Below are positions 1 through 64,000 of a stretch of 64,000 nt of DNA, one piece after another. Under the pieces are notes generated by a model. The model was not told the origin of the DNA. It made no database searches and saw only the letters and a program-made list of their open reading frames with translations. The stretch is from NCBI RefSeq assembly GCF_018771565.1, contig NZ_CP076326.1:868001-932000 (forward strand), given 5' to 3'. A program made the position numbers and the translations under genes. Every line of letters starts with the position of its first letter. Position 1 is the stretch's first letter. The stretch comes from Thermoflexus hugenholtzii. Lineage in GTDB: Bacteria; Chloroflexota; Anaerolineae; Thermoflexales; Thermoflexaceae.

Positions 1-3000
1 CACCCAGGATGACGGCTCTCCGTCCAGGGAGAGCAGGCGGACCGCCGCCCGGTTGATCTCCATCACCTCCCCTCCCGCCCGGATGAGGAGGATGCCGTCC
101 ACCGCCGCGTCGATGAGCGCGCGCAGCCGGCTGCGCTCCGTCCGGAGGTCCTCCAGCAGCCGGGCGTTCTCCAGGGCCACCGCGGCGTGGTTGGCGATGG
201 CCTGGCTTAAGGCGATCTGGTTCAGGGAGAAGGATGACTCCCCCACCGGATCCCAGACTTCCGCCAGGCCCAGCACCCGCGCCCCCACCGCCAGCGGCAG
301 GATCATGAGGCGCCTCACCCCCAGCCGGGCCAGGGTCTCCCGGTCCTCCGCCGACAGCAATCCTTCCGCCTCCGGATCCGCGAGCCGGAGGGCGATCGGC
401 CTGCGCTCCCGAAGCACGGAGATCCGCACGGCCAGGGGGTCCCCCCGGGTTCCTTCCGGCCAGCCCGGCGGCCCTTTCCGGGCGGCATCCGGGGCCCTGA
501 ACTCCATCAGGGTCTCCAGGGTTCCGGATTCCGGCCGATACCGGTAAAAGCGCGCATAGGCCCCGCCGGTGATGTCGCAGAGGAAGCGGCCCAGCAGGGT
601 CAGCACCCGATCGACCTCCTGGGCGGCCAGCAGGTTCGCGCTGGCCTCGTAGAGCAGGGAGATCTCCCGGACCTGGTCGGCCAGCCGTTCGACCAGCGTG
701 GCCCGCTCCACGGCCAGGGCCAGGTGATCGGCCAGCGTCTCCAGCATCCGGATCTCCGGATCCGTGAACATATGCGGCTGGGGATCGTGCAGGCTGAGGA
801 CACCCACCGGATGAGCGCCTGCGCGCAATGGGACGCCGATCCAGGCCCGCATCCTATCAAGCGGCAAGGGGAGCTCCCGCTCCGGAGCTTCCAGTCGGAG
901 ATCGCCATAAGCGAGGAGGCGTGCCTCCGCGAAGACCTGCCCGGCCAGCCCCTCGCCCGGACGACACTCCGCGAGGAGGGCCTGGACCTCGGGGGGCAAT
1001 CCGACCGCCGCGCGCAGGCGCAGGCAGCCCGGCCCGTCCTCCCAGAGGTAGACTTCCCCCATGCGCAGGCCGATAGCCGTGCAGGCGTGCTCCAGGCCGG
1101 CGCGCAGGATCCCCTCCAGGTCTTCGGCTCGCAGGATGGCAGCGGCCATCTGGTGGAGCGCCGCCTCATAGCGGGCGCGCCGCTGGGTCTCCTCGAACAG
1201 GTAGGCGCTGGCCAGGGCCTGGGCGGCGGCGTTGGCGAAGGCCTGGCCGATGAGTAGCTCCTCCGTCGTCAGCGCGCGGATGGTGTCCCAGTAAACCGTG
1301 AGCACTCCGCGGAAGGGGAACTGGTCGGCCGTCATGGCGGGGGCCCAGAGCGGGAAGACGACGTAAGCGCGGAATCCCTCCTGGAGCAGCCGCTCGCGAA
1401 CGGCCTGGGTGCGCGGATCGGTCTGAACGTCTGAGACATGGATCACCGTGGGGATTTCAATGGCCCGGACCCCAGGGACGCGACGGTAGCTCTCCAGGAG
1501 CCATTGAACGTAGTCCGGCGAAAGCCCATCCGCCCCGGCGCAGGCCACCTGCTCCCGGATGGGCTCGTAGAACCAGACGCCCGCGCGGTCGCCGCCGAGC
1601 AGCCGTTTGGCGCCCCGGAGGATCGTCCGCACCCGCTCGGAAAACTCCGGCGGAGTGCTTAGGAGCTCCTGGAGCGCTCCCGCCATCGCTTCCCACAGCC
1701 AGGTCTCCCGCCGCCGGCGCAGGGCGATGCCCACGGCGTCCGCCAGGGTCTCCGCCAGACGGAGGGTGTCCTCATCGGGATGGCGTGGGGCATCGTAATA
1801 CAGCATCAGCTTGCCTAAGGTCTGCCCCTCGCTCCGGATGGGGACGAAGGCCAGGGCCCGGATGCCTTCCCGAAGCACGGCCTCCCGAACCTCCCCCAGC
1901 TCCGGGGATTGGGCGGCGTCCGGGACCCAGAGGATGCGAGGGTTCGGATCCGAGGGGTCCCAGGGCCAGTGCCCCTCGACGGCGCGGCGGTAGTCCTCCG
2001 AGAGGTTCTCCCAGGCCTTGAACCGCGCGACGCCATCCGGATCCCGCACCAGCACCGCCGCCCGATCCGCCCCCAGCACCTCACGCACGCCCCGAAGGGT
2101 CAGCGCGTAGAGGCGCTCCAGATCCGCGGCGCGGAAGATCTCCTGGGAGATCCCCTGGAGCAGCTGGAGTTGCCGGGCGTAGCGCTGGGCCCGGGCCTCC
2201 GCGGCCCGTCGCGCCGCGTTGCTCCAGACCAGGGCGATGAGATCCGCCATCTCCGCGGCGAAGGCGACCTCATCGGCGGTCCAGAGGCGGGTCTCCCCGA
2301 CGTGCTCGTGGCAGATCACCCCCACCACCTGCCCGCCCTGGCGGATGGGCGCGTCCAGCATCGAGCGGATGTTCCGAGGTGCCATGTAGCGCTCCCGCAG
2401 CTCGGAGGTTCGTGGATCGCTCCAGGCGTCCGAGGCGTCGATGGCGCGCCCCTCCTCCAGGGCCCGGAAATATGTGGGGAACTCGTCCGCGCGCAGATCC
2501 GCCTCCTTCCCCGTCCGCCCCTCCGGCCACTCCACATGGATCAGACAGGACAGGCGGCCGGTGGCCGGGTCCAGCCGCCAGATGTTCACCCGATGGACCT
2601 GCAGGGTCTCCGCGGCCGTCCAGGCGATCCGGGCCATGGCCTCCTCGAGCTCCCCGTTCTGGATCCGGGGATCCCGGGCCAGGCGCAGCAGGGCCTCCTG
2701 CTGGCGGGCGCGTCGGAGAGCCTGGCGCCGGTGTTCGGTGATCTCGCTGGCTCGAACCAGCCACCCCTCAGGCTCCCCTTGAGAAGGGATCGCCTGGATG
2801 GAAAAGAGGAACCAGCGCTCCTGAGCCGGATGGCGGAGCTCTGCGATCCTTTCCCCGCCTTCATCGACCGCCGCTCGCCATACATCCCGGAGCTCCGGCC
2901 ACGCCCGGAGCAGGTCCTCCGCCGGCGCGCCGAGGCATTCGGTCGGGAGACGTCCCAGCAGCTCGGCCATCCGGGAGTTGAGGTCGAGCACCCGACCCTG

Positions 3001-3741
3001 CGGGTCCAGCACCATCATCCCTTCGGACATCCCCTCGATGAGCAGGCCCCGGGCGAGGGGGATGGGGCGGAGGCGCGGGAGGGCCTGGAAGATCAGGCCC
3101 AGCAACACGGTGGCCAGCCCCAGCGCGATCGCCGGCGCCCCTCGCCATGCCGTGGGGAGCTGCGCATACGAAGGATCGTGCAGGGCCATGAAGACGCTGA
3201 CCATGACCAGGGCGACGGCGAGCAGGAATCCGGCGAGGACCCGGAACGCGACCCGGTAAGCGTGGATCAGGGTTGGAAGCAGGAGGATCACCGCGCCGAG
3301 GAAAGCCAGAAGGGCGAACAGGGTGTGCACCCAGAACCAGGGCCCATAAGAGACCACGAGGGAGCCGTCCGGGCGGACGGCTAAGGTAGACCAGACGAGG
3401 TGATGCGCATCGTTGGTGAAGGCCAGCAGAACGGTCAGGACCGGGATGAGCAGGACGCTGATCCGATGCCAGGGCCGCGCGCGGAGGCCGGAATATCGGA
3501 GGGCGCCCAGGAGGAAGAAAGGAGCGATCCCCGCCACCCCCAGCGCCTGAACCTGAAACCCCAGGATGCGCAGTTCGGGCTCGGACGCGCCGATGATCAG
3601 ACCCTCGCTCCAGGTCCAGAGGGCCAGGGCGAGGAGGGCCAGCGCCCACAGACGCGCCTCCGAGGAGCGGGAGCGCCGCACGCCCCGGTAGGTCAGGAGC
3701 AGGCCGATCCACCCGAGGAGGACACCCAGAACCCACGCCAT
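1..3741 (-). CDS. Multi-GAF/PAS membrane sensor protein, C-terminus outside window
   Basis: The reading frame stays open from an ATG at 3741 to the window edge (1247 codons visible), so the output domain (kinase, phosphatase or cyclase) is not seen. The N-terminus looks like the 7-helix sensor region of histidine kinases (about residues 1-225), including the segment FTNDAHHLVW followed by YGPWFWVHTLFAL. A PAS domain follows (about 240-330, with VLDLNSRMAELLG). Five successive GAF-like domains come next (roughly 345-500, 520-670, 680-835, 860-1020 and 1040-1190), and a second PAS begins near 1205 (AAVDGILLI). A GGAGGAG ribosome site lies 10 nt upstream of the ATG. The gene is divergent from mutS across 159 nt. 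Ligands are unknown; GAF domains bind small molecules or chromophores. Confidence 0.8.
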   Translation of the reverse strand, partial: MAWVLGVLLGWIGLLLTYRGVRRSRSSEARLWALALLALALWTWSEGLIIGASEPELRILGFQVQALGVAGIAPFFLLGALRYSGLRARPWHRISVLLIPVLTVLLAFTNDAHHLVWSTLAVRPDGSLVVSYGPWFWVHTLFALLAFLGAVILLLPTLIHAYRVAFRVLAGFLLAVALVMVSVFMALHDPSYAQLPTAWRGAPAIALGLATVLLGLIFQALPRLRPIPLARGLLIEGMSEGMMVLDPQGRVLDLNSRMAELLGRLPTECLGAPAEDLLRAWPELRDVWRAAVDEGGERIAELRHPAQERWFLFSIQAIPSQGEPEGWLVRASEITEHRRQALRRARQQEALLRLARDPRIQNGELEEAMARIAWTAAETLQVHRVNIWRLDPATGRLSCLIHVEWPEGRTGKEADLRADEFPTYFRALEEGRAIDASDAWSDPRTSELRERYMAPRNIRSMLDAPIRQGGQVVGVICHEHVGETRLWTADEVAFAAEMADLIALVWSNAARRAAEARAQRYARQLQLLQGISQEIFRAADLERLYALTLRGVREVLGADRAAVLVRDPDGVARFKAWENLSEDYRRAVEGHWPWDPSDPNPRILWVPDAAQSPELGEVREAVLREGIRALAFVPIRSEGQTLGKLMLYYDAPRHPDEDTLRLAETLADAVGIALRRRRETWLWEAMAGALQELLSTPPEFSERVRTILRGAKRLLGGDRAGVWFYEPIREQVACAGADGLSPDYVQWLLESYRRVPGVRAIEIPTVIHVSDVQTDPRTQAVRERLLQEGFRAYVVFPLWAPAMTADQFPFRGVLTVYWDTIRALTTEELLIGQAFANAAAQALASAYLFEETQRRARYEAALHQMAAAILRAEDLEGILRAGLEHACTAIGLRMGEVYLWEDGPGCLRLRAAVGLPPEVQALLAECRPGEGLAGQVFAEARLLAYGDLRLEAPERELPLPLDRMRAWIGVPLRAGAHPVGVLSLHDPQPHMFTDPEIRMLETLADHLALAVERATLVERLADQVREISLLYEASANLLAAQEVDRVLTLLGRFLCDITGGAYARFYRYRPESGTLETLMEFRAPDAARKGPPGWPEGTRGDPLAVRISVLRERRPIALRLADPEAEGLLSAEDRETLARLGVRRLMILPLAVGARVLGLAEVWDPVGESSFSLNQIALSQAIANHAAVALENARLLEDLRTERSRLRALIDAAVDGILLIRAGGEVMEINRAAVRLLSLDGEPSSWV

Positions 3742-3833
3742 TCGAAAGGCGCTCCTCCGAAGCCCTGGCGGAATCCCTCCATCTTCCTCAGAACCCTTTT
3801 CTTTCGTTCGTTAGGATAAGGCAACCTTGGGGC

Positions 3834-3861
3834 TGTGTCAAGGAGAAATAAGGGGTATACT
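3834..3861 (+). promoter_or_regulatory. Putative sigma-70 promoter of mutS
   Basis: A TATACT -10 (3856-3861) follows a weak -35 (TGTGTC, 3834-3839) at 16 nt spacing. Transcription from here would start near 3868, so an in-frame ATG at 3835 could not be the mutS start. This supports the GTG at 3901. Confidence 0.4.
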
Positions 3862-3900
3862 GAACATCCACCTCGTGTAGCGGAACGGAGAGGCGGTGCG

Positions 3901-6537
3901 GTGGAGGATCTCACCCCCATCCGGCGTCAGTATCTGGATCTGAAACGCCAGCATCCGGACGCCATCCTGTTTTTCCGGCTCGGCGATTTCTACGAGACCT
4001 TCGATGCGGATGCGGAGATCGTCGCCCGGGAGCTGGATCTGGTGCTCACCTCCCGGCCGGTTGGGAAGGGGCAACGGGTGCCCCTGGCCGGCGTCCCGGC
4101 TCATGCCCTGGAGGCTTACCTCGCCCGGCTGGTGGAGCGGGGCTACCGGGTGGCCATCGCGGAGCAGGTCGGCGAACCGGTGAACGGCCTGATGCCCCGC
4201 CGCGTGGTCCGGGTGGTGACCCCGGGCACCGCCCTGGAGCCGACGTTGCTGGAGGAGCGGGCGCCGAGCTATCTGGCGGCGTGGGTCGAGGAGGCGGAGG
4301 GGATCGGCCTGGCCTATTGCGATGTGAGCACAGGGCAGTTCGCGGCCACTCAGTGGACGGGCCCGGAGGCCCGGCGGGAGGCAGAGGCCGAGTGGCTGCG
4401 CCTCTCTCCCCGGGAATGTCTGTATCCCGCGACGCCGGGGGAGCCCGCCGCGCCGCCGTTGCCCTCAGCCGGAGAGATCGCCTGCGCCTTCACGCCGTTC
4501 CCGGCTCATCGCTTCGCGCTCGGGGCGGCGCGCACCGCGTTGCTGGAGCACTTCCGGGTGGCCTCGCTGCACGCCTTCGGCCTGGAGGATCAACCCTTCG
4601 CCCTCCGGGCCGCGGGGGCGATCCTCCAGTATCTCCAGGAGACCCGTCCGGAGGCGCTTTCGCTGCTGGTCTCCCTCGAGACCTATTCCACCGCCCGCTA
4701 TATGCTCCTGGACCCGGCCACCCGGCGGAACCTGGAGCTGCTGGAAGGCGCCTCGGGGGGCGGCCGGCGGGGATCCCTCCTTTCGGTCCTGGATTTCACC
4801 CGCACGCCGATGGGGGGACGACTGTTGCGGACCTGGCTCTCGCAACCCCTGCGGGATCGGGCCGCCATCGAGGCCCGTCTGGATCAGGTGGAGGCCTTCG
4901 TCGAGGACCCCATCGCCCGGGATCGGCTGGCGGCGCACCTGCGCGGGTTCCCCGATCTGGAGCGCCTGGCCGGGCGGATCGGGAGCGGGCTCGCCTCCCC
5001 TCGAGATCTGGCGGCGTTGCGCCGGGCCCTCACCGCGTTGCCGGAGATCCAGGGCCTCCTCCGCCGGATGGACGGCCCGCACGCCGGGGCCGTTCGACCT
5101 CTGGCCGACCGCCTGGAGCCCCTTCCGGAGCTCCTCGAGCAGCTGAACCGGGCCCTGGTGGACGATCCGCCGGCGACGCTTGCGGAGGGCGGGGTGATCC
5201 GTCCCGGGTTCTCCGAGGAGCTGGACCGCTGGCGGTCCATCGCCCGGGAGGCCCAGGCGTGGCTGGCGGAGCTGGAGCAACGGGAGCGGGAGCGGACCGG
5301 CATCCGGTCCCTCAAGGTCGGCTACAACAAGGTGTTCGGGTATTACATCGAGGTCTCGAAGTCGGCGGCCCGTTCGGTGCCTTCGGACTACATCCGCAAG
5401 CAGACGCTGGTCAACGCCGAGCGGTTCATCACGCCGGAGTTGAAGGAATATGAGACGCAGGTCCTGAACGCCGCGGCCCGCCAGGCGGAGCTGGAGGCCG
5501 AGCTGTTTCGGGATCTCTGCCGCCGAATCGGGGAGGAGCTCCCTCGCCTACGCGCCGTCGCCCAGGCCCTGGCCCACCTGGATGCGGTGGCCGGTCTGGC
5601 GGAGGCCGCCGCCCGGCATCGCTACGTCCGCCCCGAGCTGACCGAGGAGGACGTCCTGGAGATCCGGGGCGGACGGCACCCGGTGGTGGAGCAGGCCCTG
5701 GCCGGGCGCTTCGTCCCCAACGACGTCGTGCTGGACGCGGAGGGTCGCATCCTGATCCTGACCGGCCCGAACATGGCCGGCAAGAGCACCCTGCTGCGCC
5801 AGGTGGCCCTGATCGTGTTGATGGCCCAGGTGGGCTCCTTTGTGCCCGCGGATCGGGTCCGGTTGCGGCCGGTGGATCGGATCTTCACCCGCATCGGGGC
5901 CCACGATGAGCTGGCGGCAGGCCGTTCGACGTTCATGGTCGAGATGAACGAGACAGCCTATATCCTGCATCAGGCCACGTCGGACAGCCTGGTGGTTCTG
6001 GATGAGATCGGGCGGGGGACCAGCACGTATGATGGGCTGGCCATCGCCTGGGCGGTGGCGGAGCATCTGCACAACCATCCGAAGCGGCGGCCCAAGGTGC
6101 TGTTCGCCACGCATTATCATGAGCTGACCGCCCTGGCAGCGTATCTCCCTCGGGTTCGGAACGCGCACATGGCGGTGGCGGAGGTGGAGGGCCGCATCGT
6201 CTTCCTGTATCAGGTGCGGCCCGGCGGCGCGGATCGGAGCTACGGGATCCACGTGGCGGAGCTGGCGGGGTTGCCCCGGCCGGTGATCCGGCGGGCGCGG
6301 GAGCTGTTACGCCGGCTGGAGCGCGGGGAACCGGCCGTTCAGCGCAAGGCGCCCCCTGCTGCGCCCCTGCCCCTCTTCGCGGAGCATCCCGCGGTCCAGG
6401 CCCTGCGGAACCTGGACCCGGATTCCCTTTCCCCGCTGGAGGCGCTCCACAAACTGTATGAGCTGAAAGGGATGGTGGAGGGATCCCCTCGCGCGGGCCC
6501 CTCGGGAGAAGGGGGGCCGGAAGGAGGTTTGGGATGA
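3901..6537 (+). CDS. mutS: DNA mismatch repair protein MutS
   Basis: MutS clamps on DNA, recognises mismatches and recruits MutL. The N-terminal mismatch-recognition loop is present (FFRLGDFYETF, with the Phe-X-Glu wedge), then connector, lever and clamp regions, and the C-terminal ATPase with Walker A (GPNMAGKST), Walker B/signature (DEIGRGTST) and the TH-HE segment (FATHYHELTAL). At 878 residues it has the usual family length. The GTG start was chosen because homologues begin close to the LTPIRRQYL segment and a purine-rich site (GGAGAGGCGG) precedes it; the longer ATG frame from 3835 overlaps the probable promoter. The stop overlaps the next start (ATGA). Confidence 0.96.
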   Translation: MEDLTPIRRQYLDLKRQHPDAILFFRLGDFYETFDADAEIVARELDLVLTSRPVGKGQRVPLAGVPAHALEAYLARLVERGYRVAIAEQVGEPVNGLMPRRVVRVVTPGTALEPTLLEERAPSYLAAWVEEAEGIGLAYCDVSTGQFAATQWTGPEARREAEAEWLRLSPRECLYPATPGEPAAPPLPSAGEIACAFTPFPAHRFALGAARTALLEHFRVASLHAFGLEDQPFALRAAGAILQYLQETRPEALSLLVSLETYSTARYMLLDPATRRNLELLEGASGGGRRGSLLSVLDFTRTPMGGRLLRTWLSQPLRDRAAIEARLDQVEAFVEDPIARDRLAAHLRGFPDLERLAGRIGSGLASPRDLAALRRALTALPEIQGLLRRMDGPHAGAVRPLADRLEPLPELLEQLNRALVDDPPATLAEGGVIRPGFSEELDRWRSIAREAQAWLAELEQRERERTGIRSLKVGYNKVFGYYIEVSKSAARSVPSDYIRKQTLVNAERFITPELKEYETQVLNAAARQAELEAELFRDLCRRIGEELPRLRAVAQALAHLDAVAGLAEAAARHRYVRPELTEEDVLEIRGGRHPVVEQALAGRFVPNDVVLDAEGRILILTGPNMAGKSTLLRQVALIVLMAQVGSFVPADRVRLRPVDRIFTRIGAHDELAAGRSTFMVEMNETAYILHQATSDSLVVLDEIGRGTSTYDGLAIAWAVAEHLHNHPKRRPKVLFATHYHELTALAAYLPRVRNAHMAVAEVEGRIVFLYQVRPGGADRSYGIHVAELAGLPRPVIRRARELLRRLERGEPAVQRKAPPAAPLPLFAEHPAVQALRNLDPDSLSPLEALHKLYELKGMVEGSPRAGPSGEGGPEGGLG

Positions 6538-7451
6538 GCAAGGTGCGGGTGCCGCGGCGTCGCATCTCCTATCGGGATCACGGGGTGGTCATCGAGATCG
6601 CCCCTGACTATCAGCAGCTGGCGGAGCAGGCCGACGCCACCATCCGCCGGATCCTGGCGGATTATCCGCGGGCCGCTCGCCTCTATGAGCGCATCGTCCG
6701 GGATCCGCGGGCCTCGGCGTGCTGGGATCTTTCGAACTACATGGCCGTTTACAAGCTCAACTACAACGACCACGGGCCGGTCCACGCCCGGGTGGCCACG
6801 GCCGCGGCGATGCAGATGATGCAGCTGCTGGTGCGCCACGAGGTTCCCATGGATGTCGTGACGTCGGGGGCGGGCGAGCTGGACGACGCCTTCCTGGTGG
6901 TGATGGCGGCGGAGATGTTGCACGACATCGGGAACATGGTGCATCGGGTCGGGCACATCGAATATGGAGTGTTCCTGGCCGCCCAGCTGCTCTCCCGCTG
7001 GCTACCGGAGATCTACCCGGATCCTGAGCAGGAGCAGCTGATCGCCGGGTTCATCCTCTCGTGCATCGCCAGCCACGACGGCTCCCCGCCGCCGCTGACA
7101 GTGGAGGCTTCGGTGGTGGCCATCGCCGACGGCACGGATATGACCAAGGGGCGGGGGCGGGCGGCCTTCGATCTGGGGAAGGTGGACATCCACTCGGTGT
7201 CCGCGTTGGCCGTGGATGCGGTGGAGATCCGGGACGGAGGGGATCTGCCCATCGAGATCGCGGTCTACCTGAGCAACTCGGCGGGGATCTTCCAGGTTCA
7301 GGAGATCCTGGCCCGCAAGGTGGTGGTGACGCCGTTGAAGGATCGAGTGCGGATCGTGGTGTGCGCCCGCCCCGAGACGCCGCTGGTCGATCAGCGGATC
7401 ATCCAGAAGGTGGTCTTTGAGAACGGTCGCTTTCAGGTGGCCCAGGACTGA
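6534..7451 (+). CDS. HD-domain metal-dependent phosphohydrolase-like protein
   Basis: This 305-residue protein overlaps the mutS stop by 4 bp, so the two are probably co-translated. An HD-type metal site is suggested by three segments: NDHGPVHARV (about 81-90), MLHDIGNMVHRVGH (about 127-140) and SCIASHDGS (about 172-180). The N-terminal part is helical and the C-terminal 90 residues are predicted beta-rich. HD proteins hydrolyse nucleotides, cyclic dinucleotides or other phosphoesters; the substrate cannot be told from the sequence. No output or membrane domain is fused. A role in repair is suggested only by the mutS coupling. Confidence 0.75.
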   Translation: MSKVRVPRRRISYRDHGVVIEIAPDYQQLAEQADATIRRILADYPRAARLYERIVRDPRASACWDLSNYMAVYKLNYNDHGPVHARVATAAAMQMMQLLVRHEVPMDVVTSGAGELDDAFLVVMAAEMLHDIGNMVHRVGHIEYGVFLAAQLLSRWLPEIYPDPEQEQLIAGFILSCIASHDGSPPPLTVEASVVAIADGTDMTKGRGRAAFDLGKVDIHSVSALAVDAVEIRDGGDLPIEIAVYLSNSAGIFQVQEILARKVVVTPLKDRVRIVVCARPETPLVDQRIIQKVVFENGRFQVAQD

Positions 7452-7852
7452 AGACCTGTCCGGACGGCTCTGCTGTCCCCAGAGCGATGAGCGCGCCTGC
7501 AAACCTTCACGAGATGCAGGCCGCGGCTTGATCTTTGAGGCCGAAATTCATTTCGGACCGGGGCGCTCTCGCCCGGCCTCCCGAACCTTCGCTTTCGGTG
7601 GGTTCCCGTCTCGCCGCCGAAGCCGCGGCGGAAGCCGCTCCTATAAGGGGGGGCTCCGAGTTTTGCCTTCGCCCTTTGGGGCGTGGGCTCGGGGGCTTCG
7701 CTTTCGCGTCGGATCTTGGCGCGATAATGGATCCTCGTCCTCTCCTCCGAGCGCAACGGTTGCGATGGGTTCACCCGCCGCGCCGCCCTGGGCCCGGTGG
7801 CCCGGTTGTGGATCGCCCTCCGCGCGTGGTGGGCGGAACGCAGGCCGGGCGC
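7452..7852. repeat. Gene-free stretch with copies of a dispersed hairpin repeat
   Basis: No convincing gene is seen in these 401 nt. Two pieces match the hairpin family found at 27041-27110 and 59700-60167: an inverted repeat built on GCCGAAAT/ATTTCGG (7540-7557) and a CGCGGCGGAAGCCGCTCCTA unit (from 7624). Open frames here have no recognisable protein content. Confidence 0.6.
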
Positions 7853-8965
7853 TCAGGCCACTCCATCTGCTTCTCCATCGGCCACGGACGTATCATAGCG
7901 GGCGGCGAGGGCAGGCCACGCATAGGGCCGAAGGCCTTCCAGCCAGAAAGGGGACCGGCGGGTGGGGATCCCGGACCAGCTGGATATCGAACCCTTTCGT
8001 TCCGCCTCGATCCATTCCGCCAGTTCCCTCCCGTCTCGCCACGCGGACAATCCGGGCAACAGCTCCGCCAGCACGGACCCCTCGGGAACCCAGGGAGGGA
8101 TCCCTCGGGCGGCGAAGGTCATGGTCCGGATGGGGGAGCGGGTCTCCGGGTCCGTTTCCAGGAGGGCGTGGCTTCGAGCGGCCCAGCGGTCGACCTCAGG
8201 GTCCTCCGGGTGAAGGATCCCGAGCAGGCGAGCCCGAAGGGCGCGGGGGAGCCGCTCGAGGGCGCGGGCCGCTTGGGGCGGGTCTTCGCTCAGCGTGATC
8301 AGGCGGAAGTCGATCCCTTTCGCCGCCGCCGGCCCCATGGCGTCCACGAGGCGATCGAGGGCCTCCGGATCGCCTCGGAAGATCCAGAGGAACCATCCCG
8401 TGGCCTCGGGGGCCGTTCGCTGGGGAGGCGAGGGAGGGAAAGAGAAGCCGGGCGGGAGCGTGGCGGAGCGGGCTATCCCCATGGCGGCCGCGGCTGGATC
8501 GATGGCCTGTAGAGCAGTTAGGAAGCGCTGGCGGTGCCCCTCCGCGTTGAAGAGCAGACGATCTGCGGCGCGGGCGGACGACGTCTCCAGGGCCGCGCGG
8601 CTGGGATCCGATAAGCGCCGCCGCCCGAGCGCGCTGTCGTGCCAGTAGATCCAGAGGGGGATCCCCTCCAGAAGATCGACGGTCGCTTCCCGGAAGACGG
8701 CCACGTCCATCCCATCCAGGGCCAGGAGGAGGTGAGGGCGGCCGGCGGGCAGGCGGGTCGGATCGGGGGCGGCGGATCCGGTAAGGGCGCGGCGGACGCG
8801 GCGGGCGAGGGCCAGGGCTCGCTCCCGCCCGCGGGCGGGGTCGGGCGGGAGCGGATCCGGGGGGAGGGCGAGCCGGCGGATTCGGTGCCGGCTATGCTGG
8901 GCCCACCCCTCCGCCCAGGCCCGCCGCTCCCCCGTCCCGCAAGGATCCAGGATCCAGATCTCCAT
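7853..8965 (-). CDS. DUF3524 / tRNA-queuosine mannosyltransferase-like glycosyltransferase
   Basis: The N-terminus (MEIWILDPCGTGERRAWAEG, then WAQHSRHRIRRLALPP) resembles the DUF3524 domain, where similar text marks the GT-B N-domain of queuosine mannosyltransferase-like enzymes. IPLWIYWHDS near residue 125 matches the family's position of an LYFHEN-like motif. About 370 residues, with a second Rossmann-like half (about 190-300). An ATG at 8983 is also possible; 8965 was chosen because homologues start at this motif and GGGAAGAG precedes it. It stands alone and is divergent from nuoA. The motif differs from the classical one, so another acceptor is possible. Confidence 0.6.
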   Translation of the reverse strand: MEIWILDPCGTGERRAWAEGWAQHSRHRIRRLALPPDPLPPDPARGRERALALARRVRRALTGSAAPDPTRLPAGRPHLLLALDGMDVAVFREATVDLLEGIPLWIYWHDSALGRRRLSDPSRAALETSSARAADRLLFNAEGHRQRFLTALQAIDPAAAAMGIARSATLPPGFSFPPSPPQRTAPEATGWFLWIFRGDPEALDRLVDAMGPAAAKGIDFRLITLSEDPPQAARALERLPRALRARLLGILHPEDPEVDRWAARSHALLETDPETRSPIRTMTFAARGIPPWVPEGSVLAELLPGLSAWRDGRELAEWIEAERKGSISSWSGIPTRRSPFWLEGLRPYAWPALAARYDTSVADGEADGVA

Positions 8966-9187
8966 CGCTCTTCCCACCAGCACGAGGGGTTCGGTGATCC
9001 GAATTCCCAGTCGTCTCCCTTCGCCAGGGGGATGCCCTCAAACGAGGGCGGGCTGTTCGGATTCCCATAGCGGCTCACCGAGAGATCGTCGCCGGCGTCC
9101 CGGTGGATGGATCATCCGTCTGTTGCAGGTGGCCCCAGCCGTCCACGCTTCGATCCAGCCGGGATATCCGGGGAAGCGCGCGCGGCC

Positions 9188-9216
9188 TTGTCGGGGCCTC
9201 ATCCCGATGCTATAAT
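9188..9216 (+). promoter_or_regulatory. Sigma-70 promoter of the nuoA-N operon
   Basis: TTGTCG (9188-9193), 17 nt, then a perfect TATAAT (9211-9216). The expected start of transcription is near 9223, about 37 nt before nuoA. Confidence 0.7.
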
Positions 9217-9229
9217 AGGCTTGCGTTTT

Positions 9230-9247
9230 TTGTGATATCTGCAACAA
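9230..9247 (+). promoter_or_regulatory. Putative Rex operator at nuoA
   Basis: TTGTGATATCTGCAACAA matches the Rex consensus TTGTGAA-N4-TTCACAA at 10 of 14 fixed positions. It sits just downstream of the nuoA transcription start, where a bound repressor would block elongation. Rex itself is encoded at 44947-45585. Confidence 0.5.
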
Positions 9248-9259
9248 GGGGGAGGGGAC

Positions 9260-9616
9260 GTGCTGTCGGCCTATGCGGTCGTCGCGTTGTATCTCTTGCT
9301 CTCCCTGGCCCTTCTGGGAGCCACCTTGCTCCTCTGGTGGGCGCTACGGCCCAAGAAGCCAAACCCCCTCAAGCTTGAGGCCTATGAATGCGGCGTACAG
9401 ACGGTCGGGGATACCTGGGTGCAGTTCCGCGCCCAGTATTACATCTTCGCCCTCATCTTCGTCCTCTTCGATGTGGAGGCGGTGTTCCTCTTCCCGTGGG
9501 CTGTGGCTTACAACCAGCTGGGTCTGTATGCCGTGATCGAGATGGCCCTCTTCCTGCTGCTGCTTCTAAGCGGCTTGCTGTATGCCTGGCGGAAGGGCGC
9601 GCTGGAGTGGGTGTGA
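9260..9616 (+). CDS. nuoA: NADH-quinone oxidoreductase subunit A
   Basis: NuoA is a three-helix subunit at the junction of the membrane arm and the quinone site of complex I. The conserved loop LEAYECGVQTVGDTW (about residues 39-53) and the acidic helix FDVEAVFLFPWA (about 71-82) are both present, and 118 residues is the normal length. The start is GTG, preceded by a strong GGGGGAGGGG ribosome site. It leads an eight-subunit cluster for the membrane arm, while nuoB, CD and I lie about 40 kb away. Confidence 0.96.
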   Translation: MLSAYAVVALYLLLSLALLGATLLLWWALRPKKPNPLKLEAYECGVQTVGDTWVQFRAQYYIFALIFVLFDVEAVFLFPWAVAYNQLGLYAVIEMALFLLLLLSGLLYAWRKGALEWV

Positions 9617-9663
9617 GGGTTGATCTTCCATCGTATGCCTGAACTTTCCCGCGCGAGGTCCGC

Positions 9664-10875
9664 ATGGGACAGATCTACGATTTCATCTATAACCTGCTGC
9701 CCTATCTGGGGATGTGGCTGCATGGGTTCCTGCGGAGCCTGGGCCTCTCGGAGGAGGCCATGTTTCTGGTGGTGGGCCTGATCAAGGCGTTCCTGCTGGT
9801 CAACTTCGGCCTCATCGGGTTTGCCATCCTCACCTACGTGGAGCGCAAGATCGTCGCCCGCTTCCAGGACCGGCTGGGGCCGAACGTGGCGGGCCCGTAT
9901 GGGATCCTGCAGCCGGTGGCCGATGGGATCAAGCTGCTGACGAAAGAGGACACCATGCCGGCGGGGGCGGATCGCTGGGTTTACAACCTGGCGCCGCTGA
10001 TCATCGCCACATGCGCTCTGGCGCCGCTGGTGGTGATCCCCTTCGGCCCGGGGGCCATCGGGGCCGACCTCCACATCGGCGTCCTTTACGCTCTGGCGGT
10101 GGGGGCGGGGGCCCTGGTGGGGGTGCTGATGGCCGGTTGGGGCAGCAACAACAAATACGCCCTGTTGGGCGCCTTCCGGGCGGTGGCCCAGCTGATCAGC
10201 TATGAGATCCCCTCGGTGCTCAGCGTGGTCATCGTGGTCATGATCGCGGGGACCATGTCCACCGTGGGGATCGTGCAGGCCCAGGATGTGCCGTATCTCT
10301 TCGTGCTCCCCGTGGCGGCGCTGGTGTTCCTCCTCTCCGGCGTGGCGGAGGTGGGCCGCACGCCTTTCGATCTGCTGGAGGCCGAGTCGGAGATCGTGGC
10401 CGGCTTCCACATCGAATACAGCGGCATGAAGTTCGCCTTAGTCTTCCTGGGCGAGTTCGTCCACGCCCTGGTGGTCTCCGCCCTCTTCGCCGTCCTCTTC
10501 CTGGGCGGCTGGCGGGGGCCGTGGCTCCCACCTTATCTGTGGATGCTCATCAAGATGAGCGTAGGGATCTTCCTTTTCTTCTGGTTGCGGGCTACGCTTC
10601 CTCGGATTCGGATCGATCAGATGTTGAACCTGAACTGGAAGTTCCTGACGCCCCTCATGATCCTGAATCTGATCGGGGTGGCGCTGGTGGACAGGGGCCT
10701 GCGGGCGGCGGGGGTGAGCGGCGGGATGTGGGCGGCCGGTCTCTTCCTGTTCAATGTGGCGATGCTGATCGGGGCGCTGGCCCTGCCGGGGTATCTGGGG
10801 CGCCGGGCCCGGATGGCGGCGCTGGCAGCGGAGGCGGAAGCGGAAGCCGTTGAGGCCCCTGTGGCGGCGCATTGA
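9664..10875 (+). CDS. nuoH: NADH-quinone oxidoreductase subunit H
   Basis: NuoH anchors the peripheral arm and forms the quinone chamber entrance. Recognisable landmarks are YVERKIVARFQDRLGPNVAG (about 56-75), the glutamate-rich quinone-channel loop VAEVGRTPFDLLEAESEIVA (about 227-246) and the following GFHIEYSGMKFA. At 403 residues it is longer than many NuoH proteins; the extra length is an Ala/Glu-rich C-terminal tail. It lies 47 nt after nuoA. The ATG at 9664 follows a GCGCGAGGTCCGC stretch with a weak ribosome site. Confidence 0.96.
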   Translation: MGQIYDFIYNLLPYLGMWLHGFLRSLGLSEEAMFLVVGLIKAFLLVNFGLIGFAILTYVERKIVARFQDRLGPNVAGPYGILQPVADGIKLLTKEDTMPAGADRWVYNLAPLIIATCALAPLVVIPFGPGAIGADLHIGVLYALAVGAGALVGVLMAGWGSNNKYALLGAFRAVAQLISYEIPSVLSVVIVVMIAGTMSTVGIVQAQDVPYLFVLPVAALVFLLSGVAEVGRTPFDLLEAESEIVAGFHIEYSGMKFALVFLGEFVHALVVSALFAVLFLGGWRGPWLPPYLWMLIKMSVGIFLFFWLRATLPRIRIDQMLNLNWKFLTPLMILNLIGVALVDRGLRAAGVSGGMWAAGLFLFNVAMLIGALALPGYLGRRARMAALAAEAEAEAVEAPVAAH

Positions 10876-10944
10876 ACGGCAAGGGAGATACAGGGATCTC
10901 TTTCATTCCTCGCCCGAGGAGACCTTCCGGGAGCGTGGTGGGCG

Positions 10945-11445
10945 ATGACGCTGATCCAGGCGGTTTTCATCCTGTTTGCGGCCCTGACCCTGGGGGCGGG
11001 CCTGATGACCGTCCTCAGCCGGCATCTGTTTCACGCCGTGCTCTATCTGATCCTCTCGCTGGTGGGGGTGGCGGGCCTCTTCATCCTGCTGGAGGCAGAG
11101 TTCCTGGCCGGGGTGCAGGTCTTGATCTACATCGGGGCCATCTCCATTCTGATCATCTTCGCCGTCATGCTCACCCGGGGGATGGCCCGGAACCCGGGCC
11201 CGCCTTTGAACAACCAGAGCCTGGCCGCCGCGGTGATCGCCGGGCTCTTTTTCATCCTGCTGGCCCCGGTGCTGGCCGGGTTCCCATGGCCGACGGCTGC
11301 CTCCGGGGTGCCGGCGGACGCCATCGAGGCCCTGGGACGCTCCCTGGTGGACCCGAACCAGTTCGCCCTGCCCTTTGAGCTGGCCTCGGTGATGATCCTG
11401 GCGGCGCTGATCGGGGCGATCTTCATCGCCCGGGAGAAGCGTTGA
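10945..11445 (+). CDS. nuoJ: NADH-quinone oxidoreductase subunit J
   Basis: NuoJ is a five-helix subunit of the membrane arm. FHAVLYLILSLVGVAGLFIL (about 30-49), EFLAGVQVLIYIGAISILI (about 52-70) and FAVMLT are diagnostic. A second half with two further helices ends in IGAIFIAREKR. At 166 residues it has normal length. It sits between nuoH and nuoK without the nuoI that many bacteria have here; nuoI is in the second cluster at 51989. Confidence 0.95.
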   Translation: MTLIQAVFILFAALTLGAGLMTVLSRHLFHAVLYLILSLVGVAGLFILLEAEFLAGVQVLIYIGAISILIIFAVMLTRGMARNPGPPLNNQSLAAAVIAGLFFILLAPVLAGFPWPTAASGVPADAIEALGRSLVDPNQFALPFELASVMILAALIGAIFIAREKR

Positions 11446-11490
11446 GATCCCGGAGCCGGGCCTGATCTTCGCGCGGTGGAGGGCTTCCCG

Positions 11491-11799
11491 ATGATCCCCT
11501 TGACCTGGTATCTGCTGGTGGCAGCGGCGCTGTTCTGTATCGGCGTGTATGGGGTCCTGGCGCGGCGCAACGCCATCGCGATCCTGATGGCCATCGAGCT
11601 CATGCTCAACGCGGTGAACCTCAGCCTGGTCGCCTTCTGGCGCTACCTGCACCCGGAGCGAACGGTGGGGCAGGCCTTCGCCCTCTTCGTGCTGGTGGTG
11701 GCGGCGGCGGAGGCGGCCGCCGGCCTGGCGCTGATCATCAGCATCTACCGGAACCGCGAGACGGTCGACGTGGAGAACATCGACCTCCTCAGGGGTTAA
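11491..11799 (+). CDS. nuoK: NADH-quinone oxidoreductase subunit K
   Basis: NuoK is an Mrp-antiporter-related three-helix subunit with two buried glutamates. Here they appear in the segments [20 protein letters not shown] (Glu at about residue 36) and [19 protein letters not shown] (Glu at about 70-72). The product is 102 residues. The ATG at 11491 was chosen over an in-frame GTG at 11476 because GGTGGAGGG lies 7 nt upstream and homologues start at this position. Confidence 0.95.
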
Positions 11800-11818
11800 T
11801 CTCTCGAGGTGGATGGGA

Positions 11819-13963
11819 ATGGAGAACCAGGGGACGATCCTGGCGTTGTTGACGGCCCTCATCCCGTGGCCGCCGTTCATCGCCTTCGGGATGATCTCGC
11901 TCTTCGCGAACCGATGGAAGCGCCTCAGCCACACCCTCGCCATCGGCTCGGTGGCGATCTCCTTCGTCCTCTCCCAGGTGGTGTTCTGGAGCGCCCTCCG
12001 AATCGAGCACCTGGGGGAGCATCCCATCGCCGCCCGCATCCCCTGGCTGCCGGTGGGGGCGCGACCCCTGGAGTTCGGGGTGCTGGTGGATCCCCTGGGG
12101 GCGGTGATGCTTTTCATGGTCCCCCTGGTCTCGTTGATGATCTTCATCTACAGCGTGGGGTACATGGCAGGGGATCCCCACTACAGCCGATTCTTCGCGT
12201 TGCTCTCTTTGTTCGAGGCGGCGATGTTGCTGCTGGTGGTGGCGGACAACCTCTTGATGCTGTTCATCGGCTGGGAGGTGATGGGCTTCTGCTCCTACGC
12301 CCTCATCGGTTTCTGGTATCGCAAGCCCTCGGCCTACCGCGCCGCCGTGAAGGCTTTCATGACCACCCGGGTGGGCGATGTGTTGATGCTCCTGGGCATC
12401 GCCTACCTCTACGCTCAGACCGGCACCCTGAACTTTCACGACATTCTGCGGAACCCGGAGACTCTGAAGGTTCTGGCGGAGACGCCCTCTTATGTGGCCG
12501 GCCTCTCGGTGGCGGCCCTGGCCTCGCTGCTGCTGTTCGCCGGCACGGTGGGCAAGAGCGCCCAGTTCCCGCTGCACGTGTGGTTGCCCGACGCGATGGA
12601 GGGTCCCACCCCGGTCAGCGCGATGATCCACGCCGCGACCATGGTCTCGGCCGGCGTCTACACCACCATCCGGATGTTCCCGTTGCTTCAGGCGGGTCAG
12701 CACGGCTTGGGCGGGGAGACCGCCTTCTGGGTTGTGGCCCTGATCGGCGCCTTCACGGCCTTCATGGCGGCCACGATGGGCGTGGCGCAGAACGACATCA
12801 AGCGGGTGCTGGCTTATTCGACCATCTCCCAGCTGGGCTACATGCTGGCTGCGGTGGGGATCGGGGCCTACGTGGCCGCGGCCTTCCATCTGATCACCCA
12901 CGCCTTCTTCAAGGCGCTGCTCTTCCTGGGCTCCGGCTCGGTCATCCATGCGATGGAGCACGGGCACCATCACGCCGGCCACGGCCATAGCCATGAGGAG
13001 CCCTTCGATCCCAACGATATGCTGCAGATGGGTGGGCTGGCCCGGCGGATGCCGATAACCTTCTGGACCTTCCTGGCCGGCGGGCTGGCCCTGGCGGGCT
13101 TCCCGCTGATCACGGCCGGTTTCTGGAGCAAGGATGAGATCCTGGGGGAGGCCTTCCACGGGGCTTTCGAGAAAGGGGAGCTCCTGCCGCTGCTGGTTTT
13201 CCTGTTGCTGGCAACGGCCGCCGTCCTCACCGGCTTTTACACGATGCGCCAGATCGCCCTGACCTTCCTCGGGGAGCCTCGGTCCCCAGCCGCCGCTCAT
13301 GCGGCAGAGAGCCCGGCTTCCATGACCATGCCGTTGATCATCCTCGCTCTCTTCGCGGTCTTGGGAGGCTACGTGGGGGTGCCGGAGGGGTTCCCGGTTC
13401 TGGGCGCGCTGTTTGGGCAGAACTGGTTCCATGAATTCGTGGGCGGGACCCTCCTCGAGCATCCCGAGGCCCTGCCCTTCAACGCCGTCCCGGTCGTGCT
13501 TTCTTCCCTCATTGCGCTGACCGGGTTGGCCCTGGGCGGGCTGGTCTACGCCCGCCGTCCTTTGGCGGCAGGCGAGCCGGATCCTCTGGTTCGCCTGGGC
13601 CCCATCTACACCTTCCTTCGGAACCGCTGGTATATCGACGACCTCTACCATCGTGTCTTTGTCCAGCCGACCCTGTGGCTGGCCGAGCGGGCCGTGGCGT
13701 TCTTTATGGATCGGGTGGTGATCGATGGGTTCCTCCACGGCGTCGCCGATGCGGTCTGGTCGATGGGAGGCGCCCTGCGCCTCTTCGATCGGGTCGTGGT
13801 CAACGGCATCGGCGATGGGATCGGGGAGGCGGTGAAGGCCGCGGGCCGGGAGCTGCGGGCCCTGCAGACCGGCCTGGTTCAGAACTATCTGCTGGTGGTG
13901 GTGCTGGGGGTTCTGGGCTTCATCGTGCTTTACACGGTGGCGCCCATGTTGCGGGGGTTCTGA
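11819..13963 (+). CDS. nuoL: NADH-quinone oxidoreductase subunit L
   Basis: NuoL is the distal proton-pumping subunit with the long lateral helix. The pump motifs are intact: TVGKSAQFPLHVWLPDAMEG (channel lysine) and TPVSAMIHAATMVSAGVY. A His-rich loop (HGHHHAGHGHSHEE, about residues 381-394) interrupts the usual VIHA...MGGL segment. At 714 residues it is about 100 longer than the E. coli protein, with several segments between the core and the C-terminal lateral-helix region. ATG 11819 was chosen over 11813 because GAGGTGG then sits 6 nt upstream. Confidence 0.95.
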   Translation: MENQGTILALLTALIPWPPFIAFGMISLFANRWKRLSHTLAIGSVAISFVLSQVVFWSALRIEHLGEHPIAARIPWLPVGARPLEFGVLVDPLGAVMLFMVPLVSLMIFIYSVGYMAGDPHYSRFFALLSLFEAAMLLLVVADNLLMLFIGWEVMGFCSYALIGFWYRKPSAYRAAVKAFMTTRVGDVLMLLGIAYLYAQTGTLNFHDILRNPETLKVLAETPSYVAGLSVAALASLLLFAGTVGKSAQFPLHVWLPDAMEGPTPVSAMIHAATMVSAGVYTTIRMFPLLQAGQHGLGGETAFWVVALIGAFTAFMAATMGVAQNDIKRVLAYSTISQLGYMLAAVGIGAYVAAAFHLITHAFFKALLFLGSGSVIHAMEHGHHHAGHGHSHEEPFDPNDMLQMGGLARRMPITFWTFLAGGLALAGFPLITAGFWSKDEILGEAFHGAFEKGELLPLLVFLLLATAAVLTGFYTMRQIALTFLGEPRSPAAAHAAESPASMTMPLIILALFAVLGGYVGVPEGFPVLGALFGQNWFHEFVGGTLLEHPEALPFNAVPVVLSSLIALTGLALGGLVYARRPLAAGEPDPLVRLGPIYTFLRNRWYIDDLYHRVFVQPTLWLAERAVAFFMDRVVIDGFLHGVADAVWSMGGALRLFDRVVVNGIGDGIGEAVKAAGRELRALQTGLVQNYLLVVVLGVLGFIVLYTVAPMLRGF

Positions 13964-14005
13964 AGTCATGCCTGTGATCCTGAAGGCGGAAGGGGGAAGC
14001 CGGCG

Positions 14006-15550
14006 ATGACGCTCTTCGGGCAGCCGATCCCGATCCTCACTTTGATCACGTTCATCCCGTTGCTGGGGGCGGGACTCATCGCTCTGACGCCGCGGGACAG
14101 CGTCCGGCTGCAGCGCGGCCTGGCGCTGGCCTTCAGCCTGATCCCGCTGGCCCTCTCCATCTGGCTGTGGTTGAACTTCGACCGGAGCCGCCCGGGCTTC
14201 CAGTTCGTGGAGCGGGCGGTCTGGTTCCCCCAGGTGAACGCCAGCTACTTCCTCGGGGTGGATGGCCTGAGCGTGATGCTGATCTTCCTGACGGCGCTGC
14301 TCACGCCCCTGGGGGTCCTGGTCTCCTTTAACATCACGCAGGATCCCCGGACGTATTTCGCCCTCTTCCTGGCCCTGGAGACAGGGATCCTGGGGGTGTT
14401 CGTCAGCCTGGACCTTGTGCTCTTCTTCCTGTTCTGGGAGCTGGGCCTGGTGCCCATGTATTTCCTGATCAACAACTGGGGGGCACCGGAGCGGCGGCAT
14501 TACGCGGCCTTGAAGTTCATCCTCTACACGATGGCGGGGTCTCTGGGGCTTCTGCTGGGGATCCAGCTGATCTGGGCGGCCCTGGGGGGAACGCAGGGTG
14601 GGACCTTCGATTTGCTGGAGATCAGCCGGCGCTGGCCGACCCTTCAGGGCACCCTGGCGGGGGTTCCGATGGACGTGGTGAAGGCCATCGTCTTCTGGGC
14701 CTTCGTGATCGCTTTCGCCATTAAGGTGCCGGTCTGGCCCTTCCATACCTGGTTGCCGGACGCCCATACCGAGGCGCCCACTGCGGGCTCGATGATCCTG
14801 GCGGGGATCCTTCTGAAGCTGGGGGCCTATGGCTTCCTGCGCATCGTCTTCCCGCTGTTTCCGGCGGAATCCGCCCGGTTCGCCGTTGCCCTGGCCCTCC
14901 TGGCCACCGCGGCCATCGTCCTGGGCTCTTACGCGGCGCTGGGCCAGCGGGATTTCAAGCGGCTGGTGGCGTATTCTTCGGTGAACCACATGGGCTTTGT
15001 GGTGCTGGGGATCGCCGTGGCCGGCTACGCCCTGGGCAACCCGGCGGTGCGGGATCATGCGTTGATGGCGGTGAACGGGGCGGCGCTGCAGCTGTTTGCC
15101 CACGGCCTCTCCTCGGCGGCGATGTTCGCCCTGGTGGGGGTGGTTTACGATCGCACGCACACCCGGGATCTGGAGGCCTATGGGGGGCTGTGGACGCGGA
15201 TGCCCCGCTACGGTGGGGTGCTGATCTACTGCGCGATGGCCTCGGTGGGGCTGCCGGGCCTGGCGGGCTTCGTGGCGGAGTATATGGTGGTGCAGGGGGC
15301 CTGGCCGGTGTTCACCGCCCTCACAGCCCTCTCCATGCTCGGGCTGCTCATCACGGGCGCGTTCATTATGAAGGCCATCCAGAAGGTGTTGCATGGGCCG
15401 CTGAATCCTCAGTGGGCCCGATTGCCGGACATGGGCTGGCGGGAGCTGATCGCCGTGGCGCCGCTGATGGCTTTCATGTTGCTCACCGGCCTGTGGCCGG
15501 CCTGGATCGTGCCCACCCTGGACGCGGCCTTGCGCGGGCTGTTCGGATGA
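14006..15550 (+). CDS. nuoM: NADH-quinone oxidoreductase subunit M, first copy
   Basis: This is a 14-helix antiporter-like pump subunit of 514 residues. The TM5 glutamate is in LFFLFWELGLVPMYFLI, the TM7 lysine in FAIKVPVWPFHTWLPDAH and the TM8 lysine in GILLKLGAYGFLR, so the proton path looks complete. VAYSSVNHMGFVVLGIA marks the central axis. A second NuoM follows at 15909 after a small antitoxin-like gene. Two NuoM genes in one cluster are the mark of the described '2M' complex I variant. Confidence 0.95.
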   Translation: MTLFGQPIPILTLITFIPLLGAGLIALTPRDSVRLQRGLALAFSLIPLALSIWLWLNFDRSRPGFQFVERAVWFPQVNASYFLGVDGLSVMLIFLTALLTPLGVLVSFNITQDPRTYFALFLALETGILGVFVSLDLVLFFLFWELGLVPMYFLINNWGAPERRHYAALKFILYTMAGSLGLLLGIQLIWAALGGTQGGTFDLLEISRRWPTLQGTLAGVPMDVVKAIVFWAFVIAFAIKVPVWPFHTWLPDAHTEAPTAGSMILAGILLKLGAYGFLRIVFPLFPAESARFAVALALLATAAIVLGSYAALGQRDFKRLVAYSSVNHMGFVVLGIAVAGYALGNPAVRDHALMAVNGAALQLFAHGLSSAAMFALVGVVYDRTHTRDLEAYGGLWTRMPRYGGVLIYCAMASVGLPGLAGFVAEYMVVQGAWPVFTALTALSMLGLLITGAFIMKAIQKVLHGPLNPQWARLPDMGWRELIAVAPLMAFMLLTGLWPAWIVPTLDAALRGLFG

Positions 15551-15562
15551 AGGAGGCGCTTT

Positions 15563-15877
15563 ATGGAGATCCGGATCCGTGACTTGGTAGAAGCAGGCCT
15601 ATATAAGAGCGAAGAGAAGGTAATGGAGGAGGCGTTGCGCCTTTTGCTTCAGGATCGCCCACACTTGCGGGTGGCCTTGGCGGTGCATCGCTATCGAACG
15701 GATCCCGAGCTGACCCTGGCTCAAGCGGCTGCTATCGCCAGGGTCAGCGTTGAGAGCATGAAGGAAATCCTGGAGCGCTACGGCGTGCCCTTGCGCTTGG
15801 GAACTGCAGATCGCACGGAAGCCTTGGCCGAGATCCGAGCGTTGGAGGACTTCCTGAATGTCGGTGCGTGTTGTTGA
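15563..15877 (+). CDS. UPF0175-like small antitoxin between two nuoM genes
   Basis: The protein has 104 residues. The N-terminal 35 resemble a ribbon-helix-helix strand-helix (VEAGLYKSEEKVMEEALRLL). The middle looks like the UPF0175 helix-turn-helix (ELTLAQAAAIARVSVESMKE, then ERYGVPLRLG). UPF0175 proteins are usually encoded just before a DUF3368 PIN-like toxin. Only a 15-codon stub of such a partner follows (15858-15905). The gene has its own AGGAGG site 6 nt before the ATG and starts 12 nt after nuoM1 stops, so it should be co-transcribed with complex I. DNA binding or antitoxin function is inferred from family only. Confidence 0.7.
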   Translation: MEIRIRDLVEAGLYKSEEKVMEEALRLLLQDRPHLRVALAVHRYRTDPELTLAQAAAIARVSVESMKEILERYGVPLRLGTADRTEALAEIRALEDFLNVGACC

Positions 15878-15905
15878 ACGATCTACCCTCATCTTTGGAG
15901 CGTGA
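15858..15905 (+). pseudogene. Stub of a DUF3368/PIN-like toxin gene
   Basis: A 15-codon frame overlaps the end of the antitoxin-like gene: MSVRVVERSTLIFGA and stop. The text resembles the N-terminus of DUF3368 toxins (a VRVV strand, then an ST-LI segment of the catalytic start). The rest of the gene is absent and nuoM2 begins 3 nt later. A short match like this could be chance; position and overlap make it more likely a deletion remnant. Confidence 0.4.
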
Positions 15906-15908
15906 AGG

Positions 15909-17468
15909 ATGACGATCCCGGCGGTGACGCTTCCTATTCTCAGCTTCATTGTCTTCACGCCCCTGGTGGGGGCGCTCATCTTGTTGCTCATCCCGCGCCA
16001 TCAGAAGGAGGCGGCGCGGGTCTTTGCGGCCACGGTCTCCGGCTTCACGTTGCTGCTGGCCCTGTGGGCCTTTCTCGCCTACGACCGCTCGGCCGGCGGC
16101 TATCAGTTCGTGGAGCGGATCTCCTGGCTGCCCCAGCTGGGCATCCACTACTATGTGGGGGTGGACGGCGTCAGCCTGCCCCTGGTGCTGCTCTCCGCCC
16201 TGGTCCTCTTCACCGGCGTGCTGGTCTCGTGGAACATCGAGGACCGCCCCCACGAGCTGTTCGCTTTTATGTTGCTTCTGGCCAGCGGCATCATGGGGGT
16301 CTTCGTGGCCCGCAACCTGGTGTTGCTGTTCTTCTTCTACGAAATCGCGATCTTCCCCAAATACTTCCTGATCGCCATCTGGGGCTCCACCCGCAAGGAA
16401 TACGCGGCGATGAAGCTGGTGCTTTACACGCTGGTGGGGTCCATTATCGCCCTGGTGGGCGCCCTGGCCCTGTATTTTGTGTCCCCGGTGCGCACGTTCG
16501 ATATGGATGTGTTGCGCGAGCTGGCGGCTCGAGGGGCCTTCGCCCGGCCGGTGGAGGTGTTCGGCCAGACGGTGCGCTTTGATCACCTGTGGTTTCTTCC
16601 CGTCTTCTTGGGGTTCGCGGTCACCGCCGGTTTGTGGCCGTTCCATAACTGGGTGCCGGATGGACACTCGGCGGCTCCCACGGCGGGCTCGATGTTCCTG
16701 GCCGGAGTGGTGATGAAGGTGGGGGCCTACAGCGCCCTGCGGGTGGGGATCGAGCTGATGCCCGGCGGGGCGGTCTACTGGCTGCCGGTCGTGGTCTTCC
16801 TGGCGGTGGTCGCGGCCCTCTATTCGGCGGCCATCTCCCTGGTGCAAGAGGATCTCAAGTATGTGATCGCTTTCTCCAGCATTGGGCATATGGCTTTCGT
16901 AACCATCGGGTTTGCGGCGATGAACGTCACCGGGCTGACAGGGGCTGTGCTGCAGATGTTCTCCCACGGGGTGATGGCCGCCATCCTCTTCGCCGTGGTG
17001 GGGATGGTTTACGACCGGGCGCACACGCGTTATCTGGCCCACCTGGGCGGGTTCGCCCGGGCGATGCCGATGGCCACCCTGGGCTTCGTCCTGGGCGGCC
17101 TGGTGGCGATGGGGATGCCGGGCTTTTCCGGGTTCATCGCGGAGTTTCAGGTCTTCGCAGGGATCTGGGCGGCCCGGGACACCGCCTGGTGGTATCCTTG
17201 GGTGGCGATCCTCGCCGCGCCCAGCATCGCCCTCTCCGCCGCCTACATCCTGCGGGCGCTCCAGGCCACGTTCTTTGGGGAGCTGAACCGGGAGCGCTAC
17301 CCCCATGTGGGGGACGTGACCGTCCTGGATAAGGTGGCCATCGTCACGCTGGCGGTCTGGTTCGTCCTGATCGGAGTGTTCCCGCGGGTGATGACCGACC
17401 TGATCCAGACGGGAGTGGAGCCGATCGCGGCGCTGCTGCACGGGGCGATGCTGGCCTCCCTCCGTTGA
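15909..17468 (+). CDS. nuoM: NADH-quinone oxidoreductase subunit M, second copy
   Basis: This 519-residue NuoM paralogue keeps the TM5 glutamate (LLFFFYEIAIFPKYFLI) and the TM8 lysine (Lys270 in GVVMKVGAYSALR). The conserved TM7 lysine is replaced: where NuoM1 reads FAIKVPVWPFHTW, this copy reads FAVTAGLWPFHNW, with Thr239 at the lysine position. HSAAPTAGSMFLAG follows as expected. It sits between the antitoxin remnant and nuoN. With NuoM1 it would give a complex I carrying an extra antiporter-like subunit. Confidence 0.93.
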   Translation: MTIPAVTLPILSFIVFTPLVGALILLLIPRHQKEAARVFAATVSGFTLLLALWAFLAYDRSAGGYQFVERISWLPQLGIHYYVGVDGVSLPLVLLSALVLFTGVLVSWNIEDRPHELFAFMLLLASGIMGVFVARNLVLLFFFYEIAIFPKYFLIAIWGSTRKEYAAMKLVLYTLVGSIIALVGALALYFVSPVRTFDMDVLRELAARGAFARPVEVFGQTVRFDHLWFLPVFLGFAVTAGLWPFHNWVPDGHSAAPTAGSMFLAGVVMKVGAYSALRVGIELMPGGAVYWLPVVVFLAVVAALYSAAISLVQEDLKYVIAFSSIGHMAFVTIGFAAMNVTGLTGAVLQMFSHGVMAAILFAVVGMVYDRAHTRYLAHLGGFARAMPMATLGFVLGGLVAMGMPGFSGFIAEFQVFAGIWAARDTAWWYPWVAILAAPSIALSAAYILRALQATFFGELNRERYPHVGDVTVLDKVAIVTLAVWFVLIGVFPRVMTDLIQTGVEPIAALLHGAMLASLR

Positions 17469-17494
17469 GATCCGCTGATCCAGAGGAGGCATGG

Positions 17495-18949
17495 ATGAGC
17501 GAGCTGTCCTGGTGGGCGCATCTCTGGTCGGTCCTGCCGGAGATCGTGCTGGTGGTCGCGGCGGTCGTGACGATGGCCGCGGACGCCTGGCTGCCGGAGG
17601 GACGCAAGCGGGAGCTGGGCTACTGGGCCATCGGGGGGCTGGCCGTGGCCCTGGGGGTGACAGCGGTCCAGGCGGCACAGCTGGCCGGAGGGATGGCGGC
17701 CCCCTATGAAGCGTTCGGTGGATCCGTGCGAGCGGATCTTGCGGCGATGCTGTTCCGCCTGATCTTCCTGCTCGCAGGGATCCTCACGGTGGCGATCTCG
17801 ATGGATTTCCGCCCCCTGCGCCAGAGCGGCGAGTATTACACCCTCCTGCTCCTCTCGATCCTGGGGATGGGCCTGATGGGGGCGGCGGTCAACCTGGTGA
17901 CGTTGTATCTGGCCCTGGAGACGGTGGGGATCGCCCTGTATCTGCTGGCGGGATATCTGCGGGACACCCCGCGTTCCGCGGAGGCGGGGCTGAAGTATTT
18001 CCTGTTCGGGGTCTTCAGCTCCACGATCATGCTGTATGGCCTGGCCCTTCTGTATGGCTTCACCGGGGAGATCGCCTACGCCCGCATCGCCCAGGCCCTG
18101 GGAGCGCTGCCTTCTCCGGCGGTGATGGCGGCCCTCCTGCTGGTGCTGGTAGGGTTCGGCTTCAAGGTCTCCGCCGTGCCCTTCCATTTCTGGACCCCGG
18201 ATGTCTATGAGGGGGCGCCGACGCCGATCACCGCCTTCATCTCGGTGGCTTCCAAGGCGGCCGGGTTCGCCGTGCTCATCCGGGCGATGATCGAGGCCTT
18301 CCCCACGGTGCAGGGGAATTGGGTCGCCCTGATCTCGGCCCTGGCCTTCGTCACCATGACCGTGGGGAACCTCCTGGCGATCCCCCAGCGCAACCTCAAG
18401 CGGCTGCTGGCCTACTCGAGCATCGCTCAGGCCGGTTACATCCTGATCGGGGTGGCAGCGGCCAGCCCCCTGGGGATCGCCGCCTCGATCTTCTACCTGG
18501 GGATCTACACCTTGACCAACATCGCTGCCTTCGCCGTTGCGGTGATCATGACCAACGTAACGGGAAGCGAGGAGATCCGGGACCTGGCGGGGCTGTCCCG
18601 ACGTTCCCCCGGCCTGGCCCTGGCGATGCTGGCTGCCCTCCTCTCCCTGGGGGGAATCCCTCCGCTGGTCGGCTTCTTCGCCAAGCTGTTCGTGTTCGCC
18701 GCGGCCATCGAGAGCGGATTGCTCTGGCTGGCCATCGCCGGGGTGCTGAACGCCATGGTGGCGTTTTATTACTACATCATGGTGGCTCGGGCGATGTATG
18801 TGGACCGATCGCCCGAGGAAGGGAAGCCCGTGTGGATCTCCCGCCCGGCCCGTTTCACCTTGTGGTTCACCGTGGCGGGAGTGTTGTTGCTCACAGTGCT
18901 GGTCTATCCGCTTTACCAGCTGGCGCAGATGGCCGCCCAGGCCTTCTGA
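17495..18949 (+). CDS. nuoN: NADH-quinone oxidoreductase subunit N
   Basis: NuoN is the antiporter-like pump nearest the quinone module. The family signature is clear: VTLYLALETVGIALYLLAGY (TM5 glutamate), GFGFKVSAVPFHFWTPDVYE (TM7 lysine) and LLAYSSIAQAGYILIG. It has 484 residues from the ATG at 17495, which has GAGGAGG 6 nt upstream; an upstream in-frame start at 17465 lacks a site. It closes the first nuo cluster. A short inverted repeat (AGCCGG/CCGGCT) follows the stop but lacks a T-tract. Confidence 0.95.
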   Translation: MSELSWWAHLWSVLPEIVLVVAAVVTMAADAWLPEGRKRELGYWAIGGLAVALGVTAVQAAQLAGGMAAPYEAFGGSVRADLAAMLFRLIFLLAGILTVAISMDFRPLRQSGEYYTLLLLSILGMGLMGAAVNLVTLYLALETVGIALYLLAGYLRDTPRSAEAGLKYFLFGVFSSTIMLYGLALLYGFTGEIAYARIAQALGALPSPAVMAALLLVLVGFGFKVSAVPFHFWTPDVYEGAPTPITAFISVASKAAGFAVLIRAMIEAFPTVQGNWVALISALAFVTMTVGNLLAIPQRNLKRLLAYSSIAQAGYILIGVAAASPLGIAASIFYLGIYTLTNIAAFAVAVIMTNVTGSEEIRDLAGLSRRSPGLALAMLAALLSLGGIPPLVGFFAKLFVFAAAIESGLLWLAIAGVLNAMVAFYYYIMVARAMYVDRSPEEGKPVWISRPARFTLWFTVAGVLLLTVLVYPLYQLAQMAAQAF

Positions 18950-18995
18950 GCCGGATCAAAACCGGCTGACGGGTGTGAATTTTCGGGGAGGGATC

Positions 18996-19024
18996 TTGTC
19001 GACAGACGGGCAGGCCGGTATCAT
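18996..19024 (+). promoter_or_regulatory. Sigma-70 promoter of the atpZ-B-E-F operon
   Basis: TTGTCG (18996-19001), 17 nt, TATCAT (19019-19024). The -35 is identical to that of the nuoA promoter. It separates the atp genes from nuoN transcription by an independent start about 60 nt before the first atp gene. Confidence 0.6.
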
Positions 19025-19087
19025 TATGGTCGTGTGGCTCAGCAGGCGCGAAGCCGGAGCTGAGAAACCTTCAGGCAAGCGGTTTCG

Positions 19088-19417
19088 ATGAAATCCCCTG
19101 GACGATGGTGGATCCGGGCCTGGAACTTAGCGCTGGCGGGGGCGCTCTCCCAGATCGGGTTCATCCCGGTGGTGTTTGTGGTGGGGGCGATGCTGTGCGG
19201 GCTGTGGCTGGATCTGCGGCTGGGGACCCGGCCGGTGCTGACGGCGGCTTGCATGATCGCCGGCGCGACTCTGGGCCTGGTGGTGATGGTCCGCACGGCG
19301 ATGACCGCAGCCTCCCGATTCCGGATGGAGGGAACGCAACCCGGGAGGCGAGGCCCCGGCCCCGCCAGGCTCCGGCAGGAAGACGAGCCGGATGATCCTG
19401 GAGAGGCGGCTGGATAA
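19088..19417 (+). CDS. AtpZ/AtpI-like ATP synthase assembly protein
   Basis: The protein has 109 residues and two transmembrane helices (about 20-40 and 48-68): GALSQIGFIPVVFVVGAMLC, then VLTAACMIAGATLGLVVMVR, with the connecting LWLDLRLGTRP. This is the pattern of the ATPase_gene1 (AtpZ) family, which precedes atpB in many bacteria and is linked to ATP synthase assembly or Mg2+/Ca2+ handling. The C-terminal 40 residues are polar and low in complexity. It is first in the operon, 61 nt before atpB. The ribosome site is weak. Confidence 0.7.
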   Translation: MKSPGRWWIRAWNLALAGALSQIGFIPVVFVVGAMLCGLWLDLRLGTRPVLTAACMIAGATLGLVVMVRTAMTAASRFRMEGTQPGRRGPGPARLRQEDEPDDPGEAAG

Positions 19418-19478
19418 AGCCCGGTGATGCTCCGGGCGGATGAATCGATCAACCAATCCGGGAGGGTGAGACGCCGCA

Positions 19479-20798
19479 ATGGGGAAGTTGATCCGACGGA
19501 TGGGTCCTTATGCGTTGTTGGGGCTGATCGCCCTGCTCTCGTGCGGGGTGGGAGGACAGGCTTCGTTCTGGTTGCTGGGGAGCCTGCGGGCGCTCATCGG
19601 CGGGCTGGGCGTGATCTCCTTCCCCTCGGCGGGCGGGCTGATCGGGTTTCTGGTGGTCGATGCTCTTGTGATCGCCCTGGTGCTGTGGGGGCTGCGGGAT
19701 ACGCGGGTGATCCGTTATTTCCAGAGGCTGGTGGTGGTCCCCCTGATCCTGGGCTTCGTGCTGGGGACCTCGTTGTTTTTCGGCACCCTGGGGCAGGGGC
19801 TCTCCGTGGCGGGCAAGCCGATCAAGACCGTGCTGCCGGTGATCCTGGTGAAGCCGGAGCCGCTGACCGGCCCTCTGTTCTTCGGCGCCCCGCTCACCAA
19901 CACCATGGTGGCCATGGTTCTGGTGGACCTGGTGGTCCTGGGGCTGGGCTTCCTGGCAGCCCGACGGGCAGGCCCGCTCCCGCCTCCGGTGCGCGGCCTG
20001 GGGATCCTGGTCAACCTCTTCGAGTTCCTCGTGGAGGCGCTGTATGAGAACCTAGCCAAGGTGGTCCTGGGCCCCCGAGCTCGCCATGTCTTCCCGCTGG
20101 TGGCTTCGATCTTCCTGATGGTGCTCACGGCGAACTGGCTGGGCTTGATCCCCGGCTTCGATTCCATCGGGAAGGTGGAGCCTGCCCACGGCCCTGAGCC
20201 GGGCTATGCGGTCCTTCATTGGGGTCCGATCACTTTGCTGACAGCAGAGCCGGCGGCGGCTCCTGCGGAGGCCTCCGGTTCGAAGGCGGGCGCGCATGGA
20301 GAGGGTGAAGGGCACGCGGAGGGAAGCGCAAAAGCCGGGGAAGCCCATGGGACCGGCTTCGTCTTGGTTCCCTATCTCCGCGCCCTGAGCACCGATCTGA
20401 ACTTCACCATCGGGCTTGCCCTTGTGGCGGTCTTCATGGTGCAGGTGTGGGGAGTGCGAGCCCTGGGACCGGGCTATTTCTGGAAGTTCTTCAACGTGAA
20501 GGCGCTCCGCCGCGGCTTCATGGGGATCATTGAGTTCTTCGTGAGCCTCCTGGAGCTGATCAGCGAGGTGGCCAAGATCGTCTCCTTCTCCTTCCGATTG
20601 TTTGGGAACATCTTCGCCGGCCACGTGTTGCTGGGGATCATGATCTTCCTGCTCCCCCTTCTGATCCCGGCGGTCTTCTACGGCCTGGAGATCTTCGTGG
20701 GGCTGATCCAGGCCTTCATCTTTATGATGCTCACCCTGGTTTTCATCGCCCTGGCGACAGCCGGGCATGGGGAGGAGCATTCGGAGAGTCATCACTGA
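19479..20798 (+). CDS. atpB: ATP synthase Fo subunit a
   Basis: Subunit a forms the two proton half-channels against the c-ring. The essential arginine is seen in FSFRLFGNIFAGHVLLGIM, and the last helix ends in FVGLIQAFIFMMLTLVFIAL. A hydrophilic insert of about 35 residues rich in Ala, Gly and His (about 255-295) separates the NWLGLIPGFDSIG segment from the next helix. The N-terminal 130 residues carry extra hydrophobic segments. At 439 residues it is much longer than the E. coli protein (271). Confidence 0.93.
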   Translation: MGKLIRRMGPYALLGLIALLSCGVGGQASFWLLGSLRALIGGLGVISFPSAGGLIGFLVVDALVIALVLWGLRDTRVIRYFQRLVVVPLILGFVLGTSLFFGTLGQGLSVAGKPIKTVLPVILVKPEPLTGPLFFGAPLTNTMVAMVLVDLVVLGLGFLAARRAGPLPPPVRGLGILVNLFEFLVEALYENLAKVVLGPRARHVFPLVASIFLMVLTANWLGLIPGFDSIGKVEPAHGPEPGYAVLHWGPITLLTAEPAAAPAEASGSKAGAHGEGEGHAEGSAKAGEAHGTGFVLVPYLRALSTDLNFTIGLALVAVFMVQVWGVRALGPGYFWKFFNVKALRRGFMGIIEFFVSLLELISEVAKIVSFSFRLFGNIFAGHVLLGIMIFLLPLLIPAVFYGLEIFVGLIQAFIFMMLTLVFIALATAGHGEEHSESHH

Positions 20799-20876
20799 AC
20801 GAAGCGAAGGATCCGGAGCCGGCCTGTTCGGTGCCGGCGCGTGCCGGATTGTCGCAAACCAAAAAATCTCTCATAA

Positions 20877-21149
<273 letters not shown>

Positions 21150-21185
21150 TCGAACACCTGAACCTCGAGGTCCGGGAGGCTGGCG

Positions 21186-21920
21186 TTGGAGGCCCTTGGG
21201 ATCAACCCGATCTATCTGATCGCCCAGATCCTCAACTTCCTGGTGATCTGGTTTCTGCTGTCCCGTTTTGTCTTCCCCCGGGTGCTCAAGGCCCTGGAGG
21301 AGCGACGGGCGCTGATCGAGAAGGGACTGGAGGATGCGAAGGCGGCGGAGCAGCTGCGGGCGAGCATGCAGGCCGAGCGCCAGCGCATCCTGGAGGAGGC
21401 CCTGGCCGAGCGCCAGCGGATCGTCGCCGAGGCCGTGCGCCAGGCGGAGCAGCAGCGCGCCCAGATCCTCTCCGAAGCGCGGGCGGAAGCTCAGCGCATC
21501 CTTGAGGTGGCCCGGGAGGAGGCCGAACGGGAGCGGGAGCGCGTTCTGGGGGAGCTGCGTAACCAGATCGCCGCCCTGGCCCTGGCGGCGGCCCATCGCG
21601 TGGTGGGGGACGCTTTGGATGAATCCCGACACCGACGCCTGATCCAGGAGTTCTTTACCGCGATCCCCCCTAAAGCCTTAGACGAGCTCCGGGGTCTGAA
21701 GGGGGAGCGCGTGGAGGTGATCAGCGCTCTCCCCCTCCAGGAGGAAGAGAAGGCGCGTATCCGTCAGGAGCTCGCCGCCCGCCTGGATTCCCTCGGAGAG
21801 ATCGTCTTCCGCGTGGATCCCACCATCCTGGGGGGCTTGATCCTTCGGGTGGGCGATCGGGTGGTGGACGGCAGCGTGCGAGCCCGAATGGAAGGGCTGC
21901 GGGCGGCGCTCATCGGCTGA
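21186..21920 (+). CDS. atpF: ATP synthase subunit b fused to the C-terminal part of delta
   Basis: Residues 1-30 are the membrane helix of subunit b (INPIYLIAQILNFLVIWFLL), and about 31-155 form its long charged coiled coil. Residues about 176-244 match the C-terminal domain of subunit delta (VEVISALPLQEEEKARI, then FRVDPTILGGLILRVGDRVV and DGSVRARMEGLRAAL). The helical N-terminal domain of delta, which binds the tops of the alpha subunits, is not present. No separate atpH exists in either atp cluster. The start is TTG with GGGAGG 7 nt upstream. The fusion should tie stator stalk and delta function into one chain. Confidence 0.88.
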   Translation: MEALGINPIYLIAQILNFLVIWFLLSRFVFPRVLKALEERRALIEKGLEDAKAAEQLRASMQAERQRILEEALAERQRIVAEAVRQAEQQRAQILSEARAEAQRILEVAREEAERERERVLGELRNQIAALALAAAHRVVGDALDESRHRRLIQEFFTAIPPKALDELRGLKGERVEVISALPLQEEEKARIRQELAARLDSLGEIVFRVDPTILGGLILRVGDRVVDGSVRARMEGLRAALIG

Positions 21921-21944
21921 GGACCCGCTTCGCGCGATCCGGAT

Positions 21945-21984
21945 GGAGCCGGGACCACGCGTGGCCCCGGCTCCGTTGTCTTTT
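21945..21984 (+). terminator. Intrinsic terminator after atpF
   Basis: GGAGCCGGG pairs with CCCGGCTCC around an inner CCACG/CGTGG stem, followed by GTTGTCTTTT. It separates the first atp cluster from the next gene. Confidence 0.75.
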
Positions 21985-22052
21985 CGCTCTGCCCATCTCT
22001 TTGAACTCGGATGTAGAATAAACGGGGAGTTTTCCGTCTAAAGGGAGGACCC

Positions 22053-22937
22053 ATGGCCGTGGAGCACCTCAAGGAGGCGGTGCGACAGGCTTTGCCGCAG
22101 TGGCTTCGGGAGGACCCGGCGATCCGCCAGGTCCTCCGGGAGGCCCTCATCGAGGCGCTGCGACCGTGGGAGGAGGTGTTGTCGGAGCTCCGGGACTTCC
22201 GCCGGGAGATGGAAAAACAACGGGAGTCCGATCGACAGATGCTGACCGGGCTGACACAAGCGGTCCAGCAGTTGATCGAGACCAGCCAGGCGAACTCAGA
22301 CGCAATCCGGGTGATGACGGCTCGCTTAGAGGAGCATTCTCGGCGTTTGGGGGAGCATTCGGAGGTTATTCGGAGTCTGATGGAGCGGGTGGAGGAGCAT
22401 TCCCGGCGTTTGGGGGAGCATTCGGAGGTCATCCGACAGCTAATGGAAAAGGTGGAGCGTCATGCCCAGGTGATCGAACGGCTTCTGGCGGCTGTGGATC
22501 AGCATTCCCAGGAGATCCGCCGCCTGGGAGCGACCATTGGGGCTATCGGGGCTCGTTGGGGTCTACACAGCGAGGCCGCCTTCCGGGATGGGATGGCCGC
22601 GCTGTTGCAGGAGGCGGGCTGGCAGGTGGACCGCTTCCTCGCGATGGACCCGGAGGGCTACGTCTTCGGGCGCCCCGACCAGGTGGAGATCGATGCGGTG
22701 ATCCGGAATGGGAAGGCCATCCTGATTGAGATCCGCTCCTCAGTTAGCCGGGGCGATGGGGCAGCCTTCCAGCGGAAAGCCGAGTTCTACACCCGCCGCA
22801 CCGGCCTGCCGGTCGCCCGGCGCATCCTCATTTCCCCCATGGTGGATCCGCGGGCCCGCGATCTGGCCCGGCAGATGGGGATGGAGATCTACACTTATCC
22901 GGAAGACGTCCCCCCGGAGCCTCCCGCTGGGGGTTGA
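22053..22937 (+). CDS. DUF3782-type coiled-coil protein with PD-(D/E)XK-like C-terminus
   Basis: This 294-residue protein has three parts. Residues 1-60 are helical, with LREALIEALRPWEEVLSELR. Residues about 60-165 are a coiled coil containing two near-identical 21-residue units starting at residue 93 (EEHSRRLGEHSEVIR...). Residues about 170-285 resemble the nuclease-fold domain of DUF3782 proteins: WGLHSEAAFRDG, then DQVEIDAVIRNGKAILIEIR with an E-X-(Arg) in place of the usual E-X-Lys. Such proteins are common in cyanobacteria and Chloroflexota but their role is unknown. GGGAGGA precedes the ATG. The next gene starts at its stop codon. Confidence 0.7.
   Translation: MAVEHLKEAVRQALPQWLREDPAIRQVLREALIEALRPWEEVLSELRDFRREMEKQRESDRQMLTGLTQAVQQLIETSQANSDAIRVMTARLEEHSRRLGEHSEVIRSLMERVEEHSRRLGEHSEVIRQLMEKVERHAQVIERLLAAVDQHSQEIRRLGATIGAIGARWGLHSEAAFRDGMAALLQEAGWQVDRFLAMDPEGYVFGRPDQVEIDAVIRNGKAILIEIRSSVSRGDGAAFQRKAEFYTRRTGLPVARRILISPMVDPRARDLARQMGMEIYTYPEDVPPEPPAGG
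22329..22454 (+). repeat. Two tandem 63-bp in-frame repeats
   Basis: Units 22329-22391 and 22392-22454 are nearly identical and encode 21-residue (three-heptad) coiled-coil repeats, so copy number can change without breaking the frame. Confidence 0.85.
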
Positions 22938-25430
22938 GTGCGGGCGAGGCCCGATCCGGCGCGTGCTATGCTCTCCGCGCTCCTCTGGTGGTTCCTGCTC
23001 ACCCTGATCGCCCTCGCGGCCTGGCCGCTCACGTTCCTTGTCTTCCGTCCCTTGCCGGACCGCGGGCTGGCTTTCGCGCGGCCTCTGGGGTTGCTGCTGA
23101 TGGGCTTCCTCTGGTGGTGGGGTGGCAACCTGGGGCTGCTGCCATCCTCCGCCGGGGGTGCCCTGACCGCCGGGGGGCTCACCCTCGCCCTGGGCCTCTG
23201 GCTGGCCGGGCGGGCCGGGGAATCCCCGTGGGGATGGCTTCGCGCGCGCCTGGGTCAGGTTCTCTTCTATGAACTCCTTTTCGCCCTCGCCTTCGCCGGC
23301 TGGACCCTCTTCCGGACTTACAATCCGGAGATCACCTACACCGAGAAGCCGATGGAGCTGGCCTTCCTCAGCGCCGTGGTGCGGGCAGCGCGTTTCCCTC
23401 CTCATGATCCCTGGCTCTCAGGCTTCGCCATCAGCTATTACTACTTCGGCTACATCCTCCTGGGGCTTCTCACCGAGCTCTCTGGCCTGCCGGCCCGCAT
23501 CACGTTCAACCTCGGGGTCTCCTCCTGGTTCGCCCTGACGCTGCTGGCGGCCGCCGGCGTGGGGTGGAACTTGTGGGCGCTCGATCGGCCGGGCCGACCG
23601 CGGATGGCGGGGGCGGTTGCCCTCCTCGCGGCCTTCTGGGTGGGCCTGGCGGGGAACGGAGAGGCGATCCTGGATCTGGCCCATTCGTGCGGCTGGATCC
23701 GGGACCCCGGGTTCTGGGCCTGGCTGGACATCCCGGAGCTGAACGCGTCGCCTCCTGCTCGTCCATGGCCGGCATGCTGGCCCCCGCTGGAGCGGCCCTG
23801 GGTCTGGTGGCGGGCCTCCCGGGTGGTGCGGGATTACACGCCGGAGGGCGAGCACCAGGAGGTCATCGACGAATTCCCTCAGTTCAGCTTCCTGCTCGGG
23901 GATCTCCATCCCCATGTGCTGGCGTTGCCCTTCAACCTCATGGCCATCGCCCTTGCCCTGGCCCTTTTCCGGGCTGGGGAAAGGTTCCCCGGCTTCCAGT
24001 CGGACCGGTCGGTCAAGCCCTTGCTTCGCTTTCTGGAGGCCCATGGGCCGCCTTTCTGGATCCTGCCGGTGGCGTTCGGCGGGCTGGCCTTCCTGAACAC
24101 CTGGGATTTCCCGATCTACACCGGGCTGGGGCTTGCGGCCTGGGGGCTCGGGGCATGGCGCGCCGGGCGCTCCCCCTCTGCTTGGCTTCGGGAGATCGCG
24201 GGCCTGGGGATCGGGATCCTCGTGCTGGGATGGGCTTTATATTTCCCCTTCTACCTCGGCTTTCGATCCCAGGCGGGCGGTTTGCTTCCCAATTTCCATA
24301 ACGGCACGCGGCTGCCTCAGTTTATGGTCATGTTCGGCTTCCAGGTCGTTGGGATCGCGGCCGGGCTGCTCGCGCAGGCATGGCGCGCAGCCCGGGAAGG
24401 GCAGGGAAGCCTTCGGCGCTGGGCCGCCGGCGTGCTGAGCGGCGCGCTGGGCCTCGGGGGGATCCCGGTGGCGCTGTGGGTCAGCCTGTATTTCGGGTTG
24501 CGCGAGATCGCGGCCCGTCAGAACCTTCCGCTTCCTGTGGACCTGAGCGCTCTGGAGCCGTGGGTCTGGGGGCGCCTGTGGGATGGAACGGTGATGGTGG
24601 GCGGCCGGGCGTTGCCGGGAAGCGGGCCATGGGTCCCGATGCTCTTAGCCGGGATGGCGATCGGGGCGGCGCAACTCTGGCGGCGGGCGAACCGGGAGGG
24701 CGAGGATTTCATCCCCCTGCTGATCGTCTTCGGGGCCGCCCTGGCCTGGGCGGTGGAGTTCGTTTACATCCGGGATTTCTTCGGAACCCGGATGAACACG
24801 GTGTTCAAGCTCTACTATCAGGTGTGGGTTCTGTGGGGCCTGGCCCTGGCCTGGGCGATGGGAGCGCTCTGGGAGCGAGGGGGTCGCGCACGCCCGGCCC
24901 TCGCGATCGGGTTCACCGGCATGATCGCCCTGGCCGCCCTCTATCCGATCCTGATGATCCCGGTCAAAGCGGAGTTCTTCTCCCGACCGCCGACGCTGGA
25001 CGGCTATGCTCACCTCGCGCAGTCGGCCTCGGATGACTTGGCGGCGATCGAGTGGCTGAACGCCCACGTGCCGGGCACGCCGGTGATCCTGGAGGCGCCG
25101 GGCTGGGAAGGGATCTCGTTCCAACCGGAGATCGGGCGCTTCGCCGCGCACACCGGGTTGCCCACCGTGCTGGGCTGGGGCGGCCACGAGCATCAGTGGC
25201 GAGGATCCTACGCCGAGATCGCCCGCCGCGAGCCCGATCTCCGGATCCTCTGGCAATCCCCGGACCTCGAAGAGACCCGAGCGCTCCTGGAGAAATATCG
25301 CGTCGTCTACGTGATCGTCGGTCAGACGGAGCGCAGGCTGTTTTCGCCTTCTGTCTTGCGGAAGTTCGAGTTGCTGATGGACCCGGTTTTCCGCCATGGG
25401 GAGACGGTGATCTACCGGAGGCGGGAATGA
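22938..25430 (+). CDS. Chlor_Arch_YYY (DUF2298) integral membrane protein
   Basis: This is a very hydrophobic 830-residue protein with about 14-16 predicted helices. The hallmark YYY-X-G motif is in FAISYYYFGYILLGLL (about residues 167-182), preceded by EKPMELAFLSAVVR and PPHDPWLSG. FGTRMNTVFKLYYQVWVLWG and the C-terminal non-membrane domain (ERRLFSPSVLRKFELLM) are also typical. The family is of unknown function, restricted mainly to archaea and Chloroflexota, and resembles GT-C glycosyltransferases in layout. The start may instead be ATG 22968. It overlaps the next gene by 4 bp (ATGA). Confidence 0.85.
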   Translation: MRARPDPARAMLSALLWWFLLTLIALAAWPLTFLVFRPLPDRGLAFARPLGLLLMGFLWWWGGNLGLLPSSAGGALTAGGLTLALGLWLAGRAGESPWGWLRARLGQVLFYELLFALAFAGWTLFRTYNPEITYTEKPMELAFLSAVVRAARFPPHDPWLSGFAISYYYFGYILLGLLTELSGLPARITFNLGVSSWFALTLLAAAGVGWNLWALDRPGRPRMAGAVALLAAFWVGLAGNGEAILDLAHSCGWIRDPGFWAWLDIPELNASPPARPWPACWPPLERPWVWWRASRVVRDYTPEGEHQEVIDEFPQFSFLLGDLHPHVLALPFNLMAIALALALFRAGERFPGFQSDRSVKPLLRFLEAHGPPFWILPVAFGGLAFLNTWDFPIYTGLGLAAWGLGAWRAGRSPSAWLREIAGLGIGILVLGWALYFPFYLGFRSQAGGLLPNFHNGTRLPQFMVMFGFQVVGIAAGLLAQAWRAAREGQGSLRRWAAGVLSGALGLGGIPVALWVSLYFGLREIAARQNLPLPVDLSALEPWVWGRLWDGTVMVGGRALPGSGPWVPMLLAGMAIGAAQLWRRANREGEDFIPLLIVFGAALAWAVEFVYIRDFFGTRMNTVFKLYYQVWVLWGLALAWAMGALWERGGRARPALAIGFTGMIALAALYPILMIPVKAEFFSRPPTLDGYAHLAQSASDDLAAIEWLNAHVPGTPVILEAPGWEGISFQPEIGRFAAHTGLPTVLGWGGHEHQWRGSYAEIARREPDLRILWQSPDLEETRALLEKYRVVYVIVGQTERRLFSPSVLRKFELLMDPVFRHGETVIYRRRE

Positions 25431-27040
25431 AGGACCCGTCGCGCCGTAGCGAGGACCGGTGGATCCTCCTCGGGCTTTTCGGGCTGGCCCTGGCCCTGCG
25501 GGCCTGGGACCTGGGGGCGCGGCCGGCGTCGCCCGGGGAAGCAGCGCAAGCGTGGGCGGCCTGGCGAGGCGGGGAGTTGCCCTCTGAAGGCAGTCCGTTG
25601 CTCGCCGGATGGAGCAAGATGGTCTTCGCCCTCTTTGGACCCGATGAAGGCTGGATGCGCGCCGGAAGCGCCCTGGCCGGCGCCCTCACGGTCCTGGCCC
25701 TGTGGAACTTTCTACACCCTGCCGGACGCGCAGCCGCGATCGGGGGAGCGATCCTTTGGGCCGTTTCCCCCACCGCCGTGATGGCCGCTCGCTTCCCGGA
25801 TGGCAACGCCATCGCCGCTGCGACGCTGGCCGCCGCCCTGGCCTTCGGGGGGTTCTCCCATTCAGCCCGCTGGATCGGTCCGGCCGTGGCTCTGGGAATC
25901 GGGGTGACAGCCGGGCCGGCCTTCTGGACCGGCGTGCTGGCCCTTCTCCCCGCGCTCGCCCTGGAACCTCCGGATCCCGCTTTTCCCCGCTGGAAGGCCT
26001 TGGGGCTTTTGGGCGCCACCGTTCTTTTTGTTGGGACTTGGGGAGGGATTCGGGGGAGCGGCGTCCGAGAGGCCATCGAGATGCTCCCCGCCTGGTGGAG
26101 GGGCTTCTCCCCGGAGGGCCTCGCCCTCTGGTGGGCCTCCCTGGCCGCCCTGGTCCGCCTGGAAGCGCCCCTCCTGCTCCTTGGGCTGGCGGGCGCCTTT
26201 TTCAGCATACGGATGGGGGATCGGCGGGGGATCGCGGTGGGGGTCAGCGCGGCGCTGGTGACGGTGGTGCGCCTTGCTCGGTTCAGCGCTCCTTTCACGG
26301 AGCACGCCGTGGTGCTCCTGCCATGGACGTTGCTGGCCGGGCTGGCGGTTCAGCGGGGATGGGAGGTCCTCGCGCCGGCCCTGCGGGCGGATGCGTCCGG
26401 CGTCGGCTTCGGGATCGGGGGGATCGCCATCGGAACGGTTTGGATGGTGCTGCACGTCGAGGCCCCGGATCCATGGATGCGTTGGCTCAGCATAGGAGGT
26501 GTCATCGGGGTCCTGATCCTCGCCCTCTTCCTGGTCGAGGGCCTGATGCATCCCGAGGAAGAAAGCCCGCGGGGGAGGGCTCGGTTGTGGAGCCCGGCCT
26601 GGGTTGGGATCCTGGGAGCGGTTCTTCTTACAGCGGGCCTGGCCCAGCTGGCGACGAGCGCTGCGCTGATCCGTCGTGTTGATCCGATACCCGGTCTGTC
26701 CGAAGCGGAGATGGCTGCCCCGGCCTTGCGGGATTTGGTGGAGACACTGCGGGAGGAGGCCCGATGGCGCCCCGGGGGGCACGGTGCGCTGCGGGTAGGG
26801 ATCGTGGACCCGGATGAGGAAGCGCCTTTCTGGGAGTGGACGTTGCGGGAGTTCCGCCTGCATCGGGTGAAGATCCTTCGGGATCCTGACGAAGCGGATT
26901 TCTGGATCGCTCCGGAGGGGATGGCTCCGGGTCTGGATCCGGTGCGCTGGGTGGGGCGCGTCTTCCCGGCGATGATGGATCTCCGCGGAGCGGAAGGCCT
27001 GATCACACGGTATTGGATCCTCTGGGCGCGGGCGCAGTAG
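25427..27040 (+). CDS. GT-C/PMT-like membrane protein of unknown substrate
   Basis: A 537-residue polytopic protein with about 12 predicted helices and a C-terminal soluble tail of about 120 residues. The N-terminal pattern (ALALRAWDLGARPASPGEA, with a conserved acidic residue after the first helix) and the LAGALTVLALW helix resemble lipid-linked-sugar glycosyltransferases of the ArnT/PMT type. It is co-translated with the YYY protein and precedes the Agl23-like gene, which points to a shared role in surface glycan assembly. No sugar specificity can be read. Confidence 0.6.
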   Translation: MKDPSRRSEDRWILLGLFGLALALRAWDLGARPASPGEAAQAWAAWRGGELPSEGSPLLAGWSKMVFALFGPDEGWMRAGSALAGALTVLALWNFLHPAGRAAAIGGAILWAVSPTAVMAARFPDGNAIAAATLAAALAFGGFSHSARWIGPAVALGIGVTAGPAFWTGVLALLPALALEPPDPAFPRWKALGLLGATVLFVGTWGGIRGSGVREAIEMLPAWWRGFSPEGLALWWASLAALVRLEAPLLLLGLAGAFFSIRMGDRRGIAVGVSAALVTVVRLARFSAPFTEHAVVLLPWTLLAGLAVQRGWEVLAPALRADASGVGFGIGGIAIGTVWMVLHVEAPDPWMRWLSIGGVIGVLILALFLVEGLMHPEEESPRGRARLWSPAWVGILGAVLLTAGLAQLATSAALIRRVDPIPGLSEAEMAAPALRDLVETLREEARWRPGGHGALRVGIVDPDEEAPFWEWTLREFRLHRVKILRDPDEADFWIAPEGMAPGLDPVRWVGRVFPAMMDLRGAEGLITRYWILWARAQ

Positions 27041-27115
27041 AAGTCGCGGCTGAAGCCGCTTCTGCTGCTTCTGTGGTGATGGCCTCTCGACTTCGGCTTA
27101 TAGCGACCGATTTTC
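27041..27115 (+). repeat. Dispersed hairpin repeat copy upstream of the Agl23-like gene
   Basis: GTCGCGGCTGAAGCCGCTTC (from 27043) and GACTTCGGCTTATAGCGAC (from 27089) match the repeat array at 59700-60167, including the conserved CGGCTTATAGCG end. Confidence 0.6.
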
Positions 27116-27157
27116 AATCGTCGTTCGAAGCAGCGCCTGGCACGAGAAGCCCTCGCG

Positions 27158-27168
27158 TGTGCTATAAT
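27158..27168 (+). promoter_or_regulatory. Extended -10 promoter of the Agl23-like gene
   Basis: TGTGCTATAAT combines a TG-rich extended -10 with a perfect TATAAT. No good -35 is seen. It is 32 nt upstream of the ATG at 27200. Confidence 0.5.
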
Positions 27169-27199
27169 CCGCCTCCGGCATCTTCGCAGGAGCGGAGCG

Positions 27200-30100
27200 A
27201 TGGAGGCAACGATCCGGGTTCCTGCACGATCCCGATGGCGGGCCCTCTGGGAGGATCTGACGCCGGCGGAGCGCCTCGCCTGGGCGATGTTGCTGGCCGC
27301 CGCCGTCTTCACCCGCCTCTGGCGCCTGGGGGAGCGGGTGATGAGCCACGACGAAAGCCTCCACGTCTACTACGCCTATGAGCTCTTTAAAGGCAAAGGT
27401 TTTCAACATACTCCCCTTATGCACGGTCCCCTCAAGTTCCATCTCGACGCCCTCGCTTATCTTCTGTTCGGGGCGGACGATTTCACCGGACGCCTTCCCG
27501 TGGCCCTGGCCGGGATCGCCCTGGTGATGCTGCCCCTCTTCATGCGCCGCTGGTTGGGTCGCTGGGGCAGCTTTGCCGCTTCTCTCTTTTTCTTGATCTC
27601 CCCGATGGTGATGTATCACAGCCGCTACATCCGCGACGAGGGCCTGATGGCTCTGTGGGCGGTCCTCACCGTCTGGATGATCTTCGCTTATATGGAAACC
27701 CGACAGGACCGCTGGCTCTACGGCTTGGCGGCGATCGTCGCCCTCTTCTACACCACCATGGAGGCGGCCTTCATTTACCTGGCCATCTTCGGCCTGCTGC
27801 TCTTCCTCGCCTGGACCACAGCTGTCCTCCGGGATCCCCGCTGGTCCGGGGAGGACCGCCTGATACTGGGAGGGGGGACTGCGCTGCTTCTCCTCGGGGG
27901 TGGGCTGGCGCTGTGGGGGCTGGAGCAAAACGCGACGAAGATCCCCATGGCCTTCCTCTGTCAGCCGGAGTCCATCTCCGAATGGGGCCAGCGGTGGGCT
28001 CTGGCTGGCGGGTTGATCGCTCTGGCCGGGGTCGGGATCCTGGTGTGGCGGCTGGCGGAATGGGGGCGGGCCCGCTTGCAGGAGCAGCCGACCTTCAACC
28101 TGATGATCGTCATCGGGGGTCTGAGCCTGTGGATGCTCTCCCCTGCCGCCCTGATCTGGCTGAATCCCGTTTCGCAGCTCCTCTTCGACCGCGTCTTCGT
28201 CCCCGTGTCGATCTTCGAAAGCGGCTCTTTCAGCGGGATCACCGGGGAGATGATTCGAGTCCTTGTCCTCTTCTTGCTCTTCGGGGCCCTGAGCACCGCC
28301 CTCGGGATGGCCTGGGATCCGGGGCGCTGGCTGATCCTCATGGGGATCTTCTTCGGGATCACTCTCCCGCTGTTCACGACTTTCTTTACCAACGGCGCAG
28401 GGATCGCCACCGGCTACATCGGCTCCCTGGGCTACTGGATGGCGCAGCAGTGCGTCCAGCGGGGAAGCCAGCCGCTCTTTTATTACTTCGTCATCGCCCC
28501 GATGTATGAGTTCATGCCGATCCTGCTCTCCCTGCCGGCCCTTGGTTATTACGCCGGGCGATGGCTTGCAGGGGCATCATTCCCCACCCCTCTGGACGCT
28601 GCCTTTCGGGGGTTCCTGGGGTTCTGGGTGATCCTCTCGTGGGTCGCTTACACGCTGGCCGGGGAGAAGATGCCATGGCTCACGGTCCATCTTACGGTCC
28701 CCATGATCCTGCTTTCCGCGACCTTCCTGAACGACACCCTGGGGGCTCTGGATTGGGGCCGGTGGTGGCGGGGCGGCGGAGCCGTCGCCGCGTTGCTGAT
28801 CCTCCCCTTTGGGGCTGCCCTCCTGGGTCTTCTGACGGCCTGGCCTCAGGCCCGCTTGGCCATGCAGGCCCCGACCCTGGAATCTCTCCGGGCAGCCAAC
28901 CAGGTCATCGCAGCTCTGATCAGCATAGGAGCCGTTGTAGGGGGCTGGGTCTACCTGGGCCCGCGTCTCGGCCTTGCCGGGCTCTTTCAGTCCTTCGCCC
29001 TCGCCGTCCTGGCCGTTCTCCTCTTCGCCACCCTTCACGTGGCCTGGCGCTTCAACTTCATCAACTACGACCTGGCCCTGGAGCACGGGGTCTACGCCCA
29101 CGGCGCCCCCGGTGTGAAGATCGCCATGCGCCGTATCGAGGAGATCGCCCGCGCCCTCGGGCGGGACGCGGTGACGGTGGCTTACGACAACGACAGCTCC
29201 TGGCCCTTCACCTGGTATCTGCGGGACTGGAGGCAGCGCTATTTCGGAGAGAACCCGCGGCGCGAGGACCTGGAGGCCCCGGTGATCCTGGTGGGCAGCG
29301 CCAACTGGTATAAGGTGGAGAACGCCCTCCGCAACACCCATGAATCTTATCTATACCATCTGATCTGGTGGCCGATGGAGGATTACCGGGAGCTGACCTG
29401 GGAGCGCCTCCAGCGCTGGCTTTTGGATCCGGCGCGGCGGGCGGCTCTCTGGGACATCTTCTGGAGCCGGGACTACACCCGCTACGATCAGATCACCGGG
29501 AAAACCCACACCCTTGAGGACTGGCCGCTGGCCCATGATTTCAAACTCTTCATCCGAAAGGATGTGGCGGCGAAGGCCTGGCCCCTGCGTCCTCAGCAGG
29601 CGCTCGCCGCGCCCACGCCGCCGCCGGATCCTTACGCCCCTGTGAGCCGGAGCCTGACCGCCGTTCAGATCCTTGGAGGCCCCGGAAGTGAACCCGGGCG
29701 CTTTCAGGAGCCCCACGGCATCGCCGTTGGGCCGGACGGAACCCTTTATGTGACCGATGGACGCAACCACCGGGTGCAGGTCTTCTCCCCGGACGGCCGG
29801 CTCCTGCGGACATGGGGATCCTTCTGCGCCCTTTATGAGAGTGGGGCCCCGGGGTGTATCGATCCCGACGGTCCAGGGCCGATGCCGCTGGGCGCCGGGC
29901 AGTTCAACGAGCCCTGGGGGATCGCCGTGGGGCCCGATGACACGGTCTATGTGGCGGACCTGTGGAACCATCGGGTCCAGCAGTTCACCGCCGACGGCCG
30001 CTTCCTCCGCGCATGGGGCGGCTTCGCTCGGGTGGAGGATCCGCAGGACCAGCCCGGCACCTTCTTCGGGCCCCGGGGCCTTCAGGTCCATGGCGATCGC

Positions 30101-30577
30101 GTCTATGTCACGGACACCGGCAACAAGCGCGTCCAGGTTTTCGACCGTGAGGGGCGCTTCCTAACGGCCTGGGGTGGGCCCGGCGTCGAGCCCGGGCGGC
30201 TGGACGAGCCGGTGGGCATCGCCGTCCTGCCGGACGGCAATCTGGTGATCGCCGACACGTGGAACCGGAGGATCCAGATCCTGACGCCGGAAGGGAAGCC
30301 CGTCCGGTCATGGGAGATCGCGGGATGGCTGGATCAGTCCCCCACTACCAAGCCCGATGTCGCGGTGGACGCCCGCGGTCGGATCTTCGTCACCGACCCC
30401 ACCGGCTTCCGGGTTCTGGTCTTCGATGCCCGGGGGCAGCCCCTTCTCGCCTTCGGCCAGTATGGGGATGACGCCGCTTCGTTCCTTCTCCCTCAGGGGA
30501 TCGCCGTCGGGCCTGACGGGCGGGTGTGGGTGGTGGACTCCGGAGGCCACCGGGTGATGGCCTTCCAGGTCCCGTAA
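27200..30577 (+). CDS. Agl23-type (TIGR03663) membrane protein fused to an NHL beta-propeller
   Basis: The first 560 residues are a GT-C-like membrane region: HDESLHVYYAYELFKGKGF (about 50-68) with the acidic first loop, YHSRYIRDEGLMALW, and a helix-loop series. Residues about 620-800 are a soluble domain. From about residue 815 to the end there are at least five NHL repeats (for example PHGIAVGPDGTLYVTDGRNH), each ending in a VQVF-type strand. The Agl23 family is linked to lipid-linked glycan handling in archaea. NHL propellers bind ligands or partners. At 1125 residues it is larger than usual family members because of the propeller. Confidence 0.82.
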   Translation: MEATIRVPARSRWRALWEDLTPAERLAWAMLLAAAVFTRLWRLGERVMSHDESLHVYYAYELFKGKGFQHTPLMHGPLKFHLDALAYLLFGADDFTGRLPVALAGIALVMLPLFMRRWLGRWGSFAASLFFLISPMVMYHSRYIRDEGLMALWAVLTVWMIFAYMETRQDRWLYGLAAIVALFYTTMEAAFIYLAIFGLLLFLAWTTAVLRDPRWSGEDRLILGGGTALLLLGGGLALWGLEQNATKIPMAFLCQPESISEWGQRWALAGGLIALAGVGILVWRLAEWGRARLQEQPTFNLMIVIGGLSLWMLSPAALIWLNPVSQLLFDRVFVPVSIFESGSFSGITGEMIRVLVLFLLFGALSTALGMAWDPGRWLILMGIFFGITLPLFTTFFTNGAGIATGYIGSLGYWMAQQCVQRGSQPLFYYFVIAPMYEFMPILLSLPALGYYAGRWLAGASFPTPLDAAFRGFLGFWVILSWVAYTLAGEKMPWLTVHLTVPMILLSATFLNDTLGALDWGRWWRGGGAVAALLILPFGAALLGLLTAWPQARLAMQAPTLESLRAANQVIAALISIGAVVGGWVYLGPRLGLAGLFQSFALAVLAVLLFATLHVAWRFNFINYDLALEHGVYAHGAPGVKIAMRRIEEIARALGRDAVTVAYDNDSSWPFTWYLRDWRQRYFGENPRREDLEAPVILVGSANWYKVENALRNTHESYLYHLIWWPMEDYRELTWERLQRWLLDPARRAALWDIFWSRDYTRYDQITGKTHTLEDWPLAHDFKLFIRKDVAAKAWPLRPQQALAAPTPPPDPYAPVSRSLTAVQILGGPGSEPGRFQEPHGIAVGPDGTLYVTDGRNHRVQVFSPDGRLLRTWGSFCALYESGAPGCIDPDGPGPMPLGAGQFNEPWGIAVGPDDTVYVADLWNHRVQQFTADGRFLRAWGGFARVEDPQDQPGTFFGPRGLQVHGDRVYVTDTGNKRVQVFDREGRFLTAWGGPGVEPGRLDEPVGIAVLPDGNLVIADTWNRRIQILTPEGKPVRSWEIAGWLDQSPTTKPDVAVDARGRIFVTDPTGFRVLVFDARGQPLLAFGQYGDDAASFLLPQGIAVGPDGRVWVVDSGGHRVMAFQVP

Positions 30578-30611
30578 AGGTGCGCCGATATCGTTCGTGA
30601 AGGAGGGCACG

Positions 30612-30620
30612 TGCTATAAT
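30612..30620 (+). promoter_or_regulatory. Extended -10 promoter of the MNT-HepT-sucC operon
   Basis: TGCTATAAT forms an extended -10 with perfect TATAAT (30615-30620). It is 33 nt before the first gene and is the only clear promoter upstream of sucC. Confidence 0.5.
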
Positions 30621-30652
30621 CGGGTTCGGATCTCTTTTCCAGAGCGTGGGGG

Positions 30653-31039
30653 ATGCCGAAGACGGCGGCGGATCTCACCCCGGAGGAACTGGAGGCGTAT
30701 CGTGAGGCCTGGCGACGGCGCTGGGCGGAGGAGGAAGCCCGGCGGGCCCGGCGTCAGGAGCGGGCCTGGGCGGTGGCCCGTGCCGCCGCCCGATTATTAA
30801 AGGAACGCTTCGGCGCCCGTCGGGTGCGGGCCTTCGGCTCGCTCCCCACCCCGTGGTTCCGGGAGCGCTCCGATATCGATCTGGCGGTGGAAGGTGTTCC
30901 CCCCGAGCGTCTGGGCGAAGCGGAGGCTGCCCTGGCGGAGTTGGCCCCGGATTTCCGCGTGGATCTCGTTCCTCTGGAAGCGCTTCGGGATGCGCCCCGG
31001 CTGCTTCGCCGCATTGAAGAAGAGGGGGTGGATCTGTGA
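30653..31039 (+). CDS. MNT-type nucleotidyltransferase, likely antitoxin
   Basis: The 128-residue protein has a helical N-terminal half and a minimal nucleotidyltransferase core: VRAFGSLPTPWFRERSDIDL carries the Gly-Ser and the Asp-X-Asp metal site (about residues 61-80). In MNT-HepT pairs this enzyme adds AMP groups to the HEPN RNase toxin and silences it. It overlaps the HepT-like gene by 4 bp (GTGA), and that gene in turn overlaps sucC, so all three are translationally coupled. Confidence 0.8.
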   Translation: MPKTAADLTPEELEAYREAWRRRWAEEEARRARRQERAWAVARAAARLLKERFGARRVRAFGSLPTPWFRERSDIDLAVEGVPPERLGEAEAALAELAPDFRVDLVPLEALRDAPRLLRRIEEEGVDL

Positions 31040-31437
31040 GGCCTGAGGTGCGGTTGCGGATCGGTCGAATCGAGGGGGATCTGGAGGATCTGCGGCGGGT
31101 GGTGGAACGCGCGACCCGCTTCGTGGTGGATCAGGCAGTGCCGGAGGGTCCCCACTGGCATGAGGAGCTCTTGCCTCAGGCAAGCCTGGAGATCCCCTCC
31201 CTCCGACCGGCAGTGCTCCGGCGTAGCACGCGGGATTGTCTCGATGAATACCGTCGGTTCCGCCATGTGGTTCGAAACGTCTATGCCTTTGTGTTCGATC
31301 GAGCCCGCCTGAGGGAGCTGGCGCGCGGCCTCCCGAAGTGCTTTGAAGATGTCTCCCATGACCTTCAGGCGTTTCGGGAGTTCCTGGAGCGTCTGCATCC
31401 AGAGATCTCCAGTTCAACGCAGGGGGAGGAACAATGA
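31036..31437 (+). CDS. HepT-like HEPN toxin
   Basis: A 133-residue all-helical protein. [20 protein letters not shown] (about 75-94) is the core of the HepT-like HEPN subfamily. The RX4HXY form seen in classical HepT is not present exactly; the Arg-His and Arg-Asn pairs are. [16 protein letters not shown] ends the bundle. By family it would be an RNase toxin neutralised by the MNT protein encoded just before it. Its stop codon overlaps the sucC start (ATGA). Confidence 0.72.
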
Positions 31438-32615
31438 AGCTGCATGAGTTCCAGTCCAAACAGCTCTTCGCGCGGTATGGGATCCCGATCCCCCGGGGGA
31501 AGGTGGCGACCAGCCCGGAGGAAGCCCGGGCCATCGCCAAGGAGCTGGGGAAGCCGGTGGTTGTCAAGGCCCAGGTCCTGGTGGGCGGGCGCGGCAAGGC
31601 AGGGGGGATCCGCCTGGCCCGCACCCCCGAGGAAGCGGAACAGGTCGCCGAGCAGATCCTCAGCATGACCCTCAAAGGCCTGCCTGTGCGCCGGGTCCTC
31701 GTGGATGAGGCGGCGGAGATCCAGGCGGAGCTCTACCTGGGGCTCACCATCGACCGGGCGCGCCGGCGGGTCGTGGCCATGGCCTCCTCGGCAGGCGGTG
31801 TGGACATCGAGGAGGTCGCCCGGACCACGCCGGAGAAGATTGTTCGGGTGATCATTGAGCCGGAGCTCGGCTTGCGGGAATATCAGGCCCGGACCCTGGC
31901 GGCAGGGATCGGGCTGGATCGTTCCCTCTGGGCTTCCTTCACCCAGATCGCTCTCGGCCTGTATCGCTGCTTCGAGGAGAACGATGCGACCCTGGCGGAG
32001 ATCAACCCCCTGGCCGTGGTGCCCGGCCCGGCGCTGTTGGCCCTGGATGGAAAGGTGATCATCGACGACAACGCCCTGTTCCGTCATCCGGATCTGGCGG
32101 CCATGCGCGATGAGGACGAAGAGACGCCGACGGAGCGGGAGGCCCGCAAGTATGGGATCAGCTATGTGCAGCTGGATGGCAACATCGGGTGCATGGTCAA
32201 CGGAGCCGGCCTGGCGATGGCGACCATGGACATCATCCAGCTCTATGGAGGACGCCCGGCGAACTTCCTGGACATCGGGGGCGGCGCGAGCGCGGAGCGC
32301 GTGGCAGCGGCCATGCGCTTGATCCTCTCGGACCCCAACGTGAAAGCGGTCCTGATCAACATCTTCGGTGGCATCACCCGCTGCGATGAGGTCGCCCGAG
32401 GGATGCTGGCCGCTTTTGAGATGGTCCGCCCGCGTGTGCCTGTGGTCGTCCGGCTGGTAGGGACCAACGAGGCCGAAGGCCGGGCGATCCTGCAACAGGC
32501 CCAGGGGGTCACCCTGTATACGGCCACCACCCTCGTGGAGGCCGCCCAGCAGGTCGTGCGCCTGGCCGGGGATGGGCACGGATCCTCCCCGTCCGGGCCG
32601 GAGCAGCGGCGATGA
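31434..32615 (+). CDS. sucC: Succinyl-CoA ligase (ADP-forming) beta subunit
   Basis: SucC binds nucleotide and pairs with SucD to make ATP or GTP from succinyl-CoA in the TCA cycle. The ATP-grasp N-terminus is present ([36 protein letters not shown]), then LAEINPLAV (metal ligands), [18 protein letters not shown], and [18 protein letters not shown] with [13 protein letters not shown]. 393 residues is the normal length. It starts on the stop codon of a HepT-like toxin and ends on the start codon of a HEPN protein. SucD is 760 nt further on. Confidence 0.96.
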
Positions 32616-32995
32616 ACCGATGGCGGGACTGGTGGCGACAGGCTCAGGCGGATCTGCGGCATGCTCGAGAGAGCGTGCGGCTGGAGGATTACGCTTGGGC
32701 CTGCTTCGCAGCTCAACAGGCTGCGGAGAAAGCCTTGAAAGCCCTCTATATGAGGCGAAACCAGATCGCCTGGGGGCATTCCGTGCGGTTGTTGCTGGAG
32801 CAGCTCGGCGAGGAGATCCCTGAAAGCCTGCTCGAGGCGGCGCGCATTCTGGATAAATATTACATCGGCCCACGGTATCCGAATGCCCATCCGGCCGGGG
32901 CACCCTTTGAACTATATACCCGCCATGAAGCGCTGGAGGCCATCCGGCTCGCTGAGGAGATCCTGAGCTATGTCCGTGCGGATTTGGAAAGCTGA
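32612..32995 (+). CDS. HEPN-domain protein (toxin-type) between sucC and sucD
   Basis: 127 residues with a clear HEPN (PF05168-like) pattern: [16 protein letters not shown] (about 7-22), [20 protein letters not shown] (about 27-46), [11 protein letters not shown], then RYPNAHPAG and [24 protein letters not shown] proteins are often RNases paired with MNT nucleotidyltransferases. It begins inside sucC (ATGA overlap) and overlaps the following MNT gene by 26 nt, the reverse gene order of the pair before sucC. Confidence 0.85.
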
Positions 32996-33338
32996 CCGTC
33001 AGAGGATCCAGAGCGGCCTGGAGCGCTGGTTGAAGGAGGTCATCGAGCCGGCGCAGGAGGTTCGAGAGGTCTGGCTGTTCGGATCCTACGCGCGAGGGGA
33101 AGAGTGGCCGGGAAGCGATGTGGATCTGCTGTTGATCGTGCGCGAAGCGGAGGGGCGTTTCGAGGATCGTGCGCTGCGGTATATTCCTCTGCGCTCGGAT
33201 TTGCCTCTTGAGATATTCGTCTACACAGAGGAGGAGGCGCGTGCCCTATCCGGGCAGCCCGGCTCTTTGGTCTGGATCGCCTTCCGGGAGGGTCGGTGTC
33301 TCTGGCGGCGGGAGGAGGACGCGGGACCCGGCGGATAA
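32970..33338 (+). CDS. MNT-type nucleotidyltransferase paired with HEPN
   Basis: 122 residues. The nucleotidyltransferase core reads VWLFGSYARGEEWPGSDVDL (about 34-53), with Gly-Ser and Asp-X-Asp. A third acidic position is provided by LPLEIFVYTEEEA. It is the likely antitoxin or regulator of the overlapping HEPN protein. It lies 39 nt before sucD in the same orientation and should be on the same mRNA. Confidence 0.82.
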   Translation: MSVRIWKADRQRIQSGLERWLKEVIEPAQEVREVWLFGSYARGEEWPGSDVDLLLIVREAEGRFEDRALRYIPLRSDLPLEIFVYTEEEARALSGQPGSLVWIAFREGRCLWRREEDAGPGG

Positions 33339-33377
33339 GAGCGGGCGGAGGTTATCCTTTCGAGGAGGAGATCGGCG

Positions 33378-34256
33378 ATGAGCATCCTGGTCCATCGCAA
33401 CACGCGCGTGGTGGTGCAGGGGATCACGGGCCGCGAAGGCCAGTTCCACACCCAGCAGATGCTGGAATACGGCACGCAGGTGGTGGCCGGGGTCACCCCG
33501 GGCAAGGGCGGGCAGTGGATCCTGGGGATCCCGGTGTTCGACACTGTGAAGGAAGCCGTGGAGGCGACCGGGGCCAACTGCTCGGTGATCTTCGTCCCTG
33601 CCCGCTTCGCCCCCGACGCCATCCTGGAAGCGGCCGACGCGGGAGTCCCCCTGATCGTCTGCATCACGGAGGGGATCCCCGTTCAGGACATGATTCGGGT
33701 CCGGGCTTACCTGGATCGTAAGGGTGTGCGGCTGATCGGGCCCAACGGACCCGGCCTGATCACCCCGGGGGAATGCAAGGTGGGGATCATCCCTGGCCAC
33801 ATCACCCGCCCGGGCCCGGTGGGCATTGTCTCGCGCTCGGGGACCCTGACCTATGAGGTGATCGCGGCCCTGAGTCAGCGGGGCATCGGCCAGAGCACCT
33901 GTGTGGGGATCGGCGGCGATCCCATCCCTGGAACCAATTTCGTAGAAGTCCTGGCGATGTTTGAGGAAGATCCACAAACGGAGCATATTGTGCTGATCGG
34001 CGAGATCGGCGGCACGGAGGAGGAGCGGGCGGCGGATTTCATCGCCACGAAGATGAGCAAGCCGGTAACGGCCTTCATCGCCGGGCGCACGGCGCCTCCG
34101 GGCAAGCGCATGGGGCATGCGGGGGCGATCATCGAGGGAGGGACCGGCTCCGCTGCGGAGAAGATCGCCAAGCTGGAAAGCGTGGGCATCCCTGTCGCCC
34201 GCCATCCGGAGGAGATCGCGGAGATCGTGGCCAGCCGGCTCGGTGTCCGCGCGTGA
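33378..34256 (+). CDS. sucD: Succinyl-CoA ligase alpha subunit
   Basis: SucD binds CoA and carries the phosphohistidine. [19 protein letters not shown] (about 17-35) and [10 protein letters not shown] are the CoA site. The active histidine is in [20 protein letters not shown] (about 240-259). [16 protein letters not shown] contains the catalytic glutamates. 292 residues is normal. AGGAGGAG lies upstream of the ATG. The stop overlaps the ABC ATPase start (GTGA). Confidence 0.96.
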
Positions 34257-35515
34257 AACGTATGGATGGCGCGATGATCCGTTTCGACCGGGTCTCCAAA
34301 CGGTTCCATGCCCATCGCCAGCGCCCTCGCTCCTTTCATGAGTTGTTCGTCGAAGGGTGGCGGCTCTGGCGGCGACCTCCGGCGGAGGTTTTCTGGGCGC
34401 TGCGGGATGTCTCCTTCGAGGTAAAGCCCGGTGAGACCGTGGGTCTGATCGGGCCCAACGGCGCGGGCAAGAGCACTGTGCTCAAGCTCGCCGCCCGGGT
34501 CCTGGAGCCCACGTCCGGCCGGGTGGAGGTGCGGGGACGGGTAGCCGCCCTGTTGGAACTGGGGGTGGGTTTCCACCCGGAGCTGACAGGCCGGGAGAAT
34601 GTCTTCCTGAACGGCGCCTTCATGGGCATCTCCCGCCGGGAGATGGCCCGCCGCCTGGAGGCCATCGTCGCCTTCGCCGAGCTGGAGGACTACATCGATG
34701 TCCCCGTCAAGCACTACTCCTCCGGGATGTATGTCCGTCTGGCTTTCGCGGTCTCCGTCTACCTGGATCCCGAGATCTTGCTGGTGGACGAGGTGCTGGC
34801 GGTGGGCGACGCGGCTTTCCAGCGCAAATGTGTGGATCATCTGATGGCCCTCCAGCAGGCCGGAGTGACCATCCTGCTGGTCTCCCATGACCTGGAAGCG
34901 GTGCAGCGGCTCTGCCACCGCGCCTTCTGGTTCGATCACGGTCGGATCCGGATGGAGGGGATGCCATCCAGTGTGGTCCAGGCCTATCTGGATCAGGTCC
35001 GCGAGCGGGAGGACCAGGCTCTTCGGGATCACAATCGGCAGGAAGTGCCCGCGCGCCGGGGGAGCGGGCGCGTGCGGATCGAGCGGGTCTACCTGACCGA
35101 CGGCGATGGTCGAGAGCGCTATCATTTCGAGACCGGGGAGACCATCCGGATCCATATGCGCTATCGTGCGCGGGAGCGAATCGAGCGACCGATCTTCGGC
35201 CTGGCCATCCATCGACAGGATGGGGTTCACATCTGCGGCCCCAACACAGCCTTCTCCGGTTTCGAGATCCCTTGGGTGGAGGGAGAGGGGGAGATCATCT
35301 ATACGATCCCCACTCTTCCGCTCCTGGAGGGCACCTATTTGATCTCGGTGGCTGCCACAGATGAGCGGGACAGCGAGATCTTCGATTATCACGATCGGGC
35401 TTATGTCTTCCGGGTGGTGCGCGGCCGGCATCCGGAGCGCTATGGCCTGATGACCATGGGCGGCCGCTGGGATCACGAGCGGCTCTCGGTCCCACAGAGC
35501 CTTTCCGTCCTGTAA
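34253..35515 (+). CDS. Wzt-like polysaccharide ABC exporter ATPase, orphan
   Basis: Residues 1-250 form an ABC ATPase: Walker [21 protein letters not shown] (about 65-84), signature [14 protein letters not shown], and Walker [14 protein letters not shown] with switch His in [10 protein letters not shown]. The substrate-family hallmark is [20 protein letters not shown]. Residues about 285-420 match the Wzt C-terminal carbohydrate-binding domain. Such ATPases power export of lipid-linked O-antigen or teichoic chains. No permease (Wzm) gene is adjacent. The start may be GTG 34253, coupled to sucD, or ATG 34274. Confidence 0.88.
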
Positions 35516-35555
35516 GCGCTTGTTCCTTACGTTACGATGAATCAGGAGGCAGACG

Positions 35556-36542
35556 ATGAGCGATGATCTGGAGGGGTTGCTGAAGGTCTTGACCGAGGCC
35601 CACGGCGTCCCGGGTTATGAAACGGAGGTCCGCGAAGTGATGCGTCGTCTCTTGGAGGGCCTGGGGGAGATCGAGCAGGACAACATCGGCAGCCTGATCT
35701 GCCGGCGCGGCGAAGGCGGGCCTCGAGTGATGCTGGCAGCCCACATGGACGAGATCGGCTTCATGGTCAAGCACATCACTCCCGAAGGCTTCATTCGCTT
35801 CACCCCCCTGGGTGGATGGTTCGATCAGGTGCTCCTGGGTCAGCGTGTTGTCATCAAGACACATAAAGGAGATGTGATCGGCGTGATCGGCGCTAAGCCA
35901 CCTCATCTGCTTCCACCGGATGAGCGCAAGAAGGTGGTCGAGAAAAAGGATATGTATATCGACATCGGTGCCACCTCGGCGAAGGAGGTGGAGGAGGCCG
36001 GGGTGCGTATCGGCGACCCCATCGTGCCCCTGGCGCCGTTCCAGGTGCTGGCCAGTGGCAAGGCGTATCTCGCTAAGGCTTTCGATGACCGGGTGGGCTG
36101 CGCGGTGCTGGTGGAGGTCATGCGCCGCCTGGCCCGAGAGGGGCACCCCAACACCGTCTACGCTGTGGCGACGGTCCAGGAGGAGGTGGGCCTGCGGGGG
36201 GCGGCCACCAGTGTGGAGAAGGTGAACCCCGAGGTGGCCTTGATCCTGGAATCGGACATCGCTGGGGATGTTCCGGGCATCAAGCCCGAGGAGTCTACGG
36301 TGAAGTTGGGCGGTGGTCCCACCATCGTCGTCTACGATGCTCGCATGATCCCGAACCTCCGCCTACGGGATCTGGCGGTGGAAACCGCCTGCGCCCTGGG
36401 GATTCCCATTCAGTTCTCTGTGATCGAGGGAGGCGCCACGGACGGCGGCGTCATTCATCTGCATAAAGGAGGGGTGCCCACGCTGGTCCTCGGCGTCCCC
36501 GCTCGACATATCCATAGTCATGGGGGGCATTGTCCATCGTGA
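35556..36542 (+). CDS. M42-family metallopeptidase, C-terminus frameshifted
   Basis: This is a cobalt/zinc aminopeptidase of the M42 (FrvX/TET) type. Metal and catalytic residues are intact: AAHMDEIGFMVKHI (His, Asp), AFDDRVGC, QEEVGLRGA, ESDIAGDVPG and the final HIHSHGG. A run of six G at 36522-36527 shifts the frame, giving a stop at 36540-36542. With one G fewer the frame continues as IVHRDDIERAIALVTALVQR and ends at 36624, which matches the family's C-terminal helix. It is therefore a recent frameshift or a sequencing error, with only about 27 C-terminal residues altered. AGGAGGCAGACG precedes the ATG. Confidence 0.85.
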   Translation: MSDDLEGLLKVLTEAHGVPGYETEVREVMRRLLEGLGEIEQDNIGSLICRRGEGGPRVMLAAHMDEIGFMVKHITPEGFIRFTPLGGWFDQVLLGQRVVIKTHKGDVIGVIGAKPPHLLPPDERKKVVEKKDMYIDIGATSAKEVEEAGVRIGDPIVPLAPFQVLASGKAYLAKAFDDRVGCAVLVEVMRRLAREGHPNTVYAVATVQEEVGLRGAATSVEKVNPEVALILESDIAGDVPGIKPEESTVKLGGGPTIVVYDARMIPNLRLRDLAVETACALGIPIQFSVIEGGATDGGVIHLHKGGVPTLVLGVPARHIHSHGGHCPS

Positions 36543-36641
36543 CGATATCGAACGAGCCATCGCGCTGGTCACAGCCCTGGTGCAACGCCTGGACACGGAG
36601 ACGGTGGCCCATCTGAGGTCATGAAGGGAAGCTGTCTGAGT

Positions 36642-36647
36642 TATAAT
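36642..36647 (+). promoter_or_regulatory. -10 element of the atpA operon
   Basis: A perfect TATAAT, with no clear -35. Transcription would begin near 36654, so an in-frame GTG at 36655 is unlikely to be the start and ATG 36718 is preferred. Confidence 0.45.
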
Positions 36648-36652
36648 TATCC

Positions 36653-36670
36653 CCGTGACGCCTTTCACAA
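36653..36670 (+). promoter_or_regulatory. Putative Rex operator at atpA
   Basis: CCGTGACGCCTTTCACAA matches TTGTGAA-N4-TTCACAA at 11 of 14 positions, with a perfect right half. It covers the expected transcription start of the atpA operon. Confidence 0.45.
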
Positions 36671-36717
36671 CGGGGTCGAAGCGGGGTTCCCATATCCCAC
36701 TGGACGTGAGGTGGACG

Positions 36718-38409
36718 ATGGCGGATCGGACGGACGCCTGGCAGGAGCTGATTGCCTCTTTACAGCAGCGCATTGAGGCATATACCCCTGAAGTGGAGGT
36801 CGCCGAGATCGGCGAGGTCCTCGAGGCCGGGGATGGCATCGCCCGCTGCTCGGGCCTCCGCAACGTGATGGCCAGCGAGCTGGTGGAGTTCGAGAACGGC
36901 GTGATGGGCATCGCCTTCAACCTGGAGCGCGATAACGTCGGCGTCATCATCCTGGGAGATTTCAGCGGCATCCGCCAGGGGATGAAGGTCCGGGGCACCG
37001 GCCGCATCGCCTCGGTGCCGGTCGGCCAGGCCCTCCTGGGTCGCGTGGTGGACCCCCTGGGCCGACCCCTGGACGGGAAAGGGCCTATCGTCACGGATCG
37101 CTACCGGCCCATCGAGCGCATCGCCCCCGGTGTGACCAAGCGCCAGGACGTGGACACCCCGGTGCAGACGGGCATCAAGGCCATCGACGCGATGATCCCC
37201 ATTGGGCGTGGCCAGCGGGAGCTGATCATCGGCGACCGCCAGACGGGGAAGACCGCCATCGCTGTGGACACTATCATCAACCAGAAGGGCAAGGGGATGG
37301 TCTGCATCTACGTGGCCATCGGTCAGAAGCGCGCCCAGGTGGCCCGTCTGGTCGATATCCTCGAGCGCTACGGCGCGATGGATTACACCATCGTGGTGGC
37401 GGCCACCGCCTCCGACCCCGCCGCCCTGCAATACATCGCCCCCTACGCGGGCTGCGCCATGGGGGAGGAGGTGATGGAGAACGGGGTGATCGTCGACGGC
37501 CAGCTGGTCAACGACGCCCTCATCGTCTACGACGATCTTACCAAGCACGCCTGGGCCTACCGCCAGGTCTCCCTGCTGCTCCGGCGTCCGCCCGGCCGAG
37601 AGGCCTACCCGGGCGACATTTTCTACCTCCACTCCCGGCTTCTCGAGCGCGCCGCTCGGCTGGCCAACAAATACATCATCGTGCCGAAGGACGCTCCCGA
37701 GGATGCCCAGGAGGGCGTCGACGGGAAAGTCTACACCGGCCCTCTGGGCTATAAGGAGGCCCTGAAGGCCCTGGAGGCCCGTCCCGATAAGGAGAACCTC
37801 AAAATCCTCAAAGTGAAGGGCTCCGGTGGGAGCCTCACGGCGCTGCCCATCGTGGAGACTCAACTGGGAGACGTCTCGGCCTACATCCCCACCAACGTGA
37901 TCTCCATCACCGATGGCCAGATCTATCTGGAGACCGACCTCTTCAACGCCGGCATCCGTCCGGCCATCAACGTGGGGATCTCGGTCTCTCGGGTAGGGGG
38001 CGCAGCCCAGACGAAGGCCATGAAGCAGGTGGCCGGGCGCCTGCGCCTGGAGATGGCCCAGTTCCGGGAGCTGGCTGCCTTCGTTCAGTTCGGATCGGAT
38101 CTCGATAAGACCACCCTGGCCATCATCGAGCGGGGCAAGCGGCTGACGGAGATCCTCAAGCAACCCCAGTATGAGCCGATGCCCCTGGAGGAGCAGGTGA
38201 TGGTCATCTTCGCTGGAACCAACGGCTACCTGGACGCCATCCCGGTGGAGAAGGTGCGCCAGTGGGAGAAGGAGTTCCTGCGTTTCATGGCCACAAATTA
38301 TCCCGAGGTCGGCCGCGATATCGCGGAACGTAAGGAGATCACCAAGGAGACCGAGGAGAAGCTGCGCCGTGCCATCGAGGAGTTCAACCGCGGCTGGCTG
38401 GCGGGATGA
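36718..38409 (+). CDS. atpA: ATP synthase F1 subunit alpha
   Basis: Subunit alpha holds the non-catalytic nucleotide sites of F1. The N-terminal barrel ([20 protein letters not shown]), Walker A ([13 protein letters not shown]), the [20 protein letters not shown] segment and [20 protein letters not shown] are all present. At 563 residues it is longer than the E. coli protein (513), partly from a Lys-rich insert near [23 protein letters not shown] 36718 has GAGGTGG upstream. It leads the second atp cluster, 15 kb from the Fo genes. Confidence 0.95.
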
Positions 38410-38424
38410 GAGGAGGCCTGGACG

Positions 38425-39081
38425 ATGGCCGTCGCCACCCGCGCCCGCATCCAGGTAGACATCAAGCCCTTCCATCCCTACCTGCTTCGCCTGTATGGGG
38501 TGAGCGAGGCGGAGTTCGAGTCCCTGGCCGACGAGGATCTCAAGGCGGAATACCTCGACGGGGTGATGATTGTGCACTCGCCGGCGACCGTTCGGCATGA
38601 GGAACGCCAGCTTTTCCTTGCCACCCTCTTGAAGCTCTATGCGGATGCCCACCGGATGGGCCGGGTGCTGGGAGGCAACGCGGTGTTCCGGTGGAGGGAG
38701 CGACGGCTCGCCCCTGATGTGATGGTGGTGCGAGATGAACAACGGATCGGCCCGAAGGAAGTGGAAGGGCCTCCGGACCTCGTGGTGGAGGTGCTTTCGG
38801 AGTCGACGCGGGACTATGATTTGGGGGAGAAGCGGCGGTTGTATCGGGAGGCGGGGGTGGGGGAGCTGTGGCTGGTGGATGTGGAGGGGCAGGTGGTGGT
38901 CGTGGAGCGGCGGGGGAGGGGATATGAGCCGGAGGAGATCCATGAGGGCTGGGTGGTTTCGGAGGCGGTGCCGGGGTTCCGGATTCGGGCAGAGTGGCTG
39001 TGGCAGGAACCCCTCCCCTCCGTCCTCGGATGCTGGGCGCTGATGCGGGGGAGCGGCGATGCAGGCCCTGCGTTCGCTTGA
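38425..39081 (+). CDS. Uma2-family endonuclease-like protein, copy 1
   Basis: This 218-residue PD-(D/E)XK-fold protein belongs to the Uma2 (DUF820) family. LKAEYLDGVMIVHSPA (about 43-58), LAPDVMVV (metal-binding Asp) and VVEVLSESTRDYDLGEKRRL (about 117-136) are diagnostic, then YREAGVGELWLVDVEGQVVV. It lies 15 nt after atpA and is co-oriented with the atp genes. Uma2 genes are greatly expanded in cyanobacteria and Chloroflexota; their biological role is unclear. Its 5' and 3' parts are almost identical to copy 2, while the centre differs. Confidence 0.87.
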   Translation: MAVATRARIQVDIKPFHPYLLRLYGVSEAEFESLADEDLKAEYLDGVMIVHSPATVRHEERQLFLATLLKLYADAHRMGRVLGGNAVFRWRERRLAPDVMVVRDEQRIGPKEVEGPPDLVVEVLSESTRDYDLGEKRRLYREAGVGELWLVDVEGQVVVVERRGRGYEPEEIHEGWVVSEAVPGFRIRAEWLWQEPLPSVLGCWALMRGSGDAGPAFA

Positions 39082-39682
39082 AGTGCGAAGCGATCATCCC
39101 TACCTGCTTCGCCTGTATGGGGTGAGCGAGGCGGAGTTCGAGTCCCTGGCCGACGAGGATCTCAAGGCGGAATACCTCGACGGGGTGATGATCGTGCACT
39201 CGCCGGCGGGTTTCTCCCATGAGGATCGCCAGGCTTTCCTGCTCTCCTTGCTCCGTCTCTACGCGGAGGTCCATGGGATCGGGCGCGTGGTCGGAGGGAA
39301 CGCCCTCTTCCGAGCCGGCCGCCGGCAGTTCGCGCCGGATGTGATGGTCCTGCCTCCGCATGTGCCGATCGTCCGCCAGCGGGCGGAGGGGATCCCGCTC
39401 CTCGTGGTGGAGGTGCTTTCGGAGTCGACGCGGGACTATGATTTGGGGGAGAAGCGGCGGCTGTATCGGGAGGTGGGGGTGGGGGAGCTGTGGCTGGTGG
39501 ATGTGGAGGGGCAGGTGGTGGTCGTGGAGCGGCGGGGGAGGGGATATGAGCCGGAGGAGATCCATGAGGGCTGGGTGGTTTCGGAGGCGGTGCCGGGGTT
39601 CCGGATTCGGGCGGAGTGGCTGTGGCAGGAACCCCTCCCCTCCGTCCTCGAATGCTGGCAGGCGATTTCATCCGCAGGCTGA
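39059..39682 (+). CDS. Uma2-family endonuclease-like protein, copy 2
   Basis: 207 residues, tandem paralogue of the preceding gene and overlapping its 3' end by 23 nt. The catalytic frame is the same: FAPDVMVLPP and VVEVLSESTRDYDLGEKRRL. The central part (HEDRQAFLLSLLRLYAEVHG, about 55-74) is only about half identical to copy 1. The gene ends 16 nt before atpG, so it is probably transcribed with it. Function beyond a likely nuclease fold is unknown. Confidence 0.87.
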   Translation: MQALRSLEVRSDHPYLLRLYGVSEAEFESLADEDLKAEYLDGVMIVHSPAGFSHEDRQAFLLSLLRLYAEVHGIGRVVGGNALFRAGRRQFAPDVMVLPPHVPIVRQRAEGIPLLVVEVLSESTRDYDLGEKRRLYREVGVGELWLVDVEGQVVVVERRGRGYEPEEIHEGWVVSEAVPGFRIRAEWLWQEPLPSVLECWQAISSAG

Positions 39683-39698
39683 ACAGGAGGATGCGGTC

Positions 39699-40649
39699 GT
39701 GCCTACCCTTCGGGAATTGCGGCGTCGCATTCGAACCGTGCGGAGCATCTCCCAGATCACCCGGGCGATGGAGGCGGTATCGGCCTCCAAGATGCGGCGG
39801 GCCCAGGAGATGACGCTGGCCTCTCGCCCCTATTCCCAGAAGGCCTGGGAGGTCCTGGTCCATCTCGCCCATCAGGCGGAGGCCAGCGCCCTTCTGCATC
39901 CCCTGCTGGAGGTCCGGCCGGTCCATCGGGTGCTGCTGGTTCTGATCACCGCGGATCGCGGGCTGTGCGGCGCTTACAACGACAACATCATCCGTCTAGC
40001 TTTCCGGTTCGCCGCAGTGAGCCGCGCCCCCGTGGCCTTCCTGACGGTGGGCCGCAAGGGGCGGGACGCCGTGGCGCGGGTGCGGGGAGCCTTGATTGCG
40101 GATTTCTCCCCTATGCCCCGTTGGCCGCGTTTTGCGGACGTGCGGCCCATCGCCCGCCTGGCGATGGAAGAGTTCCTAAAGGGGAGCGTCGATGAGGTCT
40201 ATGTCGCCTATACGGATTTCATCAACACCATGGTCCAGCGCCCCCGTGTCCGCCGGCTGCTTCCCCTCCGCCTCACCGGTGCCTACGAACCGGCGGTCCC
40301 GGAGGCTGTGGAGCGGCTGGACACCCGGGCGGTGGCCAACAAGACGTTTATCTACGAACCGGACCCGGCTCAGTTGTTAGAGGTGATCCTGCCTCGTTTT
40401 GTGGAGCTCCAGCTCTATCAAGCGGTTCTGGAAAGCTTGGCCAGCGAGCATTCCGCGCGCATGGTAGCCATGCGCAACGCGACTGAGAACGCGGAGAACC
40501 TGATTTACACCCTGACCTTAAGCTACAACAAAGCTCGCCAGCAGTCCATCACCAGCGAGATGCTGGACATCGCGGGAGGCGCGGAGGCGATGCGCCAGGC
40601 CGCCCGCGCCCAGATCCAGGCGCGGGTCCGCACCCCCGCAGGCCGCTGA
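39699..40649 (+). CDS. atpG: ATP synthase F1 subunit gamma
   Basis: Gamma is the central rotor shaft. The N-terminal helix (LRELRRRIRTVRSISQITRA, then MEAVSASKMRRAQ) and the C-terminal helix (SEHSARMVAMRNATENAENL, with NKARQQSITSEMLDIAGGA) are unmistakable. It has 316 residues, slightly long. The GTG start at 39699 has AGGAGG 8 nt upstream; longer frames run into the Uma2 gene and are not supported. It is separated from atpA by two Uma2 genes. Confidence 0.94.
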   Translation: MPTLRELRRRIRTVRSISQITRAMEAVSASKMRRAQEMTLASRPYSQKAWEVLVHLAHQAEASALLHPLLEVRPVHRVLLVLITADRGLCGAYNDNIIRLAFRFAAVSRAPVAFLTVGRKGRDAVARVRGALIADFSPMPRWPRFADVRPIARLAMEEFLKGSVDEVYVAYTDFINTMVQRPRVRRLLPLRLTGAYEPAVPEAVERLDTRAVANKTFIYEPDPAQLLEVILPRFVELQLYQAVLESLASEHSARMVAMRNATENAENLIYTLTLSYNKARQQSITSEMLDIAGGAEAMRQAARAQIQARVRTPAGR

Positions 40650-40658
40650 AGCGGCCTG
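40639..40658 (+). other. Perfect hairpin over the atpG stop codon
   Basis: CAGGCCGCT and AGCGGCCTG form a 9-bp stem with a 2-nt loop across the atpG stop. It lacks a T-tract, so it looks like an mRNA stability or partial-attenuation element rather than a terminator. A second small stem (AAACGTC/GACGTTT) follows near 40680-40702. Confidence 0.5.
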
Positions 40659-40718
40659 TTCCGCAGATTCGGCGCGTGGAAAACGTCTCGGAAAGGACGT
40701 TTCAACATCCTGCTCTGA

Positions 40719-42265
<1,547 letters not shown>

Positions 42266-42657
42266 ACCGTTTGCAGGAGGCGGGCTTCCGGGCAAGCGCG
42301 GAGGCCTTCTTGCGCCTCCGGGAAGGGCGACCGGTCAAGATCTTCTTCACCCGCCGTTTCTCGGTAGACTTGCGTCAAGCCTCCTCTCGGTTGGATCGAG
42401 AGGCGATCCGGCGCGCCCGGGAGGTGGAGCTGTTCGGGTTGACGTTGCGCTTGGCCACCCCGGAGGATCTGATCGTCTACAAACTAGCTCGTTGGGAGCC
42501 TATCGACGAGCGAGATGTGCGGGCGGTTCTGGAAAGCCAGCGAGGTTCTTTGGATTGGACCTACATCGAGGCGGCGGTGCACGACCTGGCCCAGGAGGCT
42601 GAGCTTCCGGAGCTGCCGGTCCGCTGGAGCCGTCTGAAGGAGGAGATCGACGGATGA
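42266..42657 (+). pseudogene. C-terminal half of a nucleotidyltransferase between atpD and atpC
   Basis: The translated frame carries LDRLQEAGFRASAEAFLRLR, REGRPVKIFFTRRFSVDL, LDREAIRRAREVELFGLTLR and ATPEDLIVYKLARWEP. These are typical of the latter half of DUF6036/AbiEii-like nucleotidyltransferases (the VDL strand and the PEDLIVYKL helix). The Gly-Ser...Asp-X-Asp half is missing and no good start codon exists. The frame ends on the atpC start (ATGA). The locus is read as a broken toxin-antitoxin-type gene left in the operon. Confidence 0.6.
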
Positions 42658-43085
42658 GCCCTCTGCGCCTGGAGATCGTCACCCAGGAACGCGCTTTGTT
42701 CAGCGGGGATGTGGATATGGTCGTGGCCCCCGGCGTGGAAGGGGAGCTGGGAATCCTCCCCGGACATGCACCGTTGCTCACCGCCCTGGGGATCGGGCCG
42801 CTGCTGGCCCGCCGGGGTAGCGAGGAGCTCTGGTTTGCCATCCACGGGGGCTTTATGGAGGTCACCCCGGAGAAGGTGATCGTGCTGGCGGACGTCGCCG
42901 AGCGGGCGGAGGAGATCGACATCGCCCGGGCCGAGGAGGCCCGTCAGCGCGCGGAACAGCTCCTCAAAGAGCGGCCGGCCGGCGTGGATCTCAACGCCGC
43001 CCTGGCCGCCCTGCGCCGCTCGCGGGTCCGCCTGGAGGTCGCCCGCCGTCGCCGGATCCGTCGGGAGAGCTCGTCCGGACCATAA
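42654..43085 (+). CDS. atpC: ATP synthase F1 subunit epsilon
   Basis: Epsilon couples the rotor to the c-ring and can inhibit ATP hydrolysis. The N-terminal beta sandwich is clear (LRLEIVTQERALFSGDVDMV, GELGILPGHAPLLTALGIGP, FAIHGGFMEVTPEKVIVLAD), followed by a two-helix C-terminus ending in SRVRLEVARRRRIRRE. 143 residues. The start overlaps the stop of the broken nucleotidyltransferase, so it may depend on translation through that remnant. Confidence 0.94.
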   Translation: MSPLRLEIVTQERALFSGDVDMVVAPGVEGELGILPGHAPLLTALGIGPLLARRGSEELWFAIHGGFMEVTPEKVIVLADVAERAEEIDIARAEEARQRAEQLLKERPAGVDLNAALAALRRSRVRLEVARRRRIRRESSSGP

Positions 43086-43187
43086 AACCTCTTTCAGCCG
43101 CCAGGATCCCAAAGAAGCGCCGGATCCGGACGGGATGAGCCATGATGGGCCCGACCACGGAATATGCAATGGAGGAGCGCATCGGGG

Positions 43188-44210
43188 ATGCTCACCAAAC
43201 GTTTGGGCATTGATCTGGGGACCGCCAACGTGCTGGTTTACGAGGTGGGGCGCGGCATCGTCCTTCAAGAGCCCTCCGTGGTGGCCATGCCTGTGGATGG
43301 GGATGAGATCCTGGCGGTGGGAGAGGAAGCGCGAGCGATGTATGGCCGCACCCCGGAGATCATCGAGGTCATCCGACCCCTCCGGGACGGCGTGATCGCC
43401 GATTACTACGTCACCGAGCGGATGCTCCGGTATTTCATCAACAAGGTCTGTGGCCCCCTTCGCCTCTTTCGGCCTCACGTGATGATCTCGGTCCCCTATG
43501 GGGTGACCAGCGTGGAGAGCCGGGCGGTGCATGAGGCCGCGGTGGCGGCCGGCGCTCACCCCGGACACGTCTATCTGATCCCTGAGCCGCTGGCCGCGGC
43601 CCTGGGGGCAGGCCTGCCGGTGGACACCCCCACCGGGAACATGGTCGTGGACCTGGGGGGTGGCACCACCGAAGCGGCGGTGATCTCCATGCTGGGGATC
43701 GTGACCGCCCACTCTGTGCGGGTGGGCGGCATCCGGATGGATGAGGCCATCATCGGCTATGTGCGTCGGAAATACAACCTGGCCATCGGGGAGCCGACGG
43801 CAGAACAGGTGAAGATCCAGATCGGAACGGCCATGCCCCTGGATCCGCCCCTGACCATGGAGGTGCAGGGCCGCGATCTGGTCACCGGGTTGCCGCGCAC
43901 GATCACCCTGAGCTCCGATGAGGTGCTGGAAGCCATCCAGGAGCCCCTTCAGGCGGTAGTGGGAGTGGTCCGGGCGGTTCTGGAGCGCACGCCCCCCGAG
44001 CTGGCTGCGGACATCATCGATCGCGGGATGGCCCTGGTGGGGGGCGGGGCGCTGCTGCGGCGGATCGACGAGTTCCTGACCCAGCAAACCGGCGTCCCGG
44101 CTTACGTCGCGGACGCCCCCATGGCCTGCGTCGCCATCGGGGCCGGCAAGGCTCTGGAGAACATCCACCTCTTCCAGCGCACGCTCACGACAATCTGGTC
44201 CTCTTTTTAA
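43188..44210 (+). CDS. mreB: MreB-like cell shape protein
   Basis: MreB is a bacterial actin that guides wall synthesis. The phosphate-1 loop is [12 protein letters not shown], the phosphate-2 loop [16 protein letters not shown], and the adenosine motif [26 protein letters not shown]-like text appears as [20 protein letters not shown]. 340 residues from ATG 43188, which has GGAGGAG 10 nt upstream; an upstream ATG at 43164 is less likely. It follows atpC by 102 nt. No mreC or mreD is adjacent. Confidence 0.92.
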
Positions 44211-44306
44211 ATCCGTCCTGAGAGCGCGGGGCGGACTGTCAGGCTTTTCTGTTCTACCCAAGGGATCAGCCCCGCGCCGCCTTATGGATTCGGCGACTTC
44301 CTGAGA
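44211..44306. other. Convergent intergenic region with an inverted repeat
   Basis: GCGCGGGGC (44224-44232) and GCCCCGCGC (44269-44277) could pair between the convergent mreB and nucleotidyltransferase genes. TTTTCTGTT lies inside the loop. It may help end transcription from both sides; the evidence is weak. Confidence 0.3.
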
Positions 44307-44933
44307 TCAGCGAACGACCAGGTTCCAGGCCCGACGCTGGTAGAGGCGTTCGACTTCGCGGAGGATCTCCTCCGCCTGGGAAAGATCGGCGCGAGCCATC
44401 TCCCCGCTGGTCACGGCTTGATCACCTTCCCCCAGTCGAAAGTCCGGCTTCAGGTCCCAGTAGCGGACAGCGCCCTGACGCTTCCGTTGGGCTCCCAGGG
44501 CCTTCAGCCGCTCCCGCAAGCGCTCCAGGATCGATGAAAGGAACGGCTCCCGCTCATAAAGGATGTAAGCGTCCTCCGTCAGATCCAGATACAGCGGGGT
44601 GATCCGCATCGCTTCTTCCGGCGTCTTCAGGATCACGGAGACCTCCGCCGTGATCCCGCGCTCCCACAGGGCCTTCAGCTGGGGCTCCACCGCCCGATCT
44701 GCCTCTTCCAGCCAACCGTAGCGCTCCAGCCGGCGGGCCGGCAGGCCCTCGGCGATCACCAGGAGGTCCACATCCGAGGAGGGGCCCGCTTCTCCCCGCG
44801 CCACCGACCCGAACAGGGCGACGGCAACCAGCCGCTCCCCCAGGCTTTGCCGCAGCGCCTCCGCATAGGCCCGGGCGAGAGCCCACAGCGCTCGCTGGAT
44901 CTCTTCCTGGGAAACGTGCGGAGGATGCGCCAT
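44307..44933 (-). CDS. MNT nucleotidyltransferase fused by frameshift to a HEPN fragment
   Basis: Residues 1-165 are an MNT-type nucleotidyltransferase: VAVALFGSVARGEAGPSSDV (then DLLVI) carries the Gly-Ser and Asp-X-Asp. The usual end of such proteins is YWDLKP...GEVI and stop. Here it reads YWDLKPDFRLGEGDQAV and runs on into ARADLSQAEEILREVERLYQ and RRAWNLVVR, which looks like the first 30 residues of a HEPN partner. Removing one G near 44424 would give GEVIKP and stop, followed by GGGGAG and the HEPN ATG. The HEPN part then ends abruptly. The gene follows rex on the same strand. Confidence 0.75.
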   Translation of the reverse strand: MAHPPHVSQEEIQRALWALARAYAEALRQSLGERLVAVALFGSVARGEAGPSSDVDLLVIAEGLPARRLERYGWLEEADRAVEPQLKALWERGITAEVSVILKTPEEAMRITPLYLDLTEDAYILYEREPFLSSILERLRERLKALGAQRKRQGAVRYWDLKPDFRLGEGDQAVTSGEMARADLSQAEEILREVERLYQRRAWNLVVR

Positions 44934-44946
44934 TCGCAGTCCGGCC

Positions 44947-45585
44947 TTATCCCTCGTTCCCCAGGTAATACGTCATCTGCTGAAGGTGGATCGCCGGGTC
45001 GATATACTGCACCAGGATCCCCTTGGGGACCTTGAGATGAATGGGAGCGTAGTTCAGGATGGCGCGGATGCCGGCTTCGACGCAGAGGTCCGCCACCTGC
45101 TGGGCGGCGGAGGCCGGCACGGCGATCATGGCGATCTGGACCCGGTGAGCCCGGACGAACTCCGGGACCTCCTGGACGTCCCGGATCACATGAGGCCCGA
45201 TGGGCCGGCCGATTTTCTCCGGGTCGTTATCGAAGATCGCGATCAGCCGGAAGCCCCGCGGGGTGAAGCCCTGATACTGAGCCAGGGCGTGTCCCAGGTT
45301 GCCGGCCCCAATCAGAATCATGTCCCATGTCCGATCCACCTTCAGGATGCGCTTCAAATGCTCGATCAGATCCGGGATGCGATACCCGGTCCCCTGCTTG
45401 CCGAAGGTTCCGAAGTAAGAGAGATCCTTCCGGATCTGGGCGGAGCTGATCCCCAGGCGCTCCCCCAGCTCTTGAGAGGAAGTGATCTCCCGACCTTCGG
45501 CGGCCATCACCTGGAGCGCCCGCAGATACACCGGCAACCGTCCCACCACAATGTCCGGCACTTTTTGCACGGCCGCCATGCTCAC
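44947..45585 (-). CDS. rex: Redox-sensing transcriptional repressor Rex
   Basis: Rex represses respiratory and fermentative genes when NADH/NAD is low and lets go when it binds NADH. The N-terminal winged helix is seen ([45 protein letters not shown]). The Rossmann dinucleotide fold is at [15 protein letters not shown] (about 90-104), with FDNDPEKIG as the adenine-side acidic loop. 212 residues, normal. Several Rex-like sites occur at promoters in this window (nuoA, iscX, icd, atpA), and a palindrome lies in its own promoter. Confidence 0.95.
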
Positions 45586-45621
45586 CCTCCGTCTCCGAAA
45601 TGCGTTGAAATCGCCGATTCC

Positions 45622-45650
45622 TATATATCACAAATTTGTGAAAAGGGGAA
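45622..45650 (-). promoter_or_regulatory. Putative rex promoter with internal palindrome
   Basis: On the minus strand TTCCCC (45650-45645), 17 nt, TATATA (45627-45622). The spacer holds a perfect 14-bp palindrome, TCACAAATTTGTGA (45628-45641), made of Rex half-sites in everted order. The icd promoter has the same TTCCCC -35. Self-regulation is plausible but the half-site order is not the classical one. Confidence 0.4.
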
Positions 45651-45651
45651 T

Positions 45652-46113
45652 TTAGCGCATCTCCGGAGAGGGGGAGCGGACCGTCGGGGGGGTCTCCACC
45701 CGGATCGGAGCGCCGGGAAGGATCCATCCGCTTTCCAGCACCCGGGCGAGCATGCCGCGGCGGCCCCGCAGCGCTTCCTGAAGTCCGGGGCGGATCTCAT
45801 CCATGCGCCCGCAAGGGGTGCAGGGCTTGGTGATCTCCAGCAGGGCCTCGCCGATCCGCAGGCGGTCACCGGGCTGAAGGGCGTGAAGGGAGAGCCCTCG
45901 CACGGTGATGTTCTCCCGCACAGCCCCTGGCCGGAGATCCAGGGCTTCCAGGGTCTCGAGATCCATGAGCAGGACCTGACGGGAGGATCCTGCCCGAGCG
46001 TGGGAGTCGCCCACAATGCCGTAGCCGGCCTCCACCCGGAGGGCCGGGACCGCCTCCATGGGCATTCGATGGCCCGGGCATCGGAACAGCGCCACCACCA
46101 CGGGTTGGTCCAT
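45652..46113 (-). CDS. MOSC-domain protein
   Basis: 153 residues. The MOSC sulfur-carrier fold is indicated by EAGYGIVGDSHARAGSSRQV (about 28-47), LRPGAVRENITVRGLSLHAL, LRIGEALLEITKPCTPC with the candidate cysteine (about 97-101), and GRRGMLARVLESGWI near the end. MOSC proteins handle sulfur or molybdenum cofactor chemistry. It lies between icd and rex on the same strand with a short AAGGAG site. The substrate is unknown. Confidence 0.85.
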   Translation of the reverse strand: MDQPVVVALFRCPGHRMPMEAVPALRVEAGYGIVGDSHARAGSSRQVLLMDLETLEALDLRPGAVRENITVRGLSLHALQPGDRLRIGEALLEITKPCTPCGRMDEIRPGLQEALRGRRGMLARVLESGWILPGAPIRVETPPTVRSPSPEMR

Positions 46114-46216
46114 GGAGCTTGCTCCTTGACGCAGATCTCCAGGCGCGCGGCTCGAAGGTTCCCCGAGATGAGGGCTGGAGGACCCGGCGGCCCTCCAGCC
46201 CCCTGCGGACGAGGAA

Positions 46217-47446
46217 TCAGAGGTTGGCCACGATGGCCTCAGCGAACTCGCTGGTGCGGACCTCCCGGGCGCCTTCCATCAGGCGCGCCAGGTCGTAGGT
46301 CACGATCTTCTGCTGGATGGTGCGGGTGAAGGCGGCCTCGATGGCGTCGGCAACCTCATTCCACCCGATGTAGCGGAACATCATCACCCCGGAGAGCAGC
46401 AGCGAGCCCGGGTTTACCTTGTCCAGCCCGGCGTATTTGGGGGCTGAGCCGTGGGTGGCCTCGAAGACGGCCAGCGTGTCCCCGATGTTGGCGCCGGGGG
46501 CGATGCCCACCCCGCCCACCATAGCCGCCAGGGCCTCGGAGAGGTAATCGCCGTTGAGGTTGGGGGTGGCGATCACGTCGTATTCCTCGGGGCGGAGCAG
46601 GACCTGCTGGAACATCGCGTCGGCGATGCGATCCTTGATGATGATCTTTCCATCCGCAGGTTTGCCCTCGGCCACCTCCGCTTCGGTGATGGTCACATCG
46701 CCGAACTCTTCCCTGGCTACCTCATAGCCCCAGCGGATGAAGGCGCCCTCCGTGTATTTCATGATGTTGCCCTTGCCGACCAGGGTGACGCTGCGCCGGC
46801 CGTTCTCCAGGGCGTAGCGGATGGCCTTGCGCACCAGCCGCTTGGTGGCCCCCTCGCTGATGGGTTTAACCCCGATGCCGGTGTTGGGCGGCAGGGTGAT
46901 CTTGAAGGTCCGCTTCAGATAGGCCGCCACCCGCTTGGCCTCCGGCGAGCCTGCTTCCCACTCGATCCCGGCGTAGACATCCTCCGTGTTCTCCCGGAAC
47001 ACCACCATGTTGACCTTATGGGGTTCTTTGAGGGGGGATGGGACCCCCGGATACCATTTGACCGGCCGGATGCAGGCGTAGAGGTCCAGTTTCTGCCGGA
47101 GCTGCACGTTGATGCTGCGCCAGCCGTAGCCCACCGGGGTGGTGAGGGGGCCTTTGATGGCCACCACGAACTCACGGATGGCGCGCAGCGTTTCCTCCGG
47201 GAGGCGCTCGCCGTAGAGTTCCTCCGCGTCCTCGCCGGCGTAAAGGCGGACCCATGCGATCTTCCGCTGGCCGCCGTAAACCTTCTGCACGGCCGCGTCC
47301 CACACCTTCATCGCCGCCGGCATGATGTCCCGTCCCGTCCCATCGCCCACGATATAGCCGATGATCGGATGGTCCGGGACCACCAGCCGCCCGTTCCGCA
47401 CCTCGATCTTCTTGCCGTCCTCCGGTACGCGCACGTGGGTGAACAT
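46217..47446 (-). CDS. icd: NADP-dependent isocitrate dehydrogenase
   Basis: Icd makes 2-oxoglutarate and NADPH in the TCA cycle. The substrate loop is [20 protein letters not shown] (with the regulatory serine), and [27 protein letters not shown] and [14 protein letters not shown] follow. Cofactor residues favour [15 protein letters not shown] keeps the Lys-Tyr pair, and VTYDLARLM keeps the Tyr and Arg that contact the 2'-phosphate in E. coli Icd. 409 residues, normal. It is divergent from the aldehyde dehydrogenase gene. Confidence 0.95.
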
Positions 47447-47458
47447 GGCGAAACCCTC

Positions 47459-47476
47459 GTGTGAATCTTTTCACGG
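47459..47476 (-). promoter_or_regulatory. Putative Rex operator at icd
   Basis: GTGTGAATCTTTTCACGG (plus strand) matches TTGTGAA-N4-TTCACAA at 11 of 14 positions. It covers the expected icd transcription start, directly downstream of the -10. Confidence 0.5.
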
Positions 47477-47479
47477 GTG

Positions 47480-47508
47480 ATTATACCGGAGGGGCAGGAA
47501 GAGGGGAA
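47480..47508 (-). promoter_or_regulatory. icd promoter
   Basis: A perfect TATAAT on the minus strand (47485-47480) lies 17 nt from a weak TTCCCC -35 (47508-47503). Confidence 0.5.
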
Positions 47509-47532
47509 TCCGCCGGAAGGCGTGAGGGACGG

Positions 47533-47562
47533 TTGACATGGGATCCCGGCCGGGCCTATAAT
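47533..47562 (+). promoter_or_regulatory. Consensus sigma-70 promoter of the aldehyde dehydrogenase gene
   Basis: Perfect TTGACA (47533-47538) and perfect TATAAT (47557-47562) at 18 nt spacing, the strongest promoter match in the window. Confidence 0.8.
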
Positions 47563-47594
47563 CCCCACGCAACCCTGTGCACGGGGGGCTCCCC

Positions 47595-49091
47595 ATGCAG
47601 GTCCGGAATTACATCAACGGCAAATGGGTGGAGGCGCGCTCCGGGGAGTGGTATGTGGACCTCAACCCGGCCACGGAGGAGCCCGTGGCCGAGGTGGTGA
47701 AATCCGATGAGCGGGACGTGGCCGCTGCGGTGGAGGCCGCCGAGGCGGCTTTCGAGAAGTGGCGGAAGGTCTCGGCGCCCAAACGGGCGGAGATCCTGTA
47801 TCGGGCCGGGCAGCTGCTGGTGGAGCGCAAGGAGCAGCTGGCCCGCCTGCTCACCCAGGAGATGGGGAAGATCCTCCCCGAGGCCCGCGGAGATGTGCAG
47901 GAGGCCATCGACATGGCCTTCTACATCGGCGGGGAGGGCCGCCGGCTCCTGGGCTACACCGCCCCAGTGGAGCTGCCCAACAAGTTCGGGATGGCCATCC
48001 GCGACCCCATCGGGGTCGTCGCCTGCATCACCCCCTGGAACTTCCCCATCGCCATCCCCTCCTGGAAGATCTTCCCTGCCCTGGTCGCCGGCAACACCGT
48101 GATCTTCAAGCCTGCCACCGACACCCCGGCCACCGCCGCCGAGTTCGTGCGGATCTTCGAGGAGGCAGGGCTTCCGCCGGGCGTCCTCAACCTCGTCATC
48201 GGCCCTGGCCCCACGGTCGGCAACGCCCTGGTCGAGCATCCCACCGTGAAGGCCATCTCCTTCACCGGCTCCACGGAGGTGGGGCGCGATCTTTACGCCC
48301 GGGCCGCCCGGCACCTCAAGCGGGTCTCCCTGGAGATGGGCGGCAAGAACGCCATCATTGTGATGGAGGACGCCAACCTGGAGCTGGCCCTGGAGGCCAC
48401 CCTGTGGGCGGCCTTCGGGACCACCGGGCAGCGCTGCACGGCGTGCTCCCGGCTGATCCTCCACAAGCCCATCCAGGAGAGGTTCACGGAGATGCTGGTG
48501 GAGCGGGCGAAGCAGCTGCGACTGGGGAACGGCCTGGAGCCGACCACCGATGTGGGGCCGCTGATCAACGAGGCGGCGGTGCGGAAGGTCCACTCCTATG
48601 TGGAGATCGGGAAGGCGGAGGGGGCCCGGCTGCTGTGCGGCGGCAACCCGGTCAAGGTCAACGGCAAGGGTTTCTTCTACGAGCCCACGATCTTCGATCA
48701 GGTGCGGCCGGACATGCGGATCGCCCAGGAGGAGATCTTCGGCCCCGTGCTCTCCATCATCGAGGCGGAAAACCTGGAAGAGGCCATCCGTATCAACAAC
48801 TCGGTCAACTACGGCCTCTCCAGCAGCCTCTTCACTCAGGATGTCAACAAGGCTTTCCAGGCCATCCGGGATATCACCACAGGCATCGTTTACATCAACC
48901 ACGGAACCACAGGGGCGGAGATCCAGTTCCCCTTCGGCGGCACCCGCGGGACGGGCAACGGGCATCGGGAGGCCGGGCTGACGGCCATCGAGTTCTTCAC
49001 GGAGTGGAAGGCGGTTTACGTCGACTACAGCGGCCGGCTCCAGCGGGCCCAGATCGACACCACCGCCTTCGGGCAGGTGCCCATCCAGTGA
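47595..49091 (+). CDS. NAD(P)-dependent aldehyde dehydrogenase
   Basis: 498 residues from ATG 47595. The Rossmann and catalytic signatures are complete: [20 protein letters not shown] (about 139-158, catalytic Asn), [27 protein letters not shown] (Glu) and [17 protein letters not shown] (catalytic Cys). [20 protein letters not shown] closes the core. It resembles the succinate-semialdehyde/alpha-aminoadipic semialdehyde group; the exact substrate is not certain. It has a consensus promoter and stands alone. Confidence 0.9.
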
Positions 49092-49204
49092 CATCCATCC
49101 GGGCTCCCGTCTGGGCGCGGGGCGGGCCGGACGCCCGGCCCGCCCCGCTCTCCGATGCGGGAGCCCCCCGGTCTTGATGGTAAAGTTCGCACGGTTTAGC
49201 AAAA

Positions 49205-49222
49205 TTGTGCTAAGATTCACAT
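49205..49222 (+). promoter_or_regulatory. Putative Rex operator over the iscX-nuoB promoter
   Basis: TTGTGCTAAGATTCACAT matches TTGTGAA-N4-TTCACAA at 11 of 14 positions. The TAAGAT in its centre (49211-49216) is the best -10 candidate for the operon, so bound Rex would occlude RNA polymerase directly. Confidence 0.5.
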
Positions 49223-49433
49223 GGTGCGTTTCTATTGGGATGATGCGTATCCGATTGCGCAGGCGTTGCGGGCGGCCCATCCGGGCGTGGATCCCCTTTC
49301 GGTGGACTGGGACACGCTGCATCGGTGGGTGGTCGCCCTGCCGGGTTTCGCGGATGATCCGCGCCTGAAGGATCCGGTGCGGCTGGAGGAGATCCAGCGG
49401 GAATGGCTGGAGGAGGTGCTCGCCCATGGATGA
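49221..49433 (+). CDS. iscX: Fe-S assembly protein IscX
   Basis: A 70-residue acidic protein with the IscX pattern: [20 protein letters not shown] (about 5-24), [19 protein letters not shown] and [12 protein letters not shown]. IscX binds iron and IscS and tunes Fe-S cluster assembly. It overlaps nuoB by 8 nt and leads the operon for the Fe-S-containing complex I subunits. No Shine-Dalgarno sequence precedes the ATG; the mRNA may be leaderless, from ATG 49221 or GTG 49224. No iscS or iscU is nearby. Confidence 0.88.
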
Positions 49434-50106
49434 GCTGCGTGATCTGAACACCATGCCGGTCCCCTCTGAGCTCCGCAACAACGTGTTCGTCACCACCATT
49501 GACCGATTCGTGAGCTACATCTACAACTGGGGGCGCAAGCGATCGGTCTGGCCGATGATGTTCGGCCTCGCCTGCTGCGCCATCGAGATGATCTGCGCTG
49601 CGGCCAGTCGCTTCGACATCGCCCGCTTCGGCTCCGAGCTGATGCGCCCCAGCCCCCGGCAGGCGGACCTCATGATCGTTTCCGGCACCGTGACCAAGAA
49701 GATGGTTCCCCAGATCGTTCGCCTCTACAACCAGATGCCGGAGCCCAAATACGTGATCTCCATGGGCGCCTGCGCCACGGGCGGCGGCCCCTTCAAAGAG
49801 GGCTACAACGTGGTCTCCGGCATTGACAAGTTCATCCCGGTGGACGTGTATGTGCCGGGTTGTCCGCCGCGGCCGGAGGCCCTGTTGCACGGGCTCCTCA
49901 AACTCTACGCCAAGATCGAGCGCCAGTCCGTGCGGGAGGTTCCCTGGTATCAGAAAGGGGAATCCGAAGCCATCCCGGTGCCGATCCTGGGGCCGGATCT
50001 CATCGACCCCCGACGTCTGCCGGAGATCCGCGCCCGGCTGGCCGAGCTGCGCGCGCAGCAGGGAGGATCCCCGGAGGCTTCCGCGGGATCCGAGAAGGGC
50101 GCGTGA
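49426..50106 (+). CDS. nuoB: NADH-quinone oxidoreductase subunit B
   Basis: NuoB carries cluster N2 next to the quinone. [20 protein letters not shown] (about 46-65) gives the tandem cysteines, [17 protein letters not shown] the third, and [20 protein letters not shown] the fourth. 226 residues; the C-terminal 60 are an extension typical of longer NuoB proteins. It is the first core subunit of the second nuo cluster and lies 73-80 nt before nuoCD. Confidence 0.96.
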
Positions 50107-50185
50107 TGAGCCTCGGGAAACGTTGCGCGTGCGCAATGTCCATGGGATCCCTTTCGCCTGATCATGCCCTCCAGGGGAGGTGGGG

Positions 50186-51964
50186 ATGAGTGCGCCGACG
50201 AAGACGAAGGCGGCTCCGCTGGCGGAGCTGAAAGGCGATCTGGCAACCCTGAAGGAGCGTTTCGGCGACGCCGTCCAGCCCGCGGAATACGAGGGCGTGG
50301 TGATCGCCAACGACGTTCTGGTGGAGGCAGCCCGCTTCATCCGGGATGAGCTGGGCTACAGGTATCTCTCCAGCGTGACCGCGGTCGACTATATCGAGCA
50401 GGGCTATTTCGAGGTGGTCTACCACGCCTACCGCCTCGAGGGCGGCGGCCCCCTGGTGTTCAAAGCCCGGACCCCCCGGGATGTGGCCGCCGTGCCCTCC
50501 CTGGTCTCAGTGTGGCCAGGAGCGGATTTCCAGGAGCGGGAGGCCTGGGATCTGATGGGAATCCGTTTCGTCGGCCACCCGAACCTGAAGCGGATCCTGC
50601 TGTGGGAGGGATTCCACGGACATCCCCTGCGCAAGGACTGGAAGGAGCCTTACTACGAGGAGGAGCACAAGCCCTTCAGCAGCCGATGGCCTTCCGGCCA
50701 TCACGTGCGGGCGGAGGATCGGGTCCTCTGGCGCGACAACGTCCAGTATCCGCTGGACTGGGATCCCGACCAGGTCGAGGACACCTCCGACGAGCTGCTC
50801 TACATCGGCATGGGGCAGTTCGCCCGGGCGGACACGGGGGAGGTGGTGGAGCCGAAGACCCTGCGCACGGAGCGGCTGGTGGTCAACATGGGTCCCCAGC
50901 ATCCCAGCACCCACGGGGTCTTCCGCATGGTGGTCACCCTGGACGGGGAGACCATCGTGCGCCTGGAGCCGGTCATGGGCTACCTCCACCGCAACCATGA
51001 GAAGATCGGCGAGCGCAATATGTATCTCCAGAACATGCCCTACACGGACCGGCTCGACTACATCTGTTCGATGAGCAACAACCTGGGATACGCCATCGCC
51101 GTGGAGAAGCTGCTGGGGATCAAGCCCCCGGAGCGGGCGGAGTATCTGCGGGTGATCATGGCGGAGTTCACCCGGATCGTCAACCACCTCTGGGCCATCG
51201 GCTTCCTTCTGAACGACCTGGGGGCTTTCTTCACCCCCGCCCTCTACGCCATTGAAGAGCGGGAGCTGATCCTGGACCTCTTCGAGGAGGCCTCGGGGTC
51301 CCGGATGATGTGCAACTATATGCGCTTCGGCGGCGTGGCCCATGATGTCTCCGACGACTGGATCGCCCGGGCCAGGGAGCTGGTCTATAACCGTCTCCCC
51401 CGGGCCATCGAGGAGCTGGACCGCTACCTCACGCATAACGAGCTGATCAAAGCCCGCTGCCAGGGGGTAGGGGTGCTCCCGCCGGACCTGGCGGTGGCCT
51501 ACAGCACGGCGGGGCCGGTGCTGCGCGCCTCGGGGATCCCTTACGACGTGCGCCGGGCGGAGCCTTACAGCATCTACGATCGCTTCGACTTCGATGTGGC
51601 GGTCCGCTATAACGGAGACGTTTACGATCGCTACCTGATCCGCATCGACGAGATGTGGCAGTCCCTGCGCATCCTCCGCCAGGCCCTGGATCAGATCCCC
51701 AAGGGGGAGATCCAGGCGGGCAAGAAGCAGTATATGATCCGCGTGCCCGCCGGGCAGGCCTACGGGCGGGTGGAGAACCCGAAGGGGGAGCTGGGCTTCT
51801 ACCTCGTCAGCGACGGCAGCCCCAACCCCTACCGCTATCACATCCGGGCGCCGTCCTTCATCAACCTCACCGCTCTGAACGAGATGTGCAAGGGCCACAA
51901 AGTGGCCGACGTGGTGGTCATCCTGGGCAGCATCGACATCGTGCTGGGAGAGGTCGACCGTTAG
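50186..51964 (+). CDS. nuoCD: NADH-quinone oxidoreductase subunit C/D fusion
   Basis: Residues about 1-185 are NuoC ([60 protein letters not shown]). Residues about 225-592 are NuoD ([20 protein letters not shown], then [16 protein letters not shown], and [20 protein letters not shown]). The fused form is known from enterobacteria and others. NuoD forms the quinone site with NuoB. ATG 50186 has GGGGAGG 5 nt upstream; an in-frame GTG at 50180 is less likely. The end, [12 protein letters not shown], is standard for NuoD. Confidence 0.95.
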
Positions 51965-51988
51965 CCTGCAAGCGGGAGGCGACGCGCG

Positions 51989-52603
51989 ATGATCTACGGT
52001 CTCGGCATCCTCAAGGGCCTCGGCGTCACGCTGAAGCATTTCATCTACTCCTATCTCGAGGACGTCCGCTATCTCTTCGAGGGCGGGCGTTATCAGCCGC
52101 GCCATCTCCCGGCCCGCCAGGGCCCGCGGGCCCGTGGCGTGTTCACCGTTCAGTATCCGAAGGAAAAGCTGCCGCTGCCCGAGAACTTCCGCTACATCCC
52201 CTTCCTGGTCTACGACACCCAGGAGAACAAGATCAAGTGCACCTCCTGCGGGATCTGCGCCAAGGTTTGCCCGCCCCAGTGCATCTGGATCGTGCGGGGC
52301 ACGGACCCCCAGACCGGTCGCCCGAAGCCGGAGCCGGAGGCCTTCTACATCGACGCCACCATCTGCATGTCCTGCGGCTTCTGCGCCGAGTTTTGCCCCT
52401 TCGATGCGATCAAGATGGACCACGATTATGAGCTCTCCGCTTACGAGCGCTACGAATCGTTGCTCTTCGATCTGCCGCGCCTGCTGAAGCCCGACACCTA
52501 TCATGCCCGGATCCATCCCTCGGACTGGGCGCGGGAGATAGCGGAGAAGGAGGCGGAGAAAGCGAAGAAGGGGGAGAAGGCGGCAGCCCATGCCTCCTCC
52601 TGA
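51989..52603 (+). CDS. nuoI: NADH-quinone oxidoreductase subunit I
   Basis: NuoI carries two [4Fe-4S] clusters that pass electrons to NuoB. Both motifs are complete: CTSCGICAKVCPPQCIWI (about 81-98) and CMSCGFCAEFCPFDAIKMDH (about 123-142). The N-terminal amphipathic helix (ILKGLGVTLKHFIY) is typical. 204 residues with a Lys/Glu-rich tail of about 35. A nucleotidyltransferase gene starts 24 nt later. No nuoE, F or G follows. Confidence 0.95.
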   Translation: MIYGLGILKGLGVTLKHFIYSYLEDVRYLFEGGRYQPRHLPARQGPRARGVFTVQYPKEKLPLPENFRYIPFLVYDTQENKIKCTSCGICAKVCPPQCIWIVRGTDPQTGRPKPEPEAFYIDATICMSCGFCAEFCPFDAIKMDHDYELSAYERYESLLFDLPRLLKPDTYHARIHPSDWAREIAEKEAEKAKKGEKAAAHASS

Positions 52604-52627
52604 GCGCGATAACGGAAAGGATCCGCG

Positions 52628-53320
52628 GTGCGCACGCGAACGGAGGCCATCGAAACGGCGGCGGTGCTGGAAGAGGCAGTGGCCCGGCTGCGGCGGGCAG
52701 ACCCGGGGCTGCGGGCGGTGATCCTGTTTGGGTCGGCGGCCTGGGCCGAGGAGATGGCCCGCGATCTGGATCTGTTGATCCTCACAGAGGGACAGCCGGA
52801 GGAATCCATCCTTCACGATCTCCTAACCGATCTCCCGCTCCCGGTGGATCTGGTGATCCGACGGGTTGGGGAGCCCCTGGGCGGGCTGGCTCCGGCCATC
52901 CGCGCGGGCCGTCTGATCTGGGGGGACCCGCGGATCCTCGAGGAGGCGTTATCCGGCATGCCGGTCCCATCCCCGGAGGAGGTCTGGCAGACTCTGGCAG
53001 CCGCAGAGGATTATGCCCGCCTGGCCCAGGAGGCAACCTCTCCTCTGCGACGAGATCGCCACTATCGAACGGCTTTCAACACCCTCTTCGAGGCCGCCCG
53101 CCTGGCCGTGATGATCTACTTAGGCACCGACGAGGAGCGCTGGGGGCGTCTTTCGCGTGCGCTTCCCCCGGAGCTGGCGGAGCTGTTTCGCCGCCTGATC
53201 CATCACCTTCATATCCGATTCTGGTATGAAGGGGAATATCCGAAGGAGCAGGCCGCGGAGGCTTTCCGCTTGTGGAAGGAAGAAGTCCAGCGCTTCATCG
53301 AGCGTTTGCTCCCCCGGTGA
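52628..53320 (+). CDS. Single-chain nucleotidyltransferase-HEPN-like protein
   Basis: 230 residues. The N-terminal half holds a nucleotidyltransferase core (VILFGSAAWAEEMARDLDLL, about 35-54), with Gly-Ser and Asp-X-Asp. The C-terminal half (about 120-230) is helical and HEPN-like: TLAAAEDYARLAQEATS, HYRTAFNTLFEAARLAVMIY and FRRLIHHLHIRFWYEGEYPK. This looks like an MNT-HEPN pair in one chain. The start is GTG with GGAAAGG upstream. It sits between nuoI and mrp on the same strand. Confidence 0.7.
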   Translation: MRTRTEAIETAAVLEEAVARLRRADPGLRAVILFGSAAWAEEMARDLDLLILTEGQPEESILHDLLTDLPLPVDLVIRRVGEPLGGLAPAIRAGRLIWGDPRILEEALSGMPVPSPEEVWQTLAAAEDYARLAQEATSPLRRDRHYRTAFNTLFEAARLAVMIYLGTDEERWGRLSRALPPELAELFRRLIHHLHIRFWYEGEYPKEQAAEAFRLWKEEVQRFIERLLPR

Positions 53321-53367
53321 GAGGCCGGGGATCTCCACCGTCTACCGGTGGGAAACAGGAGGCATGG

Positions 53368-54441
53368 ATGGCGACGACGGAACAGGTGATGCAGGCGTTG
53401 CGCCGGGTGATCGACCCGGAGCTGGGGCGGGATATCGTCTCCCTGGGGATGGTGCGGGACGTTCGGGTGGAGGGCGATCGGGTCTCGCTCACGGTGGTGC
53501 TCACCACCCCGGCCTGTCCCCTGACGGAGCGCATTGAGGCGGAGGTACGCGCCGCCCTCCAGGCCCTTCCCGGGGTGCGGGAGGTGGACCTGCGGATGTC
53601 GGCACAGGTGCCGGCCCACGCCCGGCTGCAGGGGATCGAAGGCCTGGCCTTCAAGAACATCCTGGCGGTGGGCAGCGGCAAGGGCGGGGTGGGCAAGAGC
53701 ACGGTGGCGGTCAACCTGGCGGTGGCCCTGGCCGGGATGGGGGCGGTGGTCGGGCTGATGGACGCCGATGTGTATGGCCCCAACATCCCGGAGATGATGG
53801 GCGTGCGGCGCATCCCCGCCCCGCGGGACAACAAGATCATCCCCGCCGTAGCCTATGGGGTGCGGGTGATGTCCATGGGCTTCTTGCTCCCTCCGGATCA
53901 GCCGGTGATCTGGCGCGGCCCGATGCTCCACAGCGCGGTGCGGCAGTTTTTGACCGACGTGGACTGGGGGATGCTGGATTACCTGGTGGTGGATCTGCCG
54001 CCGGGGACCGGGGATGTGGCCATCTCTCTGGCCCAGCTGGTGCCCCTGACCGGAGCGGTGGTGGTGACCACGCCCCAGGCCGTCTCGCTGAGCGATGTGG
54101 GACGGGCGGTGGAGATGTTCCGGCGGCTGGAGGTGCCTGTGCTGGGGGTGGTGGAGAACATGAGCGGATTCGTCTGCCCCCACTGCGGCCGGGAGACCGC
54201 CATCTTCGGGGAGGACGGCGGCCGTCAACTGGCGGAGCGGATGGGGGTGCCTTTCCTGGGGCGCATCCCGCTGGACCCGCGGGTGCGGGAGGGCGGGGAT
54301 GCGGGGCGGCCCCTCGTGATCGCCCACCCCGACAGCCCAGCGGCCCAGGCCATGCGGGACATTGCCCGCCAGATCGCCGCCCGCATCAGCGTCCTCAACC
54401 TCAGCGAGCCGGCGCCCTCGGGCCCCTCCCCCGCGCGTTGA
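53368..54441 (+). CDS. mrp: Mrp/NBP35-type Fe-S cluster carrier ATPase
   Basis: 357 residues. A MIP18-like (DUF59) domain comes first (VIDPELGRDIVSLGMVRDV, TTPACPLTERIEAEV), then a deviant Walker A (GSGKGGVGKSTVAVNLA, about 105-121), DADVYGPNIPEMMG and the bridging CPHCG (about 271-275) whose two cysteines hold a cluster between subunits. The mitochondrial homologue Ind1/NUBPL is needed for complex I assembly, so its place after nuoB-CD-I is meaningful. ATG 53368 has ACAGGAGG 5 nt upstream. Confidence 0.93.
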   Translation: MATTEQVMQALRRVIDPELGRDIVSLGMVRDVRVEGDRVSLTVVLTTPACPLTERIEAEVRAALQALPGVREVDLRMSAQVPAHARLQGIEGLAFKNILAVGSGKGGVGKSTVAVNLAVALAGMGAVVGLMDADVYGPNIPEMMGVRRIPAPRDNKIIPAVAYGVRVMSMGFLLPPDQPVIWRGPMLHSAVRQFLTDVDWGMLDYLVVDLPPGTGDVAISLAQLVPLTGAVVVTTPQAVSLSDVGRAVEMFRRLEVPVLGVVENMSGFVCPHCGRETAIFGEDGGRQLAERMGVPFLGRIPLDPRVREGGDAGRPLVIAHPDSPAAQAMRDIARQIAARISVLNLSEPAPSGPSPAR

Positions 54442-54464
54442 GCGGATCCCGCTGGGGATGGCCC

Positions 54465-54500
54465 AACGGGGAGGCCTGCGCGGCCTCCCCGTTGTTTTTT
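54465..54500 (+). terminator. Intrinsic terminator of the iscX-nuo-mrp operon
   Basis: AACGGGGAGGCC pairs perfectly with GGCCTCCCCGTT across a 5-nt loop, followed by GTTTTTT. Confidence 0.9.
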
Positions 54501-54522
54501 CCGCGACCGCGCGTCGGGCTCT

Positions 54523-54894
54523 CTACCCCTGCAGCCAGGGCCCTTTGTTCTGGAGCACGGCGTAGGTGTTCAGGAGAGCAACGCCGGCCCAGAGCAGGAA
54601 CGCCAGACACGAAGCGGCCAGGCCCCCCAGGGTGGAGAGGGATCGAAGCGCGTCGCTTCCGGAGGCCCCGGAGATGATCATGAACAGCAGGGGACAGCAT
54701 CCGAACAGGACACTGAGGGCCAGGTTGTAGCCCATCCCCCAGAAGGCATGCCGTTTGGCCAGGGGATGGAGGTCCTGGACGAAGAAGGCCGCCAGCCCCA
54801 CGAACCAGATCCACCAGGGCAGGATGGCCAGCAGCTGATCCCGCTGGGAGAGGGGAGCCGGGGAGGGCGCGCCGGACATCGGTTCGGTGGACAT
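54523..54894 (-). CDS. Small polytopic membrane protein of unknown function
   Basis: 123 residues with a Ser/Pro-rich N-terminus, then three or four predicted helices: LLAILPWWIWFVGLAAFFVQ (about 21-40), MGYNLALSVLFGCCPLLFMI and LGGLAASCLAFLLWAGVALL. The charged QDLHPLAKRHAFWG segment between the first two helices resembles DUF4870-like proteins, but the match is weak. AAGGAGGAT lies upstream of ATG 54894. It is alone, convergent with mrp, and bordered by repeats. Confidence 0.65.
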   Translation of the reverse strand: MSTEPMSGAPSPAPLSQRDQLLAILPWWIWFVGLAAFFVQDLHPLAKRHAFWGMGYNLALSVLFGCCPLLFMIISGASGSDALRSLSTLGGLAASCLAFLLWAGVALLNTYAVLQNKGPWLQG

Positions 54895-54954
54895 GGGGAA
54901 TCCTCCTTCAGAGTGGAATCGACCGGCCCGAGGCGATGCGCTCCATTTCCATCG

Positions 54955-55037
54955 GGGGGTGTGTCCCAAAATCGTAGGACAACTGCTTGCAGTTGTCCTA
55001 CAAAGCGGCCAGCCCGACAAAATTGGGACACACCCCC
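54955..55037. repeat. 83-bp MITE/REP-like element, copy 1
   Basis: Ends are 15-bp perfect inverted repeats (GGGGGTGTGTCCCAA / TTGGGACACACCCCC). The centre is a perfect 13-bp stem, GTAGGACAACTGC-TT-GCAGTTGTCCTAC (54974-55001). A near-identical copy is at 61072-61151. No coding capacity. Confidence 0.85.
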
Positions 55038-55087
55038 ATCGGGGCGCATCACCCCGCTTGTTTTCCGAGATGATATCATGACGAAGG

Positions 55088-55134
55088 CGCCCCCTGCAAC
55101 GGAGAGGCGGGCCGTTGGGGGCGTTTCGGTTTTT
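55088..55134 (+). terminator. Terminator-like hairpin without an upstream plus-strand gene
   Basis: CGCCCCC pairs with GGGGGCG and AACGG with CCGTT, followed by TTTCGGTTTTT. An extended -10 (TGATATCAT, 55071-55079) lies just upstream, so a very short transcript is possible. Confidence 0.4.
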
Positions 55135-55138
55135 CCGC

Positions 55139-55170
55139 ATGCAGGGCAACTGCGAGCAGTTGCCCTGCAT
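55139..55170. repeat. 32-bp perfect palindrome related to the MITE core
   Basis: ATGCAGGGCAACTGC-GA-GCAGTTGCCCTGCAT forms a 15-bp stem. The CAACTGC/GCAGTTG core is shared with the elements at 54955 and 61072, which suggests one repeat family. Confidence 0.75.
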
Positions 55171-55254
55171 TATGAGGTTGCCCTTCGGATCCGTCTCCCC
55201 GCGCGTCCAAGGAGGCGGGAATGGGAGATCGGTCCCCGGATCACATGCGAGCGC

Positions 55255-55565
55255 TCCGTCGCTTGGCGTGCAAGCGCCTTTGAAGGCCGATTTCCAATCG
55301 GCGCGAAGGCTTCGGCCGGTGGGTCGGCTTGTGGGCCGAATGAATTCGGCCTCCCGGGGCCTTCGGCCAACGGTCGGCCTGTGCCGACCGGGGAGGTGTC
55401 TTTTGCGTCGGCGGAGGCCGACGCCTGGCGCGTAAGCGCCTCAGAAGGCCGATTTCCAATCGGCGTGAAAGCCTGCGCCGACCGGGAAAGCGTTCTTTGC
55501 GTCGGCGGAGGCCGACGCCTGGCGCGTAAGCGCCTGGGAAGGCCGATTTCAATCGGCGTGAAGGC
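55255..55565. repeat. Array of nested hairpin repeats
   Basis: A unit of about 65 nt occurs twice (55405-55470 and 55499-55562). Each holds three small palindromes: GCGTCGGCGGAGGCCGACGC, GGCGCGTAAGCGCC and GGCCGATTTCCAATCGGC (one base shorter in the last copy). A degenerate third unit lies at 55266-55308, and GGCCGAATGAATTCGGCC at 55334. The array ends 3 nt before the pncB stop codon. Units are not evenly spaced, so it is not a CRISPR array. Confidence 0.8.
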
Positions 55566-55568
55566 CGT

Positions 55569-56927
55569 TTAGCTCTCTCCTAACGCCTCCCTTGGAGCGG
55601 TCCGCATGTTCGCCAGGGCCTCCAGGCTCGGGCTGAGGCGCACCGGATAGCGAGGGGCCTCCCGCAAGGCCTTGTAGGGCTCCGGCAGCCGCCCGAACGC
55701 CTCCCGAAACCGTTCCCGCAGCTCGGCCAGGGCCGGGTGGGGGCGGAGCAGACGCCCGCCCTCCATGACCTTCTCCAGCAACGGCGCCCCCCCTTCGATC
55801 CGCTCCTCCCGCAGCGCCAGAATGTCCTCCTTCATCTTCCCTTCCTCATCGTAAAACCGGAAAACCTGCTTCGGGCCGGGGAGGGACGCCTTGCCCGGGC
55901 TCAGCTTGCGGGCCGGACGGCCCTCATAGGCCACCAGCTTGTAGGCCATGTCCAGCCACGGCCAGTCCTCCGAAACCCCCATCCGGGTCCCCACCCCAAA
56001 GGCGTCGATGGGCGCGCCGGCCTGCACCAGCTCCTCGATGCGGTATTCATCCAGCCCCCCGCTGGCCAGGATCCGCACCTCGGGAAGGCCCGCTTCGTCC
56101 AGGATGCGGCGCACCTCCCGGCTGAGGGCGAGCAGATCTCCGCTGTCCAGGCGCACCCCGAGCAGGCGACGCCCTCGCTCCCGCAGCTCCAGGCCCACCC
56201 GGGCGGCCCGACGGGCCCCCTCCAGCGTGTCATACGTATCGATGAGGAAGATCGCCCGCTCCGGGAAGGTCTCCGCGAAGGCCCGGAAGGCTTCCTCCTC
56301 CTCCGCAAAGGCCATGATGAACGAGTGGGCCATGGTCCCCGTGATGGGGATCCCATAGACCTTGCCCGCCAGGACGTTGCTGGTGGCCTGGAAGCCTACC
56401 AGATACGAACAGCGGGCGACCTTCAGCCCGGCGTCCACCCCATGGGTCCGTCGCAGGGCGAAATCCACCACCCCTCGCCCCCGGGCGGCCGCGACGCAGC
56501 GAGCGGCCTTGGTGGCGATCATCGTCTGCAGGTGCACCTGGTTGATCACATAGGTCTCCGCGATCTGGGCCTGGATGATGGGCGCCGTGATCTCCAGGAT
56601 CGGCTCCTGGGCGAACACCAGCGTCCCCTCCGGGACCGCCCACACGTCCCCGGTGAAGCGCAGCTCGGCGAGGTAATCCAGGAAGGGGCGGGCGAAGATC
56701 CCGGTGGACTCCAGATACTCCAGGGCTTCCGGGGGGAAGCGGAAATCTTCCAGGAAGCGGAGCACATCCTCCAGACCGGCCGCCACCAGAAAGCCCCGCT
56801 CCGGCGGGAGATCCCGCACGAACAGGCTGAAGGTGGCCAAGCCGGTGACCCCATGGGCCCAGTAGGCCTGGGCCATGGTCAGCTCATACAGATCCGTGAC
56901 CAGGATCCGATCTTCCGGGCGCAGCAT
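55569..56927 (-). CDS. pncB: Nicotinate phosphoribosyltransferase
   Basis: This enzyme joins nicotinate and PRPP to make NaMN in NAD salvage. VTDLYELTMAQAYWAHG (about 10-26), VINQVHLQTMIATKAARCVA (about 130-149), VDFALRRTHGVDAG with the active-site histidine, GTMAHSFIMAFA, and GVRLDSGDL...ILASGGLDEYRIEEL are all standard. 452 residues from ATG 56927. It is next to serA, 44 nt downstream on the same strand, and may be co-transcribed. NAD supply fits the many NAD(H)-linked genes here. Confidence 0.94.
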   Translation of the reverse strand: MLRPEDRILVTDLYELTMAQAYWAHGVTGLATFSLFVRDLPPERGFLVAAGLEDVLRFLEDFRFPPEALEYLESTGIFARPFLDYLAELRFTGDVWAVPEGTLVFAQEPILEITAPIIQAQIAETYVINQVHLQTMIATKAARCVAAARGRGVVDFALRRTHGVDAGLKVARCSYLVGFQATSNVLAGKVYGIPITGTMAHSFIMAFAEEEEAFRAFAETFPERAIFLIDTYDTLEGARRAARVGLELRERGRRLLGVRLDSGDLLALSREVRRILDEAGLPEVRILASGGLDEYRIEELVQAGAPIDAFGVGTRMGVSEDWPWLDMAYKLVAYEGRPARKLSPGKASLPGPKQVFRFYDEEGKMKEDILALREERIEGGAPLLEKVMEGGRLLRPHPALAELRERFREAFGRLPEPYKALREAPRYPVRLSPSLEALANMRTAPREALGES

Positions 56928-56970
56928 CTGGGTTCCCTCGCGCAAAGGATCGCCTGGGATCATCCCCGGA

Positions 56971-58575
56971 TTACATGCTCTCCGGCAGGAAGGCCTGGCG
57001 CACGTCTTCGATCTCCGGCATCCGGCGCAGGGCCTCGAGGACGGCCTCCGGGGCCGGGCTGTCCAGATTAATGAACGACAGGGCCGTCCCACCCGGGCGG
57101 TCTCGCCCCAGGCGCCACTCGGCGATGTTGATCCCATACTGGCCCAGGAGCGTCCCCACCCGGCCGATCACCCCGGGCACGTCGCGGCTGCGCATGACCA
57201 GCATGGCCCCGCGGGGCAGCGCCTCCATCGGGAAGGCGTCCACCTGGACGATGCGGGGCTCCCCGGCGAACAGGGCGCCGACGATCAGCCGCGCCTCTTT
57301 GGTGGAGAGAACCCGGCAGGCGATGGCCTGGGCGTAGGCCCCCAGGATCGGCTGGGGGGCCTCCACGATGCGGATGCCGTGCTCCTGGGCCCGCACGGGG
57401 GCGTTCACGAAGGTCACCGTGTCCCCCAGGATAGGGGCGAGCAGCCCTTTCAGCAACGCCACCCCCAGCGGCCGGATCACCGGGCGCAGCTCCTCCCCCC
57501 GCACATCGATCTCCACCTGATAGATGCGCCCCCGCACGATCTGCATCTGCAGGCTCCCCAGCACCTCCGCCAGGCGCATATAGGGAGCCAGGGCGCGATA
57601 ATCAGCCCCCTCCGGGAAGGGGAGGTTCACCACGTTGCGGAAATCCCGGCCCCGCAGGGCGTCCAGCACCTGCTGGGCGATCTGCCGGCTGATCAGACGC
57701 TGGGCCTCGCGGGTGCTGCCCCCCAGGTGGGGCACCGCCAGCACCCGTTCGTGGGCGATCAGGGCCTGCAGGATCGGCGAGCGCGGCGGCTCCTCGCTGA
57801 AGGTATCCAGGGCCGCCCCGGCGACACGACCGGCGTTCAAGGCCTCCAAGAGCGCCTCCTCATCGATCACCGCCCCCCGGGCTGTGTTCACCAGATAGAT
57901 CCCGGGCTTCATCTTCTCAAAGGCCGCCCGGTTGAGCATGCGATAGGTCTCCCGGGTGAGGGGGACGTGCAGGCTCAGGATGTCGGACCGAGCGTAGAGC
58001 TCATCGGGATCGGGCACCAGCTCGATCTGCAAGGCCGCGGCCCGCTCCTCAGGGATGTAGGGATCGAAGGCGATCACGTGCATCTCGAAGGCGCGGGCCC
58101 GGCGGGCCACCTCCGTCCCGATCCGCCCCAACCCCAGCAACCCCAGCGTCTTGCCCGCCAGCTGGACCCCGAGGAAGCGCTCCCGCTCCCAGCGGCCCTC
58201 CCGCAGGGAGAGCCAGGCCGGGGGGATCTTGCGCAGGAGGGCCAGCAGCAGCGCGAAGGTGTGTTCCGCCACGGCCACCGTGCTGGCCGCGGGCGTGTTC
58301 ATCACCAGGATCCCCCTTTGCGTGGCCGCCTCCAGGTCGATGTTGTCCACGCCGATGCCTGCCCGGGCGATCACCCGGAGCCGCTCCGCCGCCTCCAGCA
58401 CTTTCGCGTCCAGCCGGACCCCGCTGCGCACGATCAGCGCGTCGCAGTTCCGGACCAGCTCCCGCAGCGTCTCCGGCGAGGGCCGTCGGGCCTCCACCAC
58501 CTCTACCTCAGGGTCCGCGCGCAACAGGGCCAGCCCTTCCTCGTCCAGCGGGTCCGTCAACGCGATGCGCCACAT
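56971..58575 (-). CDS. serA: D-3-phosphoglycerate dehydrogenase
   Basis: The first step of serine synthesis. Residues 1-310 form the 2-hydroxyacid dehydrogenase core: ARAGIGVDNIDLEAATQRGI, LGLLGLGRIGTEVARRARAF (about 142-161), LVNTARGAVIDEEAL (catalytic Arg), and VPHLGGSTREAQ (catalytic His). Residues about 315-455 are the ASB-type intervening domain and 455-534 an ACT domain (MLVMRSRDVPGVIGRVGTLL), so serine feedback is likely. 534 residues, the long form. GAGGAGGGAC precedes ATG 58575. It follows the aminotransferase gene by 14 nt. Confidence 0.95.
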   Translation of the reverse strand: MWRIALTDPLDEEGLALLRADPEVEVVEARRPSPETLRELVRNCDALIVRSGVRLDAKVLEAAERLRVIARAGIGVDNIDLEAATQRGILVMNTPAASTVAVAEHTFALLLALLRKIPPAWLSLREGRWERERFLGVQLAGKTLGLLGLGRIGTEVARRARAFEMHVIAFDPYIPEERAAALQIELVPDPDELYARSDILSLHVPLTRETYRMLNRAAFEKMKPGIYLVNTARGAVIDEEALLEALNAGRVAGAALDTFSEEPPRSPILQALIAHERVLAVPHLGGSTREAQRLISRQIAQQVLDALRGRDFRNVVNLPFPEGADYRALAPYMRLAEVLGSLQMQIVRGRIYQVEIDVRGEELRPVIRPLGVALLKGLLAPILGDTVTFVNAPVRAQEHGIRIVEAPQPILGAYAQAIACRVLSTKEARLIVGALFAGEPRIVQVDAFPMEALPRGAMLVMRSRDVPGVIGRVGTLLGQYGINIAEWRLGRDRPGGTALSFINLDSPAPEAVLEALRRMPEIEDVRQAFLPESM

Positions 58576-58589
58576 CTGCGTGTCCCTCC

Positions 58590-59669
58590 TCACTTCGCAG
58601 CGAGCCATTCGTCGATATCCATCAGCAGCGCCTCGATGTGATGGGGCTGGATCTCCCCCATATGGGCGATGCGGAAGGTTTTCCCCTTCAACGGGCCGTA
58701 GCCGGAGGAGATCACCTTGCCCCGCCGACGCAGGAATTCGTTCAGGGCGCTGATGTCGATCCCCCGGGTGTTGGACACGCAGGTCAGCGTCCAGGAGCGG
58801 TGGCCGTCCTCGGCGAACAGGGCGAACCGCTCCGAGGCCCAGGCCTGCACCCGTTCCGCCATGCGGCGGTGGCGTTCCCAGCGGGCCTCCAGCCCTTCCT
58901 CCAGGATGCGGTCGAACTGCCGATCGGCGGCGAAGAGCAGGGAGATGGCGGGCGTGGCTGGCGTCTCCCCCCGGTCCGCGTAACGCGCCATGGTGAGCAG
59001 GTCGAAATAGTAGCCCCGATGAGGAACCTCTTTCGCCTTCTCCATCGCCCGCTCCGACACGGCGCAGAAGGCCAGCCCCGGGGGCAGGGCCAGGCATTTC
59101 TGGGAGGAGGTGAGGACGAAATCCAGGCCCCAGGCATCGGTCTCCAGGGGTGCCCCGCCCAGGGAGGAGACCGCGTCCACCAGGATCAGCACGTCCGGGA
59201 AGGCCTGGCGCACCGCCGCGGCGATCTCCGCCAGGGGGTTCATCACTCCCGTGGAGGTCTCGTTGTGCACGACGGTGATGGCCTCGGCGTCGGGGTGGGC
59301 GGAGAGGGCCTCCACAACCTGCTCAGGCCGGATGGCCTGCCCCCAGGCCACGGAGAGGGCGGCCGCCTCTTTCCCGTTGGCCAGCGCCACCTGATGCCAT
59401 CGCTCCCCGAAGGCGCCGTTGATCAGGCAGAGGACCTTCCGGCGCACCAGGTTGCGGATCGCGGCCTCCCACAGGCCGGTGCCGGAGGCGGCGACGAAGA
59501 ACACCCGCCCGCGCGTGCGGAAGATCGCCTGCAGGCGCGGGATCAGCCGCTCGAACAAAGCGGTGAACTCCCGGCTGCGGTGGCCGATCATCGGTCGGGC
59601 CTGCGCCTGCGCGATCTCCTCCGGGACATACGTCGGGCCGGGGATGAAGAGCATCGGCGCCTCTTCCAT
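58590..59669 (-). CDS. Class V aminotransferase (serine-pyruvate/phosphoserine type)
   Basis: 359 residues, PLP fold type I. The start LFIPGPTYVPEEI and the segment HRSREFTALFERL are typical of the alanine-glyoxylate/serine-pyruvate group. The PLP lysine is in LTSSQKCLALPPGLAF (about 183-198), and VHNETSTGVMNPL and LILVDAVSSLGGAPLETDAW supply the other cofactor contacts. It is directly upstream of serA, so it most likely acts as the phosphoserine aminotransferase, as in other lineages that lack canonical SerC. AAGGAGGTGG is 7 nt before the ATG. Confidence 0.88.
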   Translation of the reverse strand: MEEAPMLFIPGPTYVPEEIAQAQARPMIGHRSREFTALFERLIPRLQAIFRTRGRVFFVAASGTGLWEAAIRNLVRRKVLCLINGAFGERWHQVALANGKEAAALSVAWGQAIRPEQVVEALSAHPDAEAITVVHNETSTGVMNPLAEIAAAVRQAFPDVLILVDAVSSLGGAPLETDAWGLDFVLTSSQKCLALPPGLAFCAVSERAMEKAKEVPHRGYYFDLLTMARYADRGETPATPAISLLFAADRQFDRILEEGLEARWERHRRMAERVQAWASERFALFAEDGHRSWTLTCVSNTRGIDISALNEFLRRRGKVISSGYGPLKGKTFRIAHMGEIQPHHIEALLMDIDEWLAAK

Positions 59670-60167
59670 ACGGGATCCACCTCCTTACCTCTGGTAGGAG
59701 GGGCTTTAGCCCCGAACTTCGGTTTTCGATGACGCAAGGTTCTCTGTAAGTCGAAATTTATTTCGACTCAGCCGGTGCAGAGAACACCTGACCGTCTGCA
59801 GGCGTCCAGATCCAGCTTGAAACCCCAATCCCTGCCTTCGATCCCTCGATGGTCGTGGCGGAAGCTCTTAGAGCCAGGGTGCCGAAATGAATTTCGGCTT
59901 ACGCAGGAGGGGCTTTCATCCCGAACCTCCGTCTTTGATGACGCAGGAGGTCGCGGCGAAAGCCGCTCCTACTTCGTGCCCCCATTCGTGGACGGCCCCT
60001 CGCCCATCGTCACAACCGAGCGCGGCGAAAGCCGCTCCTGCAACAGGGATGCCGAAATGAATTTCGGCTTACGGAAGAAGGGTCTTTTGCCCCGAACCTC
60101 CGTCTTTGACGACGAAAAGTCGCGGCTAAAGCCGCTTCTACAAAAGGATGCCGAAACGAATTTCGGC
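59670..60167. repeat. Gene-free repeat cluster of three alternating hairpin families
   Basis: Three units recur: GCCGAAATGAATTTCGGC (59881, 60051; variant at 60150), a 35-nt unit beginning GGGGCTTT and ending TTTGATGACG (59700, 59909 and a variant near 60080), and GTCGCGGCGAAAGCCGCTCC (59950, 60020, 60119). A diverged AGTCGAAATT/ATTTCGACT copy is at 59748. The cluster runs to the stop codon of the phosphatase gene. Confidence 0.8.
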
Positions 60168-60998
60168 TTATAGCGCGTGCCACGCCTGAAGGAACCGTTC
60201 ATGGCGGACAGGATCCCGAAAGCGGGCCTCGCCGTTCCGGAAGGCCTGCAGACCCTCCCGCAGGATCCCCTCCGCCGGGGTTCCCTGCAGGGCCCGGGCG
60301 CGTTCCGGGGAGAGCGCCAGAGGAAGAATAGGCGCCAGGCGCGGGCAGCGGATGTAGACCTCAGCGTTCTCCGCGACAGCGGGTCGGTGGAACACGCCCC
60401 CAAATCCGGCGAAAAGGTGAACCGCGCCCTGGGCGATGAGATCGGTGATCCCATCCCCCACCAGCATCAAGCGCCGCCCCGGTGCCCGGAAGCCCTCCAG
60501 CAGGCGGGCCTTCCCGTCCTGGGCGATCAGAGGAGAAGGCTCCACGCCGACAGCGGGTCCTTCCTCGCCTCGCCACCATGCCCCTGCGAAGGGATCATAG
60601 CGCGGGCGGACGGCGTGGATGCGCTGGGCGGGGATGCCCAGGAAACGCCCCAGCCCCCGCACCGCCTCCTCCAATCCGCCGCTGATCAGATGCACGGAGA
60701 TCCCACAGGCGTGGAGGGCGTGGATCACCCCCGCGGCGTCCGGGAGGAGATGTTCCCGGTAGATGCGGATCAGCTCCTGGATCTCCGCGCGGGTCGGGCG
60801 GATCAGCGCGAGGCGCTGCTCGTAGACGGCTTCCAGAGGGAGATGGCCGGACATCGCGGCTTCCGTGAGGGCGGCCACCGCCATCGCTTGGCCCCGTCGC
60901 CGGGCCAGCTCCACGATCCCCTCCACCCCTACCAGCGTCCCATCGCAGTCGAAAAACACGTGGGTGAACGAGACCCAGCGGACCGGTCCGGCCTCCAT
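60168..60998 (-). CDS. HAD-superfamily phosphatase, SerB-like
   Basis: 276 residues. HAD motif I is FFDCDGTLVGVEGIVELA (about 15-32), motif II HLISGGLEEAVRGLG, motif III includes AQDGKARLLEG, and motif IV LMLVGDGITDLIAQG. The helical cap after motif I and the DGT-L start fit phosphoserine phosphatase-like enzymes. With serA and the class V aminotransferase nearby, it could complete serine synthesis. ATG 60998 was chosen (CGGAGTGGG upstream); GTG 61007 is possible. The C-terminal 45 residues extend beyond the usual fold. Confidence 0.8.
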   Translation of the reverse strand: MEAGPVRWVSFTHVFFDCDGTLVGVEGIVELARRRGQAMAVAALTEAAMSGHLPLEAVYEQRLALIRPTRAEIQELIRIYREHLLPDAAGVIHALHACGISVHLISGGLEEAVRGLGRFLGIPAQRIHAVRPRYDPFAGAWWRGEEGPAVGVEPSPLIAQDGKARLLEGFRAPGRRLMLVGDGITDLIAQGAVHLFAGFGGVFHRPAVAENAEVYIRCPRLAPILPLALSPERARALQGTPAEGILREGLQAFRNGEARFRDPVRHERFLQAWHAL

Positions 60999-61071
60999 TC
61001 CGCCCACTCCGTGAAGGATTTCGCAAGATTATACCACGGATCGCAAGAGGGGCCGTCCCCGAATCTGAAAG

Positions 61072-61151
61072 GGGTGTGTCCCGAAATCGTAGGACAACTG
61101 CTTGCAGTTGTCCTACAAGGCGGCCGGGCCCGACAAAATTGGGACACACCC
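61072..61151. repeat. MITE/REP-like element, copy 2
   Basis: Same structure as 54955-55037: inverted ends GGGTGTGTCCC / GGGACACACCC and an identical 28-bp central palindrome (61089-61116). A few substitutions lie between the parts. Confidence 0.85.
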
Positions 61152-61317
61152 TCTGAAAGATGAAGGCACGACTCTGACCTCCGGAGTCTCAGGCATACTC
61201 CCATTCGTGGGTTCGTGCCTCTCCTTCGTGGACGACCCCCACCCAGCCTTCGAAGTCCCCGCGCGCTTTCATTTGTGTATTCGTGTCCCTATTCGTGGAC
61301 GGCTTCTCCGGGGCGCC

Positions 61318-61346
61318 TTGACGGAGATCCGGCCCATGGTTAAGAT
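61318..61346 (+). promoter_or_regulatory. Sigma-70 promoter of carA
   Basis: TTGACG (61318-61323), 17 nt, TAAGAT (61341-61346). Transcription would start near 61353, leaving a leader of about 60 nt. Confidence 0.6.
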
Positions 61347-61414
61347 ATTCCCTCAAATCGCTCCATAGATCACAAAACCGGACACGGCGTCGGAGAGCGG
61401 AAGAGGAGATCCGG

Positions 61415-62533
61415 ATGCAGGGGGTTCTGGCGCTGGAGGATGGGACGGTCTTTATCGGGCGGGCCTTCGGGGCGCGGGCCACCGTGGTGGGGGAGGTGGT
61501 TTTCAACACCGCGATGACCGGCTACCAGGAGATCCTCACGGATCCCTCTTATCGGGGCCAGATGGTCGTGATGACGTGTCCCCACATCGGCAACGTGGGG
61601 GTGAACGATGAAGACGTGGAAAGCGATCGCCCTCAGGTCGCTGCCTTCATCGTCCGCGCCTTAAGCCCGGTGGTCTCCAACTGGCGGGCGAAGGAGAGCC
61701 TGGAGGATTATCTCGCCCGCCACGGCGTGCCCGGCCTGTGCGAGGTCGACACCCGCGCCCTGACCCGGCGGATCCGGGAGAAAGGGGCGATGAAGGCGGC
61801 CCTCTCCACGGAGGGAGTGGATCCGGAGTCCCTGGTGGAGATGGCACGAGCGTGGGAAGGGCTGGAGGGCCGGGACACGGTGCGCGAGGTAACCTGCGCC
61901 GTTCCCTATGAGTGGATGGAGGGATCCGGCCGCTGGCAGCCCCATGGATTCCAGCCGGATCCCGAGCGGCGGCGCCACGTGGTGGTGTATGACTTCGGCG
62001 TCAAGCGCTCTATCCTCCGGCGGCTGGTCGATCGAGGATGCCGGGTTACGGTCGTGCCCGCCTACACGCCCGCGGCGGAGGCCCTCCGCCTGCGGCCCGA
62101 TGGGATTGTCCTCTCCAACGGGCCGGGGGACCCCGCCGGGTTGCCGGGGATCGTGGAGATCGTGCGAGGGCTCCTCGAAACGGGGGTTCCGCTCTTCGGC
62201 ATCTGCCTGGGCCATCAGCTGATCGCCCGGGCCATAGGCGCCCGCACCTACAAGCTCCCCTTCGGCCACCACGGGAGCAACCACCCGGTCCTGGACCGGA
62301 CCACCGGTCGGGTCCAGATCACCGCCCAGAACCACAATTACGCCGTGGACCCCGATACCCTGGACCCGGATCAGGTGGTGATCACCCATCTCAATCTGAA
62401 CGATGGGACGGTGGAGGGGCTGGCGCTGCGGGATCGGCCGGTGTTCTCCGTGCAATACCATCCGGAGGCCAATCCCGGCCCCCACGACGCGGATCCCATC
62501 TTCGATCAATGGGTAGAAACGCTGGGACGTTAG
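61415..62533 (+). CDS. carA: Carbamoyl-phosphate synthase small subunit
   Basis: CarA frees ammonia from glutamine for CarB, for pyrimidine and arginine synthesis. The N-terminal domain is standard ([40 protein letters not shown]). The class I glutamine amidotransferase domain has [27 protein letters not shown] with the catalytic Cys (about 265-281), and [12 protein letters not shown] with His and Glu. 372 residues, normal. AAGAGGAG precedes the ATG. A PIN-like remnant and a strong hairpin separate it from carB. Confidence 0.96.
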
Positions 62534-62655
62534 TCGCTCGTCGGTATGGAGCGATCTTGATCACCCTGGATCGGCAGCAACTGGAGCGGGGATCATCCAG
62601 CCTGAGCGTTCTCACCCCGGCAGATGCGCTCAATCTCTTAGAACAGCCAGGCTGA
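62534..62655 (+). pseudogene. C-terminal remnant of a PIN-domain toxin between carA and carB
   Basis: The frame that starts right after the carA stop reads [20 protein letters not shown] and then [16 protein letters not shown] and stop. This matches the end of VapC-like PIN domains, where a GA-LITLD strand carries the last acidic residue and a VLTP-EAL segment follows. No start codon or N-terminal part remains. Confidence 0.5.
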
Positions 62656-62692
62656 GAAATGTAAAGCGTCAGCGCGAAAACGCTGTGGAATG

Positions 62693-62718
62693 GGGCGGGC
62701 GTTGGAAAACGCCCGCCC
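62693..62718 (+). other. Strong hairpin in the carA-carB spacer
   Basis: GGGCGGGCGTT and AACGCCCGCCC form a perfect 11-bp stem capped by a GGAA (GNRA) tetraloop, 26 nt before carB. It is followed by ATTTGTG, not a T-tract. It may stabilise or attenuate the mRNA. Confidence 0.55.
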
Positions 62719-62744
62719 ATTTGTGCGGCGAGGTGGAACTCCGG

Positions 62745-64000
62745 ATGCCGCGGCGCACCGACATCCGCTCCATCCTGGTCATCGGCTCCGGGCCGATTGT
62801 GATCGGCCAGGCGGCCGAGTTCGACTATTCGGGGACCCAGGCCCTCAAGGTCCTGCGGCGGGAAGGCTATCGGGTGATCCTGGTCAACTCCAACCCGGCC
62901 ACCATCATGACCGATCCCGAGATGGCCGATGCCACCTACATCGAGCCCCTGGTCCCGGAGATCCTCGAGCGGATCATCGCCCGAGAGCGGCCGGACGCCT
63001 TGCTCCCCACCCTGGGCGGCCAGACCGCCCTGAACCTGGCCATGGCGTTGCACGAACAAGGGGTCCTGGAGCGCTACGGGGTGGAGCTCATCGGCGCCTC
63101 GCCTCAGGCGATCCGCATCGCGGAGGACCGCCTCGCTTTCAAAGAGGCGATGGAGAAAGCCGGCCTGGAGGTCCCCCGCAGCGTCCTGGCCCGCTCCGTG
63201 GAGGAGGCGCTGGCCTTCGCCGAGCAGGTGGGCTACCCGGTGCTCATCCGCCCTTCCTTCACCCTGGGCGGCACCGGGGCCGGCGTCGCCCGTTCCCGGG
63301 AGGAGCTGATGGATCGCGTGGATCTGGCGCTGCGCCTTAGCCCCGTCGGCTCGGCCCTCATCGAGGAGTCCCTTCTGGGCTGGAAGGAGTTCGAGCTGGA
63401 GGTGATGCGGGATCGCCACGACAACTTCGTGGTGGTGTGCTCCATCGAGAACCTGGACCCCATGGGCATACACACCGGGGATTCCATCACCCTGGCCCCG
63501 GCCCAGACCCTCACGGACAAAGAGTATCAGCGCATGCGGGACTGGGCCCGGGCGGTGATGCACGCGGTGGGAGTGGAGACCGGCGGCTCCAACGTCCAGT
63601 TCGCCGTGAACCCCCGCGATGGCCGGATGCGGGTCATCGAAATGAACCCGCGGGTTTCCCGCTCCTCCGCCCTGGCCTCCAAGGCCACGGGCTTTCCCAT
63701 CGCCAAGATCGCCGCGCTCCTCGCAGTGGGCTACACCCTGGACGAGCTTCGCAACGAGATCACGCGGCGCACGGTGGCGGCCTTCGAGCCGGCCATCGAT
63801 TACGTGGTGGTGAAGATCCCCCGGTGGACCTTCGAGAAGTTCCCCGGCGCCGATCCGACCCTCGGCCCCCAGATGAAATCCGTGGGGGAGGTGATGGCCA
63901 TCGGGCGGACCTTCAAGGAGGCGCTCCAGAAGGCGATGCGGGGGTTGGAGATCGGGGCGAAGGGCTTTGAGGGATTCCCGCCTGAGCGGCGGCCCTCCGA
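62745..64000 (+). CDS. carB: Carbamoyl-phosphate synthase large subunit, 3' end outside window
   Basis: The visible 418 residues are the first ATP-grasp half of Car[21 protein letters not shown] (about 13-32) is the biotin-carboxylase-like N-domain. [60 protein letters not shown] and [20 protein letters not shown] follow in order. The second synthetase half and allosteric domain lie beyond the edge. GAGGTGG is 8 nt before the ATG. Confidence 0.96.

Follow-up and report, generated by a model that had tools for sequence, protein, structure and literature searches.

The second NuoM (NuoM2) of a complex I operon in Thermoflexus hugenholtzii lacks the lysine of transmembrane helix 7 (TM7), a residue that the literature treats as essential and absolutely conserved among antiporter-like subunits (PMC7419157; PMC9802314), and belongs to a clade of Chloroflexota NuoM proteins from which this lysine is missing throughout. 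Every sampled member of the clade carries one, and only one, of two basic residues that are absent from lysine-bearing NuoM: a histidine on TM8 or a lysine on TM5. Taking the evidence as a whole, we cautiously favour the explanation that the ionisable partner has moved into the pocket of the histidine switch of homologous subunits, and that pumping has been kept with altered gating.

A NuoM without the TM7 lysine in a two-NuoM operon

The window is the whole 64,000-nucleotide stretch of T. hugenholtzii DNA that was analysed (C1:868001-932000 in the genome); all coordinates refer to it and all features lie on the + strand. The genes nuoA (9260..9616; PF00507, 126.5 bits), nuoH (9664..10875; PF00146, 383.7 bits), nuoJ (10945..11445; PF00499) and nuoK (11476..11799; PF00420) are followed by nuoL (11813..13963; 716 aa; TIGR01974, 622.8 bits), a canonical nuoM1 whose alignment places the TM7 lysine at Lys240 (14006..15550; TIGR01972, 510.7 bits), nuoM2 (15909..17468) and nuoN (17465..18949, with a likely start at the ATG at 17495; TIGR01770, 410.3 bits). 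Two nuoM genes stand between nuoL and nuoN (11813-18949), which is the gene order of 2M complex I. Further genes of the same complex lie 30 kb away, namely nuoB (49426..50106; NF011394, 314.2 bits), a fused nuoCD (50180..51964; TIGR01962 and TIGR01961) and nuoI (51989..52603), whose best family, TIGR01971, scores 91.9 bits, under the cutoff of 113. A small ORF between nuoM1 and nuoM2 (15563-15877) resembles UPF0175 (27.7 bits, cutoff 27.9) and ParD-type antitoxins; where it was measured in other Thermoflexus, the gap between the two genes spans just 47-222 bp, and in one close relative (L118) it is 831 bp and holds a similar ORF.

NuoM2 scores 466.3 bits against the NuoM profile (NDH_I_M, TIGR01972; curated cutoff 263.8), and a Foldseek search with its AlphaFold2 model (pLDDT 94.3, pTM 0.94) ranks Paracoccus denitrificans NuoM (8qby_M) first, with TM scores of 0.90/0.93, as for an antiporter-like fold. 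The TM5 glutamate (Glu145, 16341..16343), which is Glu in all aligned NuoM but one (Asp), the TM8 lysine identified by alignment (Lys270, 16716..16718) and the TM12 terminal glutamate (Glu412, 17142..17144), invariant in both a 288-sequence alignment and alignment A1, are all kept. The TM7 stretch of NuoM2, FAVTAGLWPFHNW, aligns without gaps to that of NuoM1, FAIKVPVWPFHTW, and places Thr239 of NuoM2 at the lysine position. Its codon is ACC (16623..16625, within the interval 16618-16626), and the model puts residue 239 in the TM7 break, between helices 224-237 and 248-255. The first-pass annotation had been exact on these points: threonine stands where NuoM1 and E. coli NuoM have the lysine, and the TM5 glutamate and the TM8 lysine remain, the latter 31 residues after Thr239. 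NuoM2 is thus a NuoM by profile and fold and part of a 2M complex I by its operon and by the NuoL insertion described below. Since it lacks one feature regarded as defining the proton channel, the TM7 lysine, we refer to it as a lysine-less NuoM variant; that its working may resemble that of a canonical pump subunit is a separate claim.

The threonine is not an error. The window proteins share 95-97% protein identity with Thermoflexus records, and Thr239 is present in 9/9 distinct Thermoflexus NuoM2 proteins. Among the seven Thermoflexus NuoM2 compared as DNA, its codon is ACC, ACG or ACA by species, and dN/dS against the window NuoM2 is 0.020-0.045, which shows strong purifying selection on Thermoflexus NuoM2. 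Unanimous threonine, synonymous codon variation and low dN/dS together exclude a point mutation, an assembly error or a pseudogene. An earlier suggestion was that lysine in all close homologues would imply such an accident; lysine occurs in 0/245 members of the NuoM2-type clade.

The TM7 lysine is absent throughout a Chloroflexota clade

We examined 444 unique NuoM proteins from Chloroflexota loci. At residue 239 these have Lys (199), Leu (236) or Thr (9) and no other state; since the set was drawn by similarity to the window NuoM2, the frequencies are meaningless and the absence of other states is meaningful. The 245 lysine-less proteins form one clade (support 100/100 on 48 representatives and 100 on 140) with Leu in 236, Thr in 9 and Lys in none, and the lysine is present in 199/199 of the remaining NuoM. 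In one cross-phylum scan, the best 80 of 401 places were all in Chloroflexota; a scan of viral contigs found no relatives, and a plasmid scan returned rhizobial and other NuoM at <40% identity. Because the aligned NuoL and NuoN also carry the TM7 lysine, as do MrpA and MrpD according to the literature, its absence is the derived state. Leucine preceded threonine: L015, which the tree places as sister to Thermoflexus, has Leu239 together with His264. Thr239 is specific to Thermoflexus and superimposed on an older change from lysine to leucine. The proposal that threonine might be conserved in the NuoM2 of other 2M enzymes therefore held only in part: the absence of lysine is conserved across Chloroflexota NuoM2, but threonine is confined to Thermoflexus and leucine is the rule.

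Other positions changed along with the lysine. Relative to canonical NuoM, the clade has Pro241 replaced by Gly, Glu255 by Ala and Arg/Lys318 by Tyr or Phe, and the TM4 glutamate (residue 125), 92% conserved in canonical NuoM, is replaced, mostly by Ala. Val249 of NuoM2 (16653..16655) aligns with the N-side gate leucine, L242 of P. denitrificans, where the L242A substitution abolishes activity (PMC9802314); residue 249 is Leu in 198/199 lysine-bearing NuoM and Ser (186), Ala (50) or Val (9) in the lysine-less ones. With the TM4 glutamate and the gate leucine both replaced, the channel may have been remodelled to serve some other function. At residue 253, the histidine of the uptake channel (H246 of P. 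denitrificans, where H246F abolishes activity, PMC9802314) is kept in 223/245 lysine-less NuoM and is Tyr in the other 22. The TM8 lysine, which is partly replaceable in P. denitrificans (PMC9802314), is at 270 in 223 members and at 269 in 22; the latter (e.g., L140, L160, L177, L179, L200, L238, L240, L242 and L243) have Asn or Ala at 270 and always Tyr rather than His at 253. Few members depart from the axis residues His327, His353 and Glu412. In 15 lysine-less NuoM, His353 is replaced by Gly, always together with Glu349, apparently another relocation of an ionisable residue.

Lysine-less NuoM as second or sole NuoM

The lysine-less protein is the M2 of nuoL-M1-M2-N in Thermoflexus, in Anaerolineae and in most other sampled lineages. 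In eight sampled loci (L158, L159, L161, L162, L166, L167, L170 and L173), it is the sole NuoM between nuoL and nuoN, and those of them sampled in the tree form the first-branching group of the lysine-less clade (99/97). A lateral-helix insertion in NuoL has been described for two-NuoM and related complexes (PMC9040806). By comparison of NuoL sequences, the window NuoL carries this insertion as 26 residues (640-665; 13730..13807), and it is found in 28/28 two-NuoM operons compared (the window and 27 others), in 0/8 operons with a single lysine-less NuoM, and is missing from 12/14 with a single canonical one. Two further loci, L176 (about 6488-9052) and L183 (about 6454-8439), have a NuoL with the insertion and only one nuoM seen. 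Gene order and sequence together suggest that the window complex carries the feature that has been published as marking complexes with a fourth antiporter-like subunit, and that a lysine-less NuoM can also take the ordinary NuoM slot. The operon and the NuoL insertion further point to both NuoM being in one assembled complex. The first-pass annotation had referred to NuoM2 as the extra subunit; the idea that the lysine-less type is only that does not survive the eight operons in which it is the sole NuoM and NuoL has no insertion.

The window two-NuoM complex has no nuoF of its own beside nuoB, nuoCD and nuoI (49426-52603). The genome encodes one NuoF, as part of another complex I of the canonical kind (G000:C1:64953-80149), and NuoF likewise accompanies the canonical rather than the lysine-less cluster in several other genomes checked (G270 and G259 are among the ambiguous cases). 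Possible electron inputs to the window complex are shared NuoEFG or ferredoxin.

Two mutually exclusive basic residues

Without exception, the 245 lysine-less NuoM carry just one of two residues, His264 (186) or Lys151 (59); no member combines the two or lacks both, and neither residue occurs in any of the 199 lysine-bearing NuoM. In the window protein the pair reads Lys151 on TM5 (16359..16361) and Leu264 on TM8 (16698..16700). Perfect exclusion of basic residues is seen in 4/2775 column pairs, 151/264 among them; two others, 269/270 and 253/269, lie in the same pocket region. Lys151 is carried by all 9 Thermoflexus and by 50 sequences grouping with f5, a family in the class to which the window belongs. 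The NuoM2 of the f5 group (e.g., L137, L141) also have Glu268 on TM8, near Lys270, in 50/50 sequences.

A single origin of Lys151, with its carriers as one clade, was rejected at p-AU 0.008 with the trait columns left out, though Thermoflexus sits on a long branch; the swap from His264 to Lys151 has thus happened at least twice. If changes were placed at random by branch length, two Lys151 gains and two His264 losses would fall on the same two branches with a chance of ~5e-4, a post hoc figure that assumes independence, for a pattern that was spotted after the fact and comprises two events. The first-pass annotation had named a replacing lysine nearby in structure as an observation that would undo its reading, and Lys151 is a strong candidate for such a replacement, being present in all Thermoflexus NuoM2 and in 0/199 lysine-bearing NuoM, while relatives have His264 instead.

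Both sites can be placed by homology. Residue 264 aligns with NuoL His254 and MrpA His248, and residue 151 (Glu145+6) with NuoL Ser150 (Glu144+6) and MrpA Ser146. In the 2.2 A structure of an Mrp antiporter, MrpA His248 alternates between two states, one with Thr306 and one hydrogen-bonded to Ser146, and in the latter waters link it to the Glu140/Lys223 pair (PMC9568556); the same histidine switch has been proposed for NuoL (PMC13358369). Sites 151 and 264 of lysine-less NuoM therefore align with residues that are hydrogen-bond partners in a homologue, next to its Lys-Glu pair, and the MrpA and NuoL structures suggest that the two residues meet in space in NuoM2. The spacing on TM8 also agrees, MrpA His248 and Lys254 forming the same H-x5-K as His264 and Lys270. 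Because the histidine of MrpA is linked to the Lys-Glu pair by a chain of waters and not directly, the new residue would be displaced from the old lysine site. The pKa of histidine is very different from that of lysine, which counts against His264 as a stand-in.

Discussion

The sequence states, the clade, the mutual exclusion, the two independent swaps, the gene order and the NuoL insertion are what the data show, and the following history would account for them. A single replacement of the TM7 lysine by leucine would have taken place in the common ancestor of lysine-less NuoM; along the same stem, a histidine would have been gained on TM8 at the NuoL/MrpA switch place while the NuoM-type TM8 lysine was kept. 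Later, in two lineages, one of them Thermoflexus, His264 would have reverted to Leu and Lys151 appeared on TM5, so that the protonatable partner near Glu145 was relocated rather than simply lost. The relocated group may stand in for the TM7 lysine by tuning Glu145 and handing charge on to Lys270, and NuoM2 would still take up and release protons through an N-side channel that is gated differently. With its protonatable group relocated in this way, NuoM2 probably still moves protons, by altered chemistry. The broader claim, that the whole subfamily pumps without the TM7 lysine by means of His (TM8) or Lys (TM5) in the histidine-switch pocket, we regard as evenly poised.

The main rival to relocation holds that lysine-less NuoM has no N-side to P-side transfer of its own and only relays charge, or a conformational signal, down the hydrophilic axis, in which case a two-NuoM complex would pump no more than a normal one. 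Mutants give it some force: P. denitrificans complex I with the NuoM substitution K232Q is catalytically inactive (PMC9802314), and function is also lost when K234 is mutated in E. coli (PMC3046159). The lysine-less proteins have replaced the gate leucine too, where alanine inactivates the P. denitrificans enzyme, and a relay would depend on the conserved axis residues all the same. We nevertheless think it less likely than relocation, given that the uptake-channel histidine, essential in P. denitrificans, is kept in most members, that an ionisable residue is resupplied in every lysine-less NuoM and that eight operons have no NuoM of any other type. Of the alternatives raised in the first-pass annotation, pumping differently fares best: the absence of the lysine is conserved, and the subunit probably works differently; not pumping, or only transmitting coupling, is possible and is not favoured, because of the candidate replacement and the eight sole-NuoM operons.

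A change of ion is harder still to credit. The MrpA-like TM8, with its His and Lys six apart, could mark movement of Na+ or K+, or their exchange for protons, but MrpA keeps its TM7 lysine, the Mrp sodium path uses residues of the MrpA C-terminal part, MrpC and MrpF that are absent from NuoM (PMC9568556), and Thermoflexus itself has lost the histidine. Least of all do we credit decay, i.e., a duplicated NuoM drifting to loss of function, or an accidental mutation or assembly error. The missing residue alone would suggest it, but dN/dS of 0.02-0.05, threonine codons that vary synonymously and an old clade of 245 sequences that retain the other axis residues already refute it, and we give it next to no weight.

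If the whole subfamily does pump in this way, a proton channel believed to allow a single chemical solution would have a second. For P. denitrificans NuoM, the Glu-Lys pair of TM5 and TM7 is indispensable (PMC9802314), and a natural clade without the lysine, sometimes as sole NuoM, suggests that this residue is dispensable once the surrounding pocket is rebuilt; one replacement ionisable residue in every member suggests that it was replaced rather than simply lost. The paired substitutions name the sites to change in a model enzyme, so that both the function of the Lys-Glu pair and the fifth proton claimed for two-NuoM complexes become directly testable.

The founding paper on 2M complex I is reportedly that of Chadwick et al., 2018, in ISME J (doi 10.1038/s41396-018-0210-1). 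The window complex agrees with this type in having two nuoM between nuoL and nuoN, a fused nuoCD, nuoB and nuoI apart from the main operon and the 26-residue NuoL insertion, and the order nuoL-M1-M2-N has been described in Chloroflexi (PMC7117926). The papers on 2M complex I that were consulted take the extra subunit as a fifth-proton pump and do not mention loss of the TM7 lysine; a literature search of limited wording found no earlier report of a lysine-less NuoM. Extra antiporter-like subunits are also common to Green complex I of rhizobia and Complex_I_3 of Ca. Manganitrophaceae, whose extra units include MrpD-like subunits, unlike the window complex (PMC9040806).

With canonical NuoM/ND4 of E. 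coli and P. denitrificans, lysine-less NuoM shares the fold, the TM5 Glu, the TM8 Lys, the two axis His and the TM12 Glu; it differs in having no TM7 Lys (no canonical pairing with the TM5 Glu in 245/245), no TM4 Glu and no gate Leu, and in its extra Lys151 or His264. Compared with the NuoL/ND5 and MrpA switch, most lysine-less NuoM (186/245) have the TM8 His at the same aligned place, and the Lys151 site is that of the histidine's TM5 hydrogen-bond partner, whereas the TM7 lysine and a Ser on TM5 are both present in NuoL and MrpA, and Thermoflexus NuoM2, with Leu264, is without the His.
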